NCBI RefSeq assembly: GCF_008727875.1
Contig: NZ_VTWS01000001.1
Coordinates: forward strand, 62,001 to 126,000
Direction of reading: 5' to 3'
DNA from: Larkinella humicola
Lineage (GTDB): Bacteria > Bacteroidota > Bacteroidia > Cytophagales > Spirosomataceae
Length of the DNA stretch: 64,000 bases
How positions within the stretch are numbered: the first letter of the stretch is position 1; each line of letters starts with the position of its first letter. This document shows, in pieces, positions 1-64,000 of the stretch. The notes below the pieces were generated by a model that was not told the origin of the DNA, ran no database searches, and saw only the letters and a program-made list of their open reading frames with translations. Both the position numbers and the translations under genes were made by a program.

Positions 1-23
1 CATACCTTCTAAACGATACGATC

Positions 24-812
24 ATGAAAGCCAGTAAAACCAAAACCGTCCTGTTTGTTACCGGAGCCTTCGTCGCCAACAGTGGCTGGGATGAATGGAA
101 AGCCTATTTCGAAAGCAAAGGCTATCAAACCCTCGCCCCGGCCTGGCCCTACAAAAACGGCACGGCAGCCGAGCTGAGAAACCGCCAGCCAAACGACACC
201 GACCTGGCCGCCCTGACCCTGGGCGAACTCGTTGACCACTACGCGGCTATCGCCAAAAGCCTGCCCGAAAAACCGATCATCATCGGACACTCGCTGGGCG
301 GTCTGATCACGCAGATTCTGGTGAGCCGCGATCTGGCGGCAGCCGCCGTCGCCATCCACTCCGTGCCGCCACAAGGCGTTTTTCCCTACGAATTTTCGTT
401 TCTGAAAGCCGGCTGGAAAGCACTCGGGTTGTTTACCTCGCTCAAGAAAACCTACCTGATGTCTTTCAAAGACTGGCAGTATGCTTTCGTGAATAACATG
501 CCGCTGGCCGAGCAACAAAAGGCATACGACGAAAACACGATTCCGGAATCGAAAACCGTTGCCCGCGGGGGGCTAACCAGTGCCGCCAAAGTGGATTTTG
601 CCAAACCGCACGTTCCCCTCCTGCTCACCTCCGGCGAAATCGACAACATCATCCCGGCCCATTTGAACTACCGGAATTTCAAAGCGTATAAGCCTAACGG
701 TTCAGTACTGGATTACAAGGAATTTCCAGGGCGTAACCACTACGTGCTGGGTCAACCGACCTGGAAGGAAGACGCCGATTATATTCTGGACTGGCTCACC
801 AAACACGTCTGA
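24..812 (+). CDS. Alpha/beta hydrolase
   Basis: Predicted soluble alpha/beta-hydrolase of 262 residues, probably an esterase or lipase-like enzyme; the substrate cannot be told from sequence. The nucleophile elbow GHSLGG places the catalytic serine at residue 90. A candidate acid lies in GEIDNIIP near residue 207 and the catalytic histidine in GRNHYVLG near residue 240, the usual order for the fold. There is no signal peptide, so it should be cytoplasmic. The ATG at the given start is the first in frame and leaves a normal family length. It stands alone, with about 195 bases before the next gene, an Lrp regulator on the same strand. Confidence 0.85.
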   Translation: MKASKTKTVLFVTGAFVANSGWDEWKAYFESKGYQTLAPAWPYKNGTAAELRNRQPNDTDLAALTLGELVDHYAAIAKSLPEKPIIIGHSLGGLITQILVSRDLAAAAVAIHSVPPQGVFPYEFSFLKAGWKALGLFTSLKKTYLMSFKDWQYAFVNNMPLAEQQKAYDENTIPESKTVARGGLTSAAKVDFAKPHVPLLLTSGEIDNIIPAHLNYRNFKAYKPNGSVLDYKEFPGRNHYVLGQPTWKEDADYILDWLTKHV

Positions 813-1007
813 TCAGATTGTCTGATGCCCGCTGCCTATTCTCATCAAGTACCGAAGCCGTCTACATTGTTGTTGAACGATAGTTCGACAGACTTTTTTT
901 AGGAATTTGTCAAATAAATCAGTTAATTCTATTGCGATACGATAGATGATAAGATAGTATTGCTGAATGGAACCCGTTTAGGAATTGAAAAAAGAAAAAT
1001 TTTCGGC

Positions 1008-1472
1008 ATGGAACAACTGGATGAAATTGACAAAAAACTGCTGCGGCTTTTGCAGGAAGACGCGAAACTAACCACCAAAGAACTAGCCTCCCAACTGGGC
1101 TTGACCCTCTCACCGGTTTACGAACGGATCAAACGGCTGGAAGGTCTCGGTTTTATCAAACAGTATGTGGCGGTTTTGGATAAAAACCTGCTGGGCCAGC
1201 CAATTACTACGTTTTGCCAGGTATCGATGCGGTATCACGACAAGGCTTTCATCAACAAGTTTGAAGAAGAAATCAAGAAGCTGGTTGAAGTCCAGGAGTG
1301 TTACCACATGGCCGGACAAGTCGACTTCCTGCTGAAAATCCACGTCGGCAGTTTAGACGAATACCACAATTTCGTAAAATACAAACTGTCTGAAATTGAG
1401 AACATTGGCACCCTGAACAGCACGTTTGTGCTGAAAGAAATCAAACGCAATCTGGGCTATCCGATTCACTGA
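1008..1472 (+). CDS. Lrp/AsnC family transcriptional regulator
   Basis: Small DNA-binding regulator of 154 residues of the Lrp/AsnC (feast/famine) family. The N-terminal half is a winged helix-turn-helix beginning MEQLDEIDKKLLRLLQ and containing LASQLGLTLSPVYERIKRLE; the C-terminal half is the RAM ligand-binding and oligomerisation domain, with the typical CYHMAGQVDFLL stretch. The open frame extends 16 codons upstream, but the internal ATG is chosen because the family begins right at the LDEID helix. It may sense an amino acid; the neighbours do not show which. Its 3' end overlaps the convergent TRIC channel gene by 7 bases. Confidence 0.9.
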   Translation: MEQLDEIDKKLLRLLQEDAKLTTKELASQLGLTLSPVYERIKRLEGLGFIKQYVAVLDKNLLGQPITTFCQVSMRYHDKAFINKFEEEIKKLVEVQECYHMAGQVDFLLKIHVGSLDEYHNFVKYKLSEIENIGTLNSTFVLKEIKRNLGYPIH

Positions 1473-2083
1473 TTGTCGATGCGGGGCAATGACCAGCCTT
1501 TCCGGATGGCCAGCAGACGAATCAGGGTAATGGATCCGGCGGAAAGCAGGAAATTAAGGGTTGGGTCGAGTTCCAGCGTATGGCCGATCAGGTAAATGAT
1601 GGCTCCGGCCAGGCAGGCGGTAGCGTAAATCTGCCGGTCGAAAATCAGGGGCAAATCATTCACCAGCGTATCCCGCAAAACGCCCCCGAAAAGTGCCGAA
1701 ATCATTCCCAGCAGAATGGCGGCCCAGTGGTTGACGTCCAGACTCAGGGCTTTTTGCATGCCGAAAATGGTGTAAATGCCGATGCCCAGCGTATCGAAGA
1801 ACAGCAGTGCGTTGCGAAGTTTTCCCAGCCACCACCGTCGGCCTAAAACCGCAACACCGACGCTGCCCATGATCACGATCAGGTAATTCGGGTCCCTGAT
1901 CCAGGCGATGGGGTAAGCTCCCATCACCACATCACGCAGGGTACCGCCACCGGTAGCCGTCAGGAAGCCAATAAAAAAGATACCGAATAAATCATGGTAC
2001 ATTTTTTTGCTCAAGGCCGACAGGGCGCCCGAAATGGCGAAAACACTCGTCCCGACGAGGTCAATGAAATACCCGGTTGTCAT
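1466..2083 (-). CDS. Trimeric intracellular cation channel (TRIC/UPF0126) family protein
   Basis: Integral membrane protein of 205 residues with about seven hydrophobic segments. It has the two internally repeated halves typical of the UPF0126/TRIC family (YicG/YadS type): ATGGGTLRDVVMG in the first and FGGVLRDTLVND in the second. Bacterial relatives have been linked to potassium or glycine transport, so the substrate here is open. The length is normal for the family. The stop codon overlaps the end of the convergent Lrp gene by a few bases, leaving no room for a separate terminator between them. Confidence 0.85.
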   Translation of the reverse strand: MTTGYFIDLVGTSVFAISGALSALSKKMYHDLFGIFFIGFLTATGGGTLRDVVMGAYPIAWIRDPNYLIVIMGSVGVAVLGRRWWLGKLRNALLFFDTLGIGIYTIFGMQKALSLDVNHWAAILLGMISALFGGVLRDTLVNDLPLIFDRQIYATACLAGAIIYLIGHTLELDPTLNFLLSAGSITLIRLLAIRKGWSLPRIDNQ

Positions 2084-2162
2084 GTTTCAAAGGAAACACT
2101 TTTCTGGCATATCCTGCGAAATTTATCCGGTTTCAGTGTCGATCAAACGTGTGTCTCAACGA

Positions 2163-3149
2163 TTATTTCTCCGGCAAAAAACCGCCGGATGGGTTTTCCA
2201 ATGAGGTATTGAGCCAGACGACTTTTTGTTCCGACTGGTGTTCCTGCCCGATAATGTCCCGGTAGAGTTCGGGTCGGCGGGCCAGTTTGTAGCGATAACC
2301 GCCCGCCAGCGTCAGCTTTTCCGGGGTGCAAACCGCCATCGCCAGGTCATTGCCGAGCGTCCGGCATTCGGCCAGCACATCGCCAAATGGGTCGATAATC
2401 ATCGAACAGCCGTTCTTGAGCTGATCGTCGTCCATGCCAATCGGGTTGGAAAAAACCACGTAAATGCCGTTGTCGTAGGCCCGGGCCGGGAGCCACTTCA
2501 TCAACCAGGCGCGGCCTTTCATGCCGTCAAATTCGAGCCGCAGCGAGGTTGGATCCTGCTCCCGGTTTTCCCAGAGCACCGGATCGACAAACCCGGCGCC
2601 GGGGCGGGTCGAGGGCGTGCCCATCGTGACGTGCGGCATGAAAATGATGTCGGCGCCCAGCAACGTGGTGGCCCGGACATTCTCGATGATGTTGTTATCG
2701 TAACAGATCAAAATGCCACATTTCCAGCCCTTGATCTCAAACACGACGTATTGATCACCCGGCAGCAGGTGCGGATTGATAAAGGGATGGAGTTTGCGGT
2801 ATTTGGCAACCAGCCCGTTTTCATCGACGCACACGTACGGCTTATACAGGCGGTTTTGGTCGTCTTTTTCAAACAAACCGGCCAGAACCACAATCTGGTG
2901 TTCGCGGGCAATTTCGGTCAGCGCCCGAACGCTGTCGCCGTCCGGTACGGGTTCGGCCAGTTCCAGCATCTGTTCCCGCGACAGGTGCCGGGCGTGGGTG
3001 TAGCCGGTAATCGAGCATTCGTGAAAAGCGATCACATCGGCACCCTGTTGGGCTGCCTGCGCGGCTAACTGGCGGATAATCGAAAGGTTATAGTCCTTAT
3101 CACCGTTGCGGTGTTCAAACTGGGCGGTGGCAATGCGAAGCGGTTCCAT
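2163..3149 (-). CDS. Carbon-nitrogen hydrolase (nitrilase superfamily)
   Basis: Cytoplasmic amidase-type enzyme of 328 residues. The nitrilase Glu-Lys-Cys triad is visible: Glu in IAFHECSITGY, Lys in KYRKLHPF and the nucleophile Cys in CGILICYDNNI. It hydrolyses a C-N bond of an amide, nitrile or carbamoyl compound; the overall look is nearest to N-carbamoylputrescine amidase and aliphatic amidases, but the substrate is not certain. The longer frame starting 22 codons upstream is rejected because the family begins at MEPLRIATAQFE. A repeat-rich gap follows upstream of the start. Confidence 0.85.
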   Translation of the reverse strand: MEPLRIATAQFEHRNGDKDYNLSIIRQLAAQAAQQGADVIAFHECSITGYTHARHLSREQMLELAEPVPDGDSVRALTEIAREHQIVVLAGLFEKDDQNRLYKPYVCVDENGLVAKYRKLHPFINPHLLPGDQYVVFEIKGWKCGILICYDNNIIENVRATTLLGADIIFMPHVTMGTPSTRPGAGFVDPVLWENREQDPTSLRLEFDGMKGRAWLMKWLPARAYDNGIYVVFSNPIGMDDDQLKNGCSMIIDPFGDVLAECRTLGNDLAMAVCTPEKLTLAGGYRYKLARRPELYRDIIGQEHQSEQKVVWLNTSLENPSGGFLPEK

Positions 3150-3237
3150 CCCGCAAAAGTAAAACGAGAATCCAGTTTCGGCTAATGAATACCGCCCCCA
3201 TTTATCAGAATTCAAGAAATACCCGTTCGGTTTGTTG

Positions 3238-3410
3238 CCCCGTTAGGGGCTCCACAGCGTAGCGTCGGTAGTCAACACGGTTTTGTTACGTTTCCGCGTA
3301 CCTCACGGTACGCGACCACCGTCTTGCTTAAATAGTTGCGTACCTGACGGCACGCGGGAAGGGGAAAAATCACCTTATCTACCGACGCTGCGCTGTTCAA
3401 TCCCTCCGGG
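3238..3410. repeat. Family C palindromic repeat, copy 1
   Basis: The unit has outer arms CAGCGTAGCGTCGGTA and TACCGACGCTGCGCTG that can pair with one mismatch. Inside are two small hairpins of the form GCGTACCT-CACGG-TACGCG. Further out are short GC-rich palindromes (CCCCGTTAGGGG on the left, TCCCTCCGGGA on the right). A second copy in the same orientation with the same order of parts is at 63299-63470. No open reading frame runs through either copy. Confidence 0.8.
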
Positions 3411-3440
3411 ATTTTTGGATTTAATCCTGTTGTAGCTGTG

Positions 3441-3676
3441 GGTTTATTAATCTAAACAAAATAAACGCCGAATTCATATTTGGCTTATCAGCCCACAGCT
3501 TTAGCTGTGGGTATAGCGAAAATTCTAACTATTACCAAAACCGTTTCAACGGTTTTACCGGCCAGCAAACCGTTAAAACGGTTCCGGGACGATTCGGTTT
3601 CGTTTCAACTTCCCACAGCTAAAGCTGTGGGCTGATAAACATTCAATCCGGCGTTTATTTTGTTTAAATCAATTAA
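3441..3676. repeat. Family A palindromic repeat, copy 1
   Basis: The unit is bounded by a perfect 18-base inverted repeat (3453-3470 and 3649-3666, TAAACAAAATAAACGCCG and its complement). Inside come, in order, CCCACAGCTTTAGCTGTGGG, AACCGTTTCAACGGTT, AACCGTTAAAACGGTT and CCCACAGCTAAAGCTGTGGG, each itself a small palindrome. Copy 2 at 24560-24790 is the same unit in inverted orientation, and a degenerate third copy is at 45064-45374. Confidence 0.85.
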
Positions 3677-3708
3677 CCGCCGAATCACGGGATAACCGAT
3701 CTGGTATA

Positions 3709-5730
3709 TTACGGCTTGGCCGCTTCCTGCACCATCTTCTGCTGCAACCACGCCAGGTTGAACCGGTAGTGAATGCTGCTACTAATCAGATGAATCAGAT
3801 TGTCAGGCGTTTGCGTAAGGGCCAGATACCCGCGCGGTTCGGCATTTGTTGCGTTCATTTCGAAGGCCCCTGTCCAGGCTCCGCCGTTGAGGTAGCGGTA
3901 TTTCCCGTCGGTTAACAGCTTCTTCACCGGCCAGGTTTTGCCTTCGTCGTAGGAAAGAGCGGCATACATGCCGTAGCCTTTGAACGGTTTTCCGCTGGCA
4001 TCGGTAAATACCATGCCTTTCTTGGTTTCGTCGGGTTCTTCGGGGTGGTGCGTAAACGCAATCAGCATCAGTGGGCCTTCGTTCAGCCGGTAGAAAATCA
4101 GCCGTTGCCCACCCGCAATCGGCGGAAACTCCGAGGGCGAATAGGTCCAGGTTTTGCCCATGTCCTTCGATAAACTCATCGGCATTTTTGCGATTCCGTC
4201 TGCCCCGGAAACGTTATCGTTGCGGCCAAACGCCATCAAACTGCCGTCTTTCAACTGCGTCACCCCCGCGTGAATCCCGGCAATCAGTCCGCCCGATGCG
4301 CCGGTTTTGTACTCCGGTTTTTGCGGATCGGTATAGGGAGCCACCCAGGTTTTGCCGCCATCCTTGCTGACGTGCACCGCCGTTCCGCCTGACGAACTGG
4401 GATCAGCATCACAGGCCTGCACCAGCCAGCCTTCTTTCGTCTGAAACAGCCCGGCAATCACCTGATGCCGTTTTTCGTGTTCCGGGGCCACCAGTTGCGG
4501 GGCCGACCAGGTCGCGCCGTTGTCGCGGCTGATGCGCAACACCATCGCCAGATTCTGCCAGTCTCCGCTGGCTTCGACGCCGTTCATGTGGTACATCGTT
4601 CCCTTGCCGTCGTGAAAAAGCGAGCTGCCGGTCATGTTTCGATCCGGCACTTTGAAAAATTCGGAGGGCGCATCCCAGCGCGTCTGACCGGCGCGCAACC
4701 GACTGGCCACCACCGTCATTTCACGCCCGGATTCCCGCTCGGTCGAAAACCAGATCGCCAGCAAATCCCCGTTGGGACACCAGCTCAGGGCGGGTTGGTG
4801 GTTGTGCGAATAATACGTCACCCCGGCATCACAAGCCGGTTTGTTGGCGTAGCGAATCGGTTCCAGAAAAACCGGCTGCAAAGGCGACACGGTTTTCCAC
4901 GAAAACGGTTTTTGGGCAACGTTCTGCGCGTGGGCTTTGGCCGGCAGGGCCGGAAGCGGCTGACTGACCGGTTTTTCGGCCTGCACGACCCGAAAGCCCA
5001 CCAGCCAGTGTTTGTCGTCGGGAATCATGCCCAGGCGGTTGGTCGCCCGCAAATAGTTCATCGGGGTGCCGTGGCTGCCTCCGCGCGTCACTCGGAACAA
5101 ACCGGCAGCCCGGCCGACGGGGTCGCGCTGTTCGGCGGCTTCGTAGGGGCCATACCAGTCCGAGCACCACTCTTCGACGTTGCCGTGCAGATCCTGCAAG
5201 CCCCACGGATTCGCGGGATTTTGCCCCACTTTCAATGATACCACCACCGGCGTCCGGTCGGTTTTCTGGCTTTTCTGGTAGCTATTGGGTAAAAACCGGC
5301 CCGTCGAAAAGTCGGTAACGGTTCCGGCATGACAGGCGTATTCCCACTCGGCTTCGGTGGGTAACCGATACGGTTTGCCTTCTTTTTTGCTCAGCCAGTC
5401 GCAGAAAGCCACCGCTTCGGCGTAGTTCACAAACACCACCGCTTCGTCATCTTCCTTGGAAAAACCGGCTTTGCCGCGCAGCTTTTTATGTTCAGGGTCG
5501 AACGCTTCGTATTGCGCATTGGTCACCTCGGTGGCCGCCATCCGGAACGGTTTGCTGATCGTCACGCGGTGTACCGGTGCTTCGTCGGCGTTTTCGCCTT
5601 CGCCCTCCGACCCCCTATAATACCGCCCGGCGGGAATAGTCACCAGCTTCATGCCGACGGTATTGGTCTCCTGGGCGAAGGCGGTTTTTGAAAACAGAAG
5701 GCAGAGGAGAATGAGACGGCTTGGTTTCAT
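3709..5730 (-). CDS. Secreted SUMF1-like/sialidase (Asp-box) fusion protein
   Basis: Exported protein of 673 residues with a signal peptide ending near residue 20 (TAFAQ). Residues 25-250 form a SUMF1/formylglycine-generating-enzyme-like domain (RLPTEAEWEYA, LHGNVEEWC, TRGGS). The cysteine pair expected near the RGGS motif of true FGE is absent, so it is more likely a binding or structural domain. Residues 290-660 form a sialidase-type beta propeller with four Asp boxes (SxDxGxTW) at residues 401, 455, 521 and 593. It lies directly downstream of a NanA/DapA-like lyase and a sodium symporter, which suggests it releases or binds a sugar acid imported by that system. Glycosidase activity is inferred, not proven. 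Confidence 0.82.
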   Translation of the reverse strand: MKPSRLILLCLLFSKTAFAQETNTVGMKLVTIPAGRYYRGSEGEGENADEAPVHRVTISKPFRMAATEVTNAQYEAFDPEHKKLRGKAGFSKEDDEAVVFVNYAEAVAFCDWLSKKEGKPYRLPTEAEWEYACHAGTVTDFSTGRFLPNSYQKSQKTDRTPVVVSLKVGQNPANPWGLQDLHGNVEEWCSDWYGPYEAAEQRDPVGRAAGLFRVTRGGSHGTPMNYLRATNRLGMIPDDKHWLVGFRVVQAEKPVSQPLPALPAKAHAQNVAQKPFSWKTVSPLQPVFLEPIRYANKPACDAGVTYYSHNHQPALSWCPNGDLLAIWFSTERESGREMTVVASRLRAGQTRWDAPSEFFKVPDRNMTGSSLFHDGKGTMYHMNGVEASGDWQNLAMVLRISRDNGATWSAPQLVAPEHEKRHQVIAGLFQTKEGWLVQACDADPSSSGGTAVHVSKDGGKTWVAPYTDPQKPEYKTGASGGLIAGIHAGVTQLKDGSLMAFGRNDNVSGADGIAKMPMSLSKDMGKTWTYSPSEFPPIAGGQRLIFYRLNEGPLMLIAFTHHPEEPDETKKGMVFTDASGKPFKGYGMYAALSYDEGKTWPVKKLLTDGKYRYLNGGAWTGAFEMNATNAEPRGYLALTQTPDNLIHLISSSIHYRFNLAWLQQKMVQEAAKP

Positions 5731-5768
5731 ACGGACTTAAGAATTTGGGAAATAAGGCTTCATTGCTC

Positions 5769-5850
5769 GATAGGAACACGGATTGAACGGATCAAAACGA
5801 ATTACAATCGGTGTAAATCCGTTTTGATCCGTTCAATCCGTGTTCCTATC
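5769..5850. repeat. 31-bp perfect inverted repeat overlapping a stop codon
   Basis: Arms 5769-5799 and 5820-5850 are exact reverse complements (31 bases) around a 20-base loop. The right arm contains the TAG stop of the lyase gene (5846-5848). It sits between two co-directional genes, so it may act as an attenuator or mRNA-stabilising hairpin; it has no U-tract. Confidence 0.85.
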
Positions 5851-6817
5851 CGATCAATTTCCCGACGAAAACCGGCTCGATTCCCAATTCCAGTTGGAGT
5901 TGATTGGCGGTTTCGACCAGGGCATCCATGTCGCGTTGCAGGGCCGGTGTCAGGGGATCGACGTCCCGGCGGGTGTACAGCGAAATGGGCAATCCGCGTT
6001 TTTGCAGGGTATATTTAGCAATGGTCGGATAGGCTGTATGAACCAGATCCATACAATCTACGAAAAACTGCTGCACCCGCTTGACATCGTCCTGACGCGC
6101 CGAGTTATTGTAGTTGTTGGCCAGCCACACGACCAGTTCCGGAAATTCATTGCCCTGAATGCACGACAAGCCAGCCGCTCCGGCCTGCAACGACGAAACC
6201 GCATTGACCATGTAGGCATCGTATAAACCGAACCGATATCCGGCACCAACGGCAATCCGGCGGGCTACTTCGGCATCATCCAGGCAGGTATCTTTGTGGT
6301 AAATAAGCCGTCCGGTGGGCATCAAGTCTTTTAATATCTCGCTGCTGATCAACCGCTTATACGGAACCGGGCATTCGTAGAAACCCAGTGGAATGTTTTC
6401 GGTCAGGGCAATCAGCTCGTGCATCCGTTCCAGAAAAACCGCATCCGATTCGTCGGCATCGGCAATCAGGCTGGTGATCACGATCACGGCCTGAACACCG
6501 GTATCGTAAATCTGCTTAACGAAGTCGGCCTGCTGGGCGATGGGTCCACCGAATGTGCCTGTGGCGACCACCGGAACCCGCCCGGCGGTTTGGTCCACAA
6601 CCAGTTTGGTGACAGCCAGCCGTTCGGCTTCCGTCAGTTCGTACATCTCGCTGGACAAACAGTTGGCAAACAGGCCCGCAGCACCCGCTTCGATGTAAAA
6701 TTCGGTCAATTGGGCCAGCGTCGCCGTATCGACGGCACCGGTTTCCTGAAAAGGCGTAAGCATGACGGGGATGAACCCACGGGGCAACGACCCGACTGAA
6801 GGAGTGGAGGATGGCAT
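5846..6817 (-). CDS. Dihydrodipicolinate synthase/N-acetylneuraminate lyase family protein
   Basis: Class I aldolase-type TIM barrel of 323 residues. The Schiff-base lysine is K175 in IYHKDTC and the conserved tyrosine is Y147 in GFYECP; the N-terminal GFIPVMLTPF is the usual first strand of the family. The sequence is not close enough to DapA to call lysine biosynthesis. The neighbours (Asp-box sialidase downstream, sodium:solute symporter upstream, divergent AraC regulator) favour cleavage of a sialic acid or another 2-keto-3-deoxy acid. The frame could start 14 codons earlier, but that ATG falls inside a hairpin, so the ATG before PSSTPSVG is preferred. Confidence 0.82.
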   Translation of the reverse strand: MPSSTPSVGSLPRGFIPVMLTPFQETGAVDTATLAQLTEFYIEAGAAGLFANCLSSEMYELTEAERLAVTKLVVDQTAGRVPVVATGTFGGPIAQQADFVKQIYDTGVQAVIVITSLIADADESDAVFLERMHELIALTENIPLGFYECPVPYKRLISSEILKDLMPTGRLIYHKDTCLDDAEVARRIAVGAGYRFGLYDAYMVNAVSSLQAGAAGLSCIQGNEFPELVVWLANNYNNSARQDDVKRVQQFFVDCMDLVHTAYPTIAKYTLQKRGLPISLYTRRDVDPLTPALQRDMDALVETANQLQLELGIEPVFVGKLIG

Positions 6818-6851
6818 GGTTGGAGGAAAGAAGGTAAAAAAGATCGTTACC

Positions 6852-6891
6852 CTGCCCACCGTCCCCTTGAGGGACGGTGGAGGACGGGCAG
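6852..6891. repeat. GC-rich hairpin between symporter and lyase genes
   Basis: The inner stem CCACCGTCCC (6856-6865) pairs with GGGACGGTGG (6871-6880) around a 5-base loop, and CTGCCC/GGGCAG can extend it with a bulge. It is in the intercistronic gap of the symporter-lyase operon and could tune expression of the lyase gene. Confidence 0.7.
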
Positions 6892-6948
6892 ACTAAGGGT
6901 TAGGGTTTAGAAACAGACTTTTTAATTGGGTTAGTCAAGGGGTACACG

Positions 6949-8547
6949 CTACTGGTTAATGACGCTGTTGTTGGGCTTTAATTCAGAAACCGGTTCGAGC
7001 TTTTTGCCCCGAAGTCGGGTGAGCAGCAAGCCAACCAGGAATATCGTTAGCGTTCCAACCACCATGACCATATTCAGGTGAAAGGTGCTGCGGAGAGCCG
7101 CATATTCGTCGGGAATCTGGGGCGAAAACGTCATCCAGACAATTACCAGGACTCCGATCAGGGTGGCCGCCAGCGCTTCGGCATTCTGGGTTTGCCGGGA
7201 AATCATGCCCAGTAAAAACAGACCCAGCATGCCACCGGCAAAAATACCGGATAGTTGCCACCAGATGTCCAGCACGCTTTTGACGCCAATCATGGCAATG
7301 CCAGCCATCATGCCCAACACCCCAAAAACCGTCGTGGCTACGTATAAAAGCCGCAGCGACTGCGCCCCCGACAGGTTGGGTTTCAGATACCGCTGGTAAA
7401 TATCGACGGAAAAAACCGTGGCCGACGCGTTCATGCTCGAACTGATGGTGCTCATGGCCGCCGACAAAATGGCGGCAACGATCAGGCCCACCAGCCCGGC
7501 CGGCACCTTGTTCACCATGAAATGCGGCATCACTTTATCGCCATATTCCGCCGGACTCAGAGTGGCCGCCAGTTGCCGAATGGCTTCGGGGCTGCCGTTG
7601 GGCAGGCGTTCGCCCGCAACCTGCATCCGAATGGCGTCGAGCAGTTCGGGGTTGGTTTGATAATAGGCGTAGAGACACGAACCAAGCACAAAAAACATCA
7701 GCGAAACCGGCACATACAGGTAGACGCACAGCCAGATAGACCGCGCGGCTTCCTTAATGGACGTCGTGGTATGATACCGCTGAACGTAGTTCTGATCCAT
7801 CCCGAAGTTGTTCAGGTTCATAAAAAAACCGTACAGGAAAATCACCCAGAAGGTTGACTGCGAGAAATTTGGCGCAAAACTACCCAGACTGAATTTATCG
7901 TCGGCTTTCCCGATCTCGATTATCTTATCGACTCCTCCGGGCATGCCGTCGACGACCAGGTACAGAATGATCAATGCTCCCGCGGTTTTGATGACGCCCT
8001 GCACCACTTCCGTCCAGATCACCGCTTCCATGCCGCCCATCACCGTGTAGAGAATGATGCAGATGCCGACCACGATCATGATCGTCGCCATCGGATACCC
8101 CGTCAACGCCTGCAAACTGAGGGCGATGCCGAAGAAAATGGACCCCATGCGGGCGAGCTGGGTCAGCAGAAAGCAGACAACGGCGTAGGTCCGGGCCCAG
8201 GCCCCAAACCGGTGTTCGAGGTGGGTATAGGCCGACACCTCGCCGGTATTGCGGTAAAACGGAACAAAATACCGGGCAGCTACCCAGGCCGACAGTGGCA
8301 TGGCCAGACTAAAAACGAACGAATTCCAGTTGCTGCCGAAGGCTTTGCCCGGTACGCCCAGAAAGGTATTGCTGCTGAGAAAGGTTGCGTAAATTGACAT
8401 GCCAATGGCCCAGCCCGGAATCTTCCCCGAGGCTTTGGTGAACTGATCGGCACTCTTGTTGTTGCGGGAAAAATAAACCCCAACGGCAATCATCCCGACC
8501 AGATACGCTATGATGACCAGCAAATCGACAACGGGAAGGGTTTTCAT
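6949..8547 (-). CDS. Sodium:solute symporter (SSS family)
   Basis: Inner-membrane sodium-coupled transporter of 532 residues with about 13 to 14 hydrophobic segments, starting MKTLPVVDLLVIIAYLVG. The SSS-type stretches GKIPGWAIGMSIYATFLSS and AAILSAAMSTISSSMNA are visible. It is the first gene of a three-gene minus-strand operon with the lyase and the sialidase-like protein, so sialic acid or another sugar acid is the likely cargo. The upstream alternative start (7 codons earlier) is close to a palindromic repeat and is less likely. Confidence 0.88.
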   Translation of the reverse strand: MKTLPVVDLLVIIAYLVGMIAVGVYFSRNNKSADQFTKASGKIPGWAIGMSIYATFLSSNTFLGVPGKAFGSNWNSFVFSLAMPLSAWVAARYFVPFYRNTGEVSAYTHLEHRFGAWARTYAVVCFLLTQLARMGSIFFGIALSLQALTGYPMATIMIVVGICIILYTVMGGMEAVIWTEVVQGVIKTAGALIILYLVVDGMPGGVDKIIEIGKADDKFSLGSFAPNFSQSTFWVIFLYGFFMNLNNFGMDQNYVQRYHTTTSIKEAARSIWLCVYLYVPVSLMFFVLGSCLYAYYQTNPELLDAIRMQVAGERLPNGSPEAIRQLAATLSPAEYGDKVMPHFMVNKVPAGLVGLIVAAILSAAMSTISSSMNASATVFSVDIYQRYLKPNLSGAQSLRLLYVATTVFGVLGMMAGIAMIGVKSVLDIWWQLSGIFAGGMLGLFLLGMISRQTQNAEALAATLIGVLVIVWMTFSPQIPDEYAALRSTFHLNMVMVVGTLTIFLVGLLLTRLRGKKLEPVSELKPNNSVINQ

Positions 8548-8562
8548 AAGATTTCGAGCGTA

Positions 8563-8620
8563 CCCCACCCCCCTGAAGGGGGCTTTACGTGATGCAGAAG
8601 CCCCCTTCAGGGGGGTGGGG
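8563..8620. repeat. Family D C-rich/G-rich palindrome, copy 1
   Basis: Exact 23-base arms (8563-8585 and 8598-8620), CCCCACCCCCCTGAAGGGGG and its complement, surround a 12-base loop. Copy 2, at 16949-17015, has 27-base arms. It lies just upstream of the symporter start, inside the presumed 5' untranslated region. Confidence 0.85.
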
Positions 8621-8735
8621 GCAATTGGATAAATTATAAGAATTATTTTTTATTCTTCACCGAAAATAAGTGCTTCTTGATTAGCTTGCGGAGGCACTTT
8701 TATGACTGCACAGGTATTTTATTTCATTTTACTAG

Positions 8736-8743
8736 CAAAAGTA
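8736..8743 (-). promoter_or_regulatory. Possible -7 promoter element for the symporter operon
   Basis: On the minus strand this reads TACTTTTG, matching the Bacteroidota core TAnnTTTG. It is about 190 bases upstream of the symporter start, in the gap shared with the divergent AraC gene. No good -33 TTG is seen at the expected spacing, so the call is weak. Confidence 0.3.
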
Positions 8744-8819
8744 CGCGATAAAGTAGTAACACCGGTATGGGGATTTTTCCAATTAATGTACGAATTTATC
8801 ATTTTCGAGTAATTTCTGA

Positions 8820-9686
8820 ATGAAACCGCAATTTCATAAAGTACCCCTGAATGCCCAGGATTCGTTCAGCATCCGGCACGAAGTCAAAGCCAGTTTCGGG
8901 AACATCTGGCATTACCACCCCGAACTGGAATTGCACTACGTGATCCGGGGCGAGGGAGTTCGGTTTATTGGGGATAATGTCAGCAACTTTTCGGCGGGCG
9001 AAATGCTGCTGGTGGGCGAAAACCTGCCGCATACCTGGCGGTGTAACGAAGCGTATTTTCGGGAAGACCCGGCTCTGCCGGTCGAAGCGATTGTGATGCA
9101 GTTCCGGCCCGATTGTCTGGGTCGCGACTTTCTGAATCTGACCGAAACCCAGCCCATCCGGCGGCTCTACGAAAAGGCGCTGCGGGGCTTGCTGATCAAA
9201 GGCGGAACCAGCGAAAAAGTGGCGGCTTTGCTGCACAGCGCGGTGGAAGCCCAGCCCCTGCAACGGCTGATCGTGCTGCTGTCGATTCTGGACGTGCTGT
9301 CACATTCTGCTGATCTGGAGACCATTACGTCGGAACGGGCATTCTACCAGTCGAACGAACTGGAAACCGTTCGGCTCAATAAGGTCTACAGTTATACCTT
9401 GTCGAATTACGCCAAAGACATCGGTCTCGATGAAATCGCGTCGGTGGCCAGCCTGAGTGTGACGTCCTTCTGCCGGTATTTTAAACTGATGACGCACAAG
9501 ACCTACCATGAATTTCTGACCGAGATTCGGGTCAGTCATGCGTGTCGGGCGCTGGTCGAAAACAAACTGAGTGCGGAGGCCATCTGTTTTGAAAGCGGTT
9601 TTAACAACCTGTCGAATTTTTACCGGCACTTCAAGCGCGTCAAAGGCATCACCCCCCTCGAATACAAACGAAATTACCTTCAGTGA
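8820..9686 (+). CDS. AraC family transcriptional regulator
   Basis: Regulator of 288 residues with an N-terminal cupin sensor domain (WHYHPELELHYVIRGEG, then GDNVSNFSAGEMLLVGENLPHTW) and a C-terminal pair of helix-turn-helix motifs (IASVASLSVTSFCRYFK and ICFESGFNNLSNFYRHFK). It is divergent from the symporter-lyase-sialidase operon across about 270 bases, the common arrangement for a local activator that responds to the imported sugar. The cupin domain would bind that sugar or its breakdown product. The ligand is inferred only from context. Confidence 0.9.
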   Translation: MKPQFHKVPLNAQDSFSIRHEVKASFGNIWHYHPELELHYVIRGEGVRFIGDNVSNFSAGEMLLVGENLPHTWRCNEAYFREDPALPVEAIVMQFRPDCLGRDFLNLTETQPIRRLYEKALRGLLIKGGTSEKVAALLHSAVEAQPLQRLIVLLSILDVLSHSADLETITSERAFYQSNELETVRLNKVYSYTLSNYAKDIGLDEIASVASLSVTSFCRYFKLMTHKTYHEFLTEIRVSHACRALVENKLSAEAICFESGFNNLSNFYRHFKRVKGITPLEYKRNYLQ

Positions 9687-9802
9687 GTGGTACACAGGTT
9701 AGTGTTTTGGGTATATAGTGTACGATTCCCGGTAGCTGATACACGCGACAGGAACCCGTCAGCCACCGAAAACCTTGACCTGTAAACCGTAAATCCTTTT
9801 CC

Positions 9803-11173
9803 ATGAACTTCCGGATCGGCTGGCTTCTTTTTGGCATAGGCATTCAGGCCTGCGCTCCTAAACCGCACTTGACAATGAATTTTAGCGAACACCAATTGAC
9901 GTTTGACACCAAAGGCCATACCATTCACAACAACCAGGCTTTTTCGCCCACCGATGAGTGGCTGGTGTATGACACCCGGAACCAGGACGGCGGCATCGGC
10001 GGCACAGCAGCCATTGAAATGGTGAACGTCAAAACCGGCGAGATCCGGCTGCTTTACCAGACAACGAATCAAACCGAATTTGGTCCCGGCGTGGGCGCGG
10101 CCACCTTCTCACCGACGCAAAACCGGGTGCTGTTTATCCACGGCGTTCGGAATGCCAACCAACAGAAACCGTATGATTTCGATCGCCGGACGGGCGTGGC
10201 CATCGACATCGACCAGCCCGGCAAACCGATTTTTCTGGACGCCCGCAACGTCAAACCGCCCTTTACGCCGGGGGCCTTGCGGGGCGGTACGCACGCACAC
10301 TACTGGAGCGCCGACGGTCAGTGGATCAGCTTTACCTACAACGATCACCACATGAATGTGCTGAGTAAAACCAATCCGGCGGTGAAGGATTTGCGCGTGG
10401 TGGGCGTGATGGCTCCGCTCGGGAAGGTGAGCGTGCCCGACGACGGTTCGCTGGAAAACAATCCGGGCGAGCTGTTTTCAGTGGTGGTGACAAAGGCCAC
10501 CGAAAACCCCAAACCGGGCAGTGACGAGATCGACAAGGCGTTTGACGAAGGCTGGATTGGCAGCAACGGCTATCTGAAACCGGACGGAACCCGGCAGAAG
10601 CGGGCGATTGCATTTCAGGGCAATGTGCGGAACAAGGAAGGGAAAACGATCACGGAAATTTTTGTGGTAGACCTCCCCGACGACCTGACCCAAGCCGCTG
10701 AGGGTCAACCGCTGGAAGGCACTGAAACCAGCCGACCGAATCCACCGAAGGGCGTTCAGCAACGCCGGATCACGTTCACGGAACACGGCGCGGAAGGTCC
10801 CCGCCACTGGCTGAGGACTCCGCCCGACGGTTCGGTGATCGGTTTTCTGGCGAAAGACCCCAGCGGAACGATTCAGATTTTTGGGGTGTCGCCCAACGGC
10901 GGGGCAATCCGGCAACTGACCCGCCAGCCGTTTTCCATCCAAACCACTTTCAATTTCAGCCCCGACGGCCGCTGGCTGGCCTATGCCGCCGACAACAGCG
11001 TATTCATCACGGATCTGCAAACCGGCGACTTCAAGCGATTGACGCCCCGCTCATCGGACGACGCCAAACCCTGGAACGGCGTCGTGTGGTCGAACCAAGG
11101 GGATCAGATTGCGTATAACCGTTATGTAACGACGGAGAAAGGGCGGTTTTTGCAGATGTTTTTGTTGAAATAG
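9803..11173 (+). CDS. DUF3748 (YidR-like) beta-propeller protein
   Basis: Probably exported protein of 456 residues: a hydrophobic N terminus with a cysteine (GIGIQACAPKP) looks like a lipoprotein signal. The rest resembles Escherichia coli YidR (DUF3748), with TolB/WD-like repeats such as AFSPTDEWLVYDTRN, YWSADGQWISFTYND and FSPDGRWLAYAADN that suggest a beta propeller. The function of the family is unknown. It follows the AraC gene by about 115 bases on the same strand and may belong to the same regulon. A role in sugar sensing or degradation is speculation. Confidence 0.78.
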   Translation: MNFRIGWLLFGIGIQACAPKPHLTMNFSEHQLTFDTKGHTIHNNQAFSPTDEWLVYDTRNQDGGIGGTAAIEMVNVKTGEIRLLYQTTNQTEFGPGVGAATFSPTQNRVLFIHGVRNANQQKPYDFDRRTGVAIDIDQPGKPIFLDARNVKPPFTPGALRGGTHAHYWSADGQWISFTYNDHHMNVLSKTNPAVKDLRVVGVMAPLGKVSVPDDGSLENNPGELFSVVVTKATENPKPGSDEIDKAFDEGWIGSNGYLKPDGTRQKRAIAFQGNVRNKEGKTITEIFVVDLPDDLTQAAEGQPLEGTETSRPNPPKGVQQRRITFTEHGAEGPRHWLRTPPDGSVIGFLAKDPSGTIQIFGVSPNGGAIRQLTRQPFSIQTTFNFSPDGRWLAYAADNSVFITDLQTGDFKRLTPRSSDDAKPWNGVVWSNQGDQIAYNRYVTTEKGRFLQMFLLK

Positions 11174-11227
11174 CTTGGGTATTCAAAAAATACCGTGTTT
11201 TTTTAAATCGAAAGATCATGCGTTGTT

Positions 11228-11755
11228 ATGACTACCGAAGATCACCCCTTTGTTTGTCCGACCTGTGCCTGGCGCGGCACGGAAAATGAGCTAGACTGTG
11301 ACTATTCCCTGTTTGGCGAGTATACCGAGAAAACATGTCCAAAATGCAGCACCGTCCTCCAGACGGTCCGCAACTATGTGACCGCGGAAGAAGCTCAGCA
11401 ACAAGCGGATGCGGGAAATGCCTGGCTTCAACAGGCGATCAGTTACCGCTCTCGCATCGAGCAGTCCCAATTGAAATCCCTTGATCAGTTTCCCGAGTTG
11501 GCAGATCGATCCGAACTTGAATTGGTCTGGGAATGTGTCAACATACCGGAAGAAGGGCGGCAGGAGTCCGTTTGGATTATCATTCGATTGTCGACCGGTG
11601 AGCCGATCTGGCGGGAGCGTTCGTATTATGGAAACCAGGCTCGTTTTTCTGAAATGAAAGAATTACTCACCCTGAAATACGGGGACCGTTTTAAATCGCT
11701 TGAACGCGACTGCAGCGATCATTTGTACACTTCTTTGTACTGGTATGGCGATTAG
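11228..11755 (+). CDS. Hypothetical protein with zinc-ribbon-like cysteines
   Basis: Protein of 175 residues that I do not recognise. The N terminus carries CPTC (C10, C13) and later CPKC (C37, C40), with another cysteine at residue 24, which together look like a small zinc ribbon. The rest is soluble and rich in charged residues, with no signal peptide or membrane segment. It ends about 50 bases from the truncated end of the convergent VapC fragment, so the deletion that removed that toxin's C terminus lies near here. Confidence 0.65.
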   Translation: MTTEDHPFVCPTCAWRGTENELDCDYSLFGEYTEKTCPKCSTVLQTVRNYVTAEEAQQQADAGNAWLQQAISYRSRIEQSQLKSLDQFPELADRSELELVWECVNIPEEGRQESVWIIIRLSTGEPIWRERSYYGNQARFSEMKELLTLKYGDRFKSLERDCSDHLYTSLYWYGD

Positions 11756-11806
11756 AGACGGACGGTTTTGGGGATGCTTACTTTTTTGTTACAAGTCAGG
11801 TTCTGG

Positions 11807-12010
11807 TTAAAATGCGGATTCGTATTTAAAATCTACAGCTTTGTGGGATTTGATGGGGTTATCGCTATTTTCAGCACCGTAGCGAAGCTCAACAACCGTA
11901 ATTTCAGAAATATAGCAATTCTCCCGGCCTTTTTCCTTGATCAGTTCGTCTAACTTGAGTTTGCCACGGAGAAAAAATACGCAAATGTTCGTATCGAGGA
12001 GATAGGGCAT
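11807..12010 (-). pseudogene. Truncated VapC-like PIN domain toxin
   Basis: Only 67 residues remain of a PIN ribonuclease that is normally about 135 long. The N-terminal strand with the first catalytic Asp is intact (PYLLDTNICVFFL), as is the SEITVVELRYG helix with the conserved Glu. The frame then ends at ESAF, and no remnant of the C-terminal acidic residues is found below it. The complete VapC at 23102-23515 shares the DTNICV and SEIT-ELL blocks. The start codon overlaps the antitoxin stop by one base (TAATG), so the pair is still translationally coupled. It is probably inactive. Confidence 0.8.
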
Positions 12011-12261
12011 TAGAATTTGATTTCTTTCTTCCTGAATTGCCGACTTGCTTTTAGATCAGCGATAATCTCTTCTGCGGATTTATCGGATGCGAAGGCACCA
12101 AACGATCCATAGAAGTGGTCTTCTACGAGTCTCTCTTTGGTTTTTAACGATTTTGAAAGACTCTCGATTAGCACCATTTTACTATCAGAGCTAAGCCCTT
12201 CCAGTAATTCCGAATAGGCTTCGACAATATGGCGGTCCGTGTCGTTCATCTTAATCTCCAT
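12010..12261 (-). CDS. Antitoxin of a decayed VapBC-type pair
   Basis: Small acidic/basic protein of 83 residues in the antitoxin position, immediately upstream of and overlapping the truncated PIN gene by one base. It has a helical N-terminal part (MVLIESLSKSLK) and a charged C terminus (FRKKEIKF), the layout of toxin-neutralising tails. It shows no clear match to a named antitoxin DNA-binding fold. A start four codons later at MNDTDRH is equally possible. With its partner truncated it is probably a leftover, or an antidote against a related toxin elsewhere. Confidence 0.65.
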   Translation of the reverse strand: MEIKMNDTDRHIVEAYSELLEGLSSDSKMVLIESLSKSLKTKERLVEDHFYGSFGAFASDKSAEEIIADLKASRQFRKKEIKF

Positions 12262-12484
12262 TGGATTTGCAAAACAATCGCTCGCTAATTAGTGATTAAT
12301 GTATCAATTTTTGTTTGATTTAACAAAATCTCCGCTGGTAGCCTTTCTAGCCCCCGGATTGCAACAGTGCAAATAAGGCATTTCGCAAAAATAAGGAAAG
12401 ACTCGATGAAAACTTTTCGAAAGTAATCCCCTCCCCCAACCTTTTCCCCACCAAATGCGTCTTACTACCAAAACCAGTAAACCC

Positions 12485-12838
12485 ATGAAGACGCTACCTT
12501 TGATTGTTGGCCTGCTGATGGTGGCCTGCCATCCCAGCCCCTGGGACCAGGAAGTGGCCGTCAGTTCCGACTGCCCGGCCTATGCCGAATGGAAAAAAGC
12601 CGCCGACCTGCGCGAAGTGCCGGGAACGGTGGTCAACGAAGCGGAGAGTTCACAGACCAGTACGTGGCTCTACATCCTCACCAGCGACAGCACACGCTAT
12701 TTCGCCTGCAACCTGCCGACGTCCGTACAGAAAACCGGTACGAAAGTCGTTTTCAACGCCGATGAGTTTGCGCCCCCGCCGAACGTCCGGCTGGCCGGTG
12801 TTCCCGTTAAACTCACCAAACTGCGGACGGCGCCCTGA
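12485..12838 (+). CDS. Small predicted lipoprotein
   Basis: Exported protein of 117 residues with a lipobox (LLMVAC, cysteine at residue 15) after a short signal starting MKTLPLIVG. The mature part has a few conserved-looking hydrophobic stretches (TWLYILTSD) but no domain I recognise. The open frame extends 10 codons upstream, but the internal ATG gives a standard lipoprotein signal and is preferred. It is convergent with the glycosyltransferase gene, 6 bases from its end. Confidence 0.7.
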   Translation: MKTLPLIVGLLMVACHPSPWDQEVAVSSDCPAYAEWKKAADLREVPGTVVNEAESSQTSTWLYILTSDSTRYFACNLPTSVQKTGTKVVFNADEFAPPPNVRLAGVPVKLTKLRTAP

Positions 12839-12844
12839 AACCGG

Positions 12845-13669
12845 CTAGGCATGAAGTTGGGCAATGGCACGCTGGTCGGCCTGACGAATCAGCTTTTTAA
12901 CGCTCCGTAAGGCCCGAAGCATCAGCCGAATGCGGAAATACAGGACAATGGGTTTGGAAAAATGCTTCCGCGCAAACAACAGGCTGCAATGATGATAACT
13001 GCCGTTGAAAAACTTCTCCTCAACGCCCGAATCGACCCCGCCCTGGTGGCTGGCGTGGTGGATGAGCGCGGCCTTGGCCACGTAGCCCATGCGGCAACCG
13101 GCCCGGAAAGCCCGCAGTCCAAAATCGGCATCCTCGTGAACGGCAACCCCCGTAAACCGCTCATCGAACGGGCCAATCTTGTCAAAAACCGGGCGTGATA
13201 CCGAAAAATTAGCACCCGTCACCACATTCACCGGCCCATCGGTCGGGCAATCGTCGCCCCCCGTAAACTTCAGATACCACGTCAGCCACGACGGGCTCGA
13301 CTGGGGCGGCACGTGCGTTTCGATAATCCGTCCCTGCACCACCTCCAGCCCGCTCTGGTGAGCCTCAAAATGCGCCTGAACGAAGGTCGGGTCAAATTCC
13401 GTGTCGTCGTCGATGAAGATAATGACTTCGCCCCGCGCGTGCCGGAGGCCCCGATTTCGGGCGGCTGTCAGCGACGGTTGTTCGCTCCGGATTAATTGAA
13501 ACCGGGCTTTATTCTCGTCCAAAAACCGACGCGTTTCCGGCTCATGCTGACGGGTCTGGTCCACGACCAGAATTTCGAAATCGGCGAAATCCTGCCGGAA
13601 CGCGCATTGCAGGCATTGCACCAGCAACGCTTCCCGGTTGTAGGTCGGAATAATGAGGGAAACAAGCAC
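12845..13669 (-). CDS. Family 2 glycosyltransferase
   Basis: GT-A fold glycosyltransferase of 274 residues. The N-terminal VSLIIPTYNREALL and the acidic FIDDDTEF (DXD-type, metal and nucleotide-sugar binding) are clear, and a conserved GANFSVSR/GPFDERF region and acidic EDADFGLR follow, as expected for GT2. It is cytoplasmic or membrane-peripheral, and donor and acceptor are unknown. It lies 33 bases downstream of the large thioredoxin-fold protein on the same strand, but no polysaccharide cluster is present around it. Confidence 0.88.
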   Translation of the reverse strand: MLVSLIIPTYNREALLVQCLQCAFRQDFADFEILVVDQTRQHEPETRRFLDENKARFQLIRSEQPSLTAARNRGLRHARGEVIIFIDDDTEFDPTFVQAHFEAHQSGLEVVQGRIIETHVPPQSSPSWLTWYLKFTGGDDCPTDGPVNVVTGANFSVSRPVFDKIGPFDERFTGVAVHEDADFGLRAFRAGCRMGYVAKAALIHHASHQGGVDSGVEEKFFNGSYHHCSLLFARKHFSKPIVLYFRIRLMLRALRSVKKLIRQADQRAIAQLHA

Positions 13670-13702
13670 AAAAGTTACGGTATAGGTACGCTGGAAACGG
13701 TT

Positions 13703-15376
13703 CTACAATTTTTCCCGGATGAGTTTCAATACTTCGTCCGATTTAGACGGCAGCGGAGCATCGCGCTTGAGAACTTTCCCATCGCGGCCCAGCAGCCCGG
13801 CCGCCGGAATGTATTCGGCCCGGAGCGTTGCCAACAGGTTGCCAAGCTGGTCTTCGTCCACAAAAATGTGGAGTCCCTTGGGCTTGTTTTTAGCCACCCA
13901 CTCCCGCCAGAGTTCCATCGAGGTCTGGCTGCTGCACACATAGGCCACCAACACATCGCGGCTACCGAGCTGCTCCTGAATGGCGCGGGCCGCCAGGGCC
14001 TCCTGCCGCGAAGGCTCCACGTCAGTCGACCACGCCAGCACGTAAACCAACCGCCCCAGTGCCTGTTTCTGAAGTTGCTCGAGCAGTTCTTTCCCGTAGT
14101 GGCTGGAGCGCATCAGGGTCACCCCCGACAACACCTCGACCGGTTCATCGACCTGATTGGTAAACTTTTCTGCCACGTCCCGCACCGTCGCGCTGTCTTT
14201 GACCTCCAGCCGGTACAATTCTTCCAGCGAAAGCCGGTAGTGCGGATCGGTCACCTGGGGCATGATGTGCCGGTACAACAGCAGTTGGTTTTTCAACTCA
14301 ATATCGGGCAGGATGGACTCCAGGAAATTGGCTTTCAGGTAATCCAGTCCGGTGCTGTCCACCATTTTCCGGTACTGCGACATTTCCGTTTCATACACCA
14401 GCAGCTTCGCCAGCGTGTCCTGGTGGCGTTGTAATATCCGCTGCAGCATCGGCATATCGCGGCTCACGGCGGTTTTCCCGGCCTTCAGCTCGTCCACCCG
14501 TGTGCGTTCCGTAGCCGACAGATCCCGGATATACTGATCCACCAGCCGGGCAAACGTACCTACCGGCACCCCGCGACCGGTCTGGTCAGCGATTCGTGAA
14601 TTGGCATAAGCCGCAAACCGCTCCATGGCCGTTGTCCGCTGAACCGTCAGGAAAAGGTCGTCGGCAGGTCGTAAGCTACTGCCGGAGGGCAAACCCGTTT
14701 CCAGACGCGTGTCCTGCTCAGCCAGCGCCCGGTCATACAGATAGGTAGACACTTCGTATTTGATGCCCGACCGGATGTACTGATCCAGCAGCGGCAACAC
14801 CTCGTGGGTCTGGCGGTATTTTTCGTAGGTGGAGATGAATTCATTCGTCAGAATCTTCCGGCTGTCGTCTGCCGACCGTCCCTCGACCCGTTTTGCCAAC
14901 TGGCGGTTATCGACTTTGGGCTTATTTTTAAACTCGAAGGCCTTATACCGGGTCAGTTGGTTGTTCACCTGGGCGTTGGTGCCGCTAAACCGGAAAGGCG
15001 CTTCGGACAAGAACAGGGAGTCGGCATCGAGCGCAATTTCGATGGTGCCGGCCGAACCCAGAAACGCGGTTGAAATCTGGCCGAAATTGAAATACAGCTC
15101 TTCGTAGGGATACACCAGCGGTAATGTCACCTGAAACGACCCATCGGCCGCGAGCGGAGCCGGGCGTGCCATTTCGCGGTTCGCCTGCAGGATGTTATTC
15201 CGCGAAACCGTCACGTTGGGACTTTGGCGGTATAGTTGAAGCGTCAGGTTTTTGATTCGGCCCTTCACCGTTACGGAATCGGATTTGAACTGGGCGTAAA
15301 CGGTTGGGAATTGGCCGAAAAAGAAGGTCAAAAGGAGGCAGAACGCCGGGAATACTCTATAACGTCGTGTTGGCAT
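13703..15376 (-). CDS. Secreted TlpA-like protein without catalytic cysteines
   Basis: Exported protein of 557 residues with a signal peptide (cut near VYAQ). Residues 30-130 resemble the beta-rich N-terminal domain of Bacteroidota TlpA/AhpC-type proteins (VTVKGRIKN). Residues 440-557 form a thioredoxin fold: LVYVLAWSTDV at 445-453, then VAYVC and a cis-proline region YIPAAGLLGRDGK. Where WCxxC is expected, the sequence reads WSTDV, so it cannot act as a disulfide oxidoreductase. It may be a binding or structural periplasmic protein. It is downstream of nuoC by about 80 bases on the same strand. Confidence 0.72.
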   Translation of the reverse strand: MPTRRYRVFPAFCLLLTFFFGQFPTVYAQFKSDSVTVKGRIKNLTLQLYRQSPNVTVSRNNILQANREMARPAPLAADGSFQVTLPLVYPYEELYFNFGQISTAFLGSAGTIEIALDADSLFLSEAPFRFSGTNAQVNNQLTRYKAFEFKNKPKVDNRQLAKRVEGRSADDSRKILTNEFISTYEKYRQTHEVLPLLDQYIRSGIKYEVSTYLYDRALAEQDTRLETGLPSGSSLRPADDLFLTVQRTTAMERFAAYANSRIADQTGRGVPVGTFARLVDQYIRDLSATERTRVDELKAGKTAVSRDMPMLQRILQRHQDTLAKLLVYETEMSQYRKMVDSTGLDYLKANFLESILPDIELKNQLLLYRHIMPQVTDPHYRLSLEELYRLEVKDSATVRDVAEKFTNQVDEPVEVLSGVTLMRSSHYGKELLEQLQKQALGRLVYVLAWSTDVEPSRQEALAARAIQEQLGSRDVLVAYVCSSQTSMELWREWVAKNKPKGLHIFVDEDQLGNLLATLRAEYIPAAGLLGRDGKVLKRDAPLPSKSDEVLKLIREKL

Positions 15377-15459
15377 GAAGGCAATGGCTCAAGTCAATCC
15401 AGAAAAGATACAAGTTAAACTGCCAATTGCACACTACCAAACGTTCCGGGTCTCCGGAG

Positions 15460-15957
15460 TTATTTCACTTTGATACCGTGGTAGGTCTCCATCTCCCGGT
15501 AATCTTTCCGCAACGGATGGCCCACCCAGTCGGTGGGAAGCAGAATCCGGCGCAAATCGGGATGGCCGTCGAAGTGAATCCCAACCAGATCGAAGATTTC
15601 GCGCTCGTGCCAGTCGGCCGTTCGCCAGACGCTGCTGACCGTCGGAACCACCGGTAGCGGTTCGCCTTCGGCAGTGCGCGGCAACACGACTTTCAGCGTC
15701 AGGTTATGTTCGTAGGGGATTGAAGTCAGGTTGTAAACGACCTCCATCGTGTTGACCTGCAGACCGTTATCGATCCCGGTCATGCAGGCCAGAAAGTCAA
15801 AAAAAAGCCGGTCATCGTCGCGCAAAAACCGGCAAATTTCGGCGATCTGCGTTGACTCCACCACGAGGAAAGGCTGCGGATTGGCGGTATTGCTTTGCAG
15901 AATTCCGTCGGTGCCGAATTGAGCCAGCAGCAGTTCAGATAATTCGGAAAAATTCAT
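15460..15957 (-). CDS. nuoC: NADH-quinone oxidoreductase subunit C
   Basis: Peripheral-arm subunit of respiratory complex I, 165 residues. The 30-kDa subunit signature is plain at the C terminus ([26 protein letters not shown], then [10 protein letters not shown]). The length matches a stand-alone NuoC rather than a NuoCD fusion. It is the last nuo gene here: no nuoD follows, and the next gene on this strand is an unrelated TlpA-like protein. It is separated from nuoB by a lipoprotein gene, which is not the usual order. Confidence 0.93.
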
Positions 15958-15965
15958 TCTGCAAG

Positions 15966-16310
15966 TTAGCGAATTGAGACGATCGTTATCTCATCGGCCT
16001 CAAATTTCGAGCCCCAGCCGCACTCGACGGTTTTCTTCCGGTCCGTAAATTTATAGACGATGGTGCCCTGCTTCTGTTGTTCCTTGCCCACGAAGTTCTC
16101 CACCAGGGCGACGGATTCGGCATCGGGCGCATACCGGATTATTTTTTGCGGATCGTTCCAGTTCAGGGCCACGTGCGCCTGACAACCGTCATACGCCAGC
16201 CCGTTGGGATACAGCATCACTTCCGACCGGAGTTCGGGGCCGGAGGTGGAATCGTCTTCGGTGCAGGCTGTGAAGCACAACACCATCAGGGTGATCAGGA
16301 TCGTTTTCAT
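15966..16310 (-). CDS. Lipoprotein gene inserted between nuoB and nuoC
   Basis: Predicted lipoprotein of 114 residues with lipobox CFTAC (cysteine at residue 16) after [11 protein letters not shown]. The mature part is acidic at first (TEDDSTSG), then has a stretch with two cysteines (YDGCQAHV and VECGWGSK) that could form a disulfide. I recognise no domain. It sits 8 bases upstream of nuoC and about 80 bases after nuoB, so it is likely co-transcribed with them, but a lipoprotein here is not part of the complex I gene set known to me. Confidence 0.7.
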
Positions 16311-16389
16311 ACCAGTTCGTATTTGTTAAACCGTATGACCCTTTTATCCTTTAATTGGTTGGAGTACATTCGACTCTTTTCAACAAAAG

Positions 16390-16938
16390 TTACTGCACGG
16401 CTTCCCTTTCGTCGGCTTCCATCGCCAGCAAAGCCGTCGGTGCCGGTTCGTCCCGCAGGCTGCTGTTGCGGATTTTTTCCTGCAATTTCAGAAAACCGCC
16501 AATCAGGGCTTCGGGGCGCGGTGGACAACCCGGCACATACACATCGACGGGAATAATCCGGTCCACGCCCTTCACGACGTGGTAACCGTGCTGCCAGTAG
16601 GGTCCTCCGCAGTTGGAACACGACCCCATCGAAATCACATAACGCGGTTCGGGCATCTGTTCGTAGAGCCGCCGGATGCGGTCGGCCATCTTGAACGTTA
16701 CGGTTCCGGACACGATCATGACATCCGACTGCCGGGGCGAAGGCCGGGGAAAAATCCCGAACCGCTCCAGATCATAGCCTGATGCGAAGGTTTGCATCAT
16801 TTCGATGGCACAGCAGGCCAGCCCGAAGCCCATCGGCCACAGCGACGAAAGCCGCGCCCAGTTCAGGAGGTCTTCAGCCGTGGTCAGCAACACCCCACCT
16901 TCGCCGGATTTGAATCGTTGATCGAGTAAACCGCTCAT
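16390..16938 (-). CDS. nuoB: NADH-quinone oxidoreductase subunit B
   Basis: Complex I subunit that binds iron-sulfur cluster N2, 182 residues. The paired cysteines [10 protein letters not shown], the third cysteine in [13 protein letters not shown] and the fourth in [13 protein letters not shown] are all present. An upstream ATG six codons earlier lies within a palindromic repeat, so the ATG before SGLLDQRF is chosen. The gene follows nuoA across a 61-base gap filled almost entirely by the family D palindrome. Confidence 0.95.
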
Positions 16939-16948
16939 GGTTGATTTT

Positions 16949-17015
16949 GCCCCCAACCCCCTAAAGGGGGCTTTTGCCGCCAGATGCGAAAAGCCCCCTT
17001 TAGGGGGTTGGGGGC
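16949..17015. repeat. Family D palindrome, copy 2, at the nuoA-nuoB junction
   Basis: Arms 16949-16975 and 16989-17015 are exact 27-base reverse complements around a 13-base loop. The right arm holds the last codons and the TAA stop of nuoA, and the left arm ends about 10 bases from the nuoB start. The core CCCCC-TAAAG/TTTAG-GGGGG resembles copy 1 at 8563-8620. Confidence 0.88.
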
Positions 17016-17482
17016 GATTTTTTATATTTCTGATTCACTTTTTCGTACAGAGAAACCGGTACGGCGGTTTTCATTTCCGGTACTTTCGGTTCCGGTTTCA
17101 CCCAATCCAGAAAGCCTTTGGCCCAGACATACGCCAGCCCTAGTGCCAGAAGAGCCACAAAGATGACCATTTCCGCTAGGGAAAGCCAGCCCCACAAGCC
17201 GTTCGTTTCTTCGATCAACGCCTTTTGCCCAAAAACCGTAGCCCACGGAAACAGGAAGACCAGTTCAACGTCGAACAAAACAAAAATAAGGGCGACCACG
17301 TAAAACCGCACGTTGAACTGCACATTGGCGTTGCCCACCGGTTCTTCGCCGGATTCGTAGGTGGTTTGCTTCTCGATGTTGGGGCGGTTGGGGCGCAACA
17401 AACTCCCAACAAACAAAACCAGCCCAACGAACGCCAGGCCGGTAATGATGAACAATAGAATGATTCCGAAGTCGGAGAGCAT
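17000..17482 (-). CDS. nuoA: NADH-quinone oxidoreductase subunit A
   Basis: Membrane subunit of complex I, 160 residues, with three transmembrane segments and the conserved loop [22 protein letters not shown]-type signature followed by [12 protein letters not shown]. Family members are usually 115-130 long, and the extra length is a C-terminal tail. The last seven residues (KKSPPTP region) and the stop are encoded by the family D palindrome, so the natural end has probably been replaced. It is the first nuo gene of the operon and lies 6 bases downstream of a fatty acid hydroxylase gene. Confidence 0.94.
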
Positions 17483-17488
17483 GCGGTG

Positions 17489-18109
17489 TTATTTCATGTA
17501 CGTTCCAAAAATGTGGTCCCACAAGGGCGACGAAACGCCGTAATTCTTTTCGTGGCTCTTGTAGTGGTGAACCGAGTGATTGATCCACAACCACTTAAAG
17601 AAATTCTTGGGCGGAGCGTAGGCATGAACGATGAAATGCACGAACAGATAACCCGAATAGCCGACCAGAAAACCGGGAAAAAAGGCGTAGGAAGCTTCGC
17701 CCAGCAACAGAAAAAGAACGCCAAACAACGCAGACGCCACAAAGACAGCCGCAGCCGGGGGCATGGCCAGCCGGGTTTTGTCTTTCGGATACTCGTGGTG
17801 AATACCGTGGAAGGTATACTGAATTTTAGCCTTCGTCGGCGTGTCGGTTTCCATGTGAAAAACACCCCGGTGAACGGCGTATTCGACCAACGTAAAGACG
17901 GTTATCCCCGCAAAAAAGAGAAAAGTAATCCAGAGAGCCGACATTTCCGTATACGCAAAGGCGTACCAGCCAAAAAGTGTAGACGTTACCAGGTAAATGC
18001 TAATCGGAACCGCAATGTGGGTACGTGACAACCGTTCGAGAATCGGGTTCTCAAACAACGGCTTGGTGCCACTATTTTTAGGTCTGGTTTTGGTTATCGT
18101 TTGTTCCAT
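17489..18109 (-). CDS. Fatty acid hydroxylase/sterol desaturase family protein
   Basis: Membrane-bound di-iron hydroxylase of 206 residues. Histidine clusters HRGVFH, HGIHHEYP and HSVHHY, plus HFIVHAY, match the fatty acid 2-hydroxylase (FA2H-like) pattern, with hydrophobic helices between. In this phylum such enzymes hydroxylate acyl chains of sphingolipids or ornithine lipids, but the substrate here is inferred. It is directly upstream of nuoA with a 6-base gap, so it probably shares its transcript. Confidence 0.86.
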   Translation of the reverse strand: MEQTITKTRPKNSGTKPLFENPILERLSRTHIAVPISIYLVTSTLFGWYAFAYTEMSALWITFLFFAGITVFTLVEYAVHRGVFHMETDTPTKAKIQYTFHGIHHEYPKDKTRLAMPPAAAVFVASALFGVLFLLLGEASYAFFPGFLVGYSGYLFVHFIVHAYAPPKNFFKWLWINHSVHHYKSHEKNYGVSSPLWDHIFGTYMK

Positions 18110-18194
18110 ACTATAAAGAATTAAATGCCGCCAAAACGTGGGGAACGCCGGGGCGCGGGTGTGTAAACTGCAAATTTAAACTACTTTTCAACAG

Positions 18195-18215
18195 ATGGTC
18201 AAACAAGTTGACCAT
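18195..18215 (-). terminator. Hairpin after ndh
   Basis: ATGGTCAA and TTGACCAT pair around a 5-base loop, starting 3 bases after the ndh stop. A T-rich run adjoins on the plus strand only, so as a terminator for ndh it would be imperfect. It is placed where a terminator between ndh and the hydroxylase gene would be expected. Confidence 0.45.
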
Positions 18216-18218
18216 TTA

Positions 18219-19550
18219 TTATTTTGTGATTAACTGGTCTTCTACTTTCTTCTGAATGGCTTCCATGCTGCCTTTCGGGAGTTTGGGTTTGATAATCAGC
18301 CGCAGCGATTGGTCGTCGCTGAGGTAATTCCAGGCCCAGTTGACCAGAATGAGCAACCGGTTTTTGACGCCAACAATGGCCATAAGGTGCACAAAAAGCC
18401 AGACCATCCACGCAAAAACACCCTGAAAGCTCCAAAAAGGCAGATCAACGACCGCTTTTCCGCGACCAATCGTGGCCATCGTTCCCAAATCTTTATACGT
18501 AAACGGTTCCATCGGCTGATCCTTCCCCATTCGCACCAGGTTTTTTGCCAGGTGTTTGCCCTGCTGAATCGCCGGTTGCGCAATTTGCGGGTGCCCATTC
18601 GGGTATTTTTCCTCCGTCATCAACGCAATATCGCCCAGCGCAAAAATATCCGTGAATCCCTGCACCTGACTGAACCGGTTGACGAGCAAACGCCCCCCAC
18701 GGCCCGTCGCTTCGGCTGGCAGTCCGTTCAGCGGATTGGCTTTTACGCCAGCCGCCCAAACGAGGTTGTTCGTCCGAATTGTGGACCCGTCGGCCATGTG
18801 AACCAGCCGACCGTCGAAATCCTGAACGCGGGTATTGAGTTTAACGATGACCCCCAACTTTTCGAGGTACTGTTGTGATTTCACCTGCGACTCGACCGAC
18901 ATCGGCCCCAGCAGTTCCGCCCCGGACTCGATCAGGTAAATCTGCATCATCTTGAAATCCAGTTCCGGGTAATCGCTCGGCAGAACGGTTTTCCGCATCT
19001 CCGCAAAGGTTCCGCATAATTCGACACCCGTAGGCCCTCCGCCCACTACGACCACATTTAAAAAACCTTCTTTTTCATCTAAGGTATCGACGGAAAGGGC
19101 ATCTTCAAAATTTTGCAGCACCCGGTTTCGGAGCGCAATAGCCTCAGAGACCGACTTCATCGGCAAGGCACGCTCGATGATGTTCTTCATCCCGAAAAAA
19201 TTGGTATCGGCTCCGGTAGCCACCACCAGGTAATCGTAGTCGATGGGTCCTAAGTCGGTATCGACGGTTTTGGTGTCGGGATGAACCGCCGTCACGGTGG
19301 TAACGCGGATGTGAACGTTCTTACAATTTTGAAAAACCGCCCGCAAGGGAAAGAGGATGGAACTGGCTTCCAGTCCCGAGGTCGCCACCTGGTAATAAAG
19401 CGGCTGAAATTCGTGGAAATTATGTTTGTTGATCAGAACGACCTGAAATTCTTTGCGGCTGGAAAGTTTACGCGCCAGTTGCAAGCCGCCGAACCCCGCT
19501 CCCACAATCACTACGCGTTTGCGGTCGGTACGTGGAATATTTGGGTTCAT
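18219..19550 (-). CDS. ndh: Type II NADH dehydrogenase
   Basis: Single-subunit, non-proton-pumping NADH:quinone oxidoreductase of 443 residues. The FAD-binding motif VGAGFGGLQLARKL begins at about residue 16, the NADH-binding motif VVVVGGGPTGVELCG is near residue 165, and the second FAD contact IFALGDIAL is present. A C-terminal hydrophobic segment (FAWMVWLFVHLMAIVG) anchors it to the membrane. Being next to nuoABC, it offers an alternative, non-coupling entry for electrons to quinone. Confidence 0.93.
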   Translation of the reverse strand: MNPNIPRTDRKRVVIVGAGFGGLQLARKLSSRKEFQVVLINKHNFHEFQPLYYQVATSGLEASSILFPLRAVFQNCKNVHIRVTTVTAVHPDTKTVDTDLGPIDYDYLVVATGADTNFFGMKNIIERALPMKSVSEAIALRNRVLQNFEDALSVDTLDEKEGFLNVVVVGGGPTGVELCGTFAEMRKTVLPSDYPELDFKMMQIYLIESGAELLGPMSVESQVKSQQYLEKLGVIVKLNTRVQDFDGRLVHMADGSTIRTNNLVWAAGVKANPLNGLPAEATGRGGRLLVNRFSQVQGFTDIFALGDIALMTEEKYPNGHPQIAQPAIQQGKHLAKNLVRMGKDQPMEPFTYKDLGTMATIGRGKAVVDLPFWSFQGVFAWMVWLFVHLMAIVGVKNRLLILVNWAWNYLSDDQSLRLIIKPKLPKGSMEAIQKKVEDQLITK

Positions 19551-19663
19551 ACGTCGTGGAATTAGACCTGTTGAAAGGATAACTGCAATCGTTTCCGTAA
19601 GGTTTCAACCGCTTAAGCGAAACGGTCGATTTTCGCCGAATCCGCTTCTGAACGGTTCTGGCC

Positions 19664-20587
19664 CTACGATTTCACTTCCACCGCTTTGCTTTCCATAACC
19701 GGTTTCGCTTTTCCGCGCTCAAACGTCAGGTCGATCCGGCCCAGGTAAATCCCGGCAAACCCCACCTGATTGATCAAAACCGGGAGTCCGTCCTGGCTCA
19801 GCACGTTGACGGGTGCTTCCAGAAACGTGTGTGTATGCCCGCCGATGATCAAATCAATGTTCCTGCTTTTGGAGGCAAAAACCCGGTCCGACACGGCTTT
19901 GTCGTTGTATTGGTAGCCCAGATGCGACAGACAGATGACGTAATCGCAGTTCAGGTCGTTCCGCAGCTTCGCGGCCATGTCGTTGCCGGTTTCGATGGGG
20001 TCCAAATACCGGGTTTCCCGGAATAACTCCTTCGGAATCAACCCTTCCGGTTTAATACCCAAGCCAAAGACACCGATCTTCAACCCATCTTTCTTGAAAA
20101 CCCGGTACGGTTCCGTGCGGCCGTCCATCGCCGTGTTTTTAAAGTCATAATTGGCAATCAGAAACGGAAATTTCGCTTTTCCGAACTGCGTCACCATGTT
20201 GTCCATGCCACCGTCGAAGTCGTGGTTGCCGATGGTGCTGGCGTCGTAGCGCATCTGGTTCATAGCCTGCACTTCGGGTTCGCCCTTGTACAGATTGAAA
20301 TAGGGCGTTCCCTGAAACAGATCCCCCGCGTCGAACAGCAGCACATTGGCTTGTTCGCTCCGAATCTGGTTGATCAGCGTAGCCCGGCGGACAATACCGC
20401 CCCGCCCGGCATTGCGGCCCCCATCCATCGGAAACGGTTCCAGGCGGCTGTGTACGTCGTTGGTGTGCAGAATCGTCAGTTGGGTGAGCTTCGGTTTGGC
20501 CAGGGTTTCCGGAGCAAAACCGCCCACCACGGCAGCCGTACCGAACAGCTTCAGAAACTGGCGTCTATTGGATTGTAATGCGTCCAT
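19664..20587 (-). CDS. 5'-nucleotidase-type metallophosphatase (N-terminal half protein)
   Basis: Exported metallophosphoesterase of 307 residues corresponding to the catalytic domain of UshA-like 5'-nucleotidases. Metal ligands are in LHTNDVHSR, LFDAGDLFQGTPYF, TIGNHDFDGGMD and IIGGHTHTFLE. The N terminus NRRQFLKLFGTAAVVGG has a Tat-like signal without a full twin-arginine consensus. It lacks the substrate-specificity domain, which is coded by the upstream, overlapping gene on the same strand. The pair probably forms one periplasmic nucleotidase from two polypeptides. Confidence 0.9.
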   Translation of the reverse strand: MDALQSNRRQFLKLFGTAAVVGGFAPETLAKPKLTQLTILHTNDVHSRLEPFPMDGGRNAGRGGIVRRATLINQIRSEQANVLLFDAGDLFQGTPYFNLYKGEPEVQAMNQMRYDASTIGNHDFDGGMDNMVTQFGKAKFPFLIANYDFKNTAMDGRTEPYRVFKKDGLKIGVFGLGIKPEGLIPKELFRETRYLDPIETGNDMAAKLRNDLNCDYVICLSHLGYQYNDKAVSDRVFASKSRNIDLIIGGHTHTFLEAPVNVLSQDGLPVLINQVGFAGIYLGRIDLTFERGKAKPVMESKAVEVKS

Positions 20588-21329
20588 CGGTTGTCGGGTT
20601 TAGGGGTTGACCGGGTTTGCCAAGCTGTCGAAAATAATCAATGAAAACGTCCCGGATGGGAACCGTGAAATTCTTCCGGGCCACGGCATCCTTCAGAAAC
20701 GCCGTTCCTCCACCCCGATCGGCCACGTAATCGCTCATCAAAACCGTGTAGTTCTGGTTGGGATCGAACTTCTTCCCGTTTGTAAAGGCGATGTCGGTCA
20801 GGATATTATTCTTGATCACCACCCGAACGCCACCCACCACCAGCGATTTTTCATCGATTTCACTGCCTACAAAAAACTCGAAAAATTCCCGCAGCATGGA
20901 GCCTTTCAGCGTCAGCATCACCAACTGGTTGTCAAACGGCATCACTTCATAAATGCTGCCAATCCGGATTGGGCCCTGGGGCAATCCCGTCCGAATCCCG
21001 CCGTAATTCAGGTGCGAGCAATCGGCGGGTTGTCCCAGCTTCTGCTGCGCATACTGCAACATGGCATCAGTGAGCATATTGTTGAGGGCGCATTCGGGTT
21101 TGGAGCGGTTCAAAGGCACCGCCGACTGCACCAGCACTTCGTTCATGGTTTGATCCATCTGCTGCTTGTAGGGTTGCAGAAAACGGGCCATGCCGCTATC
21201 GGCCGGAGCCGTCAGCGAGTCGATCACGACGCGTTTATAACCCTGATCGGTCAGGTGGTAGCCCGTCTGGCAAGCCGTGGTCAGCACGACCAGCAGCGGA
21301 AGAAACCGTAGTTTTGAGAAGCGCGTCAT
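20565..21329 (-). CDS. 5'-nucleotidase C-terminal domain lipoprotein
   Basis: Lipoprotein of 254 residues (lipobox VLTTAC) made of only the UshA C-terminal, substrate-binding domain: LNYGGIRTGLPQGPIRIGSIYEVMPFDNQLV and VLMSDYVADRGGG are typical. Its 3' end overlaps the metallophosphatase gene by 23 bases, a sign of translational coupling. The open frame extends 24 codons further upstream, but the chosen ATG starts the signal sequence. It lies 4 bases or less from the end of the aminopeptidase gene, so all three are likely one operon. Confidence 0.88.
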   Translation of the reverse strand: MTRFSKLRFLPLLVVLTTACQTGYHLTDQGYKRVVIDSLTAPADSGMARFLQPYKQQMDQTMNEVLVQSAVPLNRSKPECALNNMLTDAMLQYAQQKLGQPADCSHLNYGGIRTGLPQGPIRIGSIYEVMPFDNQLVMLTLKGSMLREFFEFFVGSEIDEKSLVVGGVRVVIKNNILTDIAFTNGKKFDPNQNYTVLMSDYVADRGGGTAFLKDAVARKNFTVPIRDVFIDYFRQLGKPGQPLNPTTDGRITIQ

Positions 21330-21333
21330 AAAA

Positions 21334-23016
21334 TTATTCCTGGGTTTTCTGAGCGGTTTCGACCAGGGGCCGGGCGCCGAAGTATTGCAATTCATAGGCA
21401 AAATTCAACCACCCCTGCGACCGGCGGATGAGCATCGTCTGCCATTCCCGCGTGGTAAACAGGGTGTGCCAGGGGCCGTAGGCAAACCGGTATTTCAACG
21501 GCATGTTGAAGCCGGGCGCATCGGCAATCCAGCGGTGCTGCACTTCGATGAAATCACCCTTTTCCGTCACTTTGTATTCCAGAACGGGCGGAGCGGCATA
21601 GTTCAGAAACTGATCGAAGATGGGGCGCAGGTCGATTTCGGTTTCCCGGCACAAAATATCGATGATCTGTTTGGTGGTCACCAGCGAGTGTTTCCGCTCC
21701 AGCGCCACTTTCCGCAGCGCCATAAACCAGACGTTGTCGTCATTCACCACGCACCGCAGGGAGTGCAGCAACCACGCTCCCTTGTAATAAATATCCGTAT
21801 CCTTGTGCTGGAAGTTGACGCCCCTCGGCCCCATCAGCGGGAATTTGTTTTTGATCAGCGGTTTCTGTGTCATCAAATACTTGATTGCCTGCGGGGGGCC
21901 GTGGGTGTTTTCCACATAAATCGATTCCATGTACGTAGCAAACGATTCGTGAATCCACATTTCGGCGGGGTCGGAGACACTCAGGCTGTTGCCAAAATAC
22001 TCGTGCGCACTTTCGTGAATCAGGATGAAATCGAAGCCGAAAGGATTGTTCCGGTAGTTGTTTCCGTAGCCAATGGCACTCTGGTGTTCCATGCCCCAAT
22101 ACGGTGTTTCGACCACCGAGTAACCGTCGCGCCAGTAGGGATAATGCCCGAAATACCATTCGTAACAATCGAGCATACCGATCACCTGCTCGAAGTGTTT
22201 TTTGGCTTTTTCTTCGTTATAGCGCAGAACGTGGTAGTTCAAGTCGAGATACTGATAATCCCGGCTCCGGTATTGCTCCTGAATCGTGACGTAATCGCCC
22301 AGATTGAAGGTGACGTTGTAGGTGTTGATGGAATAGGAAACCGCCCACACGAACTCCGTCTGGTTGTCGCCCACCTCGCGCTCTTCCTGAAGCCGGCCGT
22401 TCGAGACGGCTTTCAGGCCCCGGGGTACGCGGAAAGTCATCTGCATCGACTCGGGTTCGTCGGACAGGTGATCCTTGCAGGGCCACCACGAACTGGCGCC
22501 CAGTCCTTCGCAGGAAACGCCCACCCAATCGTTCCCGGTGCTGTCTTTGCTCCAGGAAAAACCGCCATCCCAGGGCGGGTTCACGGCTTCGCGGGGTTTT
22601 CCGTGGTAGGCTACTTTTATTTCTTCAACGTTATCCTTTTCCTGGGCCGCCTTCATGGTCACAAAAATGGCGTTGCCTTCGCGGGTGTACCGCAGGGATT
22701 GGCCGCCCTGCGTGATCGCATCGATGGTCAGGTTTTCGAACAAGTCAATCTGCATCCGTTTGAAGGGCGTTCGCACCCGATACCGGATGGTGTTGCTCCC
22801 CGCAATGCTTTTCGTAGCCGGATCGACGGATAAATTGAGGTCGTAAAAAAGGACATTGTAACACGTACGTTCCGGACGGAGCGAGCCCCGCAGCGAATCC
22901 TGCCGGGTAAAGGTGTCAGGTGTAAGCCGTTCGGGTTCAGAAGGTTGCTTCGGTTGTTGAGCAAAAAGAGGAAATACGTACCAAAAGGCCAGCAGGCCCA
23001 CTACCCATTGTTTCAT
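21334..23016 (-). CDS. M1 family aminopeptidase
   Basis: Exported zinc aminopeptidase of 560 residues with an N-terminal signal (VVGLLAFWYVFPLFAQ). The zinc site is HESAH followed after exactly 18 residues by the third ligand Glu (WIHE), and the substrate-binding loop GMEHQSAIGYG replaces the usual GAMEN. It lacks the long C-terminal helical domain of larger M1 enzymes, a common short form in Bacteroidota. An ATG five codons earlier is also possible. It is upstream of the two nucleotidase genes on the same strand. Confidence 0.9.
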   Translation of the reverse strand: MKQWVVGLLAFWYVFPLFAQQPKQPSEPERLTPDTFTRQDSLRGSLRPERTCYNVLFYDLNLSVDPATKSIAGSNTIRYRVRTPFKRMQIDLFENLTIDAITQGGQSLRYTREGNAIFVTMKAAQEKDNVEEIKVAYHGKPREAVNPPWDGGFSWSKDSTGNDWVGVSCEGLGASSWWPCKDHLSDEPESMQMTFRVPRGLKAVSNGRLQEEREVGDNQTEFVWAVSYSINTYNVTFNLGDYVTIQEQYRSRDYQYLDLNYHVLRYNEEKAKKHFEQVIGMLDCYEWYFGHYPYWRDGYSVVETPYWGMEHQSAIGYGNNYRNNPFGFDFILIHESAHEYFGNSLSVSDPAEMWIHESFATYMESIYVENTHGPPQAIKYLMTQKPLIKNKFPLMGPRGVNFQHKDTDIYYKGAWLLHSLRCVVNDDNVWFMALRKVALERKHSLVTTKQIIDILCRETEIDLRPIFDQFLNYAAPPVLEYKVTEKGDFIEVQHRWIADAPGFNMPLKYRFAYGPWHTLFTTREWQTMLIRRSQGWLNFAYELQYFGARPLVETAQKTQE

Positions 23017-23101
23017 GTAAAGAAGCTGCAAATTGTATACAATGATACGGAATAATCCAGCGACAACCCGTATTGTCCACCACGCGTTAGTCTCCTACGG
23101 T

Positions 23102-23515
23102 TTACAAATCTATCCAGTTCTCAAGCTTCGCCCCGGCCAAATCCGCGAAATGTCGCGTATTGCGGGTAACCAACGTCAATCCGTATACAATAGCCGTTGA
23201 TCCGATCAGCAAATCGAAGTCATCGACGGTTCGGCCCATCCGTCTGAGGGAAGCTTTTTGGCGGGCATACTCGTATAGACCTTCACCGATGCGGAGAATA
23301 CGTCCCTGAAAAAAAGCCTGGAGATCATCTACATTTTCTCGATTCCTCTGCCGTCGATCAGGTGCGCTGTTTTCTACACCAAATAATAATTCGGCAATGG
23401 TAATTTCCGACACGAAACACGATTTTGTCCCGACGTCGGCAATTTTTCGTTTGATACCGAATTCGTCTTTAATCAGATGTACACAAATGTTGGTATCGAG
23501 CAGATAACGGCTCAT
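23102..23515 (-). CDS. vapC: PIN domain toxin (VapC-like)
   Basis: Complete PIN-domain endoribonuclease of 137 residues. Acidic active-site residues are in YLLDTNICVHL, SEITIAELLFG, DFDLLIGSTAI and LVTRNTRHFADL, all in the right order. Such toxins cut tRNA or rRNA when freed from the antitoxin. The start codon overlaps the upstream antitoxin gene by 4 bases. It resembles the truncated copy near 12 kb. Confidence 0.9.
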   Translation of the reverse strand: MSRYLLDTNICVHLIKDEFGIKRKIADVGTKSCFVSEITIAELLFGVENSAPDRRQRNRENVDDLQAFFQGRILRIGEGLYEYARQKASLRRMGRTVDDFDLLIGSTAIVYGLTLVTRNTRHFADLAGAKLENWIDL

Positions 23516-23754
23516 AGGTGTATATTGCGGTCATGGAAAGAACGCGCATTTTGGAGCATGGCCGCTAGTTCGTCGCCAGATTCATCACTTTTCCAGCCAC
23601 CAGCCACGCGATTCAGTAAACGCAATTCTTCGGCTTCGCTTCGTTCACCTTCCGTGTGCGTTTCTCTGATACGAAGTCCCAAACGCTGTGCCAGGCCTTT
23701 GAACAACTCAAAATCAGCGTCGTTTTGGGTTTCAATCGTGATGGTGTGCATCAT
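23512..23754 (-). CDS. Antitoxin partner of the PIN toxin
   Basis: Small protein of 80 residues starting MMHTITIETQNDADF, placed directly upstream of and overlapping the PIN toxin gene by 4 bases. The N-terminal strand looks like the start of a short DNA-binding or Phd-like fold, and the C-terminal part (DELAAMLQNARSFHDRNIHL) would wrap the toxin. The frame continues 22 codons upstream without the same character, so the internal ATG is preferred. The pair should be autoregulated, but I see no clear operator. Confidence 0.75.
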   Translation of the reverse strand: MMHTITIETQNDADFELFKGLAQRLGLRIRETHTEGERSEAEELRLLNRVAGGWKSDESGDELAAMLQNARSFHDRNIHL

Positions 23755-23892
23755 GGTATTTCTGGTTAATATCCCTGCTAATTTAACTAATTTTCGATGT
23801 AACCTGTTCCCTGTGTGCACTATTCGCTATGAATTCCGACCCGTTCCGTCTTATCTTTAAGAAAGCAAAAAGCCCTTCATGTTTTCAGCGTT

Positions 23893-24537
23893 ATGACCAA
23901 ACCCCGCATTGCCGATTTTCAGGACGCCAGTCGGTTTCACCTCGTTGAATCGTTCTCCGTCGACGACATGAAAGTGTTTCTGCTGCGCGAACTGGGCCTG
24001 AACCCGGTCGCGGAAAAGAAACCGGCTCAGCTAACTGTCAAGTCAGCCATTTTCTTTCTGAGTATGGCGGGATTTGGCGGAATTTTTGGCTTTCTGCTGG
24101 CGAAAACCGCCGGGACGGTTCCATGGTGGCACATTCCCGCAGCATTCGCCGGATTGCTGGTGCTCCTGCCCATTCACGAAGGCATTCACGCCCTGGTTTT
24201 CAAGGTGCTGGGCGCCCCCGAGGTAGGATTTGGATATTCCCTCAAAAGCCTGATTGTGTATGCTTACGCGCAACGGTTTGTGATGACACTCCGGGAAAAT
24301 GCGCTGGTGGCCGTCATGCCGTTTGTGGTCATTACCACGGCTTTGGTGCTGGCCTGGATCGTCTGGCCGTCGTGGGGTGTGATCTGGGGAATTGTCCTCC
24401 TGATGCACACGCTGGCCTGCATCGGCGACTACGTGCTGGTGCGGTATTCCCTTAAAAACCGCCACCGTACGATGTTTACCTACGATGACCTGGACGAGCG
24501 AAGATCGTATTTTTACGAACGAACCGACGAACTTTAG
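23893..24537 (+). CDS. DUF3267 putative membrane zincin peptidase
   Basis: Membrane protein of 214 residues with four to five hydrophobic segments. The zinc motif HEGIH (H95, E96, H99) lies at the end of a membrane segment (LLVLLPIHEGIHALVFKVLGAP), the arrangement of DUF3267 and site-2-protease-like families. Later helices include FVVITTALVLAWIVW. Its role is unknown, and proteolysis within the membrane is an inference from the motif. It stands alone between the toxin pair and a family A repeat. Confidence 0.78.
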   Translation: MTKPRIADFQDASRFHLVESFSVDDMKVFLLRELGLNPVAEKKPAQLTVKSAIFFLSMAGFGGIFGFLLAKTAGTVPWWHIPAAFAGLLVLLPIHEGIHALVFKVLGAPEVGFGYSLKSLIVYAYAQRFVMTLRENALVAVMPFVVITTALVLAWIVWPSWGVIWGIVLLMHTLACIGDYVLVRYSLKNRHRTMFTYDDLDERRSYFYERTDEL

Positions 24538-24559
24538 TCCGTGTTACAGTGAACACGGA

Positions 24560-24790
24560 CTAATTGATTTAAACAAAATAAACGCCGAAGTGAATGTTTA
24601 TCAGCCCACAGCTTTAGCTGTAGGAAATTGAAACAAAACCAAATCATTCCAGAACCGTTTCAACGGTTTTCTGGCCGATAAAACCGTTGAAACGGTTCTG
24701 TAGTAGGTGGAACTTTTCGCTATACCCACAGCTAAAGCAGTGGGCTGATAAGCCAAATATGAAGCCGGCGTTTATTTTGTTTAAACCAAT
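24560..24790. repeat. Family A palindromic repeat, copy 2 (inverted)
   Basis: Bounded by the same perfect 18-base inverted repeat (24570-24587 and 24766-24783). The inner order is CCCACAGCTTTAGCTG, AACCGTTTCAACGGTT, AACCGTTGAAACGGTT and CAGCTAAAGCAGTGGG. Compared with copy 1, its left half matches the reverse complement of copy 1's right half. It fills the gap between two convergent genes and may serve as a bidirectional terminator. Confidence 0.85.
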
Positions 24791-24803
24791 AAGTCCGTAG
24801 GCA

Positions 24804-25379
24804 CTACAACAAGGTCGAAAGGTTCACTTCCAGACCCGGCAAAACCGACTCGCCCGAAAGGGTTTCGGTGAAGGATCGGATTTCCGGCTCTTCATCCGGG
24901 CGGTAGATGGTGGTTTGCTGTTGAAACGGATCGATTAGCCACGCCAGCCGAACACCGTTTTTAAGGTACTTCTCCATTTTGACCGGCAACCAGTACTTTT
25001 CGTCCCGATCCGACATCAGCTCAATCACAAAATCCGGGCAAATTCGGGAGAACTTATCTTTGTCTTCTTCCGGCACAGAATCCCAGCGTTCGTTGCTGAT
25101 CCAGGCCACATCCGGAGCGCGAACGGACGTGTCGGGCAACGTAAAACCGCCATTCGAGTCGGTAACCTTGCCCCGTTTTGCCAGCCGGTTCCAGATACCG
25201 ATCTCAACGACAAGATCCGCATTTCGTATACTCGTTTTCGTTCCGGTTGGCATCTGGAAATAGATTTGACCGTCTTCGTCCCGCTCGACCCGCAATTCGG
25301 GGTTCTGGCGACAGAATTCAAAGAATTCATCGTCGGTAAAGCAACCGTCGTAGGCGGGTAGTTTGATAGGTAAGCGCAT
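24804..25379 (-). CDS. Uma2 family endonuclease-like protein
   Basis: Protein of 191 residues of the Uma2/DUF820 family, which has a PD-(D/E)XK nuclease fold. The core PDFVIELMSDRD, then KYLKNGVRLAWLIDP, is typical, as is the N-terminal TDDEFFEFCRQNPELRVERD. The biological role of the family is unsettled; members are often solitary and numerous in a genome. It is preceded by about 80 bases and is upstream of the family A repeat. No methyltransferase or restriction partner is nearby. Confidence 0.88.
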   Translation of the reverse strand: MRLPIKLPAYDGCFTDDEFFEFCRQNPELRVERDEDGQIYFQMPTGTKTSIRNADLVVEIGIWNRLAKRGKVTDSNGGFTLPDTSVRAPDVAWISNERWDSVPEEDKDKFSRICPDFVIELMSDRDEKYWLPVKMEKYLKNGVRLAWLIDPFQQQTTIYRPDEEPEIRSFTETLSGESVLPGLEVNLSTLL

Positions 25380-25458
25380 AAGACGTTTTAGAGATAGACG
25401 TTCAACCGGATTAAAAGTAACGAAGAAACATGAAAAAGACCGGTTTTGATTCCCTGTT

Positions 25459-26505
25459 TCACCAGTTCGCCTGGCGCAGTTTTTCGGGCTGCACGATCCG
25501 GATGGTGCCCGTTGAAGCGATTTCGAGCAAACCGTCCTGCCGGAACTCGCTCAGGGTGCGAATCAGGGTTTCGGTGGCCGTGCCGACAATGGCCGCCAGG
25601 TTGTCCCGCGAAAGCTGAATAACGCCTTCCGGATCTTGCCGGTAAAGGTGCAGGAGCGCATCCGCCACCCGGCGCCGGATGGAATTGTAGGCCATGTGCA
25701 GCAACTGCTCCTCGCGCTCGCCAACGTGTCCTGCCAGCATTTTAATGAACTGCCCGCTCACCGCGGAGTTCGCCAAAAGCAATTGCTGAAAATCTTCTTT
25801 CGGAATGTAAACCAATTCGGAATCCTCCAGCGTTACGGCAGAGTCGCCGTAATCCCGGTTTTCGAGCAGGGCGAGATACCCGAAAAAGTCGCCCGACTGG
25901 TAGAGTCCGGTGATAAATTCTTTCCCGTCGGTATTGGTTCGAACGGTTTTGACCTTCCCGGATTTCAGAAAATACAGGCGCGTTGGCGTATCGCCTTCCG
26001 TATAGACAAACTGCTTTTTGCGCATCGGATGGGCTTTTCGATCTACCGACAGGCTCTCCAGATTTCCCGCGTGCCGGGCATCGTTCAGAAACTGGTCGAA
26101 ACCGTCCTGCTGCAGGTTGTAGGCTGGCCCGACGTTGCGGAAGCGGTTCAATCGCCCTTCAATCGCGCTGAGCAGTTCCGATTCCTCGAAGGGTTTGGTC
26201 AGGTAATCATCGGCACCCAGTTCCATGCCTTTGCGGAACTCCGTCCGCTCGGTTTTGGCGGTCAGGAAAATGAACGGAACACCGGCCAACTGGGGGTTTT
26301 TGTTGAAAATATGCAAAACGCCATATCCGTCCAATACGGGCATCATGATGTCGCAGATGACCAGATCCGGCTTGTCGGCCAGGGCTCTTTCTACCCCCAC
26401 CTTCCCGTTTTCGGCCGTGTGAACGGCATAACCGGCCAATTCCAGAATCTCGGCGGTATTTTCGCGAATGGCGTCGTTGTCTTCAATCAAGAGAATGGTT
26501 TTCAT
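25459..26505 (-). CDS. Response regulator with CRP/FNR output domain
   Basis: Fusion regulator of 348 residues. Residues 1-125 are a receiver domain with phospho-acceptor D52 (VICDIMMPVLDG) and conserved Lys104 (YLTKPF). Residues about 155-270 are a cyclic-nucleotide-binding-type beta roll (LYFLKSGKVKTV, GDFFGYLALLENRDYGDSA), and residues 275-340 form a CRP-type winged helix (LSRDNLAAIVGTATETLIRTLSEF). No FNR-type cysteine cluster is seen. It overlaps the upstream kinase gene by 23 bases and is surely its partner. It is a good candidate for the regulator of the low-oxygen genes that follow in this window. Confidence 0.9.
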   Translation of the reverse strand: MKTILLIEDNDAIRENTAEILELAGYAVHTAENGKVGVERALADKPDLVICDIMMPVLDGYGVLHIFNKNPQLAGVPFIFLTAKTERTEFRKGMELGADDYLTKPFEESELLSAIEGRLNRFRNVGPAYNLQQDGFDQFLNDARHAGNLESLSVDRKAHPMRKKQFVYTEGDTPTRLYFLKSGKVKTVRTNTDGKEFITGLYQSGDFFGYLALLENRDYGDSAVTLEDSELVYIPKEDFQQLLLANSAVSGQFIKMLAGHVGEREEQLLHMAYNSIRRRVADALLHLYRQDPEGVIQLSRDNLAAIVGTATETLIRTLSEFRQDGLLEIASTGTIRIVQPEKLRQANW

Positions 26506-28099
26506 ACGGAATAAATAACGTTACGGATGTGCCCTGATCCAACTCGCTTACTAATGATACCTGACCACCCATCAACTCCACATACCGCCCCACGATGTGT
26601 AGACCGAGCCCGGTTCCGGAGATATCCGTCACGTTTTTGGCCCGAAAAAACCGTTCGAAGAGGTGTTCCTGGTCTTCTTTGGAAATTCCCACGCCCTGAT
26701 CCTCCACGACCAGCCTCATCTGCCCGTTTGCACAGGCAACCTGTAGGGTTACCGTCGATCCCGGCCCGGAATACTTGACGGCATTGGAAAGGAGATTCAC
26801 CATAATTTTACGCAACAGAGACGGATCGAGCCAAACCGCAATTGGGCACGACAGCTCGGTTTGGATCGTTTGTCCGGGTTTCAGCAGGCTCTGCATATCG
26901 GCCACGGTTTCGCCAACCAGTTGGGGAACCGCCACTTCAACGGGGTGAGCAACGACTTTTCCCTCCTCCAGTTTATCGACGGACAAAAACTCTTCGAGGA
27001 TGTCGTTCAGGTGATTGACCGACGCCCGGATGCGGTCAAGGTGTTTCTGCCGGTTGCTTTGGTGTTCACTGCTGGCGTAGCGTTCGATCAGCGCGGCTGA
27101 AGTCAGCACCACCGTCAGCGGAGTCCGGAATTCGTGGGAAGCCATCGACACGAAGCGCGATTTTAACTCACCCAGTTCCCGCTCCACCGCCAGGGCCTTC
27201 GCCAGTTCATCCTTCGAATGTTCCAACTGTTCCAGGGTGGTCATGAGCGCCTGGGTGCGGTCGGCCACTTTGTGTTCCAGATCGGCATTGAGCCGCTCGA
27301 TGTGGTCGCGGTGGGCCAGCAATTGCCGCTCGGCTTCTTTCTTAAACGTAATGTCAATAATATAGGCAACGGCGTGCAATTCGTCTTCCAGCCGGAAGTA
27401 GCTCAGGCTAATTTCAACCGGAAACACCGAGCCGTCTTTTCGCTGGGCGTGCAGATCGCGGTTATGGCCCATCGCCCGCACCTGCGGGTTTTCATTGAAG
27501 GATTGCCGGAGTTTTTCGTGGTAGCTGCTCACTTTCCGGGGCACCAGTTGCTCGATGGTCAAAGCCATCAGTTCACCCGGAGCATACCCGAACAACTGTT
27601 CCGCCAGTTGGTTGGCCGACACCACCCGGCCCTGCTGGTTGCAAACGATGATGCCAATGGTCGCATTGGAAAAGATTCCCTGATACCGCCGGACGCTGTT
27701 TTCCAATTCGCGCTCGGCCTGGTGCAACGGCTCCTGGTCGATGAGCTGAACGAGCGCGTAGGGCCGGTCATATACCGTAAAGGTGCTGATGAGGAGATGC
27801 CCCCAGAACATCTGTCCGTTTTGCCGCCCCACCGGTGTTCGTTCTTCGTAATGTCCATCGCGCAGGAGTTGCTCGATCAGGCGATTGCGGTCTTCGTCCG
27901 GCAAAGGCTGTGTCCGGATGGAACGCGAACGAACCGGATCGGCCAGCAAAGCCTGCTCCGAGGCAAAGCCCAGCATCTGAACACCCGCCGGATTAACATG
28001 GACAAATTGCTCTTCGCTCAGGTCATAGATGCCGAAAAAGTCGTCGCTTTTTTCAAAAAGTAGATTGATTAAGGCCTCTGAGTATAGGTTGACTAACAT
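26483..28099 (-). CDS. PAS domain sensor histidine kinase
   Basis: Histidine kinase of 538 residues without membrane segments. It contains two PAS domains (residues about 10-125, and 140-255 with the motif YQGIFSNATIGIIVCNQQGRVV), a coiled coil, the phosphorylated His in SMASHEFRTPLTVV near residue 320, and a HATPase domain (NLLSNAVKYSG, DQGVGISKEDQEHLFERFF, GTGLGLHIVGRY). Being soluble, it should sense an internal signal such as redox state or a small ligand. It is co-transcribed with, and overlaps, the receiver-CRP regulator gene. Confidence 0.93.
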   Translation of the reverse strand: MLVNLYSEALINLLFEKSDDFFGIYDLSEEQFVHVNPAGVQMLGFASEQALLADPVRSRSIRTQPLPDEDRNRLIEQLLRDGHYEERTPVGRQNGQMFWGHLLISTFTVYDRPYALVQLIDQEPLHQAERELENSVRRYQGIFSNATIGIIVCNQQGRVVSANQLAEQLFGYAPGELMALTIEQLVPRKVSSYHEKLRQSFNENPQVRAMGHNRDLHAQRKDGSVFPVEISLSYFRLEDELHAVAYIIDITFKKEAERQLLAHRDHIERLNADLEHKVADRTQALMTTLEQLEHSKDELAKALAVERELGELKSRFVSMASHEFRTPLTVVLTSAALIERYASSEHQSNRQKHLDRIRASVNHLNDILEEFLSVDKLEEGKVVAHPVEVAVPQLVGETVADMQSLLKPGQTIQTELSCPIAVWLDPSLLRKIMVNLLSNAVKYSGPGSTVTLQVACANGQMRLVVEDQGVGISKEDQEHLFERFFRAKNVTDISGTGLGLHIVGRYVELMGGQVSLVSELDQGTSVTLFIPYENHSLD

Positions 28100-28407
28100 A
28101 GGATGCGGCTATACTGCGGTAAAGTCTCCATCGGCACCGGCCGGGCTGAACGAATGCACGTGCGAAGTTACTAAATAGATTTTCTAAGTTACTCTATTCG
28201 GCCTACAATACCCTCTATACGTAACACATTTCAAAGAATGATCATCAATTTAATGGAAAGACGGCGACCTTCACTTCATCGGGTCACCCCGCCAATAATC
28301 ATGGCTGGTCCTAACCAACATCAGTCTTTTTGCCCAACCAAATCGCCACATTTGTACCCATGAGGGCAACGACCCCGGTTGACGAACGAATGTGACAAGG
28401 CAAACAA
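28100..28407. other. Divergent regulatory region without a gene
   Basis: This 308-base gap separates the divergent kinase operon and a small thioredoxin-like gene. It contains an 8-base palindrome ATGATCAT (28238-28245) within a near TTGAT-type half site. A repeated AGTAACTT on the minus strand lies close to the kinase start. I find no open reading frame or strong hairpin in it. Confidence 0.5.
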
Positions 28408-28749
28408 ATGAACTTTAAAGATCCATACCCGGTGCAGACGCCCGCCCGCCTGGCGGTTTTACTCCTCTTCATGCCCTCGGAGCGGACCGACCGTGTGCAA
28501 CAGGCACAACTACGAACCCTGGCCGATTTGCTGCAACACCAATTATCCCGCCAGGTTCAGGTCCTGCGAATGGATGAACTCGCCCACCAGGATGTTTTCC
28601 GAAGTTTCGATATTACCCAGACGCCCTCGTTCGTGCTGGTGCAACGGGGCGTTGAACTGTGGCGGCAGGTGGGAATGCCGCAGGAAGACTTGTTGGCGTT
28701 GCTGTCGGAACGCCTGTTTGCGGCAAGTGCCCAGACCTTCAAGGCCTAA
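28408..28749 (+). CDS. Thioredoxin-fold protein lacking active-site cysteines
   Basis: Cytoplasmic protein of 113 residues. The strand-helix pattern (LAVLLLFMPSER, VQVLRMDELAHQDVFRSFDITQTPSFVLVQRGVELWRQVG) ends with the cis-proline segment TPSFVLV and a G-x-x-G-like turn, as in thioredoxins, but the protein contains no cysteine at all. It therefore cannot do dithiol chemistry and may bind a partner. It is divergent from the PAS kinase-CRP regulator operon, so a regulatory link is possible. Confidence 0.72.
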   Translation: MNFKDPYPVQTPARLAVLLLFMPSERTDRVQQAQLRTLADLLQHQLSRQVQVLRMDELAHQDVFRSFDITQTPSFVLVQRGVELWRQVGMPQEDLLALLSERLFAASAQTFKA

Positions 28750-28759
28750 CCGTAACCAC

Positions 28760-29017
28760 TCATTTTGGCAAGGGTCCACAGTGTGGAATGCACTGCCCAT
28801 CGACTTCTTCACAATAGGCTCCCCGAGTTGGACAATGGAAGGCGACACCCGAACAGCCGCAGACGTAATCCCATCCGCCAACGCCGTCGTAGCGTTCAAA
28901 CACGGGAGCAGAATAGACCACAATCCGGTGATCATCTATGGCATCCGTACACGAATACGGAAAAGCAGCCAGCGTCAGAAACCCGGCATACCGCAGCACT
29001 ATTTTAATTGTCTTCAT
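28760..29017 (-). CDS. Small cysteine-rich lipoprotein
   Basis: Predicted exported protein of 85 residues with signal peptide and lipobox FPYSC. The mature part contains six further cysteines (YVCGCSGVAFHC, AYCEEVDGQC, HCGPLPK), which likely make three disulfides. I know no family for it. The short N terminus MKTIKIVLRYAGFLTLAAFPYSC is convincing as a signal. It is convergent with the thioredoxin-like gene, 10 bases apart. Confidence 0.62.
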   Translation of the reverse strand: MKTIKIVLRYAGFLTLAAFPYSCTDAIDDHRIVVYSAPVFERYDGVGGWDYVCGCSGVAFHCPTRGAYCEEVDGQCIPHCGPLPK

Positions 29018-29056
29018 GGTCGTAACACGTTGGTCTGGTAGAGGGAATGCGTAGTT

Positions 29057-30193
29057 TCAGTCGCCCGACAGAGGGGTGTAGTCGATTTCCGTAAGCGTCA
29101 GGGTATACCAGGTAAAATCACCGGTTTTGAGTTTCCAGGTTACGTCCGACTGCACAGGAATCCGGATCCCGCCCGCCCGTTCCTGATGATCCCGCAGGGC
29201 AATCGACCAGGTTTCGAGCCGGTAAGCTCCATCAAATTCCCCAAAGCGCCGGGCTTCGAACTGGATGGCATCGCCCGCCAGGTTGAAGGTGAACACTCCG
29301 GATGCGGTCACTCCGCCCTGGTGCATCGTCGCCCGGGCCGATGTATCGCTCAGTCCCTCCCACTGGATATAGTCGCTCAAGGCAGCCGTTGGGAACCAGA
29401 CCGTTTCGGCCAGATACCGCAGCATCGTTCCCTGATCGATTTCCACTCCCTTCGCATCCGCAACCGGAACCAAAGCCAGTGCCTTGATCCGCATGTTTCC
29501 CCGCCCGTGCCGGTACTGATCCCGGCCCACCAGAAAGAACAAAGGTGCAGCCTCAATGCGGGCCAGCCAGATAAAACCGGGTTGAGAAACCGTAAAAACC
29601 TGCTCGGCTTCGACGGGCATCCAGCTCCCGCCCGGCTTGGTCCGCATCCGGCCGATCTGCTTCAGGTGAACGGTTTGAATCCTTTTTTTTCCAACGACAC
29701 CAGCCCGTTTTAACCACTTCTGAACAACAGGTGGTAGCGGAGTCAGTGATTCGGCAGTGATCACCGGCGTCTTCGCAGATCCGGATTCGGCAATCAAACC
29801 CCGGACCTCCGCCATTCCATTCGCATTGAAATCCCAATCCGCATAGGCCCCCAGACTAACGGCCAGAATAAGCACATTGAGCCCGGTTCCGGCTTTGGCA
29901 TCCGGCCAGTAGAGAACAATGAGAAGTTGAGACAGCCCAATCCCCAGCAACGCAACCAGCCACCAACGGCTCTGGCTGGTTAACAAACTGACGGCTGCCG
30001 TCAGCAACACCAAACCCGTTAAAAGCCAGAGCGCACCCGCCACTTTGGCGGCTTTTTCAGACAACGGCAGGACGGTTGTCGCACGAAAGGCGTTGACGGT
30101 TATCAGGTGCCACTCTTTTACGAATCCAATCCCGTGAATGAGACCATGAAGGCCCAGAATACCCGCAAAAACGAACCTGAATAGTGGACTCAT
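29057..30193 (-). CDS. Membrane protein with C-terminal DUF6544-like domain
   Basis: Protein of 378 residues with four N-terminal membrane segments (residues 5-125; FVFAGILGLHGLIHGIGF, VAGALWLLTGLVLLTAAVSLL) and a soluble C-terminal part. The C-terminal region, from PPVVQKWLKRAGVVGKKRI onward, with LKQIGRMRTKPGG and LSDYIQWEGLSDTSA, looks like the DUF6544/DUF6920 family of unknown function. A role cannot be assigned. It is 15 bases downstream of the metzincin lipoprotein gene and likely co-transcribed. Confidence 0.7.
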   Translation of the reverse strand: MSPLFRFVFAGILGLHGLIHGIGFVKEWHLITVNAFRATTVLPLSEKAAKVAGALWLLTGLVLLTAAVSLLTSQSRWWLVALLGIGLSQLLIVLYWPDAKAGTGLNVLILAVSLGAYADWDFNANGMAEVRGLIAESGSAKTPVITAESLTPLPPVVQKWLKRAGVVGKKRIQTVHLKQIGRMRTKPGGSWMPVEAEQVFTVSQPGFIWLARIEAAPLFFLVGRDQYRHGRGNMRIKALALVPVADAKGVEIDQGTMLRYLAETVWFPTAALSDYIQWEGLSDTSARATMHQGGVTASGVFTFNLAGDAIQFEARRFGEFDGAYRLETWSIALRDHQERAGGIRIPVQSDVTWKLKTGDFTWYTLTLTEIDYTPLSGD

Positions 30194-30208
30194 GGGATTG
30201 GAAACCGG

Positions 30209-31921
30209 TTAGTTTTTGATCAGGTAGTTGACAGGGGCTGGCAGACAGGGGGTGAAAGAGCCTGCCTTAGAAACCGGAGAAACGGAACGATTCGGTGCGC
30301 CTTTCGCAGCCAGACGGCCTTTGGGGCTGGATGCGTTCAAATCCGTACAGTCGAAGTTTTCGGGCGATACGGTGCGGGTCAAAAGGTAGAAATAGGGGCT
30401 TCGGGAAACGTTTCGGACGTCCCAGAAAGTCAAATGCGTATCGGGGTAAGTGATGTACCCGGTCCACATCAGGGCCGTATGATCACACGGAACACCCGGT
30501 GTTTCACAGCCTGCGGGGTGTAGCAGCCCAAACGCATGACCAATCTCATGCCCCAGCCCACCGACATACCGGCCAATGCTTTCGTTTTCGTAATAGCCCC
30601 GCCCGCCCGAAACGCCCCGAACGTCGTATCCCGACAGCACCACGACACTCCCGGCCGCGGCACCTCCCCCCTGCCCCTCCGCCGGATCGGCGTCGATGTA
30701 ATAGACCCAAACCGTTTCCGGGTCGTCGTAACGCCCGCCGGTTAACGCCATGCCCTCGTTGGCAGCATTGTACCAGAACCACCACTGCTGGCTGTCGCCG
30801 ATGGGGGTGGTGGCATACCAGCTCGCCGGATGGGCGGTTTTGATTACTTCGACCACCGGGTAGCTGATGCTAAACGTCTGAAAACCGCTCAGTTGCTGCT
30901 GATACCAGATTTGCAGGTGCCGGATGGCGCGTTCCATGCCTTTCACCGCCGTTGGGTTCACCACCCGGTCGGCAGGAACCAGGTAAACCAGCCGGACGCG
31001 GTGTTTGTAGGTTACAATGTTCAGGTTCTGCGTAAAAGCGTGTTCCTGGCTGCCGGTTTGGGTCGTGATGGTTAAGGACGTTTCGCCCAGGCTGGCGGTA
31101 GACGCGCTAACCGACACCATGACTTTCGCCACGCCGTCTTTCGGAACCACCACCGGATTGGCAAACGGTTCGACGACAATGCCGGTTGGCACATTTTTAA
31201 AAACCAGGGTGGTGGGGCCACTGAATCCGTAGACGGATCGCAATTCCAGCAGGATCGTCGCGGTGGTGGCCTGCGGCAACACCAGCGGTTTGGCGGGCAG
31301 GGTGCTGACGATCGCTTCGGGGGTGTTGACGATGACAACGACGGTGGCGGTTTTTCCTTCGCAGGAAGCCGTGATGGTTACGTAGGCCGAAACGCCAGCG
31401 AGGGCAGTCAATAGTCCGGTTGATGAAACCCGCACGTTGGTCGAATCCGAACTGGTCCAGGTCACAACCCGATCCGTTACGACCACGCCGTTGGCGTCTT
31501 TTACCGAGGGTTTCAGTTGCGTTTCCGAACCCACGTTCAAGACGAGCGAATCCGATGGCAGACTGACGGAAGCGACCGGGATTTTACTGATGGTGAGCAC
31601 CAGAAAGTTGCTTTTCCCTTCGCTGGTGGCCGTAATCCGGACGGTTCCGGGGGCAATCGTTTTGACCAGCCCGGTTTGATCGACGGTCGCCAGCGCCGGG
31701 TTGTCGATGGTCCAGGTGATGACGCGGCCCGTCAGCAGGTTGCCAGCCGCGTCGTTGAGGATGCCCGTCAGGGAAAGGGGCTGTCCCACGGTCACAGTAG
31801 TACCCGGAGCCACCACCCGCACCGAGAAAACCGGGGCCGGATCGACGTGTTCTTTGCAGGAAAAAAGAACCACCTGCCCGATCAGGCAGATGAGAATGAA
31901 TAAGCGGAGGGAAAGGTTCAT
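30209..31921 (-). CDS. Ig-like (BIG2) lipoprotein with metzincin protease motif
   Basis: Lipoprotein of 570 residues (lipobox VVLFSC). Two BIG2-type Ig domains (residues about 30-115 and 120-205; ATVDQTGLVKTIAPGTVRITATSEGK and a second similar unit) and a third beta-rich domain lead to a C-terminal metallopeptidase region. The zinc motif HEIGHAFGLLH (H458, E459, H462, H468) is a full metzincin HExxHxxGxxH, followed by ALMW, a likely Met-turn. The ATG 15 codons upstream is rejected because the signal begins MNLSLRLFI. It is probably a cell-surface protease. Confidence 0.83.
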   Translation of the reverse strand: MNLSLRLFILICLIGQVVLFSCKEHVDPAPVFSVRVVAPGTTVTVGQPLSLTGILNDAAGNLLTGRVITWTIDNPALATVDQTGLVKTIAPGTVRITATSEGKSNFLVLTISKIPVASVSLPSDSLVLNVGSETQLKPSVKDANGVVVTDRVVTWTSSDSTNVRVSSTGLLTALAGVSAYVTITASCEGKTATVVVIVNTPEAIVSTLPAKPLVLPQATTATILLELRSVYGFSGPTTLVFKNVPTGIVVEPFANPVVVPKDGVAKVMVSVSASTASLGETSLTITTQTGSQEHAFTQNLNIVTYKHRVRLVYLVPADRVVNPTAVKGMERAIRHLQIWYQQQLSGFQTFSISYPVVEVIKTAHPASWYATTPIGDSQQWWFWYNAANEGMALTGGRYDDPETVWVYYIDADPAEGQGGGAAAGSVVVLSGYDVRGVSGGRGYYENESIGRYVGGLGHEIGHAFGLLHPAGCETPGVPCDHTALMWTGYITYPDTHLTFWDVRNVSRSPYFYLLTRTVSPENFDCTDLNASSPKGRLAAKGAPNRSVSPVSKAGSFTPCLPAPVNYLIKN

Positions 31922-32125
31922 GGTTAGGGCGAAACAGGCTTGCGTATAACCGAAGTACGTTCTCACAAAATAACGCCATAACTACCTGTCTTCCGATGAC
32001 TTAGCTCATACCGCAGGATGATGACAGTTACTCCTGATCCTGTCAGCAGTCAATCCCTGTTAAAACCGTTTGCCCTAGTTTTGGACTTTCTGAATCCCGG
32101 AATACCTCCTGATCTGATTGATTCC

Positions 32126-32941
32126 ATGAAACGACTACTGGCTTATTTTCTCACCACCTGCGCGATCTCGTGGCTGTGCTGGTCACCCTACTGGCTGTCA
32201 TTTTTTCCGAAAGCCTGGAAAACATCCGCGTTCCTTCATTACCTGGGGTTGCTGGGTCCCTTGCTTTCCGCCGTGATCTGGACCAAAACGGAAAATTCCA
32301 GCCGGGGTCTCCGCGCCCTTTTCACGAGCCTGCTTGTTCCGCGCGAACCGGTTTTTTATGGCTTACTCAGCGCCCTGCTACCGTTTTTGATTCTTTTCGC
32401 TGCCGTGGGCATCAGCACCCAGGGAGCAATTCAAACCGTCGACTGGCGGGGGCTCTGGCATTCGCACGAGCTGGCCACCATGTCACCCATTCCGTTTGTG
32501 GCCTTAAACCTCTTCGTGGTGGGTTTTGGTGAAGAAACCGGGTGGCGCGGCTATGCCCTGCCGCGCCTGCAACAACGGTTTTCTGCCCTAACGTCATCGC
32601 TTCTCATCACGGCAGGATGGGCGCTGTGGCACTGGCCGCTGTTTTTTTACGTCCGCTCCGGCTATCATTCGATGGATGGCGCCGGCATTGTCGGCTGGCT
32701 GATCAGTCTGTTGACAGGCTCCCTACTTTTCACCTGGCTCTTCAACAGCAGTCGGGGAAGCCTATTGGCCTGTGCCTTATTTCATGCCACCATGGACATC
32801 GCTTTCATGGCCGATTTAGGGCGTCCCGACGTGATGACGTACGTCGGAATGGCCGTAACGCTCTGGGGCGCTGGGATCCTGCTGGTATTGAAACCCACCA
32901 ACTTATCCCGTCAGCCCCGCGTAAAAACCCTTGAACAGTAG
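32126..32941 (+). CDS. CPBP family intramembrane metalloprotease
   Basis: Membrane protein of 271 residues with about eight hydrophobic segments. The family motifs are EETGWRGYALPRLQ (E136, E137, R141), WALWHWPLFF and ALFHATMDIAF, which form the membrane-embedded glutamate/histidine active site of CAAX-type (Abi/CPBP) proteases. The frame extends 36 codons upstream, but the internal ATG begins the first membrane segment. It is convergent with pfkB (stop codons adjacent). The substrate is unknown. Confidence 0.85.
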   Translation: MKRLLAYFLTTCAISWLCWSPYWLSFFPKAWKTSAFLHYLGLLGPLLSAVIWTKTENSSRGLRALFTSLLVPREPVFYGLLSALLPFLILFAAVGISTQGAIQTVDWRGLWHSHELATMSPIPFVALNLFVVGFGEETGWRGYALPRLQQRFSALTSSLLITAGWALWHWPLFFYVRSGYHSMDGAGIVGWLISLLTGSLLFTWLFNSSRGSLLACALFHATMDIAFMADLGRPDVMTYVGMAVTLWGAGILLVLKPTNLSRQPRVKTLEQ

Positions 32942-33886
32942 TTAGCGGCTGATCCATTTCAGCAGCCGTTCTACATCGTCTTTGTGAAACAGTTCGGTGC
33001 CGGGATTCATCGTAGCCGCCGTTCCGCAGGCTACACCAAGCCGCAGCATTTCTTCGTAGGAATGACCTTGCGACAACGCGAAAACCATTCCGCCGACCAT
33101 GCTATCCCCTGCGCCGACGGTGGTTTGTTTTTTAACCGTTGGGGCCGGAACCCGAAAGCTCCCGCGCCGGTGTTCCCGGTGGTTTTCTTTCGTCACCAGC
33201 AAAGCCCCCGCCGGTCCCAGTGAAACGGCCATGAGCTCGCACCCACCCTGTTCTATCACCGACCGGGCGGCTTCTTCCACTTCCTCCAGTTCCAGTTTCT
33301 CAACGCCGACGAGGGAGGCCAGTTCGCCCAGATTGGGTTTCAGCAAAAAAGTCCCTTCCTGAACCGCCCGTTTCAAGGGTTCGCCGGACGTATCGAGAAC
33401 CAGCCGGATGTGGCGTTCCTTCGCCAGTTGAGCAATGGCGGCATAGTAGTCTGGTGGCAAACCAGGCGGCAAACTGCCACTGACCACCAGATAGTCGATC
33501 GGTTCGGAAAAAGCGCGCAAACTATTCAGCACCTCTTCGCCTTCGGCAGCCGACCAGGTGGGTCCCGGTAATCCGAAGCGGAACTGTTGCCGGGTCGACG
33601 TCTCCAGAACGACAAAGCTCTGGCGGGTCCAGCCCGCCACCGGAATCGCCCGGTAATCGATCCCTTGTTCGGCCACCAGTTGTTCGAGCCATTGACCAGT
33701 GGCGCCACCCACCGGAAAAACCGCCCGGGATTTTGCGCCCAGCCGAAGCAGGGCTTTAGAGACGTTGATGCCTCCGCCACCGGGATCATAGCGGGCGGTT
33801 TCACAGCGCAGTTTGTGTTCGGGTACCAAGCGGTCGATGGTAGTGCTGGCATCCACGGCGGGATTCAGCGTCAGGGTGAGAATCAT
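32942..33886 (-). CDS. pfkB: 6-phosphofructokinase isozyme 2 (PfkB family)
   Basis: Sugar kinase of 314 residues that phosphorylates fructose 6-phosphate in glycolysis. The match to E. coli PfkB as I remember it is strong: PEHKLRC, GGGGINV, WTRQ, VVSGSLPPG, VLDTSGEPL, LKPNLGEL and the ATP/catalytic motif GAGDSMVGGM. The tagatose-6-phosphate and 1-phosphofructokinase relatives are less likely. It is downstream of the SDR gene on the same strand but separated by a strong hairpin. PfkB genes next to universal stress proteins are also known from dormancy regulons. Confidence 0.9.
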   Translation of the reverse strand: MILTLTLNPAVDASTTIDRLVPEHKLRCETARYDPGGGGINVSKALLRLGAKSRAVFPVGGATGQWLEQLVAEQGIDYRAIPVAGWTRQSFVVLETSTRQQFRFGLPGPTWSAAEGEEVLNSLRAFSEPIDYLVVSGSLPPGLPPDYYAAIAQLAKERHIRLVLDTSGEPLKRAVQEGTFLLKPNLGELASLVGVEKLELEEVEEAARSVIEQGGCELMAVSLGPAGALLVTKENHREHRRGSFRVPAPTVKKQTTVGAGDSMVGGMVFALSQGHSYEEMLRLGVACGTAATMNPGTELFHKDDVERLLKWISR

Positions 33887-33902
33887 CCTCTTATATGGAA
33901 AA

Positions 33903-33955
33903 GCAACCCGTTTCGGGGACTACCGGACTATCCGGTGCGCTCCGAAACGGGTTGC
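33903..33955 (-). terminator. Strong hairpin between SDR and pfkB genes
   Basis: GCAACCCGTTTCGG (33903-33916) pairs perfectly with CCGAAACGGGTTGC (33942-33955), and the loop itself can form CCGGA/TCCGG. There is no clear T-run, so it may be a terminator or a processing hairpin. Confidence 0.6.
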
Positions 33956-33978
33956 GTAAGGTACGATGGATTGGTGAA

Positions 33979-34734
33979 TTACCGCGCCAGATAACCGCCG
34001 TCGACCGGATAATACGACCCCGTTACGAACGACGCTTTGTCTGAAGACAGCCAGATCACCAGTTCGGCCACTTCCTCCGACCGGCCCAGCCGCCCGATGG
34101 GGTGCAGGTCGACCAGCATCGTCTTGACTTCCGGCGGCAACACGCCCAGCAAAGGCGTATCGATGTAGGCCGGGCCAACGGCGTTGATCCGGATTCCGCG
34201 GGCGGCATACTCGATGGCAGCCGTTTGGGTCAGCCCCACGACCCCATGTTTAGCGGCTACGTAGCCCGGCGACTGCGCCGTTCCGACCTGACCCAGAATG
34301 GAGGCCATGTTGACGATGGACCCGGTTTTGTTCTGTTTCAGCATCGCTTCCAGTTCGTATTTCAAGCAATAGAAAACGCTGCTGAGGTTGACGTTGATGA
34401 TTTTCTGCCAGCCTTCCAGCGAGTAATCCGCCGTCAGGTTCAGTTCTCCGCCGATGCCCGCATTGTTGCAGGCCATATCCAGCCCGCCAAATGCGGAGAC
34501 AGTTTCCGAGACGAGTGCTTCACACTGCGCCGGATCGCCGACATCGGCCTTGAAAAACCGGGCAACGCCCCCCTCGGCGGTAATCTGGTCAACCACTTGC
34601 TGCCCCCGTGCTTCGTTGACATCCGACACCATCACACGAGCACCGTGCTGGCTATACAAAACCGCAATGGCCTGGCCAATGCCCGAAGCCGCTCCGGTTA
34701 CCAGAGCCACTTTTCCTGCTAAGTCTTTTTCCAT
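33979..34734 (-). CDS. Short-chain dehydrogenase/reductase
   Basis: NAD(P)-dependent oxidoreductase of 251 residues, classical SDR type. The dinucleotide motif TGAASGIGQAIA is at residues 14-25, NNAG is in MACNNAGIGG, and the catalytic Tyr-Lys pair is in YVAAKHG. The C-terminal FVTGSYYPVDGGYLAR is typical. The substrate is unknown (glucose dehydrogenase and acyl-reductase types look alike at this level). It lies 24 bases downstream of a universal stress protein gene. Confidence 0.92.
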   Translation of the reverse strand: MEKDLAGKVALVTGAASGIGQAIAVLYSQHGARVMVSDVNEARGQQVVDQITAEGGVARFFKADVGDPAQCEALVSETVSAFGGLDMACNNAGIGGELNLTADYSLEGWQKIINVNLSSVFYCLKYELEAMLKQNKTGSIVNMASILGQVGTAQSPGYVAAKHGVVGLTQTAAIEYAARGIRINAVGPAYIDTPLLGVLPPEVKTMLVDLHPIGRLGRSEEVAELVIWLSSDKASFVTGSYYPVDGGYLAR

Positions 34735-34758
34735 GCTAAATTCAATTAAAAAGTATGC

Positions 34759-35586
34759 TTAAGCGCGCATGATCAAAACCGGTATGTCGGCATGATTCAG
34801 CACATCTTCGGCCACGCTGCCCTGAATCCAGTGGCGAATGCCGGTGTAGCCGTGGGTATAGAGCACGATCAAATCGGCTTTTATTTCCCCGGCATAATCC
34901 AGAATGCCCTCCGGAATGGACCGGTACGGCCAGATCTGAAATTTAAAATGACCAATGCCTTTGCTCAATGCGTATTCGTCCATCCATTCCCGGATGCCTT
35001 CGGGTTGCCGGCCGTCGGTGGGCGTCAGCACGTAGACGAACTGACGAAGTCCCTGATCCGTTAACTGAAACGGATACGGATGGCGTTCTTTCAGCTTGTC
35101 ATCCACATCGATGGCACAGACAATGTTCTGAGGCTGAAAGTGTTCGATGGAGTGTTTGACTACCAACACCGGGCAGTTGGCGTGCCGGACAATCAACTCG
35201 GCGTTTGAGCCTTCCAGCCATTCCGTCAAACCGGTGGCCCCTTTGGAAGCTAAAACGATCAGATCAGCGGGTTGTTCATTGATGTTCCGGATCAACCCGT
35301 CGAGGCTGCTGCCCAGTTTCGTTTTGATGGTAACGTCCGCGTATTTCGGATTGGCCGCCAGCTTCTCCAGGGCTTCTTCGGCTTCTTTCCGGGCGTCGCC
35401 GTAGTTTTCCGTGACCATCATCGACAGTTCCGGGGTGTAGTCCATGGCGGGCTGCGGAATCAGTTGGTAGAGGACGGTATGCAGGAGAATAATTTCGGCC
35501 CGGTAGGTTCGGGCCAGGCCTGCGGCTACATCCAGTGCATAGGCGGTCATGGGGCTTAAATCCGTGGGAACCAATATCGTTTTCAT
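34759..35586 (-). CDS. Universal stress protein (tandem UspA domains)
   Basis: Protein of 275 residues made of two UspA units. The first starts MKTILVPTDLSP and ends with the ATP-loop-like GSSLDGLIRNINEQPADLIVLASKGATG...GSNAELIVRHANCPVLVV. The second ends GYTGIRHWIQGSVAEDVLNHADIPVLIM. Both keep a G-x2-G-x9-G(S/T)-like stretch, so nucleotide binding is possible. The ATG before KTILVP is preferred to one three codons earlier. It is upstream of the SDR and pfkB genes on the same strand. Confidence 0.9.
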   Translation of the reverse strand: MKTILVPTDLSPMTAYALDVAAGLARTYRAEIILLHTVLYQLIPQPAMDYTPELSMMVTENYGDARKEAEEALEKLAANPKYADVTIKTKLGSSLDGLIRNINEQPADLIVLASKGATGLTEWLEGSNAELIVRHANCPVLVVKHSIEHFQPQNIVCAIDVDDKLKERHPYPFQLTDQGLRQFVYVLTPTDGRQPEGIREWMDEYALSKGIGHFKFQIWPYRSIPEGILDYAGEIKADLIVLYTHGYTGIRHWIQGSVAEDVLNHADIPVLIMRA

Positions 35587-35682
35587 CGTGAACATCAGTT
35601 AGTTTGATGCCCCAAAACACGTCGAAAGCCGACTCTCTTCCCATGACGGAACGCACCCGGTTTGTTGAGAAAAGTCACTGGT

Positions 35683-36789
35683 TCAGTTTGAATTGACGGA
35701 TTGGCCGGGCAACCACACCATTGCTTTCGTCCAGCCATCGGGATAACAGCCAATCGACAACGAACCGTGGTTCAGTTCAACCAGCTTCTTCACAATCGCC
35801 AGCCCCAGCCCAAAGCCCTGCTGCTCGAACTCATTTCGGTCAAACTGGGTATAGGGTGCAATTTGGGTAACGTGTTCCGGTTTAAACGTCCGTCCCTTGT
35901 TTCCCACCGTAAGCCGGTATTCGTCCCCTTCCAAATATCCTGTGACAACGATCCCGGTCTGATCCGAAAACTTGATGGCGTTATCGATCAGTTCGTCTAA
36001 AACAAGGGTCAGGTTTTCCTCCGAAATTTGCAGTATCGCTTCCTCCACATCGACCCGCCAGGTGACTTGTTGCTCCTGCCGGTTTTCCACCAGCCGGATT
36101 TGCGCTTTCACCCGGTCGGGCTGCAAGGTGGTCTTTCCCGTCGTAAAATACGCATAGGCGCTGTGTGAAGGGTCGATGTGCTGAAGAATGCCGATTCGTT
36201 GAACATTATCCAGCGACCGTTTCAGCCGCAGTCCGCACACCCGGATCGTTTCCAGCATCGACACCGCATCGACATCGTCGAACTCGTCCAGGTGATTTGC
36301 CAGCAGGGTCGACATGCCAATAATTCCGTTGAGGGTAGTGTTGTATTCGTGCCCGGCGGCCCGCGCCATCTTGAGGTGCTGTTCCGCCAGTTGCGCCTGC
36401 AGGCTGGCTTTTCGCAGGGCTTCCCGCTGCAGGCGGTTTTCGACAGCCAGGAGCAGGCTTTCGCCCGTAAACGGTTTGGTCAGGTAATCATCCGCTCCCA
36501 GAGCCATCCCCCGACGCACGTCTTTCAGATCGGTTTTGGCCGTCAAAAACATAAAGGGGACACTGGTCAGGGAACGATTGCTGCGGATGGTTTCCAGCAC
36601 CTGATACCCATCCATGTGCGGCATCACAACATCGCAGAGGATCAGATCCGGACGTTCCAGAATGGCCTGCGTAACGCCCTGTTTTCCGTCCGGAGCGGTT
36701 TCTACCTCAAACCCATTCAGCCGCAGCCACTCGGCCACGTTTTCACGAATTTGCTCTTCGTCCTCAATAATCAGTATTTGTGTCGACAT
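35683..36789 (-). CDS. Receiver-histidine kinase hybrid
   Basis: Signal protein of 368 residues with an N-terminal receiver domain (D53 in LILCDVVMPHMDG, Lys in YLTKPF) joined by a coiled coil to a kinase core. The candidate phospho-acceptor His is in ARAAGHEYNTTLNGIIG near residue 146, and the ATP-binding part has VLDELIDNAIKFSD, NKGRTFKPEHV and GFGLGLAIVKKLVEL. There are no membrane segments. It is divergent from ppsA and about 95 bases upstream of the usp gene. It may work with, or relay to, the PAS kinase and CRP-type regulator 8 kb away. Confidence 0.9.
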   Translation of the reverse strand: MSTQILIIEDEEQIRENVAEWLRLNGFEVETAPDGKQGVTQAILERPDLILCDVVMPHMDGYQVLETIRSNRSLTSVPFMFLTAKTDLKDVRRGMALGADDYLTKPFTGESLLLAVENRLQREALRKASLQAQLAEQHLKMARAAGHEYNTTLNGIIGMSTLLANHLDEFDDVDAVSMLETIRVCGLRLKRSLDNVQRIGILQHIDPSHSAYAYFTTGKTTLQPDRVKAQIRLVENRQEQQVTWRVDVEEAILQISEENLTLVLDELIDNAIKFSDQTGIVVTGYLEGDEYRLTVGNKGRTFKPEHVTQIAPYTQFDRNEFEQQGFGLGLAIVKKLVELNHGSLSIGCYPDGWTKAMVWLPGQSVNSN

Positions 36790-37168
36790 AAAAATTGGTA
36801 AAATAGAGAAAGGTTCTTTACGGAAAAAGGGAAATCCTTGTCTGATTTCGAGAGCAAGAAGAAGGTATAAATCAGCAATTTAACGAAGTATAAAGATGTA
36901 TTTATCAAACAAAACTACTTCTTGCTCCGGCCCTTTTACATGACCTGATCTATGTAACGATATGACAAAAATCAGTAACATACCTTTCGTAAATCATACA
37001 AATCCAGCCGGTTTTCAGGCAGAAAGCTCGCCGGTTTTCACCCGGGTATCGGGCCCGACCTTCCGCAGCAAACCGGTAAGCAGCATCAGTGCACTGTCTG
37101 AGTAACGTCATAGCGTAAAGGAGCGGCATCCACTAGTTTGCATCTGTATCGTAAACCCTTGAACGGAC
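36790..37168. other. Divergent promoter region upstream of ppsA
   Basis: This 379-base gap without a gene separates the receiver-kinase gene and ppsA. It contains an inverted repeat GAGCAAGAAG/CTTCTTGCTC (36852-36861 and 36918-36927) on either side of an AT-rich stretch. TAGTTTG about 30 bases before the ppsA start is near the TAnnTTTG promoter core. No strong hairpin or small ORF was found. Confidence 0.5.
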
Positions 37169-39565
37169 ATGAACACGTGGGTACTTCCTTTCAGCCAGAT
37201 CAACAACGGAATGATTGCCAAAGTGGGCGGTAAAAATGCCTCGCTCGGCGAAATGTTTAACGGACTGCGGTTTTACGGCGTCCGGATTCCCGACGGTTTT
37301 GCCCTCACCACCGATGCCTACTACGAATTCCTGCATCACAATGAGCTGCGAATCCCTATTCAGGCGTTGGTCGACGAACTGGACACCCGGACGTTTTCCA
37401 ACCTTCACGCCATCGGCCACCAGATCCGGTGCCTGATCCGGAAAGCCGATTTTCCGCCGGTTCTTGCCGAAGCCATTAAAAAAGCGTTCATCGACCTGAA
37501 GCACCATTTTCCGAACCCGGTTCAGGTGGCGGTTCGCAGCAGCGCCACCGCCGAAGATCTGGTTACGGCCAGCTTTGCCGGTCAGCATGAATCGTTCCTC
37601 AACATCCAGACCGAAGAGCAATTGCTGCGCGCCTGCCAGGCCTGTTACACGTCCCTGTTTACGGACCGGGCCATCAAATACCGGCACGACAACGGTTTTG
37701 ATCACTTGAAAGTGGCGCTTTCCGTGGGCGTTCAGAAAATGGTGCGCTCCGATCAGGCGTCGGCTGGCGTCTGTTTTACGGTAGACCCCGACACCAGCCA
37801 CGAAAATCTGATGCTGATCACGGGGAGTTGGGGACTGGGTGAAAACGTGGTGCTGGGCAATGTTAATCCCGATGAGTTCTACGTCTTTAAACCGTCGATT
37901 GCCAAACGACCCAACGCCATCGTCAGCCGGAAAGTGGGCGAAAAATCGGTCACGATGATATATGCCGATACGCCCGAAGCCAGCCAGCCGACGATCAATA
38001 CCGATACGCCCCCGGAACGCCGGGAAGCCTTTGTTCTGACGGATGCTGAAGTCAACCAGCTCGCCAGCTGGTCGCGGATCATCGAAGAACATTACCGCAA
38101 ACCGATGGACATCGAGTGGGCCAAAGACGGCATCGACCAGCAACTCTACATTGTGCAGGCCCGGCCCATTACCGCCTTCGGATCATCGACGCTGCAACTC
38201 ACTGAATACCGTCTGCAGGCACCGGGCAAAACCCTGACGCAGGGCAAAGGCATCGGCCACCGGATCGTTACGGGAACCGCCCGGGTGGTGGCGTCGCCCA
38301 AAGACGTGCCAGCCACCATCGGCGCGTCGGACATTCTGGTCACCGACATCACCACGCCCGACTGGGACCCGATTCTCAAAAAAGTATCGGCTATCATCAC
38401 CAACCGGGGTGGCCGGACGAGCCACGCGGCCATTGTGGCCCGCGAAGTGGGCGCGCTGGCGGTGGTCGGCACCAACAACGGCACGCAAGTCATTGCGGAC
38501 GGGGCTACCATTACGGTTTCCTGCGTCGACGCCCAGGACGGTTTTGTGTATGAAGGCGCGCTGCCCTTTACGCAGGAAACCGTCGATCTGACAGAACTGC
38601 CCAAACCCCGCACCCAGTGCAACCTGATTTTGGGCGACCCTTCGCAGGCGCTGCGGCTGTCGCAACTGCCCAGCCAGGGCGTGGGGCTCATGCGGCTGGA
38701 ATTCATCATCACCAACGCGATTGGCATTCACCCGATGGCGCTGGCACGCTTCGACCAACTGACGGACGAAACCGTGAAGCAGGAAATTACGCAGCTCACC
38801 CACCACTATACCGACAAAAAAGAATTTTTTGTGGACAAACTGGCCCAGGCCGTGGCACTGGTGGCGGCCAGTTTTTACCCCCGGCCGGTGATCGTTCGCA
38901 TGAGCGATTTCAAAACCAACGAGTATGCCAACCTGCTGGGTGGCCGTGATTTCGAGCCCAAAGAAGAAAATCCGATGCTGGGCTGGCGCGGGGCGAGTCG
39001 CTACTACGATCCACGGTATCGCGACGGGTTTCGGCTGGAATGCGACGCCATGCGCCGGGTGCGCAACCAGATGGGGTTCACCAATGTCAAACTGATGATT
39101 CCGTTCTGCCGGACGGTGGAAGAAGGCAAGCGGGTGCTTCAGGTGATGGATGAATACGGGTTGGCGCGGCACGAAAACGGGCTGGAAGTGTATGTGATGG
39201 CCGAAATTCCCAGCAACATCATCCAGACCGAAGCCTTTGCCGAACTCTTCGACGGTTTTTCGATTGGGTCCAACGACCTGACCCAACTGGCGCTGGGTGT
39301 CGACCGCGATTCGTCGACGGTGCAGGGGCTTTTTGACGAAAACAACCCCACGGTGCAGACGTTGATTGCCATGCTCATCCGGAAGGCCCACCATGCCGCC
39401 CGCCCCGTGGGCATCTGCGGACAAGGCCCCAGCGACAACCCGGCCTTTGCCCGTTTCCTGACCGAAGAAGGCATCGACAGCATTTCGCTCACGCCCGACG
39501 CTTTTCTGCGCGGACTCACCACCATTCACGAAGCCGAAATCATGCTGGCACTCGATGCGTTGTGA
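37169..39565 (+). CDS. ppsA: Phosphoenolpyruvate synthase
   Basis: Enzyme of 798 residues that makes PEP from pyruvate and ATP (AMP and phosphate released), for gluconeogenesis. Domains in order: an ATP-grasp domain (VRSSATAEDLVTASFAGQ near residue 128), the swivelling phospho-histidine domain (H419 in GGRTSHAAIVARE), and the PEP/pyruvate TIM barrel with GSNDLTQLALGVDRDS and catalytic C750 in PVGICGQGPSDN. The length and site positions closely match E. coli PpsA. It is preceded by the receiver-kinase gene (divergent) and followed by a 42-base hairpin. Confidence 0.95.
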   Translation: MNTWVLPFSQINNGMIAKVGGKNASLGEMFNGLRFYGVRIPDGFALTTDAYYEFLHHNELRIPIQALVDELDTRTFSNLHAIGHQIRCLIRKADFPPVLAEAIKKAFIDLKHHFPNPVQVAVRSSATAEDLVTASFAGQHESFLNIQTEEQLLRACQACYTSLFTDRAIKYRHDNGFDHLKVALSVGVQKMVRSDQASAGVCFTVDPDTSHENLMLITGSWGLGENVVLGNVNPDEFYVFKPSIAKRPNAIVSRKVGEKSVTMIYADTPEASQPTINTDTPPERREAFVLTDAEVNQLASWSRIIEEHYRKPMDIEWAKDGIDQQLYIVQARPITAFGSSTLQLTEYRLQAPGKTLTQGKGIGHRIVTGTARVVASPKDVPATIGASDILVTDITTPDWDPILKKVSAIITNRGGRTSHAAIVAREVGALAVVGTNNGTQVIADGATITVSCVDAQDGFVYEGALPFTQETVDLTELPKPRTQCNLILGDPSQALRLSQLPSQGVGLMRLEFIITNAIGIHPMALARFDQLTDETVKQEITQLTHHYTDKKEFFVDKLAQAVALVAASFYPRPVIVRMSDFKTNEYANLLGGRDFEPKEENPMLGWRGASRYYDPRYRDGFRLECDAMRRVRNQMGFTNVKLMIPFCRTVEEGKRVLQVMDEYGLARHENGLEVYVMAEIPSNIIQTEAFAELFDGFSIGSNDLTQLALGVDRDSSTVQGLFDENNPTVQTLIAMLIRKAHHAARPVGICGQGPSDNPAFARFLTEEGIDSISLTPDAFLRGLTTIHEAEIMLALDAL

Positions 39566-39585
39566 CGGCAAATGGGCAAAAAAAG

Positions 39586-39683
39586 GTCAATGTAAAATTT
39601 CAACTGGTGAATGCTAAATGTAAAAGTGGGGCTGGCGGACTACTTTTATATTTAGCATTCACCAGTTGAAATTTTACATTGAC
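39586..39683. repeat. 42-bp near-perfect inverted repeat after ppsA
   Basis: Arms 39586-39627 and 39642-39683 pair with one mismatch over 42 bases around a 14-base GC-rich loop. It lies in the gap between the convergent ppsA and usp genes, where it could stop transcription from both sides. The arms start with GTCAATGTAAAATTTCAACT. Confidence 0.85.
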
Positions 39684-39760
39684 TTCTCTTCACTACGCAC
39701 CAAAAAAGCAGGAGTCATCGACCCCTGCTTTTCCATCAATCCATCCTAGCTTACTTTCTT

Positions 39761-40633
39761 TTACGCTTCATCAAAGAAGGGTTTCTCGGCTGATTCCCGG
39801 CCAACCGGCTCCGGGTCATACAGAGCCAGCAGCGGAACTGGCGGCCGGAAGGCCAGCCGACGCGTCAGGCTGCGGTTCCAGACGGCGTCCAGCAACGTTT
39901 TCCGGTGCGGAACGGTCACCAGCAGATCGACGGAATGCGTGGTCAGGTAGGTGTTGATCCCGTGTTCCACTTCGTCGTCCAGAATAAAATACGGTCCGGT
40001 TTCCACCGAATCGAATACCTGCGCAAGTCGCTGGTTGTGGTGTTCAAAGTCATCGCCGACCAGCTTCGGCGTATGGCTGTTCACGATGGACAAAGCCGTC
40101 AAACGTGCACTTTTCCGCGTTACCAGTTCGTTGAGCGGTTGTAAACAGGGCACGTGCTGCAGGGTGCTGGAGTCGGTCGCCAGCACCACCTCCCGAACGG
40201 GTCGGATGGCGGTGGTATGGGGCACCACCAGCACATTGGTTTTGGCATGCCGAACCAGCCCGGTTGCCACGCTTCCCAAAACCGCCGTAAAACCGGAACC
40301 ACTGGCCCCCACCACCACATAATCAAACGCTTCCTGCTCCAGCGCGGCTTCCACGGCTCCGATGGGACTTCCGGGGGCGGTTCGAATCTGGTAGGAATGA
40401 AACGGCGGGTGGTAGTTGGCCATCAGTTCCGACAGCATTTCCTGCAGGCTGCGGTAGGCATTTTGTTCGGCCTCTTCCATCAGAAACGTAGTTCCGTACA
40501 TGGTATCGGATTCGAGCGGATACGCGTGCAGCAGACAGAATTCGGCGGCTGTGTCGTCAAACAGGGCCTGAGCGAAGTGAATCGCCTTTTTCGATGCTTC
40601 CGAGAAGTCGGTTAGCAACAGTATCTTTTTCAT
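39761..40633 (-). CDS. Universal stress protein (tandem UspA domains)
   Basis: Protein of 290 residues with an N-terminal UspA unit (MKKILLLTDFSEASKKAIHFAQ, then GSPIGAVEAALEQEAFDYVVVGASGSG...GSVATGLVRHAKTNVLVVP) and a diverged second unit (IRPVREVVLATDS) whose loop is degenerate (VDLLVTVPHRKTLLD). The first unit keeps the ATP-binding GASGSG-like segment. It is followed upstream, on the same strand, by another usp gene. Such duplicated Usp proteins are usual in low-oxygen or stationary-phase regulons. Confidence 0.87.
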   Translation of the reverse strand: MKKILLLTDFSEASKKAIHFAQALFDDTAAEFCLLHAYPLESDTMYGTTFLMEEAEQNAYRSLQEMLSELMANYHPPFHSYQIRTAPGSPIGAVEAALEQEAFDYVVVGASGSGFTAVLGSVATGLVRHAKTNVLVVPHTTAIRPVREVVLATDSSTLQHVPCLQPLNELVTRKSARLTALSIVNSHTPKLVGDDFEHHNQRLAQVFDSVETGPYFILDDEVEHGINTYLTTHSVDLLVTVPHRKTLLDAVWNRSLTRRLAFRPPVPLLALYDPEPVGRESAEKPFFDEA

Positions 40634-40732
40634 AACCAGGGAATAAGGGTTTTCTTTTCTCCTGCAATTTCAATGCCGCTAAAAACCGCCTTGGTGAGTT
40701 TTCGGCGCAGCAGGGCCTTAAAACTACCAATT

Positions 40733-41551
40733 TTATACAATCGCCAAAACCGGCACGTCGGATTGCCGCGCCATCTGCTGGGTGTTGCTTTCCAGAATGG
40801 AAAACAGAAACCGGTTGTGGGATTTGGGCAACATCATGACCAGATCCGCGCGATTCGCCTGCGTAAATTCCAGAATGGTCCGCGTCAGGTCGTCTCCGCC
40901 AACAACCGTTACCGTGTGTGGACGATGCCGGAGCAAATCCCGAACGGCTTCCGCAGCCTGCTGAATGGCGGGATCGGCGGGTTTGTCGCTGACGCCGAGG
41001 ATGTTCAGAAACGCATCGAACCGGGTGGCAAACCGCAGCACGCCATCCAGCGCCAGGGCATCGACCGGTTTTCCGAAATCAATCGCCACGACAATGTTTT
41101 TAAACGGCACAAAATGGGCCGCTGGCGGCACCAGCAGCAAAGGCACCAGCGTGTGCAGAATCATTTCCGTGGCCTGGCTCCCGAAATACCGCGCACCGGG
41201 CGAGTTGGCTCCGGCGGTTCCCATCACCAGCAAATCCGCTTTTTGCTCTTTTACCACCGCGTTGATGGTTTCCAGCGTCGAGCCTTCCCGGGCCGTGACC
41301 GAGATCGTCAGCCGTCCGCCCGCAGCGATTTGCAGTTTGTCCCGCAACCGGTAGAGTTTCCGCCGGGCGCTCACTTTATTTTTTTCCTCCATGGGCGTAA
41401 ACACGGCCTGCAAAGCCGGGATACGGAGCGGATGGTGGTAGACGTTCAGCAGAACGAGCCGGGCCTTGAGAAGCGTGGCAAGCTGGAGGGCAAAGTCCGA
41501 CGCGGGCTTGGCACTTTTGGAAAAATCAGTCGCTAAAACAATGGTTTTCAT
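40733..41551 (-). CDS. Universal stress protein (tandem UspA domains)
   Basis: Protein of 272 residues. The first unit begins MKTIVLATDFSKSAKPASDFA and contains DLLVMGTAGANSPG...GSQATEMILHTLVPLLLV; the second begins FVPFKNIVVAIDFGKPVD and ends DLVMMLPKSHNRFLFSI...TQQMARQSDVPVLAI. The first unit has the Usp nucleotide-binding pattern, but the second has lost it. It is the first of two adjacent usp genes, about 100 bases apart, and about 50 bases downstream of the soluble FixH-like gene. Confidence 0.87.
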   Translation of the reverse strand: MKTIVLATDFSKSAKPASDFALQLATLLKARLVLLNVYHHPLRIPALQAVFTPMEEKNKVSARRKLYRLRDKLQIAAGGRLTISVTAREGSTLETINAVVKEQKADLLVMGTAGANSPGARYFGSQATEMILHTLVPLLLVPPAAHFVPFKNIVVAIDFGKPVDALALDGVLRFATRFDAFLNILGVSDKPADPAIQQAAEAVRDLLRHRPHTVTVVGGDDLTRTILEFTQANRADLVMMLPKSHNRFLFSILESNTQQMARQSDVPVLAIV

Positions 41552-41602
41552 CGGTAAGAGTAGGGTTGAAGTGGGGACACGCAGAAACTGCCTTTGCCCC
41601 GT

Positions 41603-41848
41603 TTAGTGGATAAGAATATCTTTTTCGGCCCAGTAATGCCGTTTCCCATCCCACCAGTCCAGAATGACGTGCCAGAGTCCGCTGCTCAGTTGCTGCGTTG
41701 AAACCACCTGCCGGGGCCGTTGATTCGGCTGAACCACCAGATGAACTTCTTCGCTGTGATCAAATCGTTTCTGAAAAATCACCTCCGCTTTCCGGAAGGA
41801 GACGGGCAGCACAAAGGCCAGTTGGTGTTGGGCGGGTTCAAAAGTCAT
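41603..41848 (-). CDS. Soluble FixH-like small protein
   Basis: Protein of 81 residues with no membrane segment or signal. Its C-terminal half (VSTQQLSSGLWHVILDWWDG) aligns without a gap to the end of the FixH/CcoH protein coded at 56223-56648 (VSTPKLASGFWRVQLNWLEN): about 13 of the last 32 residues agree, including the two Trp of the W-x(4)-W pattern. It therefore looks like the periplasmic-type domain of FixH without its anchor. In full-length CcoH that domain helps assemble cbb3 oxidase. It sits upstream of two usp genes on the same strand. Confidence 0.65.
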   Translation of the reverse strand: MTFEPAQHQLAFVLPVSFRKAEVIFQKRFDHSEEVHLVVQPNQRPRQVVSTQQLSSGLWHVILDWWDGKRHYWAEKDILIH

Positions 41849-42059
41849 GGCGGTATGGCGTGTTTAGGGCTGGATTAGGACTTTCGTTCGATCTGTCGCA
41901 AAACTAAAGGGCCCATTCCGGTAACGCCCTGATATTCATCCGCCCAAAAGCTGACATAAATCACCTCGTCTGCCTATAATCATTAGCACTCTCCAGGCTG
42001 CGATCCCCTTACTTTGGTACCGGTTACCGCGACGACCCCATCCACTCATACCGCAACCG

Positions 42060-43184
42060 ATGAATCTAAAAACGCTTTGGGTTATCCTGATTCTCCTGAC
42101 CACCCGGCTTCCGACCGTGGTGGGGCAAACCCTTCCCGAATGGCAAAATCTGCTGTATCGGTCGGGGCTGGACACAACGGGTGTTCGGCTGGACAGCGCC
42201 ACCCTGAGTCGGCTGGCGTATGAACTGGCCTACGGAAACCGCCCCAACCGGCTGAGTTACTGGAACCTGCCGGAACAGATCGATTCGGCCCGCATCAATC
42301 AGGTGGTCGAGCAAATTCGGATGAAAGCCCCGGACTGGGTGGCCCAATGGCACTCACTGGAACCGGTTTTCGAGCCCTACCAAAGGCTGCGGGCGGGGTT
42401 AGACTCTTTGATGTTTTTCGGTGGCGATTCGATTCCGCGCTGGCACGAGATCAAAACCGCCCTGAACAACTACCGCTGGCTGAATCGGGTGGCTTCCGAC
42501 CTCGTGGTGGTGGTCAACATTCCTTCCGCAACGCTCCGGGTTTTGAATCGCCAGGGAAACGAAGTGTTGCAGTCGCGGGTGATTGTCGGCACTCCCCGCA
42601 CCCCGACGCCCCTTTTCGGTGCGCAACTCACCCGGATCATTACGTACCCGTACTGGAATGTGCCCCGGTCAATTGCCGTCAAGGAATTTTTGCCCAAAAT
42701 CAAACGCAATCCGGCGGGGTTTCTGGATGCAATGAAACTACAGGTACTCGATGCAAAGGGCCGGATCGTTGCGCCCGAATCCGTGAACTGGACGGCGCTT
42801 TCGGCCCAGAATTTCCCCTATCGGCTGCGTCAGTCCACCGGCTGCGATAACGCGCTGGGCGTCATGAAGTTCGACGTGAACAGTCCGTTTGATATTTACC
42901 TGCACGACACCAACCACCGGGAGTTGTTCAGCAACAGTCGGCGGTTTTTGAGCCACGGCTGCATCCGCGTGGCCAAACCGGTCGAACTGGCGAATCTACT
43001 GCTGGGGTCACCGTATTTCAAGCCGGCTTTTCTGGAAAGCACTCAGGTCAATCTTCCCTCCCGAACCGTTCCCTTACCCGGCCCGGTTCCGGTCCTTATT
43101 CAGTACCAAACCGTCGATGTAAACTCGGCCGGCACGCTGGTTTTTTACCCGGATGTGTACGGCTGGCAAACCGTAAAATACTAA
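42060..43184 (+). CDS. L,D-transpeptidase (YkuD domain)
   Basis: Exported peptidoglycan cross-linking enzyme of 374 residues with a signal peptide (LWVILILLTTRLPTVVGQ). The N-terminal half is a scaffold domain, and the YkuD catalytic domain spans residues about 155-330, with HDTNHRELF and the active-site Cys301 in SHGCIRVAKP. It should form 3-3 (L,D) cross-links or attach proteins to the wall. It starts a plus-strand group with the PNPOx-like gene (5-base gap) and two more genes. Confidence 0.92.
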   Translation: MNLKTLWVILILLTTRLPTVVGQTLPEWQNLLYRSGLDTTGVRLDSATLSRLAYELAYGNRPNRLSYWNLPEQIDSARINQVVEQIRMKAPDWVAQWHSLEPVFEPYQRLRAGLDSLMFFGGDSIPRWHEIKTALNNYRWLNRVASDLVVVVNIPSATLRVLNRQGNEVLQSRVIVGTPRTPTPLFGAQLTRIITYPYWNVPRSIAVKEFLPKIKRNPAGFLDAMKLQVLDAKGRIVAPESVNWTALSAQNFPYRLRQSTGCDNALGVMKFDVNSPFDIYLHDTNHRELFSNSRRFLSHGCIRVAKPVELANLLLGSPYFKPAFLESTQVNLPSRTVPLPGPVPVLIQYQTVDVNSAGTLVFYPDVYGWQTVKY

Positions 43185-43189
43185 ATCCG

Positions 43190-43639
43190 ATGTTAACCGA
43201 ACTTACCAACGAAGTAATGGACTCCATGCTGGTCAACCAGTATTTTGGCCGCATTGCCTGTGCTGCCGACGACCGGATTCTGATCGAACCCGTTATGTAT
43301 TTCTACGATGGACACGCCATTCTGGGCCTCACCCGCGAAGGCACCAAAACTCAGTTGCTACGCAAGAATCCGCACGTCGCTTTCGAAATCGACGAAATGA
43401 TCAGTCCCGGCCTTTGGCACAGCGTGGTCATCGAAGGATTGTTCGAAGAATTGCAGGGTGATGACCGGGATTATGCCCTATATCTGCTCGAACACCGAAA
43501 AATTCCGGTTTTTGCGGGTGAAAAAATGGGCTATCCCGGCGAAAAAGAACCCGTCGACCACAAGGTCGTCTACCCGGTGGTGTACCGGATTCAGATTCAG
43601 AGCAAAACCGGCCGGTGTTATACCCACGCGCTAACCTGA
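43190..43639 (+). CDS. Pyridoxamine 5'-phosphate oxidase-like flavin protein
   Basis: Split-barrel flavin-binding protein of 149 residues (PNPOx_2 type). The N-terminal MDSMLVNQYFGRIACAADDRILIEPVMYFYDGHAILG and later TQLLRKNPHVAFEIDE are typical of the family that binds FMN, F420 or haem and whose members are often stress-linked. The enzymatic substrate is unknown. It follows the L,D-transpeptidase gene by 5 bases and precedes an outer-membrane-like protein gene by about 95 bases. Confidence 0.85.
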   Translation: MLTELTNEVMDSMLVNQYFGRIACAADDRILIEPVMYFYDGHAILGLTREGTKTQLLRKNPHVAFEIDEMISPGLWHSVVIEGLFEELQGDDRDYALYLLEHRKIPVFAGEKMGYPGEKEPVDHKVVYPVVYRIQIQSKTGRCYTHALT

Positions 43640-43735
43640 CGACGATCAGCCGGTTATCTCTCATCCGTCATTCTCTTTTTCCCGATTCCGAAGGAGTTTT
43701 ATACCGGTTTACACGCTCCTTCACCTACCAAGACG

Positions 43736-44428
43736 ATGAGACGGATTATTTCAGCAGGAATCATGCTCGGTCTGTTGCTGACCGGCTGCGCGGGGACGTC
43801 GGCCCAGACCGTCCGGGGTAGTATCGGTTTTTTTCAGATGGGCTACCTCAATGCCCCGCAATCCGGTGCTGTCGCCCACACCTTCGCTCCCGACTGGTTT
43901 CCCACGCTCCACAACCATTTCATCTACAGCGGAGGAGAAGGGTGGTTGCGCCGAAACCGGTGGATGGCCGGTTTCAGCGCGTCGGCCCTGACAGCCCGCA
44001 GCGTTTCCGTTCAACAAACCCGCGTCGAACGTGTGGCCGGTCTGGGGCAGCTCAAGCTGGGCTACGTGCTGTTCGACAACCGGCGGTGTTTGCTCTATTC
44101 GTCTTTTAGTCAGGGGCTTTCCTCATCCGTCATCAGCATCAACCAAACGGGTTCTGAGCCGGTGGTGTGGATGCTACCCAGCCATTCCACCGATCTGGCG
44201 GTTCATTTCAACCACTTGATCGCACGCAACCCGTCCGACAATCCGGATGAAGTCCGGGGCCTCTGGCTGGGGTTGCGCGTTGGGTATCTGGCCAGTACCA
44301 AATCCGCCCACTGGGTGCAGATTCCGGAAGGTGTTCAACACCAGTTCAAGCCGACCTATGCCCTCAACGGCCTGTATGTAACCCTGTCAATCGGCGGGGG
44401 CCGATTCCGTTATCCTCACGCTTTGTAA
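43736..44428 (+). CDS. Predicted exported beta-rich protein
   Basis: Protein of 230 residues with an N-terminal signal (ISAGIMLGLLLTGCAGTSAQ). It could be a lipoprotein (LLTGC lipobox) or cut after TSAQ. The mature part alternates glycine, aromatic and charged residues (GSIGFFQMGYLN, GGRFRYP) as in small outer-membrane barrels or secreted beta proteins. I do not recognise a family. It precedes a membrane protein gene by 18 bases and follows the PNPOx-like gene. Confidence 0.68.
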   Translation: MRRIISAGIMLGLLLTGCAGTSAQTVRGSIGFFQMGYLNAPQSGAVAHTFAPDWFPTLHNHFIYSGGEGWLRRNRWMAGFSASALTARSVSVQQTRVERVAGLGQLKLGYVLFDNRRCLLYSSFSQGLSSSVISINQTGSEPVVWMLPSHSTDLAVHFNHLIARNPSDNPDEVRGLWLGLRVGYLASTKSAHWVQIPEGVQHQFKPTYALNGLYVTLSIGGGRFRYPHAL

Positions 44429-44446
44429 CCGATCTCCAAAACCGCC

Positions 44447-44977
44447 ATGTTTTTCTCCCTGACTTTTTTCTGGACGGCCTACACGGTCGCCAACCTCTTG
44501 TTCCTCGTCGCCATCTGGGGAAGCAAAAAATGGCCCCGGACCACCCGGCTGTTTTTTCTGCTCCTGTTTGGCTGGGCCGCCTGGTTCAATGCGTCGATGG
44601 CTTTGATTTCCCCTTCGGTGTATCAGGATTATGCCGACACCGCCATTCCGCTGTATCGCTGGTTTATCATGGGACCGTTTGTAACGATCATCCGACCCAT
44701 GATCCTGGTGATTGCTGCCGGTCAGGCCCTGATTGCCGGGTCGATGCTTCTGAAAGGAGAGCTTTTTAAGCTGGGTTGCTGGGATGGGCTGGTTTTCGGA
44801 CTGGCCATTGCTCCACTGGGATTGTATGCGGCTTTTCCGTCTACGGTTCTGATGGCGATTGCCTTTTACCGGCTGCAAAAAAACCATGACGATACGTATT
44901 TGTGGGAGACCAAAAACGAAAAACCGGGGAGAAGGACGAACAGAAAATCCCTTTCAACCCGGCATGCGGCCTCCTGA
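44447..44977 (+). CDS. Predicted inner-membrane protein
   Basis: Hydrophobic protein of 176 residues with about five membrane segments (SLTFFWTAYTVANLLFLVAIWG, LFFLLLFGWAAWFNASMALI, FVTIIRPMILVIAAGQALIAG, WDGLVFGLAIAPLGLYAAF) and a charged C-terminal tail (NEKPGRRTNRK). I recognise no family. It is the last gene of the plus-strand group that begins with the L,D-transpeptidase, and it ends before a long repeat region. Confidence 0.7.
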   Translation: MFFSLTFFWTAYTVANLLFLVAIWGSKKWPRTTRLFFLLLFGWAAWFNASMALISPSVYQDYADTAIPLYRWFIMGPFVTIIRPMILVIAAGQALIAGSMLLKGELFKLGCWDGLVFGLAIAPLGLYAAFPSTVLMAIAFYRLQKNHDDTYLWETKNEKPGRRTNRKSLSTRHAAS

Positions 44978-45063
44978 GAACTTCGTAAAGCACTGAGGTC
45001 AGATCCTCAATCCTTTTCAAGCTCCTAAGAATGATAAATTGTCCTGCTTTGTTCTGCCCCCCC

Positions 45064-45374
45064 CTAATTAATTTAAATTTAATGACCAGCGAACTGAATG
45101 TTTATCAGCCCACTGCTTTAGCTGTTTGAGTTAATCGGGGAGAGCCCTGGAAGGGCGGTCTGTCACTAGTCCACAGCCGATAGCAACGAGTGGTAGCTCC
45201 GGAGGAGCGGTCTAAAAACATCTTCAGTCCGCTCCTCCGGAGCTACCACTCGTTGCTATCGGCTGTGGACTAGTGACAGGACAGGCCTCCGGCCTTCATT
45301 CAAACAACTTCTAAAGCAGTGGGCTGATAAACCAAAATAGTTAATTCGGCGCTTAGTATGCTTAAATCAATTAG
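45064..45374. repeat. Family A repeat, copy 3, split by family B
   Basis: The left half (CTAATTAATTTAAATTTAAT, then GAATGTTTATCAGCCCACTG) and right half (AAAGCAGTGGGCTGATAA, ending GCTTAAATCAATTAG) match the outer parts of copies 1 and 2. The central AACGG hairpins are absent and replaced by a family B unit at 45127-45304. The end repeats have decayed, consistent with an older copy. Confidence 0.75.
45127..45304. repeat. Family B palindromic repeat, copy 1
   Basis: A perfect 51-base inverted repeat (45160-45210 and 45229-45279) surrounds an 18-base loop. The inner core is GGTAGCTCCGGAGGAGCGG and its complement. Outside are GAGTTAA...AGCCCTGGAAGGGC on one side and CAGGCCTCCGGCCTTCATT on the other. 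Copy 2 at 57419-57590 is inverted; its loop, core and flanks match, but the outer two thirds of the arms differ while still pairing perfectly within the copy. Confidence 0.9.
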
Positions 45375-45441
45375 GGGCTCAAAAATGACAGAGCTAAGCC
45401 CCCTTCTGGGGCCGGACCGACGCTTCGGGGCAACGATAGCT

Positions 45442-46803
45442 CTAAACCGTCTGCGAAAACAACCGGGTCTGAGGCTGGGCCTGGTTGAGCCGCGCATCGA
45501 ACGCCATGCAGATATTCCGCAGGAAGGGCCGTCCTTCGGGCAGTACCCGCAAGCCTTCCGCGTTGAAATCGATCAACCCGTCGAACCGGAACGAGTCCAG
45601 CCGGTCGCACAAAACCGCCCACTCGTCCTCCGTCCAGCCATCCCGGGTCCACCGGGTTTCGCCCTGACACATGATGTTCAGAATCTGCCGACGCAAAAAC
45701 TGGTCTTGCTGGCTCAGCACATGGCCGCGCAGCAGCGGCAATTCGCCCGCCCGGACCCGGCCGAGATACGCATCGAGGTCTTTTTCGTTCTGGGCAAACG
45801 CCGACCACACATCGCCGATGGACGAGGTTCCGAGACCGATCAGGGCGCGGGTTCGGGTGGTCGTGTAGCCCATGAAATTCCGGTGCAGCGTCCCGGTTTG
45901 CAGCGCTTTGAACAAGGCATCGTGCGGCAGGGCAAAATGGTCAATGCCGATTTCGACGTACCCCGCCTGCTCCAGCAACGCCCGCCCGGTTTCGTAAAGA
46001 ATCCGTTTCTGCTCACCCGACGGCAGGTCTTCGTCCCGAAAACCGCGTTGCCCGTTGCCCTTGATCCAGGGAACGTGCGCGTAGGAATAAAACGCAATGC
46101 GGTCGGGCCGTAGCATCAGGGTTTTGTAGAACGTATCGGTAATAGAATCCGGCGTCTGAAACGGCAGTCCAAACACGATGTCGTGGCTAATCGATTGGTA
46201 GCCCATCTGGCTGGCCCAGGTCGTCACCTGCTGCACGTTTTCGAACGGCTGAAGCCGGTGAATGGCTTTTTGCACCACCGGGTCGTAGTCCTGAACGCCA
46301 AAGCTGACCCGCCGGAAACCAAACTGATAGAGTACCCGCAGGTGCTGGCGGGTAGTATTGTTGGGGTGACCTTCCCAGCCGTAATCCGGAAATTCGGTGG
46401 GCGTGGCGCGTTCGAAAATACCCGTCAACAGCCGTTCAAGCTGTTTAGGCGCAAAAAAACTGGGCGTTCCTCCCCCCAGGTGCAGTTCGGCCAGACGCGG
46501 CCGTTCCAGCAGCAAATCACAGTAGAGATTCCATTCCGCCAAAACCGCATCGATGTACGGTTCTTCGACGCCGTGGTTGCGGGTGATGCGCTTGTTGCAG
46601 CCGCAAAACGTACACAGGCTTTCACAATACGGCAGGTGAATATACAGGCTCAAACCGGTCGTGCTGTTGCTGATTGAAACCGCTTGTCTGAGATTTTGCA
46701 CCCAGGCGGTTTCGCTGAACGTGGTTTCGTCCCAGAACGGCACAGTCGGGTAGCTGGTGTAGCGCGGGCCGGGAACGTCGTATTTCTGAATGAGAGACTG
46801 CAT
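45442..46803 (-). CDS. hemN: Oxygen-independent coproporphyrinogen III dehydrogenase
   Basis: Radical SAM enzyme of 453 residues that makes protoporphyrinogen without oxygen, for haem synthesis under low oxygen. The 4Fe-4S motif is CxxxCxxC at C60, C64 and C67 (YCESLCTFCGCNK), followed by HLGGGTPSFF and the C-terminal HemN region (RHVLSQQDQFLRRQILNIMC). The start ATG before QSLIQKYD is preferred, as the 16-codon extension upstream runs into the divergent promoter. It is divergent from ccoI, so the two likely share a low-oxygen control region. Confidence 0.94.
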   Translation of the reverse strand: MQSLIQKYDVPGPRYTSYPTVPFWDETTFSETAWVQNLRQAVSISNSTTGLSLYIHLPYCESLCTFCGCNKRITRNHGVEEPYIDAVLAEWNLYCDLLLERPRLAELHLGGGTPSFFAPKQLERLLTGIFERATPTEFPDYGWEGHPNNTTRQHLRVLYQFGFRRVSFGVQDYDPVVQKAIHRLQPFENVQQVTTWASQMGYQSISHDIVFGLPFQTPDSITDTFYKTLMLRPDRIAFYSYAHVPWIKGNGQRGFRDEDLPSGEQKRILYETGRALLEQAGYVEIGIDHFALPHDALFKALQTGTLHRNFMGYTTTRTRALIGLGTSSIGDVWSAFAQNEKDLDAYLGRVRAGELPLLRGHVLSQQDQFLRRQILNIMCQGETRWTRDGWTEDEWAVLCDRLDSFRFDGLIDFNAEGLRVLPEGRPFLRNICMAFDARLNQAQPQTRLFSQTV

Positions 46804-46851
46804 ACGGATTGGAGATTTGCGCACCAAAATTGGCGGAGATTCGCACGCCAT

Positions 46852-46893
46852 ACCCTGACCGGTATCACTCGGTTTGCTGACGCTCGTCAGGGT
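46852..46893. promoter_or_regulatory. Palindromic sites in the hemN-ccoI divergent promoter
   Basis: ACCCTGAC (46852-46859) is the complement of GTCAGGGT (46886-46893), and within it CTGACG-CT-CGTCAG (46877-46890) is a 14-base palindrome. The 132-base gap is the shared control region of two low-oxygen genes, so an operator for a CRP/FNR-type factor is plausible. The match to a known site is not shown. Confidence 0.35.
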
Positions 46894-46935
46894 TTAACGA
46901 CCTGTTCCGACCCAATTTGCCAAGAAAAATATGGT

Positions 46936-49401
46936 ATGCGTACAGCAACGATTTCAGCGACTACCTGTTACCACTGCGGCAACGACTGTGCAGAGCACAA
47001 CCTTGAATACGATGAAAAACCGTTCTGCTGCGAAGGCTGCCAAACGGTCTACAGCATTCTGAATCAAAACCAGTTATGTCAATATTATTCGATTGAACAG
47101 GAAGGCACCGGCGTTCGGCCCGGCAACCCCCTCAAAACGGAAAATACCCCAAAAAACCGGCTCGACTTTCTGAATCATCCCGCCATCGTTGCCCAACTGC
47201 TGTCCTTTTCCAGTGCGTCGGTCGCCCGGGTTACCTTTTACGTTCCGACCATCCATTGCAGTTCCTGTCTATGGTTGCTCGAACACCTCTACCGCATCCA
47301 TCCGGGCATTCAGCAGTCGCGGGTGGATTTTCTCAAAAAGCAGGTTCACCTGACCTACCAGCCCGATCAGCTCACGCTCCGGCAGGTGGTCGAACTGCTC
47401 GCGTCGATTGGCTACGAGCCGCTGATCAGCCTGAACGATGTCGTTAAAGAACAGCAAAAACCGTCGTACCGCCCCTTGCTCTACCGGCTGGCCCTGGCGG
47501 GTTTTTGTTCGGGCAACATCATGCTGTTCAGCTTTCCCGAATACCTCGGCCTCGACGATCCATCGTTCAAACACCTCTTCGGTCTGCTCAACATTGTGCT
47601 GGCCATTCCGGTCGTCTTTTACTCGGCATCGGGCTATTTCGAATCGGTCTGGACGAGTCTGAAAAAAGGCATCATCAACATCGACTTTCCCATTCTGCTC
47701 GGGATTCTGGTCGCGTTTTTCCGGGGAACCTACGAGGTTCTGTTTCTCAACGGTGCCGGTTATTTCGATTCGCTGACGGGCCTGATTTTCTTTCTGTTGT
47801 GCGGCAAATGGTTCCAGCAGCGTACCCACGAATTTCTGTCGTTCGAACGGGATTACAAATCGTATTTTCCGCTGGCCGTAACGGTTTTAAAACCGGAGGG
47901 CGAAACCGCCATTCCCGTAGCCGAACTCCGCAAGGGTGACCGCATCCGGGTTCGTAACTACGAACTGATTCCCGCCGACGGATTGCTGTATAAAGGCCAG
48001 GCTACCATCGATTACAGTTTCGTAACGGGTGAATCGGAGCCGGAAGCCCAGAAACCGGGGGCGTTGCTGTATGCCGGTGGCAAGCAGATTGGCGAAGCCA
48101 TTGAACTGGAAGTGGTGCGGGAGGTGTCGCAAAGTTACCTGACCCAACTCTGGAACAACGACGCGTTCCGCAAGGGCGACACCTCCCGAATGCGCACCTT
48201 TGCCGATGCTGTCGGGAAGTATTTTACCCTGACCGTCATTGCGCTAGCCACGATCGTGGGCTTATACTGGTACACGCACGACCCCGCGCGGGCCATCAAC
48301 GCCTTTACGGCGGTTCTGATCATTGCCTGTCCATGTGCGCTGTCCCTGTCGTATCCGTTCGCGCTGGGGAATGGAATTCGGAAGCTGAGCCAGCAGAAAT
48401 TGTACCTCAAAAACGCGGACGTCATCGAGCACATGGCGGATTGTGACACCATCGTCTTTGACAAAACCGGTACGCTGACGGAGACCGTGAGTGAAAGAGT
48501 GATGGAACGAATGCGTGAAGACAAACACGGGAGCGTTGTGGAGGAGTTTTCGGTAGCTTTGACGAACTTTGAACAGGCGCTGGTGATCTCACTGGTGCGG
48601 CAGTCGGCCCACCCGCTCAGCCGGAAACTGGCCGCTCATCTGGCCGGCGTTCAACCGCTGGTGGTGGAGGATTTTATGGAAATACCGGGTCGCGGGTTAC
48701 ACGGATTCGTGGATGGCTGGGAAGTCAAAATCGGCTCTGCTTCGTTTGTAAATCCGCAGTCAATGTCGTCAATATCCTCAAAAGAAACCGCAACCGATTC
48801 AGCCGGAGCGCGTGTCCATATGGCCATCGAGCAGCAATACCGGGGTTGTTTCCGGTTTCCGAACCAGTACCGCCCCGGTCTCGATGCGATGCTCGATTTG
48901 CTGAAATCTACGCACCAACTGTATCTGCTTTCGGGCGATACCGACACGGCCCGGCCCGAACTGGCACGCTGGTTTACCCCGGATCACATGACGTTCAACT
49001 GCCAGCCGCAGCAAAAGCTCGACATCGTGCGGCACCTGCAAAACCGGGGCCACCGCGTGCTGATGGTGGGTGACGGCCTGAACGATGCCGGGGCGCTGAA
49101 ACAGGCCGATGTCGGCATGGCCGTCACGGAAGACACCGTTCAGTTTACACCCGCCAGCGACGCCATTCTGGAAGCATCCTCACTACGAAAACTGCCCGAA
49201 CTGCTGGCGTACAGCCGCTTCGGTATGCGGCTGATCCGGTTTAGTTTTGCGGTTTCGCTGCTGTATAACTTCATAGGTCTTTCCTACGCGTTAACGGGGA
49301 ATCTTTCGCCGGTTGTGGCCGCCATCCTGATGCCCGTCAGTTCCGCGACGATGTTGCTGATTGGGACCCTGGGGATGCGGTGGAAAGCGATTGGGAAGTA
49401 A
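46936..49401 (+). CDS. ccoI: Copper-translocating P1B-type ATPase for cbb3 oxidase (CcoI/FixI)
   Basis: Membrane ATPase of 821 residues that supplies copper to cbb3 oxidase. The N terminus has a cysteine-rich metal-binding segment (C11, C14, C18, C31, C32, C35) and then an HMA domain with C108-SS-C111. Next come the CPC channel motif (C465-P-C467), the phosphorylation site D509 in FDKTGTLTE and the hinge GDGLNDAGALKQADVG. The long upstream frame is rejected because it crosses the hemN start. After DKTGTLTE there is an unusual charged stretch. The normal partner ccoS is about 1.7 kb away, separated by mazEF and a desaturase gene. Confidence 0.92.
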   Translation: MRTATISATTCYHCGNDCAEHNLEYDEKPFCCEGCQTVYSILNQNQLCQYYSIEQEGTGVRPGNPLKTENTPKNRLDFLNHPAIVAQLLSFSSASVARVTFYVPTIHCSSCLWLLEHLYRIHPGIQQSRVDFLKKQVHLTYQPDQLTLRQVVELLASIGYEPLISLNDVVKEQQKPSYRPLLYRLALAGFCSGNIMLFSFPEYLGLDDPSFKHLFGLLNIVLAIPVVFYSASGYFESVWTSLKKGIINIDFPILLGILVAFFRGTYEVLFLNGAGYFDSLTGLIFFLLCGKWFQQRTHEFLSFERDYKSYFPLAVTVLKPEGETAIPVAELRKGDRIRVRNYELIPADGLLYKGQATIDYSFVTGESEPEAQKPGALLYAGGKQIGEAIELEVVREVSQSYLTQLWNNDAFRKGDTSRMRTFADAVGKYFTLTVIALATIVGLYWYTHDPARAINAFTAVLIIACPCALSLSYPFALGNGIRKLSQQKLYLKNADVIEHMADCDTIVFDKTGTLTETVSERVMERMREDKHGSVVEEFSVALTNFEQALVISLVRQSAHPLSRKLAAHLAGVQPLVVEDFMEIPGRGLHGFVDGWEVKIGSASFVNPQSMSSISSKETATDSAGARVHMAIEQQYRGCFRFPNQYRPGLDAMLDLLKSTHQLYLLSGDTDTARPELARWFTPDHMTFNCQPQQKLDIVRHLQNRGHRVLMVGDGLNDAGALKQADVGMAVTEDTVQFTPASDAILEASSLRKLPELLAYSRFGMRLIRFSFAVSLLYNFIGLSYALTGNLSPVVAAILMPVSSATMLLIGTLGMRWKAIGK

Positions 49402-49483
49402 GATGACAATGATGAATGACGTCTGAGCGGTTAGTAGATTTTCAACTAACCGGCAAAAAATCCGTGTTTAAAAAAGACGGTTT

Positions 49484-49524
49484 CGAGCTGATTTGTTATA
49501 CCTTTGTTATAACAAATCAGCTCG
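49484..49524. promoter_or_regulatory. mazEF operator-promoter palindrome
   Basis: Arms CGAGCTGATTTGTTATA (49484-49500) and TATAACAAATCAGCTCG (49508-49524) are exact complements around a 7-base spacer. The spacer and left arm hold TACCTTTG (49499-49506), a match to the TAnnTTTG promoter core. It ends 6 bases before the antitoxin start. MazE-type antitoxins bind such palindromes and repress their own operon. Confidence 0.75.
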
Positions 49525-49530
49525 AAATGT

Positions 49531-49788
49531 ATGCTACAGATCATTCGTAAAATTGGCAACTCACAAGGTATTCTCCTGCCGCGAACGGTTCTGCAACAGG
49601 CAGGCATTGAAGGTGCGGTTGACATTGAAATAACTGAAGGAGCGCTTATCCTGCGCGCTGTCAAAAAACACCCAAGGGACGGCTGGGAACAGGTTTTTGA
49701 TGAAGCAATCAAAGCCGGAGATCAGCCCGAAGGCGATCTGTTTGATGGCACACCAAACCAGTTTGACCAAACTGAGTGGACATGGTAA
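49531..49788 (+). CDS. mazE: MazE/AbrB-type antitoxin
   Basis: Antitoxin of 85 residues with an N-terminal swapped-hairpin DNA-binding domain (MLQIIRKIGNSQGILLPRTVLQQAGI, then VDIEITEGALILRAVKK) and an acidic C-terminal tail (DQPEGDLFDG) expected to wrap the toxin. It is the first gene of a two-gene unit, preceded directly by a perfect palindrome that is probably its operator. Its last codons overlap the mazF start. Confidence 0.93.
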   Translation: MLQIIRKIGNSQGILLPRTVLQQAGIEGAVDIEITEGALILRAVKKHPRDGWEQVFDEAIKAGDQPEGDLFDGTPNQFDQTEWTW

Positions 49789-50105
49789 TTGAGCGGTTTG
49801 ACGTTTGGCTGGTTTCATTAGATCCGACCCAGGGCAGCGAGATTGCCAAAACACGTCCTTGTTTGATTGTATCCCCGGATGCGATTAACCAACGGCTCAA
49901 TACCGTGATGGTTGCGCCTTTAACCAGCACGCAAAAGCGTTATCCCACCCGAGTCAACTGCCAATTCTCCGGTCAGGCTGGTCAGGTCGCTTTAGATCAG
50001 ATCCGCACGGTTGACAAAGTTCGATTGGTAAAACACATCGGGCGCTTAGACGACGCGGTATGCCACCAGGTGTGCCAGACACTGGTTGCCCTCTTTACGT
50101 ATTAA
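49782..50105 (+). CDS. mazF: MazF/PemK-type mRNA interferase toxin
   Basis: Endoribonuclease of 107 residues that cuts mRNA at short single-stranded sites. The family blocks are MVIERFDVWLVSLDPTQGSEIAKTRPCLIVSPD, VMVAPLTS and GQVALDQIRTVDKVRLV, with an Arg and a Thr/Ser in the expected catalytic strands. A GTG start two codons earlier is also in frame; either way the start lies inside the last codons of mazE, a coupling typical of the pair. Confidence 0.93.
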   Translation: MVIERFDVWLVSLDPTQGSEIAKTRPCLIVSPDAINQRLNTVMVAPLTSTQKRYPTRVNCQFSGQAGQVALDQIRTVDKVRLVKHIGRLDDAVCHQVCQTLVALFTY

Positions 50106-50113
50106 AAGGAAAA

Positions 50114-50158
50114 ACGGCGTTGTTTTCCAACAGGATATCCCACTGAAAACAACGCCGT
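50114..50158. terminator. Bidirectional hairpin between mazF and desaturase
   Basis: ACGGCGTTGTTTT (50114-50126) and AAAACAACGCCGT (50146-50158) pair perfectly. The A/T ends of the stem give a U-tract in both directions. It lies between convergent genes and should terminate both. Confidence 0.8.
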
Positions 50159-50174
50159 CTCGCATTGAATCACC

Positions 50175-50924
50175 TTACATATACGCTTCGTCGCGCCCGC
50201 GCCGGAGCTTCACGATGCCCAGTTTATTCATCAATAAAATCAGCGGATAAGCCGGGTCGAATTCGTGCCAGCGAAAACCGCCGAAGTTGGCCCGACCGCC
50301 GTAGCGGTGGTGGTTGTTGTGGTACGATTCGCCCATCATCAGAAAGTCGAACGGCAACAGGTTTTTGGCCGTATCGTCCACTTTGAAGTTGATGTAGCCG
50401 TAGCGGTGCGCGCACCAGTTGATGATGGCACCATGCACCGGTCCCATGAAAAAATGGAACGGCAGCAGCAGAAACAGCCAGGGTGAGGTGGCAAACTGGA
50501 TGTAGAACAGCACATAGAACGTTCCCCAGGCCACCCGAACAGGCCAGCGATCCCCGAACCATTCCATCCACGGCCAGTTAGGCACCCCCTTTTTGAACTT
50601 CGCCGGAATGGTGTCCCGGTTGTTGAGAATGTCGTTGTAAAACTGCCGGGTCTTCCACATCATATCCATCATACTCTTGGAATACTTCGGTGAATGCGGG
50701 TCTTCCTCGGTATCGGCGTAGGCGTGGTGAAGCCGGTGCATAATACCGTACGCGCGTGGACTCAAAAACGACGATCCCTGGCTAATGAACGTCACAACGT
50801 AAAAAACCTTCTCCCAGCCCTTGCTCATGGTAAACATCTGGTGGGCGGCATAGCGGTGGAGAAAGAGGGTCTGCATCAGGACCGACAGGTACCAATGCGC
50901 GAGAAAAAAGACGAGAATGATCAT
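50175..50924 (-). CDS. Acyl-CoA desaturase (stearoyl delta-9 type)
   Basis: Membrane di-iron desaturase of 249 residues. Three histidine boxes are present: HRYAAH (H23, H28), HRLHH and HNNHH, with paired hydrophobic helices between. It should introduce a double bond into acyl chains and so adjust membrane fluidity. It is divergent from ccoS and convergent with mazF. Placed inside the cco region it probably has its own control; oxygen-consuming desaturases need O2, which gives it a logical link to oxygen supply. Confidence 0.92.
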   Translation of the reverse strand: MIILVFFLAHWYLSVLMQTLFLHRYAAHQMFTMSKGWEKVFYVVTFISQGSSFLSPRAYGIMHRLHHAYADTEEDPHSPKYSKSMMDMMWKTRQFYNDILNNRDTIPAKFKKGVPNWPWMEWFGDRWPVRVAWGTFYVLFYIQFATSPWLFLLLPFHFFMGPVHGAIINWCAHRYGYINFKVDDTAKNLLPFDFLMMGESYHNNHHRYGGRANFGGFRWHEFDPAYPLILLMNKLGIVKLRRGRDEAYM

Positions 50925-51120
50925 TAAGAAAGAAGAATCTGGTGTAATAGCCCCAAAAGTAGTCCCCGTGTTTTATCGCCAGTCTAACGCCGGTCAGCCG
51001 ACCGGATGAGTTTTGTCAGCCCGCCCGGTTTACCTGAATTCTATCACCCCCCTGCCTGACGAACCTCATACGTTGCCCAGCGGATAAGCCGCACTTTTGA
51101 CCCGGCAAACGCTCACGAAT

Positions 51121-51297
51121 ATGAACATTATCTTCTTCATGATTGGCATTAGTCTGCTGCTGGCACTGGGATTTTTCGGGGCTTTTCTATGGTCGATGAA
51201 AACCGGCCAGCAGGATGACCTGTACACCCCCTCGATGCGGATGCTGCTCGACGACAACGAACCTACTACTACCTCCTCCATAGATACCCCCGCATAA
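51121..51297 (+). CDS. ccoS: Cytochrome cbb3 oxidase assembly protein CcoS
   Basis: Small membrane protein of 58 residues, beginning MNIIFFMIGISLLLALGFFG, with one transmembrane helix followed by WSMKTGQQDDLYTPSMRML, the CcoS family pattern (W-x(3)-GQ-DD). It helps to insert cofactors into the oxidase. An upstream in-frame start (8 codons earlier) is less likely, because CcoS proteins begin directly with the helix. It is 15 bases upstream of ccoNO. Confidence 0.9.
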   Translation: MNIIFFMIGISLLLALGFFGAFLWSMKTGQQDDLYTPSMRMLLDDNEPTTTSSIDTPA

Positions 51298-51312
51298 CAG
51301 CTCGTTACCACT

Positions 51313-53511
51313 ATGAATGTCTCGCAAAAACCGCCTGTTACGATTTCGCCTGAACACCCCCGACCGGGGAACGGAGCCGCTCCCGCCGTGGAACGCTTCG
51401 AGTATGACAACCGCATTGTCCGGGATTTCGCCGTTGCTACCATCATCTGGGGCGTCGTCGGCATGTTGGTCGGGGTGCTGATTGCCAGCCAGTTGTTTGC
51501 TCCGGCGGCCAACCTCGGCAACCAGTATACGACCTTCGGACGGATTCGGCCGCTGCACACCAATGCGGTTATTTTCGCCTTCGTCGGCAATGCCATTTTT
51601 ATGGGTGTGTATTACTCGCTGCAACGGCTTTGCAAAGCCCGGATGTTCAGCGATTTGCTCAGTAAAATCCACTTCTGGGGCTGGCAGGCCATCATCGTAG
51701 CCGCAGCCATTACGCTGCCGCTGGGTCTGACCACCTCCCACGAATACGCCGAACTCGAATGGCCGATCGACATCGCCATTACGCTGATCTGGGTGGTTTT
51801 CGGAATCAACATGTTCGGCACGATCATCAAACGCCGGGAGCGCCACCTATACGTCGCCATCTGGTTTTACATCGCCACGTTCGTAACCGTTGCCGTGCTG
51901 CACATCGTCAACTCGTACCAGATGCCGGTGAGTCTGTTCAAAAGTTATTACGTCTACGCCGGGGTGCAGGATGCGCTCGTGCAGTGGTGGTATGGTCACA
52001 ATGCGGTGGCATTTTTCCTGACCACGCCGTTTCTGGGGCTGATGTATTACTTCCTGCCCAAGATGGCAAACCGCCCGGTTTACTCTTACAAACTGTCAAT
52101 TCTGCACTTCTGGGCGCTGATTTTCATCTACATCTGGGCCGGTCCTCACCACTTGCTCTATTCATCGCTGCCCGACTGGGCGCAATCGCTGGGGGTGGTT
52201 TTCTCCATCATGCTCATTGCCCCCTCCTGGGGTGGGATGATCAACGGGCTGCTGACGCTGCGCGGAGCCTGGGACAAGGTTCGGGAAGATACCATCCTGA
52301 AATTCATGGTCGTCGGAATTACCGCTTACGGGATGGCCACCTTCGAAGGGCCCATGCTGTCGCTCAAGAACGTCAACGCCATTGCCCACTTTACCGACTG
52401 GATCGTAGCCCACGTACACGTCGGGGCCCTGGGCTGGAACGGTTTTCTGACCTTTGCGATCCTGTATTGGCTGATTCCGCGCATGTATAAAACGCCCCTG
52501 TATTCCAAAAAACTGCTGAGCATCCACTTCTGGATCGGGACGCTGGGAATCCTGTTCTACGCCGTTCCAATGTACATTTCGGGCTTCACCCAGGGCATGA
52601 TGTGGAAGGAGTTTACCCCCGAAGGCACCCTGCGCTACCCGAACTTCCTGGAAACGACCATCCAACTGCTGCCCATGCACCAGATGCGGGCGGTGGGGGG
52701 TACGTTCTACCTGCTGGGTGCGATTCTGATGGCTTATAACCTGTTCAAAACGATGGCGGCCGGGCAACTGGTGGTCAACGAAGCCGCCGAAGCCCCTGCT
52801 CTGGAGCAAGCCTATGTGCCGACGGGAAGCGATACCTACTGGCACCGCTGGCTGGAGCGCAAGCCCATACCGCTGCTGATTGGCTCCCTGGTGGTGATTC
52901 TGATCGGTTCGATGGTAGAATTGATTCCGACGTTCATGGTAGAGTCCAATGTGCCGACGATTTCGGCCGTTCAACCCTACAGCGCCCTCGAAGTCCAGGG
53001 CCGCGACCTCTACATCCGTGAGGGCTGCGTCAACTGCCACAGCCAGATGGTTCGGCCTTTCCGCAGCGAAACCGAACGCTACGGGGAGTATTCCAAAGCG
53101 GGCGAATTCGTGTATGACCACCCGTTCCTCTGGGGCAGCAAACGCACCGGGCCGGATCTGCACCGCGAAGGCGGCAAATACCCCGATTCCTGGCACTACC
53201 ACCACATGCGCGACCCAACGTCGATGTCGCCGGGGTCGATCATGCCCGCCTATCCGTGGCTGCTGGATCAGAAACTCGACATTTCGAATACGTCGGATAA
53301 GCTGAGAACACTGGAACAAGTGGGCGTTCCCTACGACGATGCCACGATCAGCTACGCCAACGAAGATTTGCAAAAACAGGCGCAGCAAGTCAGCGACCGC
53401 CTGGCGAAAGATGGCATCAAAGTCGACGCCGACCGCGAGATCATCGCCCTGATTGCCTACCTCCAACGGCTCGGCACGGACATCAGGAAAATGGAAAACG
53501 CAACCAAATAA
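51313..53511 (+). CDS. ccoNO: Fused cytochrome cbb3 oxidase subunits I and II (CcoN-CcoO)
   Basis: Terminal oxidase subunit of 732 residues. Residues 1-500 are CcoN: haem ligands H82, H367 and H369 and CuB ligands H229, H279 and H280 lie in HTNAVIF, WYGHNAV, AGPHHL and HVHVGALGWNG. After a short hydrophobic linker, residues 545-732 are CcoO, with one membrane anchor and a c-type haem site C572-VN-C575-H576. Fusion of N and O is known in Bacteroidota. The enzyme reduces O2 at high affinity. It is followed by ccoQ, with a hairpin in the gap. Confidence 0.95.
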   Translation: MNVSQKPPVTISPEHPRPGNGAAPAVERFEYDNRIVRDFAVATIIWGVVGMLVGVLIASQLFAPAANLGNQYTTFGRIRPLHTNAVIFAFVGNAIFMGVYYSLQRLCKARMFSDLLSKIHFWGWQAIIVAAAITLPLGLTTSHEYAELEWPIDIAITLIWVVFGINMFGTIIKRRERHLYVAIWFYIATFVTVAVLHIVNSYQMPVSLFKSYYVYAGVQDALVQWWYGHNAVAFFLTTPFLGLMYYFLPKMANRPVYSYKLSILHFWALIFIYIWAGPHHLLYSSLPDWAQSLGVVFSIMLIAPSWGGMINGLLTLRGAWDKVREDTILKFMVVGITAYGMATFEGPMLSLKNVNAIAHFTDWIVAHVHVGALGWNGFLTFAILYWLIPRMYKTPLYSKKLLSIHFWIGTLGILFYAVPMYISGFTQGMMWKEFTPEGTLRYPNFLETTIQLLPMHQMRAVGGTFYLLGAILMAYNLFKTMAAGQLVVNEAAEAPALEQAYVPTGSDTYWHRWLERKPIPLLIGSLVVILIGSMVELIPTFMVESNVPTISAVQPYSALEVQGRDLYIREGCVNCHSQMVRPFRSETERYGEYSKAGEFVYDHPFLWGSKRTGPDLHREGGKYPDSWHYHHMRDPTSMSPGSIMPAYPWLLDQKLDISNTSDKLRTLEQVGVPYDDATISYANEDLQKQAQQVSDRLAKDGIKVDADREIIALIAYLQRLGTDIRKMENATK

Positions 53512-53523
53512 CGATGGATTATG

Positions 53524-53585
53524 AATGATGAACGATGAATGGGCTGGCGCATAATTGATCGTTCATCGTTACATCGTTCATCATT
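53524..53585. repeat. Hairpin between ccoNO and ccoQ
   Basis: AATGATGAACGATG (53524-53537) and CATCGTTCATCATT (53572-53585) pair exactly over 14 bases. An additional TTCATCGTT copy lies in the loop. It may set the ratio of downstream transcript. Confidence 0.65.
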
Positions 53586-53597
53586 TCCTAACAAACC

Positions 53598-53768
53598 ATG
53601 TTCAAGCAATTTATTTCCAAAATTCCCGGCGCGGACGTCTATATGGTCGGCTCGTTTATCACCTTCCTCGCCTTTTTCATTCTCGTCGGTTTATACCTGG
53701 TTTTGGTGGATAAAACGTACATCCGCCAGATGAGCCAGATGCCCCTCGATGAATCGTCAACCGATTAA
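53598..53768 (+). CDS. ccoQ: Cytochrome cbb3 oxidase subunit CcoQ
   Basis: Small membrane protein of 56 residues, starting MFKQFISKIPGADVYMV, with a single transmembrane helix (GSFITFLAFFILVGLYLVLV) and a charged C terminus (VDKTYIRQMSQMPLDESSTD). The position between ccoNO and ccoP, the size and the topology all fit CcoQ/FixQ, which stabilises the complex. It is followed by ccoP 16 bases downstream. Confidence 0.88.
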   Translation: MFKQFISKIPGADVYMVGSFITFLAFFILVGLYLVLVDKTYIRQMSQMPLDESSTD

Positions 53769-53784
53769 CCACCTTTCTCTTTCC

Positions 53785-54627
53785 ATGAATTCATTCATTT
53801 TACTCAATGGTGGGCTGCTGGGCCAGGAACCGGCAAAATCCATCTGGGACATTTCATCCGGTCAGGATCTGTTGCTGGTTACCGTCGCTCTTTTTCTGCT
53901 GGTGGGCATGGTAGCCGTTGGAGCTGTAGCCCTGAACCTGGTGTTCCTCCTCAAAAAAATAATAGAACCCGACGCCCAAACCGTTGCCAAACCGGTCGAT
54001 ACGCGCTCCTGGTGGCAACGGATGGCGGGTTTGCACGAACTGAATCAGGAAAAAAACCTGACCATGGAACACGCCTACGACGGCATTGCCGAACTCGACA
54101 ATCCGACGCCCCCCTGGTTTATGGGGTTGTTCTACGGAACGATTGTGGCGGGTGTCATCTACCTGCTCGTGTACCACGTCTTCAACCCGGGCGACATCAT
54201 GGTGCAGGAATATACCCAGGAAATGGCCATTGCCGATAAACAGCGGGAAGATTACATCAAAAAAGTGGCCGGTTCCATCAACGAAAATACCGTTACGCTT
54301 TTGAAAGATGCGAAGGGGATTGACGCCGGGAAAGCGCTGTTCACCCAAAACTGCGTGGCTTGCCACGGCGCCAATGCCGAGGGCAAGGTGGGCCCCAACC
54401 TGACCGATGCCTACTGGCTGCACGGCGGTGACGTCAAGGCGGTTTACCACATCATTACCGAAGGCGTTCCCGAAAAAGGGATGATGTCCTGGAAAAAACA
54501 ACTGAATCCGCTCCAGGTGCAGCAAGTCGCCAGTTATATCCTGTCGCTGCAAGGCACGAACCCCGCCGGAGCGAAAGAACCGCAGGGTGAAAAAGTAGCC
54601 ACCGGCGAACCCGTTGCAACCCGCTAA
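53785..54627 (+). CDS. ccoP: Cytochrome cbb3 oxidase subunit III (CcoP), mono-haem
   Basis: Membrane-anchored cytochrome c of 280 residues. There are two N-terminal membrane helices, separated by the CcoP signature EHAYDGIAELDNPTPPWF, then a periplasmic domain with one haem site C190-VA-C193-H194 and axial Met candidates at the end of GMMSWKK. Classical CcoP has two haems c; only one CxxCH is present here. The upstream ATG (12 codons earlier) lies within ccoQ and is less likely. It transfers electrons to CcoO. Confidence 0.9.
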   Translation: MNSFILLNGGLLGQEPAKSIWDISSGQDLLLVTVALFLLVGMVAVGAVALNLVFLLKKIIEPDAQTVAKPVDTRSWWQRMAGLHELNQEKNLTMEHAYDGIAELDNPTPPWFMGLFYGTIVAGVIYLLVYHVFNPGDIMVQEYTQEMAIADKQREDYIKKVAGSINENTVTLLKDAKGIDAGKALFTQNCVACHGANAEGKVGPNLTDAYWLHGGDVKAVYHIITEGVPEKGMMSWKKQLNPLQVQQVASYILSLQGTNPAGAKEPQGEKVATGEPVATR

Positions 54628-54639
54628 CTCAACACTCCG

Positions 54640-56130
54640 ATGAAATCCAACGTAGCACTTCCCCCCTCCGACTTCCGCGATACGCTGCCCACAGCCGATG
54701 CCTCTGGCGGTCGGCGGTGGTTGTATCCGCGTGAAACCACCGGCCGGTTTACCCGCTGGCGGACGGTGGTGGCGGTGGTGCTGCTGATCGTGTTATTTGC
54801 CGGGCCGTTTGTGTGGATTGACGGACATCCACTGTTCCTGTTCAACGTGCTCGAACGCCGGTTTATCTTTTTCGGGGTGCCGTTCTGGCCGCAGGATTTT
54901 TACCTGGTTGCCTTTGGGTTGATTGCCTTCATTGTGTTTGTGGCCCTGTTCACCGTCGTCTATGGCCGGGTATGGTGCGGCTGGGCGTGTCCGCAGACGA
55001 TTTTTATGGAGATGGTTTTCCGGAAAATCGAAGGCTGGATCGAGGGTGATTTTAACGCCCGGAAACGGCTGGATGCCAGCCCCTGGACGACCGAAAAAGT
55101 AGTCAAAAAAGGACTGAAACACGGCGTTTTCTTTCTGATTTCGTTCGCCATCAGCAACACCTTTCTGGCCTACCTCATTGGTCGCGACCAGTGGCTGACC
55201 CTGATCACCGATGACCCGGCGCAACACCTCGCCGGTCTGGCGGCCATCGTAGTCTTTACGGGTGTATTTTACCTCGTTTTTGCCTGGCTGCGCGAGATCG
55301 TCTGCACGACGATCTGCCCGTACGGACGGCTGCAAGGCGTTTTGCTGGACAAAAACTCCCTGATCGTCGCGTATGACTACATCCGGGGAGAACCACGCGG
55401 GAAACGAGTGAAGAGTGAAGAATTAAGAGTTAAGAATGAAGAGTTAAGAGTTAAGAGTTTTCCTGATGGAGCCAGTTCGTCACCGACCGGCGACCCGGCC
55501 TTAACTCTTCACTCCCGAAAGGGCGATTGCATCGACTGCAAACTTTGTGTGCAGGTTTGTCCGATGGGAATCGACATTCGGAACGGGACACAACTGGAAT
55601 GCATCAATTGCACGCTCTGCATCGACGTCTGTGATAGTGTCATGGACAAAATCGAACTGCCCCAGGGACTGATCCGCATGGATTCGCAGGCCAATATCGA
55701 GCAGGGAAAACCGTTCCGGTTTACGGCCCGGATTCTGGCCTACAGTGGCGTATTACTCGTTTTGTTGGGAATCATCGGTTTTCTGCTCGTCAGCCGACCG
55801 GTGATGGACGTGACGGTTTTGCGGGCACCAGGGCAGTTGTACCAGCGCGAAACGGGTGGCAAGGTATCGAATCTGTATCTGGTGGAAGTGATCAACAAGA
55901 CCTACCGGACGTTGCCGGTTCAATTCCGCCTGAGCCGAACGGACGCCAAACTGCGTTTCGTACAGCCGCTGTCGTCGGTGCCGGCCGGGGAACAGACCAA
56001 AGGGATGTTCTTCATCGATTTACCGGAAAAAACCATCCGCCAAAACAGTACACCACTTCACATCGACGTGCTGGCCGGTAACGAAGTCGTCGACCAGATC
56101 GAAACCACGTTTCTGGGACCGGTCAAGTAA
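54640..56130 (+). CDS. ccoG: CcoG/FixG-type Cu/Fe-S assembly protein
   Basis: Membrane-bound 4Fe-4S protein of 496 residues involved in reducing copper for cbb3 oxidase assembly. About four membrane helices are followed by two ferredoxin clusters (C297, C300, C303, C307 and C321, C324, C327, C331) and a C-terminal Ig-like FixG domain. The loop between the last helix block and the first cluster is extended: residues about 257-292, with EELRVKNEELRVK, are coded by an intergenic-type repeat. Family members usually have only about 10 residues in that place. Confidence 0.93.
   Translation: MKSNVALPPSDFRDTLPTADASGGRRWLYPRETTGRFTRWRTVVAVVLLIVLFAGPFVWIDGHPLFLFNVLERRFIFFGVPFWPQDFYLVAFGLIAFIVFVALFTVVYGRVWCGWACPQTIFMEMVFRKIEGWIEGDFNARKRLDASPWTTEKVVKKGLKHGVFFLISFAISNTFLAYLIGRDQWLTLITDDPAQHLAGLAAIVVFTGVFYLVFAWLREIVCTTICPYGRLQGVLLDKNSLIVAYDYIRGEPRGKRVKSEELRVKNEELRVKSFPDGASSSPTGDPALTLHSRKGDCIDCKLCVQVCPMGIDIRNGTQLECINCTLCIDVCDSVMDKIELPQGLIRMDSQANIEQGKPFRFTARILAYSGVLLVLLGIIGFLLVSRPVMDVTVLRAPGQLYQRETGGKVSNLYLVEVINKTYRTLPVQFRLSRTDAKLRFVQPLSSVPAGEQTKGMFFIDLPEKTIRQNSTPLHIDVLAGNEVVDQIETTFLGPVK
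55406..55515 (+). repeat. Intergenic-type palindromic repeat within ccoG
   Basis: AGAGTGAAGAATTAAGAGTT-type tandem units (about three) run from 55406 to 55459, and a complementary TTAACTCTTCACTC arm is at 55501-55514. The insert is in frame, and the same motif occurs in the gap after the SafE gene and at the ahcY end (57337-57376 and 57598-57609), so it is a mobile or spreading repeat rather than original coding sequence. Confidence 0.8.
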
Positions 56131-56132
56131 TT

Positions 56133-56213
56133 GAGTGATTGAGCGAAGTAGATTCCTTGTTCACTCTGGACCGGTTTTGCTTTTCACTCAATCACTACTT
56201 CACTCAATCACTC
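56133..56213. repeat. Hairpin between ccoG and ccoH
   Basis: GAGTGATTGAGCGAAGTA (56133-56150) pairs with TACTTCACTCAATCACTC (56196-56213) with one mismatch. It begins 2 bases after the ccoG stop and ends 9 bases before the ccoH start. Confidence 0.7.
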
Positions 56214-56222
56214 CATAAAACC

Positions 56223-56648
56223 ATGAACTGGGGAAAAGCCATCGTACTCGTTTACATCCTGTTTGCCGGATTTATCGGCACCCTGGTGTATCTCATGTGC
56301 CGCCAACGGGTCGATCTGGTGCGCGATGATTATTACCAAACCGAAATCGCCTTTCAACAACAGATTGACCGGGTAGCTCGAACCGCCAAACTGGCGGATT
56401 CGCCCACCATTCGCTTCGATGCCACCCGGCAGACGATCGAACTGACGCGATCAGAAGCGGGTTCAACCGGCGGCAAACTGACATTTTACCGCCCTTCGGA
56501 TCGCCGACAGGATCGGAGTGTTGCCTTGCAGCCCGGCCAAACGACGGTTTCGACCCCCAAACTGGCGTCCGGTTTCTGGCGTGTGCAACTAAACTGGCTG
56601 GAAAACGGGCAGGAATATTATAGCGAACAAACCGTAACCATTCCGTAA
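56223..56648 (+). CDS. ccoH: FixH/CcoH family assembly protein
   Basis: Membrane-anchored protein of 141 residues with one N-terminal helix (WGKAIVLVYILFAGFIGTLVYLM) and a periplasmic beta-rich domain ending VSTPKLASGFWRVQLNWLE. The FixH signature of a basic/acidic segment DLVRDDYYQTEIAFQQQI follows the helix. It is needed for maturation of cbb3 oxidase, together with CcoI and CcoG. The longer frame starting 28 codons upstream runs through a hairpin and is rejected. The soluble FixH-like protein at 41603-41848 resembles its C-terminal domain. Confidence 0.87.
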   Translation: MNWGKAIVLVYILFAGFIGTLVYLMCRQRVDLVRDDYYQTEIAFQQQIDRVARTAKLADSPTIRFDATRQTIELTRSEAGSTGGKLTFYRPSDRRQDRSVALQPGQTTVSTPKLASGFWRVQLNWLENGQEYYSEQTVTIP

Positions 56649-56649
56649 C

Positions 56650-57339
56650 GTGCAGAATGTCTGGATCATCGCAGCCCTGACCACGGGTTTAGTCGGAAGC
56701 CTGCACTGCGTCGGCATGTGCGGACCACTAGCGATGGCCTTGCCCGTCGGACGATTGCCCCGTTCACAACGGGTGCTCGCGATGGGACTGTATCATGTAG
56801 GTAGAATTACCGCGTATTCCGGGCTGGGGTTGCTGGTCGGCACCATCGGCCAGGGGCTGTTGCTGGCGGGTTTGCAACGGTCGGTATCGATTGCGGCCGG
56901 TCTGTTCCTGCTGCTCTGGGTTCTGTTCCAGCACGGAAAACGGGCCGGTTTGTCTCTGAATGGGGGACGAGGCTGGGTGACCAAACCGATGTCCCGTTTT
57001 TTGCAAAGCCCTACATTACAGGCATTTACCGGACTCGGTTTCCTGAACGGTTTATTGCCCTGCGGTTTTTTGTATGTAGCCCTGACCGGAGCCATCACAA
57101 CCGGAAGCGCGGCAACCGGCGCATTCTACATGGCGGTGTTCGGGCTGGGAACGGTTCCGGCTTTGTTGCTGGTCCGGTTTGTCCCGACGTTTTTCCCGGC
57201 AAACCTACGACGCCGGTTTACGGTCTTGATGCCGGTCATCACGATTGCCCTGGCCTTTCTCTTATTGATCCGGGGCTTCTATCCTTCCACCGTCATTGAC
57301 CAGACGGGCCACGAAGTTCCATTGTGCCACGGGAAATGA
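56650..57339 (+). CDS. Sulfite exporter TauE/SafE family protein (cbb3-linked)
   Basis: Membrane protein of 229 residues with six or seven helices. The N-terminal GSLHCVGMCGPLAMALP motif and later GFLNGLLPCGFLYVALTGA are the paired Cys/Gly motifs of this family, which is also called DsbD/SafE-like and occurs in cco loci, where it may move copper or thiol equivalents. The likely start is GTG, 1 base after the ccoH stop (TAACGTG), giving tight coupling. It ends the cco operon. Confidence 0.85.
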   Translation: MQNVWIIAALTTGLVGSLHCVGMCGPLAMALPVGRLPRSQRVLAMGLYHVGRITAYSGLGLLVGTIGQGLLLAGLQRSVSIAAGLFLLLWVLFQHGKRAGLSLNGGRGWVTKPMSRFLQSPTLQAFTGLGFLNGLLPCGFLYVALTGAITTGSAATGAFYMAVFGLGTVPALLLVRFVPTFFPANLRRRFTVLMPVITIALAFLLLIRGFYPSTVIDQTGHEVPLCHGK

Positions 57340-57418
57340 GTTAAGAATTAAGAGTGAAGAGTTAAAAATTAAAAGTAGGCTGACGCGTTCAACTGCGAAA
57401 TCTTGTTTTAACGGTTTA

Positions 57419-57590
57419 AATGAAGGCCGGAGGTCTGTCCTGTTAATAGACAATCGCAGCCATCAGTAGTGGTAGCTCCGGAGGAGCGGCCTGAAGATGC
57501 TTTTAGACCGCTCCTCCGGAGCTACCACTACTGATGGCTGCGATTGTCTATTAACAGATCGCCCTTTCAGGGCTATCCCGGTTAACTCAA
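57419..57590. repeat. Family B palindromic repeat, copy 2 (inverted)
   Basis: Perfect 50-base arms (57440-57489 and 57508-57557) surround an 18-base loop. The core GGTAGCTCCGGAGGAGCGG and the loop, when reversed, match copy 1. The flanks (TGAAGGCCGGAGG and CGCCCTTTCAGGGCTATCCC) match the opposite ends of copy 1. The outer 28 bases of the arm differ from those of copy 1, yet pair without a mismatch. Confidence 0.9.
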
Positions 57591-57605
57591 CCAGCTTGTT
57601 AACTC

Positions 57606-58922
57606 TTAATACCGGTACAGATCCGATTTGTAGGGGCCTTCGGTGGTGACGCCGATGTATTCCGCCTGTTCCTGATCCAGTTTTTCCAGTTTTGCGCCCA
57701 CGTGATCGAGGTGCAAAGCCGCTACTTTCTCATCGAGGTGTTTCGGCAGAATGTAGACCTTGTTTTCGTATTTGTCCGAATTGGCCCACAGTTCCAACTG
57801 CGCCAGCGTCTGGTTCGAGAACGAGCAGGACATCACGAACGACGGGTGACCCATCGCAACGCCCAGGTTCACCAGACGGCCTTCGGCCAGCACGATGATT
57901 TCTTTGCCGTCGATTTCATACAAATCGACCTGCGGTTTGATCTGGCTCTTCGAATGACCGTAGTTTGCATTCAGCCACGCCATGTCGATTTCGTTGTCGA
58001 AGTGACCAATGTTACAAACCACCGCCTTGTCGCGCATCGTCTTGAAGTGACGATCTTTGACGATGTTGATGTTGCCCGTTGCGGTTACGAAAATATTGGC
58101 GCGGGTCGCAGCCTCGTCCATCGTGACCACTTCGTAACCGTCCATCGCGGCTTGCAGCGCGCAAATCGGGTCGATCTCTGTCACCAGCACGCGGCAACCG
58201 GCGCCACGGAGTGATTCGGCAGAACCTTTCCCTACGTCACCATACCCGGCGACAACCGCTACTTTACCAGCCAGCATCAGGTCGGTTCCGCGACGGATGG
58301 CATCCACCAGCGACTCGCGGCAGCCGTATTTGTTATCGAATTTCGATTTGGTAACCGAGTCGTTGACGTTGATGGCGGGCAAATGCAGCGTCCCGTTTTT
58401 CATGCGCTCATACAACCGGTGAACACCTGTCGTCGTTTCTTCCGACAAGCCTTTGATGTTGGCAATCAATTCCGGATAGAGGTCGAAAACCATGTTGGTC
58501 AGGTCACCACCATCGTCCAGAATCATATTCAGCGGTTTCCGCTCTTCGCCAAAGAACAACGTCTGCTCAATACACCAGTTAAATTCTTCCTCGTTCATGC
58601 CTTTCCACGCGTACACCGAAATACCGGCGGCTGCAATGGCGGCTGCGGCATGGTCTTGCGTCGAGAAGATGTTACACGATGACCAGGTCACTTCGGCACC
58701 CAGTTCAACCAGTGTTTCGATCAGAACGGCGGTCTGGATCGTCATGTGCAGACAACCGGCAATGTAGGCACCAGCGAGGGGTTTCGACGGTCCGAACTCT
58801 TTGCGGAGGGACATCAAACCCGGCATTTCGGCTTCGGCCAACCGGATTTCCTTGCGGCCCCATTCGGCCAGCGCGATGTCTTTAACTTTGTACGGAACGT
58901 ACGTGGATGTTTCTGTAGACAT
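57606..58922 (-). CDS. ahcY: Adenosylhomocysteinase
   Basis: NAD-dependent enzyme of 438 residues that hydrolyses S-adenosylhomocysteine to adenosine and homocysteine, so it clears the product of methylation reactions. The signatures GSSN-like [30 protein letters not shown] (NAD site) and [13 protein letters not shown] are clear, as is the C-terminal KSDLYRY. The length is normal. The TAA stop lies in a TTAACTCTTAAT stretch shared with the intergenic repeat, and a family B repeat sits just downstream. Confidence 0.97.
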
Positions 58923-58961
58923 AAAAAGGGAGTAATTAATGCTTGATGAATAGAGAGGTAT

Positions 58962-59033
58962 TCGGTTTTCAGTTTACGGTGGCTGACGCGCGCTTAGAAA
59001 AGAACGCGCTAGCCACCGTAAACTGAAAACCGA
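58962..59033. repeat. Perfect hairpin between aminotransferase and ahcY
   Basis: TCGGTTTTCAGTTTACGGTG-type left arm (58962-58984) pairs with 59011-59033 over 23 bases. The loop itself contains GCGCG and CGCGC. It lies upstream of ahcY and 14 bases downstream of the aminotransferase stop, so it may be a terminator for the latter. Confidence 0.75.
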
Positions 59034-59047
59034 GTACAGTAAACCAT

Positions 59048-60265
59048 TTATTTTAACGTGGCAACTGCGTCTTTAATGCGCTGTACGGCTTCGGTCAGGG
59101 CTTCGTCGGAAGCGGCCGTTGAAATCCGCAGACCGTAGGGAGCCCCAAAACCGGAACCCGCCACCGTTGCCACATAAGCCGTATTGAGCAACCAGGCGGC
59201 AAAATCGTCCGAGTCGTTGATGGTCGTTGTTCCGTCCGATTTGCCGTAATAATAGCTGATGTCGGGGAACGCGTAGAAAGCACCCTCCGGCACGTTCACT
59301 TTAAAACCGGGAATTTCTTTCAGCAGTTTTACCACCAGGTCCCGGCGACGTTCGTAGGCTTTCGACATTTCACGCGTCGGTTCCATCGGACCGTTCAGGG
59401 CGGCCAGTGTAGCCCGCTGCGAGATCGAACCGGTTCCTGAAGTTACCTGTCCCTGCAATTTTTCCACGCCGTCGGCGATCCATTTGGCCGCTCCGATGTA
59501 ACCAATCCGCCAGCCTGTCATCGCAAAACCTTTCGCTACGCCGTTGACGGTAACCACGCGGTCTTTGATTTCGGGAATGGAACCGATGCTGAAATGGCCT
59601 TTATCCGTAAAATTGATGTGTTCGTAGATTTCGTCGGCCAGCACAATCACGTTTTCGTGCCGGGCCACCACCTCAGCAATGGCGCGCAGTTCATCTTCGC
59701 TATACACTGAACCGGTCGGGTTGTTGGGCGATGCGTACATCACGATTTTGGTGCGATCCGTAATGGCCGCTTCCAGTTGATCCGCCGTTACTTTGAAGTC
59801 GTTGTCAAAAGCCCCTTCGAGGATAATCGACTTTCCTTCAGCGAGTTTCACCATTTCGGAATAACTTACCCAGTAGGGAGCCAGAATGATCACCTCGTCG
59901 CCGGGGTTCACCAGCACCTGAATCACGTTCGCCAGCGAGTGTTTAGCACCCGTCGAAACCACGATATTTTCCGGTTTCCAGTCAATGTTGTTTTCCCGTT
60001 TAAACTTATCTGCAATGGCTTTCCGCAGATCGGCATAACCCGCTACGGGCGAATAACCGTGGTAGCCTTCGTCGATGGCTTGCTTGGCGGCTTCGCAAAT
60101 GTGTTTCGGCGTCTTGAAATCAGGCTCGCCAACGCTGAGACTGATTACTTTGTGGCCCTGAGCGGCCAGTTCGCGGGCTTTTTTGGTCATCGCCAATGTT
60201 GACGACTCCTCCAGCGCGATGATGCGGTCTGCCAATAAACTGACAGTTTCTACCGATGCAGACAT
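59048..60265 (-). CDS. aspC: Aspartate aminotransferase family (class I PLP)
   Basis: PLP enzyme of 405 residues that moves an amino group between aspartate (or a related amino acid) and a 2-oxo acid. The PLP Schiff-base lysine is in VAKGFAMTGWRIGY, the Asn/Asp contacts are in YASPNNPTGSVY and ADEIYEH, and the C-terminal GFGAPYGLRIS contains the substrate-binding Arg. It belongs to the Bacillus/Thermus AspC type (subgroup Ib). It is upstream of ahcY on the same strand, separated by a hairpin. Confidence 0.92.
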   Translation of the reverse strand: MSASVETVSLLADRIIALEESSTLAMTKKARELAAQGHKVISLSVGEPDFKTPKHICEAAKQAIDEGYHGYSPVAGYADLRKAIADKFKRENNIDWKPENIVVSTGAKHSLANVIQVLVNPGDEVIILAPYWVSYSEMVKLAEGKSIILEGAFDNDFKVTADQLEAAITDRTKIVMYASPNNPTGSVYSEDELRAIAEVVARHENVIVLADEIYEHINFTDKGHFSIGSIPEIKDRVVTVNGVAKGFAMTGWRIGYIGAAKWIADGVEKLQGQVTSGTGSISQRATLAALNGPMEPTREMSKAYERRRDLVVKLLKEIPGFKVNVPEGAFYAFPDISYYYGKSDGTTTINDSDDFAAWLLNTAYVATVAGSGFGAPYGLRISTAASDEALTEAVQRIKDAVATLK

Positions 60266-60430
60266 GAGATATGAGGTGATTGATTCAATAAACGGGCCTA
60301 TTCAACCTGACTTTGCGTCCCGGACTGCGTATCCCGGGCACAAAATTACTAACTATCTAACGATAAGTGCGTAAAATTTGAATTTTTATCGTTATCGGAC
60401 CGAAAAATGGAGTCCCTGCATTTCCGGTTT

Positions 60431-61204
60431 TTATCCAATTATCCGAAAATCATCTGCGTCACGATTGGCCGGAAACCGCTCGCGATAGGCGCTTAATTCG
60501 TCCAGAGAAAGGGTGGTCTGAAATACTATTTCGGTCTGGTTTTGCCGGAAAAGTACCTCGCCTTTCGGGTCGATCAGGCTCGAATCACCCGCGTAGGCAT
60601 GTCCGTTTCCGTCTTCACCCACCCGGTTGACGCCGGCCACATAGGCCAGATTCTCGATGGCGCGGGCTTGCAGCAGGGCGTTCCAGGCGGTGCTGCGGGC
60701 GGCAGGCCAGTTGGCCACATACAGCAGGAGGTCATATTCCAACCCGGCATTCCGGCTCCAGACCGGAAACCGGAGGTCGTAGCAAATCAGCGGGCAAATG
60801 TTCCAGCCGCGCCAGGATTTCACCAGCCGCTTCGTGCCACCGGCATACGTCTGCTCCTCCCCCGCCATCCGGAACAAATGTCGTTTGTCGTAGACATCGA
60901 ACGAACCGTCGGGCTCCATCCAGATCAGGCGGTTGTAGAACTGACCCTGTTCCTGCACAATATAGCTTCCCGTCACCACGGCGTCGGTCTGGGCCGCCAT
61001 CTGTTTGAGCCAGCGGAATGTCGTCAGGTTCATCGGTTCAGCCAGTGCTTTGGCGTTCATCGAAAAACCGGTCGTAAACATTTCCGGCAACACAATGAGA
61101 TCGGTTTTTTCGGGCAGCGCGAAGATTTTCTCTTCGAGCATCGCCCGGTTCGCCGTCGGATTTTCCCAGTGGAGGCTGGTTTGCAGCAGGGTTAGGTGGA
61201 GCAT
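60431..61204 (-). CDS. Omega-amidase (YafV-like), nitrilase superfamily
   Basis: Amidase of 257 residues. The triad is Glu in VLPEMFTTGFSM, Lys in VYDKRHLF and the nucleophile Cys in LICYDLRFPVW. The motif arrangement is that of YafV and mammalian Nit2, which hydrolyse 2-oxoglutaramate/2-oxosuccinamate, products of transamination of glutamine or asparagine. The first Met begins at the family start. It is upstream of the aminotransferase and downstream of def, same strand. Confidence 0.88.
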   Translation of the reverse strand: MLHLTLLQTSLHWENPTANRAMLEEKIFALPEKTDLIVLPEMFTTGFSMNAKALAEPMNLTTFRWLKQMAAQTDAVVTGSYIVQEQGQFYNRLIWMEPDGSFDVYDKRHLFRMAGEEQTYAGGTKRLVKSWRGWNICPLICYDLRFPVWSRNAGLEYDLLLYVANWPAARSTAWNALLQARAIENLAYVAGVNRVGEDGNGHAYAGDSSLIDPKGEVLFRQNQTEIVFQTTLSLDELSAYRERFPANRDADDFRIIG

Positions 61205-61210
61205 TCCTGT

Positions 61211-61783
61211 CTATTTCGGAAACTTCATTTTATAATCCGCCTTCACGTTGCCGCGCGTAATATCGGCCAGTTTTTTCTTCATCAACTGGCGTTTCAACGG
61301 CGGCAGGTAATCCGTAAACAGTTTGCCTTCCAGGTGGTCGTATTCGTGCTGGATGATGCGGGCGGCCATGCCGTCGTATTCTTCGATGTGCTCGTTCCAG
61401 TCCGTATCGAAATACTGGATTTTGACGAATTCGGGCCGAAAAACTTCCCCCCGGATTTGCGGAATGCTCAGACAGCCTTCCTCAAAACCCCATTCGTCGC
61501 CGTCTTCTTCCAGAATCTGCGGATTGATAAACACCTTTTTGAAACCCATCAGGCTGGGGTCCTTGTCTTCCTCCGGTTCGTCTTCGTTCAGGGCCGTTCC
61601 ATCGACCACAAACATGCGGATGCTTTTGCCGACCTGCGGAGCAGCCAACCCGATGCCCGAGGCATTATACATCGTCTCAAACAGGTCTTCACTCAATTTT
61701 TTGACATCGGTAGTCCCTTTGTCGATGTTCTGCGCCCGTTTCCGCAAAACGGAATCACCGTACGCTATTATTGGGTAAATCAT
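61211..61783 (-). CDS. def: Peptide deformylase
   Basis: Metal enzyme of 190 residues that removes formyl from the N-terminal Met of new proteins. All three motifs are present: GIGLAAPQVG, EEGCLSIP and QHEYDHLEG, with Cys and two His as metal ligands. The ATG at 61783 begins MIYPIIAYGD; a second ATG one codon earlier (61786) overlaps the ruvX stop. It lies 6 bases upstream of the amidase gene and is coupled to ruvX by overlap. Confidence 0.96.
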   Translation of the reverse strand: MIYPIIAYGDSVLRKRAQNIDKGTTDVKKLSEDLFETMYNASGIGLAAPQVGKSIRMFVVDGTALNEDEPEEDKDPSLMGFKKVFINPQILEEDGDEWGFEEGCLSIPQIRGEVFRPEFVKIQYFDTDWNEHIEEYDGMAARIIQHEYDHLEGKLFTDYLPPLKRQLMKKKLADITRGNVKADYKMKFPK

Positions 61784-62196
61784 CACCTTTTGGATTCCAT
61801 GAAGGATTGTAAAATAATTACTGCACTCACTTTATCGATGTTGCCTTTGACGCGCCGGTCTTTCTTGCTGACGCCACTGGCAATCATGGATTGTAAGGCC
61901 ATCGCCGACGTAAACCGCTCGTCGTGCCAATGCACTGGAATGTCCGGAAAAGCGGCTTTGAGTCTACCAACGAAGCCTTTCACCCGGGGCGTATTGTCCG
62001 TATCCGATCCGTCCAGGCGCGTGGGCATTCCCACCACAAACGCTTCGACCGGTTCAATGGTAACATACCGTTTCAGGTAGTCCAGCAACTGATGCGTCGG
62101 AACGGTTTCCAGCGCCGTCGCAATAATCTGCAACGGGTCGGTAACCGACAAACCGGTACGCTTCGTTCCGTAATCAATAGCCAGTAATCGGGGCAA
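61783..62196 (-). CDS. ruvX: Putative Holliday junction resolvase YqgF/RuvX
   Basis: RNase H-fold nuclease of 137 residues, with a putative role in pre-16S rRNA 5' end processing or recombination. LLAIDYGTKRTGLSV carries the first catalytic Asp, FVVGMPTRLDGSD is the middle strand, and HWHDERFTSAMA holds a His/Asp/Glu part of the active site. No ATG starts a normal-length frame; a TTG at 62196 (reading MPRLLAIDYG) gives the family length, while a longer frame upstream overlaps the divergent NUDIX gene. The start is uncertain. It overlaps def by 4 bases or less. Confidence 0.88.
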   Translation of the reverse strand: MPRLLAIDYGTKRTGLSVTDPLQIIATALETVPTHQLLDYLKRYVTIEPVEAFVVGMPTRLDGSDTDNTPRVKGFVGRLKAAFPDIPVHWHDERFTSAMALQSMIASGVSKKDRRVKGNIDKVSAVIILQSFMESKR

Positions 62197-62279
62197 AGTA
62201 ACTTTTGTTAAATGAATTGCAAATATACGGAAATCCGAACGGGGGTGTTTATATTGACCGCAAATCCTTCGTTGAACCG

Positions 62280-62777
62280 ATGCCAAAGATGAATTTTTGT
62301 CCCCAATGCGGTAGTTCGCTTACGCCCGGTTTTGCCGGAGGTCGTGAACGGCTCGTGTGTTCAGCCGCCTGCGGTTACATTTTTTGGAACAATCCGCTGC
62401 CGGTCGTGGGTGCGATTGTCGAATACGACAACGATACCGTCATCCTGATTCAAAACCGGGGCTGGCCGACTGAATGGTTTGGTTTGGTAACGGGTTTTCT
62501 GGAACCGGGCGAAGAACCGGATCAGGCGGTTTTGCGGGAAATCAAGGAGGAAATCGGACTGGATGCCGAAATTGTGGAGCGGCTGGGCGTCTACACGTTT
62601 TACCAGCGCAACGAAGTCATCATCACGTACCACGTCCGGGCGTGGGGCGACATTAAAATTGACGAAGAAGAACTTCAGGATTACAAACTGGTTCCGATCA
62701 ATGCGCTGAAACCGTGGCCGTTCGGAACCGGCCCGGCGGTGCGGGACTGGCTAAAAAAGCGAAATAACAGGTCGTAA
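62280..62777 (+). CDS. NUDIX hydrolase with N-terminal zinc ribbon
   Basis: Protein of 165 residues. The first part is a four-cysteine zinc ribbon (NFCPQCGSSL, then LVCSAACGYIFWNNPLP), followed by a NUDIX box matching GX5EX7REUXEEXGU (GFLEPGEEPDQAVLREIKEEIGL). This type resembles NADH pyrophosphatase-related proteins, but the NADH-specific motif is not clear, so the substrate is open. The longer frame starting at a TTG 25 codons upstream is rejected. It is divergent from ruvX. Confidence 0.88.
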   Translation: MPKMNFCPQCGSSLTPGFAGGRERLVCSAACGYIFWNNPLPVVGAIVEYDNDTVILIQNRGWPTEWFGLVTGFLEPGEEPDQAVLREIKEEIGLDAEIVERLGVYTFYQRNEVIITYHVRAWGDIKIDEEELQDYKLVPINALKPWPFGTGPAVRDWLKKRNNRS

Positions 62778-62815
62778 TCGATCCTACAATACAAGAGTCA
62801 ATACACACACAAGCT

Positions 62816-63196
62816 TTATCTGCCCCAGAGATTCGTGCCATATAGCACCGCAATCTCTTCCCGATCTTTTTTGAACTGCGCAAAGGTTTCGGGGTGATCG
62901 AGGTTAAGCTTCTCCCCATCACAATAATATTGATGCTGATTTGTAGAGCTGGCGTAGCCATTCTGCACTTCAATTACATTTCTGCCTTTGTAGCGATACA
63001 ACACAATTCCGTTGATCAATGGGCCTCCCTGAAATAATTTAAACTGGTCATTCAGCCATTTCAAATTGTTGAGCGGGTCCCTGACGCCACATACCACGAG
63101 CTGCCCATTGGCGTATCTTTCTGGTTCAGGCTCTTTATCACAGGCCGCAAGGAAGACAAATAGCAGCAGGAACCGATAACCGGTATATTTTTTCAT
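62816..63196 (-). CDS. Predicted lipoprotein
   Basis: Lipoprotein of 126 residues with signal and lipobox FVFLAAC (MKKYTGYRFLLLFVF start). The mature part, rich in Tyr and Asp/Asn (NGQLVVCGVRDPLNNLKWLND, NQHQYYCDGEKLNLDHPETF), has two cysteines and no known domain. The open frame reaches 79 codons further upstream, but that stretch is coded by a family C repeat, so the internal ATG is chosen. It is convergent with the NUDIX gene, 38 bases away. Confidence 0.72.
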   Translation of the reverse strand: MKKYTGYRFLLLFVFLAACDKEPEPERYANGQLVVCGVRDPLNNLKWLNDQFKLFQGGPLINGIVLYRYKGRNVIEVQNGYASSTNQHQYYCDGEKLNLDHPETFAQFKKDREEIAVLYGTNLWGR

Positions 63197-63532
63197 CAGC
63201 ACATCAAGGGTTTGTTCTTTTGTGAGACCCTGAAAAGCATCTGTGAGTTGGAAGCGGAAAACGCAAAGAAACAACAGTAGCACGAATCGACCCGGTCTTG
63301 CCCCATTGGGGCACAACAGCAAAGCGTCGGTAGCCCAACGTAATGATTTTTTCCAACGTGCCGTAAGGTACGCGACCGCATTGTTACGACGGCCGTCGCG
63401 TACCTTACGGAATGCTGACGGGGTAAACCGCATTATTTCTACCGACGCTTCGCTGTTAAACCCCGATGGGCCAATAGAGTCCAGTTAAAAATCTGGCTTA
63501 GGCGAAACCGCTGACAGGGTTTTCAACCGCTG
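63197..63532. other. Intergenic region with family C repeat
   Basis: This 336-base gap between two minus-strand genes contains no gene. Most of it is the second family C palindromic unit (63299-63470). The part next to the lipoprotein start may hold its promoter, which I cannot resolve. Confidence 0.7.
63299..63470. repeat. Family C palindromic repeat, copy 2
   Basis: The outer parts GCCCCATTGGGGC and CCCCGATGGGG flank arms CAGCAAAGCGTCGGTAG and CTACCGACGCTTCGCTG, with inner hairpins GCCGTAAGGTACGCG and GTCGCGTACCTTACGG. The order of elements and the orientation are those of copy 1 at 3238-3410, with many base differences in the inner part. Confidence 0.8.
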
Positions 63533-63913
63533 TCAGGGTTCCGGGGCCGCATAGGTCACGATGTCAATCCCGATTCCGTTCGGGTCGACGATGGCGAAGT
63601 GACGGTCACCCCAGGGTTCGTCGCGGAGTTCAATTTCGATCGGTACATTCAACGATTGGATGTGTTCGTATTCGGCATCGACATCGTCCACTTCAATCGT
63701 CAGGTAGACGCCTTCACCGGTAAACGGTTTCTGGAAAACCGGTCGTTGCGACGGGTGATTCGGTTGCAGAAAACTCAGTTCAGCCTGCTGATTGGGCGTG
63801 TGCAGCAACAGATAAAAATCATTTTCAAACGTGATGCCGAAGTTCAGAACGGTTTGGTAAAACGCCTTCGTTTCGGCCAGTTTGTCGGTAATAATGCCTG
63901 CGTTCAGTTTCAT
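63533..63913 (-). CDS. VOC (glyoxalase/bleomycin resistance) family protein
   Basis: Protein of 126 residues with two beta-alpha-beta-beta-beta units. It begins MKLNAGIITDKLAETKAFYQTVLNFGITFEND and ends with RDEPWGDRHFAIVDPNGIGIDIV, the usual PW/DPxG VOC ending. Metal ligands of the family (His/Glu) are only partly kept, so it may be a binding protein or a dioxygenase/glyoxalase of unknown substrate. It is followed upstream by a gene cut by the window edge, same strand. Confidence 0.86.
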   Translation of the reverse strand: MKLNAGIITDKLAETKAFYQTVLNFGITFENDFYLLLHTPNQQAELSFLQPNHPSQRPVFQKPFTGEGVYLTIEVDDVDAEYEHIQSLNVPIEIELRDEPWGDRHFAIVDPNGIGIDIVTYAAPEP

Positions 63914-63925
63914 AACGATACGGTT

Positions 63926-64000
63926 TTAAAGAACTCCCAGGTGGATTTGCGTCACGTTATTGGCCGGATTTTCGAAATCCATGTGGACATACACTTCCCG
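63926..64000 (-). CDS. 3' end of an unidentified gene (partial)
   Basis: The last 24 codons and the TAA stop of a minus-strand gene that continues past the window edge. The visible C terminus reads REVYVHMDFENPANNVTQIH and then LGVL. It is too short to identify. It ends 12 bases before the VOC gene start, so the two may be co-transcribed. Confidence 0.55.
   Translation of the reverse strand, partial: REVYVHMDFENPANNVTQIHLGVL

Follow-up and report, generated by a model that had tools for sequence, protein, structure and literature searches.

The window, that is the whole analysed stretch of 64,000 nucleotides of the Larkinella humicola genome, contains two long hairpins, copy 1 and copy 2. 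An earlier note on this DNA had placed perfect arms of 50-51 bp at 45160-45279 and 57440-57557, and the analysis confirmed them. The arms of copy 1 (45160-45210 and 45229-45279) are complementary at 51 of 51 positions, those of copy 2 (57440-57489 and 57508-57557) at 50 of 50, and each pair encloses an 18-nt loop (45211-45228 and 57490-57507, respectively). Next to the loop lies the core GGTAGCTCCGGAGGAGCGG, found in the window at 45192-45210 and 57471-57489 on the plus strand and as the reverse complement at 45229-45247 and 57508-57526 on the minus strand. By chance 0.02 matches would be expected with up to three mismatches allowed. Outside the core the left arm of copy 1 (45160-45191, plus strand) consists of a 10-nt tag and a variable zone, and the right arm (45248-45279, minus strand) is its perfect complement. 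The corresponding segments of copy 2 (57440-57470, plus, and 57527-57557, minus) also pair perfectly. The RNA-fold check proposed in the earlier note was run on both copies and gave very stable predicted folds (-124.7 kcal/mol, z -17.8 for copy 1; -115.1 kcal/mol, z -18.4 for copy 2).

The family B repeat

Both hairpins are the central hairpins of an interspersed repeat of approximately 190 bp (family B), which is intergenic and looks mobile. At its centre are a conserved 19-bp core and an 18-nt loop, with some 22 nt of variable sequence on either side; the plan further includes a pair of 10-nt tags (CTGTYAMTAG) and two unlike small end hairpins. The L. humicola genome has 19 core sites of this family. 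Copy 1 occupies approximately 45120-45312 with its A side on the left; its ends (AGCTGTTTGAG... and ...TTCAAACAACTTCT) were read by eye from a comparison of copies. Its A-side small hairpin (GCCCTGGAAGGGC) is at 45144-45156 and its B-side small hairpin (GGCCTCCGGCC) at 45284-45294. Copy 2 (57415-57599, limits approximate) has its B side on the left and its A-side small hairpin (GCCCTTTCAGGGC) at 57561-57573. Because copy 2 is reversed as a whole, flanks included, relative to copy 1, the loops are opposite on the plus strand, as had been noted, but point the same way once each element is read in its own frame. The element ends AGAAGTTGTTTGAATGAA and ACAAGCTGTTTGAGTTAA, also read by eye and compared as possible terminal inverted repeats of a MITE, agree at 14 of 18 positions.

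Long palindromes are abundant in this region. A 200-kb block including the window contained 44 inverted repeats of score 14 or higher and two first-order Markov shuffles of the block contained none, so a wholly chance origin was rejected. There was no Rfam match at gathering score in the window, and no exact family B core was found on viral contigs. Genes beside 15 L. humicola copies, assigned by a simple ORF heuristic, were convergent in eight cases and tandem in seven; no copy was in a divergent (promoter) gap. A scan for terminators (stem plus T run) around copy 1 detected two in other parts of the gap but none at the hairpin itself, which it could not score as a whole because it admitted only loops of 3-8 nt and up to 20 pairs.

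Insertion was shown for one family B copy (L016), a clean insertion whose corresponding site in genome G007 is empty; this single empty site is compatible with a target-site duplication of 2-3 bp (TA/TTA). Copy 1 is not found at the same place in genomes G004 and G007, and therefore the perfection of its arms could simply reflect youth. Copy 2 has an orthologous insertion in L. knui, in the same gap, in the same orientation and with the same flanking AACGGTT (L104/L142 of genome G003), and its arm sequence was present in none of the other L. humicola family B copies compared.

Arm changes within copies and between species

The earlier note had claimed that arms are identical within a copy and divergent between copies. 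As a tendency this holds. In the young subfamily the identity of the arms beyond the tag was 0.901 within copies and 0.634 between copies, with flanks at 0.82-0.86 (19 copies without L092; the between-copy arm figure also without L101 and L104), and for the variable zone the median identity within copies was 1.00 (19 copies). In 15 copies 85 cells were changed on both sides, compared with a shuffle mean of 24.1 and 9-16 with slid partners; one-sided G-U cells numbered eight. As a rule without exception the claim was not supported, since many copies are mismatched or unpaired. Perfect arms were found in six of 46 measured records, five of them in L. humicola. Thirteen of the 15 two-core copies were measurable: five had perfect arms, four had 1-3 mismatches, two a one-sided indel of 7 nt, one was mosaic-like and one unpaired. 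Two L. humicola copies of another subfamily (L089 and L091) were also unpaired, and so, still, were old family-B-like copies common to three species (L028/L100/L109 and L091/L128/L135).

Hairpin-driven correction, which the earlier note had suggested, was backed by comparisons between species. In these comparisons a mirrored change is a difference between species in both arms that leaves them paired, unpolarised as to the donor arm. A first test (81 mirrored, 52 one-sided changes) was biased to matched arms, because the palindromes had been picked in both species, and was dropped for one in which hairpins were chosen in L. humicola only (91 orthologous site pairs). Matching double arm changes, one criterion for template switching, were above chance: 90 double changes were found, 69 still paired and 21 not, where 19.9 double changes were expected and 27-43 were counted with partners slid by 1-3 positions. 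Realignment gave 94 double changes in register, 73 of them complementary, and 22-39 with 2-12 complementary when partners were slid by 1-5 positions. For each mirrored change there were about three one-sided ones (222 one-sided versus 69 mirrored; 202 versus 68 upon realignment with other site ends). Spread over 2 x 2026 arm positions, the 222 one-sided changes amount to about half of the flank divergence (0.105), and total arm divergence (0.098-0.100) about equals it. Transversions and transitions among the mirrored changes were equal in number (34 and 34; flanks, 362 and 318). A route by way of G-U pairs would be expected to leave an excess of transitions, which is not seen.

The same pattern was seen in hairpins without a similar arm elsewhere in the sampled DNA. 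Twelve palindromes whose arms had no further match in 553 kb were compared at 20 site pairs; they had 32 one-sided, 15 mirrored and no unpaired double changes, with 2.5 double changes expected. One of them combines a mirrored T/G change with a loop inversion, and occurs in exact form only at its own locus in the whole L. humicola and G007 genomes. Copy 2 and the orthologous L. knui copy differ by five mirrored and two one-sided changes in 26 columns (four and two in 25 pairs of the whole-site alignment).

Spacer inversion between intact arms, a second criterion for template switching, was also observed. For the 91 site pairs, nine loops scored as inverted and 55 as unchanged; a further 12 gave no decision and 15 were left unmapped. 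Three of the nine inversions are weak, and a stricter rule left six inverted and 41 unchanged. Examples are 45624 and 131719 of block A. Relative to its flanks the family B loop occurs in either orientation (8 versus 6 of 15 copies, 1 unclear). At 17 of 142 mapped site pairs the hairpin was replaced by an unrelated hairpin, a raw count that palindrome density alone may give. Some copies are shortened.

Origin of the matched arms

The mirrored changes, their excess and the loop inversions indicate that one arm is copied onto the other; template switching, which is known as a mechanism, is the most likely route. That the arms of these ~190-bp repeat hairpins are kept matched, or are matched again, by such copying at quasi-palindromes is in our view probable; that template switching in replication, and not some other form of arm-to-arm copying, is the cause we infer. 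During replication the growing strand would fold back on, or switch to, the opposite arm and thereby carry a mutation of one arm over to its partner, and the arms would stay, or again become, matched. An interstrand switch would invert the loop as well. Between such events the arms would decay through changes on a single side, and some copies would collapse by deletion within the hairpin. The threefold surplus of one-sided over mirrored changes indicates that copying is slow or partial. A wider reading, in which Larkinella intergenic hairpins form a general, fast arm-copying compartment, is more tentative and we would not favour it at present: most long palindromes of any family would be repeatedly re-perfected and flipped, and some swapped for an unrelated hairpin with the palindrome persisting.

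Selection for the stem, with the hairpins serving as two-way transcription terminators or as protectors of 3' ends and pairing being restored by compensatory mutation after each break, would agree with the convergent or tandem neighbours, with the stability of the folds and with the halved rate of one-sided arm changes. As the sole explanation it is unlikely. It does not account for mirrored changes without transition excess, for the scarcity of one-sided G-U cells beside the 85 double-sided ones or for a total arm divergence close to that of the flanks; nothing would be gained from loop inversions, and broken pairing is tolerated in many copies. It may, however, add to arm copying.

Somewhat less probable is that identity reflects youth and exchange, copies being born perfect by transposition and hairpins later being overwritten by ectopic conversion. 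The empty site in G007 and the absence of copy 1 from its place in two genomes fit such a history. Exchange between family B copies is suggested by L023, in which two arm types seem to be combined as a mosaic, and by the L014/L099 site, whose left arm is of a different type in G007; in this family conversion over a whole-hairpin tract could also yield mirrored changes. Yet copy 2 is perfect although shared with L. knui, and its arm sequence does not recur in the other copies compared. Moreover, the same mirrored changes occurred in palindromes lacking a similar arm in the sampled DNA, one of them lacking an exact second copy in two whole genomes, and the greater divergence of arms than of flanks between copies is left unexplained. 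That short-read assemblers forced the perfect hairpins is very improbable: three L. humicola contigs start within such hairpins, and after one copy in G007 come an N and half of the hairpin again, but the orthologous L026 and L101, each from its own assembly, have identical arms, and imperfect copies were assembled as imperfect.

Arm copying bears on how stems are read. A compensatory stem change is usually taken as proof of a functional RNA. Since many unrelated stems covary here with a flank-like mutational make-up and flipped loops, covariation alone could mislead. Apparent arm copying in many unrelated intergenic hairpins makes Larkinella a natural system for measuring how often template switching, decay and deletion occur in a bacterium; work on this mutation process has otherwise used yeast, E. 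coli and RNA genes. Palindrome abundance through a missing hairpin nuclease was not supported: an SbcD match was above cut-off, and the adjoining SbcC-like gene was below the SbcC cut-off. How a bacterium with these genes keeps perfect palindromes is a testable question.

Comparison with known systems

Family B resembles REP/BIME elements with their RAYT transposases in its intergenic palindromic units and composite arrays (PMC3733652, PMC2817692, PMC3116915), and, as in REPs, GTAG stands ahead of the core palindrome in most of the young copies (PMC3733652). It differs from the REP/BIME described there by its unit of ~190 bp, its stem of ~50 bp and its copy number in the tens. The GTAG of REPs is unpaired at the end of a stem-loop of 20-40 nt; that of family B lies inside the stem, and many other copies have different letters at this position. 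As candidates for a linked RAYT gene, seven Y1_Tnp (Y1 transposase) matches were found in the L. humicola genome. Within ~0.5 kb of one of them, which is apparently incomplete (an open frame of 111 aa, matching the profile from position 3 to 85 of 121), lie units that carry the same tag and core. In the other six stretches the core was not matched, and near-matches to a tag or end hairpin numbered one at most, except in L082, which has two to the tag.

Like the palindromes reported from Nematomorpha mitochondria, which are protein-coding (PMC6649704), the perfect intergenic hairpins of Larkinella are long and kept in evolving sequence. Perfect inverted repeats have been surveyed in 118,019 genomes, and their spacers are reported to be more variable than their arms within a species, above all near terminators (PMC13155455). 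The parts of it available to us include no mirrored-change test of the kind applied here, and the words Bacteroidota and Bacteroidetes are absent from that main text. In a literature search, which yields listings and not proof, no account of family B or of arm homogenisation in intergenic hairpins of Bacteroidota was recognised.

The closest parallels are cases of template switching. In the E. coli mutation hot spots associated with quasipalindromes a template switch alters an imperfect hairpin (PMC7202029); that is a laboratory system, and the Larkinella hairpins represent natural divergence. Template switching is described as creating and maintaining RNA hairpins, in that study those of microRNA and rRNA, with the evidence for upkeep of short stems less clear according to the authors (PMC8794818). 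Mirrored multi-base changes and rare loop inversions are common to those hairpins and ours, which, unlike them, belong to no known RNA family, as judged from the window, and were analysed with a slide control. In yeast genes template switches are reported to homogenise the arms of inverted repeats and to invert the spacer (PMC8604942). The Larkinella hairpins share with this system arms made alike, inverted spacers and clustered changes; the yeast study, as far as its available text goes, deals with short repeats in coding DNA of strains, and the present hairpins are long, intergenic and compared across species of a bacterial genus.

The two window copies and the family B element

Perfect arms had been claimed in the earlier note for copy 1 (45160-45279, 51 bp) and copy 2 (57440-57557, 50 bp) of the intergenic repeat family B, each with an 18-nt loop, and were confirmed. 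The family B core was found at only four places in the window (≤3 mismatches), all within these copies. Both copies lie in convergent gaps, copy 1 between ORFs 44447-44977(+) and 45442-46851(-), and copy 2 between ORFs 56650-57339(+) and 57606-58922(-), the latter presumably resembling S-adenosylhomocysteinase (ahcY-like). Copy 1 is nested in the arms (45100-45126 and 45306-45332) of a second hairpin repeat, TTATCAGCCCAC..., which occurs in the window also at 3485-3638 and 24598-24751. Further long hairpins with near-perfect arms, belonging to other families, are present at 39579-39690, 5769-5850 and 58958-59037.

The anatomy of the element was read by eye from comparison of the copies. The B-side end, AGAAGTTGTTTGAATGAAGGCCGGAGGCCTGTC, is followed by CTGTCAATAG, a variable zone of approximately 22 nt, the inner part GGTAGCTCCGGAGGAGCGG and the 18-nt loop, after which the mirror image extends outward to CTATTGACAG; the A-side end is ACCGCCCTTCCAGGGCTCTCCCCGGTTAACTCAAACAGCTTGT. 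The element is an unnamed repeat, REP- or MITE-like. The L. humicola genome, of which the window is C11:62001-126000, spans 7.86 Mb and contains 34 core matches at 19 places (≤2 mismatches). Contigs C3, C13 and C16 start within family B hairpins. Since the C3 and C13 starts share one arm, these two places are probably halves of a single copy and the contigs probably abut. The core motif was found near only one of the seven Y1 transposase stretches of the genome (L080, C13:524608-524856), where the gene is apparently incomplete and a cluster of related hairpin units adjoins.

Among the matches to the element listed for relatives, many were in L. knui and Larkinella sp. C7, and three, all weak, in a further relative (G004); no match was found in five other genus members. 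The same core occurs in two Pontibacter records with small flanking hairpins and, as judged by eye, unpaired linkers. Linkers are mostly unpaired also in the older subfamilies, thus the fully paired arm seems, from these comparisons, to have arisen secondarily in the young subfamily.

Arm identity within and between copies

The hairpin arms of family B evolve together. The suggestion that arms stay alike within a copy while copies diverge held for the variable zone, whose identity in 19 two-armed young copies was 0.883 within copies (median 1.00, perfect in 11/19) and 0.500 between them. Perfection was not general: only 6 of 46 two-armed records had perfect arms (L004, L006, L008, L020 and L026 in L. 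humicola, L092 in Larkinella sp. C7), every one from the young subfamily. The records, from 42 loci, comprised 13 of the 15 two-core L. humicola copies and 33 records from loci L083-L137; six core pairs (L001, L021, L098, L105, L127 and one of L125) were left out because they had no detectable outer tag.

Pairwise alignment of arms gave identities of 0.901 within and 0.634 between copies, and 0.82-0.86 for flanks (L092 was omitted from these figures, L101 and L104 also from the between-copy arm figure). Its own mate was the strictly best match for 27/38 arms, and for 15/24 within L. humicola alone. Over 15 copies 96.6% of cells were paired (83.4% in shuffles), and 85 cells had changed on both sides, compared with 24.1 in shuffles and 9-16 with slid partners; there were 8 one-sided G-U and 25 unpaired cells. 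Between copies, therefore, the variable zone diverges beyond the flanks while pairing persists.

Some copies (L084-L088, L096 and L097) have lost the core and retained short stems, which would fit deletion inside the hairpin. L014 (C13:1009165) and L016 (C13:1034645) carry a nearly identical hairpin in flipped orientation between common flanks and share a one-sided 7-nt deletion, a whole-hairpin flip without homogenisation.

L. knui carries the element in the copy 2 gap in unchanged orientation, with an AACGGTT flank in common on one side and a short stretch missing in L. knui on the other. The L. humicola arms match each other and those of L. knui do so at all but two positions; five mirrored changes (both partners changed, still paired), or four by whole-site alignment, separate the species. 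At both anchor genes of the gap G004 and Larkinella sp. C7 are nearer to L. humicola than L. knui is, yet they lack family B there and have an unrelated TTAAGAGTGAAGAGTTAAAAATT-type hairpin instead (L140 and L141), so that a shared insertion would mean later loss in these genomes. Independent insertion in L. knui and L. humicola is less likely than shared insertion. The TTAAGAGTGAAGAGTTAAAAATT-type hairpin, downstream of 57606-58922, has near-perfect arms that differ between G004 and Larkinella sp. C7.

Mirrored changes in hairpins at large

Three syntenic blocks were compared, covering 553 kb of L. humicola and the matching Larkinella sp. C7 DNA, with L. knui for two blocks and G004 for one. 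At a score of ≥14 the L. humicola blocks yielded 44, 31 and 30 inverted repeats, and no such repeat appeared when the first block was Markov-shuffled twice. Palindromes were picked in L. humicola alone, and 142 of the 224 site pairs attempted could be anchored in a relative: 91 were alignable; at the others the relative had no palindrome (33), a related one (1) or an unrelated one (17).

The alignable site pairs represent 65 distinct palindromes and 2026 base pairs. One-sided changes numbered 222; among the double changes, 69 had kept the pairing and 21 had not. Under independence 19.9 double changes would be expected, and sliding the partners by 1-3 gave 27-43. At least one relative showed a mirrored change for 35/65 palindromes. 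On realignment, with pairs already unpaired in L. humicola included, 94 double changes, 73 of them complementary, were counted in register; slides of 1-5 gave 22-39 and 2-12, respectively. The excess persisted in 12 palindromes (20 site pairs) whose arms resembled no others in the 553 kb: 32 one-sided, 15 mirrored and no unpaired double changes, with 2.5 double changes expected. In the clearest case, AAAGTCAGCCTCCTGATCG, which has an exact match only at its own locus across the L. humicola and Larkinella sp. C7 genomes, the loop is inverted in the latter and a T/G change is mirrored.

Probable arm copying and likely stem selection

We favour copying of one arm onto the other, most likely by template switching. 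Selection for the stem could also drive agreement of the arms, and some such selection is likely, but it gives no account of loop inversion. Among the orthologous palindromes, 64 could be scored for loop orientation and 9 of these had the loop inverted (a further 12 were undecided and 15 could not be mapped), and a stricter rule gave 6 inverted and 41 not; family B loop orientations were split 8 to 6, with 1 unclear. Template switching accounts for loop inversion (PMC8604942, PMC8794818). A route via G-U pairs would favour transitions, and is argued against by the transversions, which made up 34/68 mirrored changes, as in the flanks (362/680). Between L091 of L. humicola and L128 of L. knui the entire interior of an older element is inverted, unpaired linkers included.

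Against simple copying, one-sided changes are commoner than mirrored ones, old copies have decaying arms, and a mosaic structure is suggested in one copy. Arm-to-arm copying thus looks real but incomplete, with some stem selection still likely. Our literature search found no published account of arm copying on such a scale in such a genus. The mechanism itself is already known; the greater interest is that many unrelated intergenic hairpins across Larkinella behave alike.
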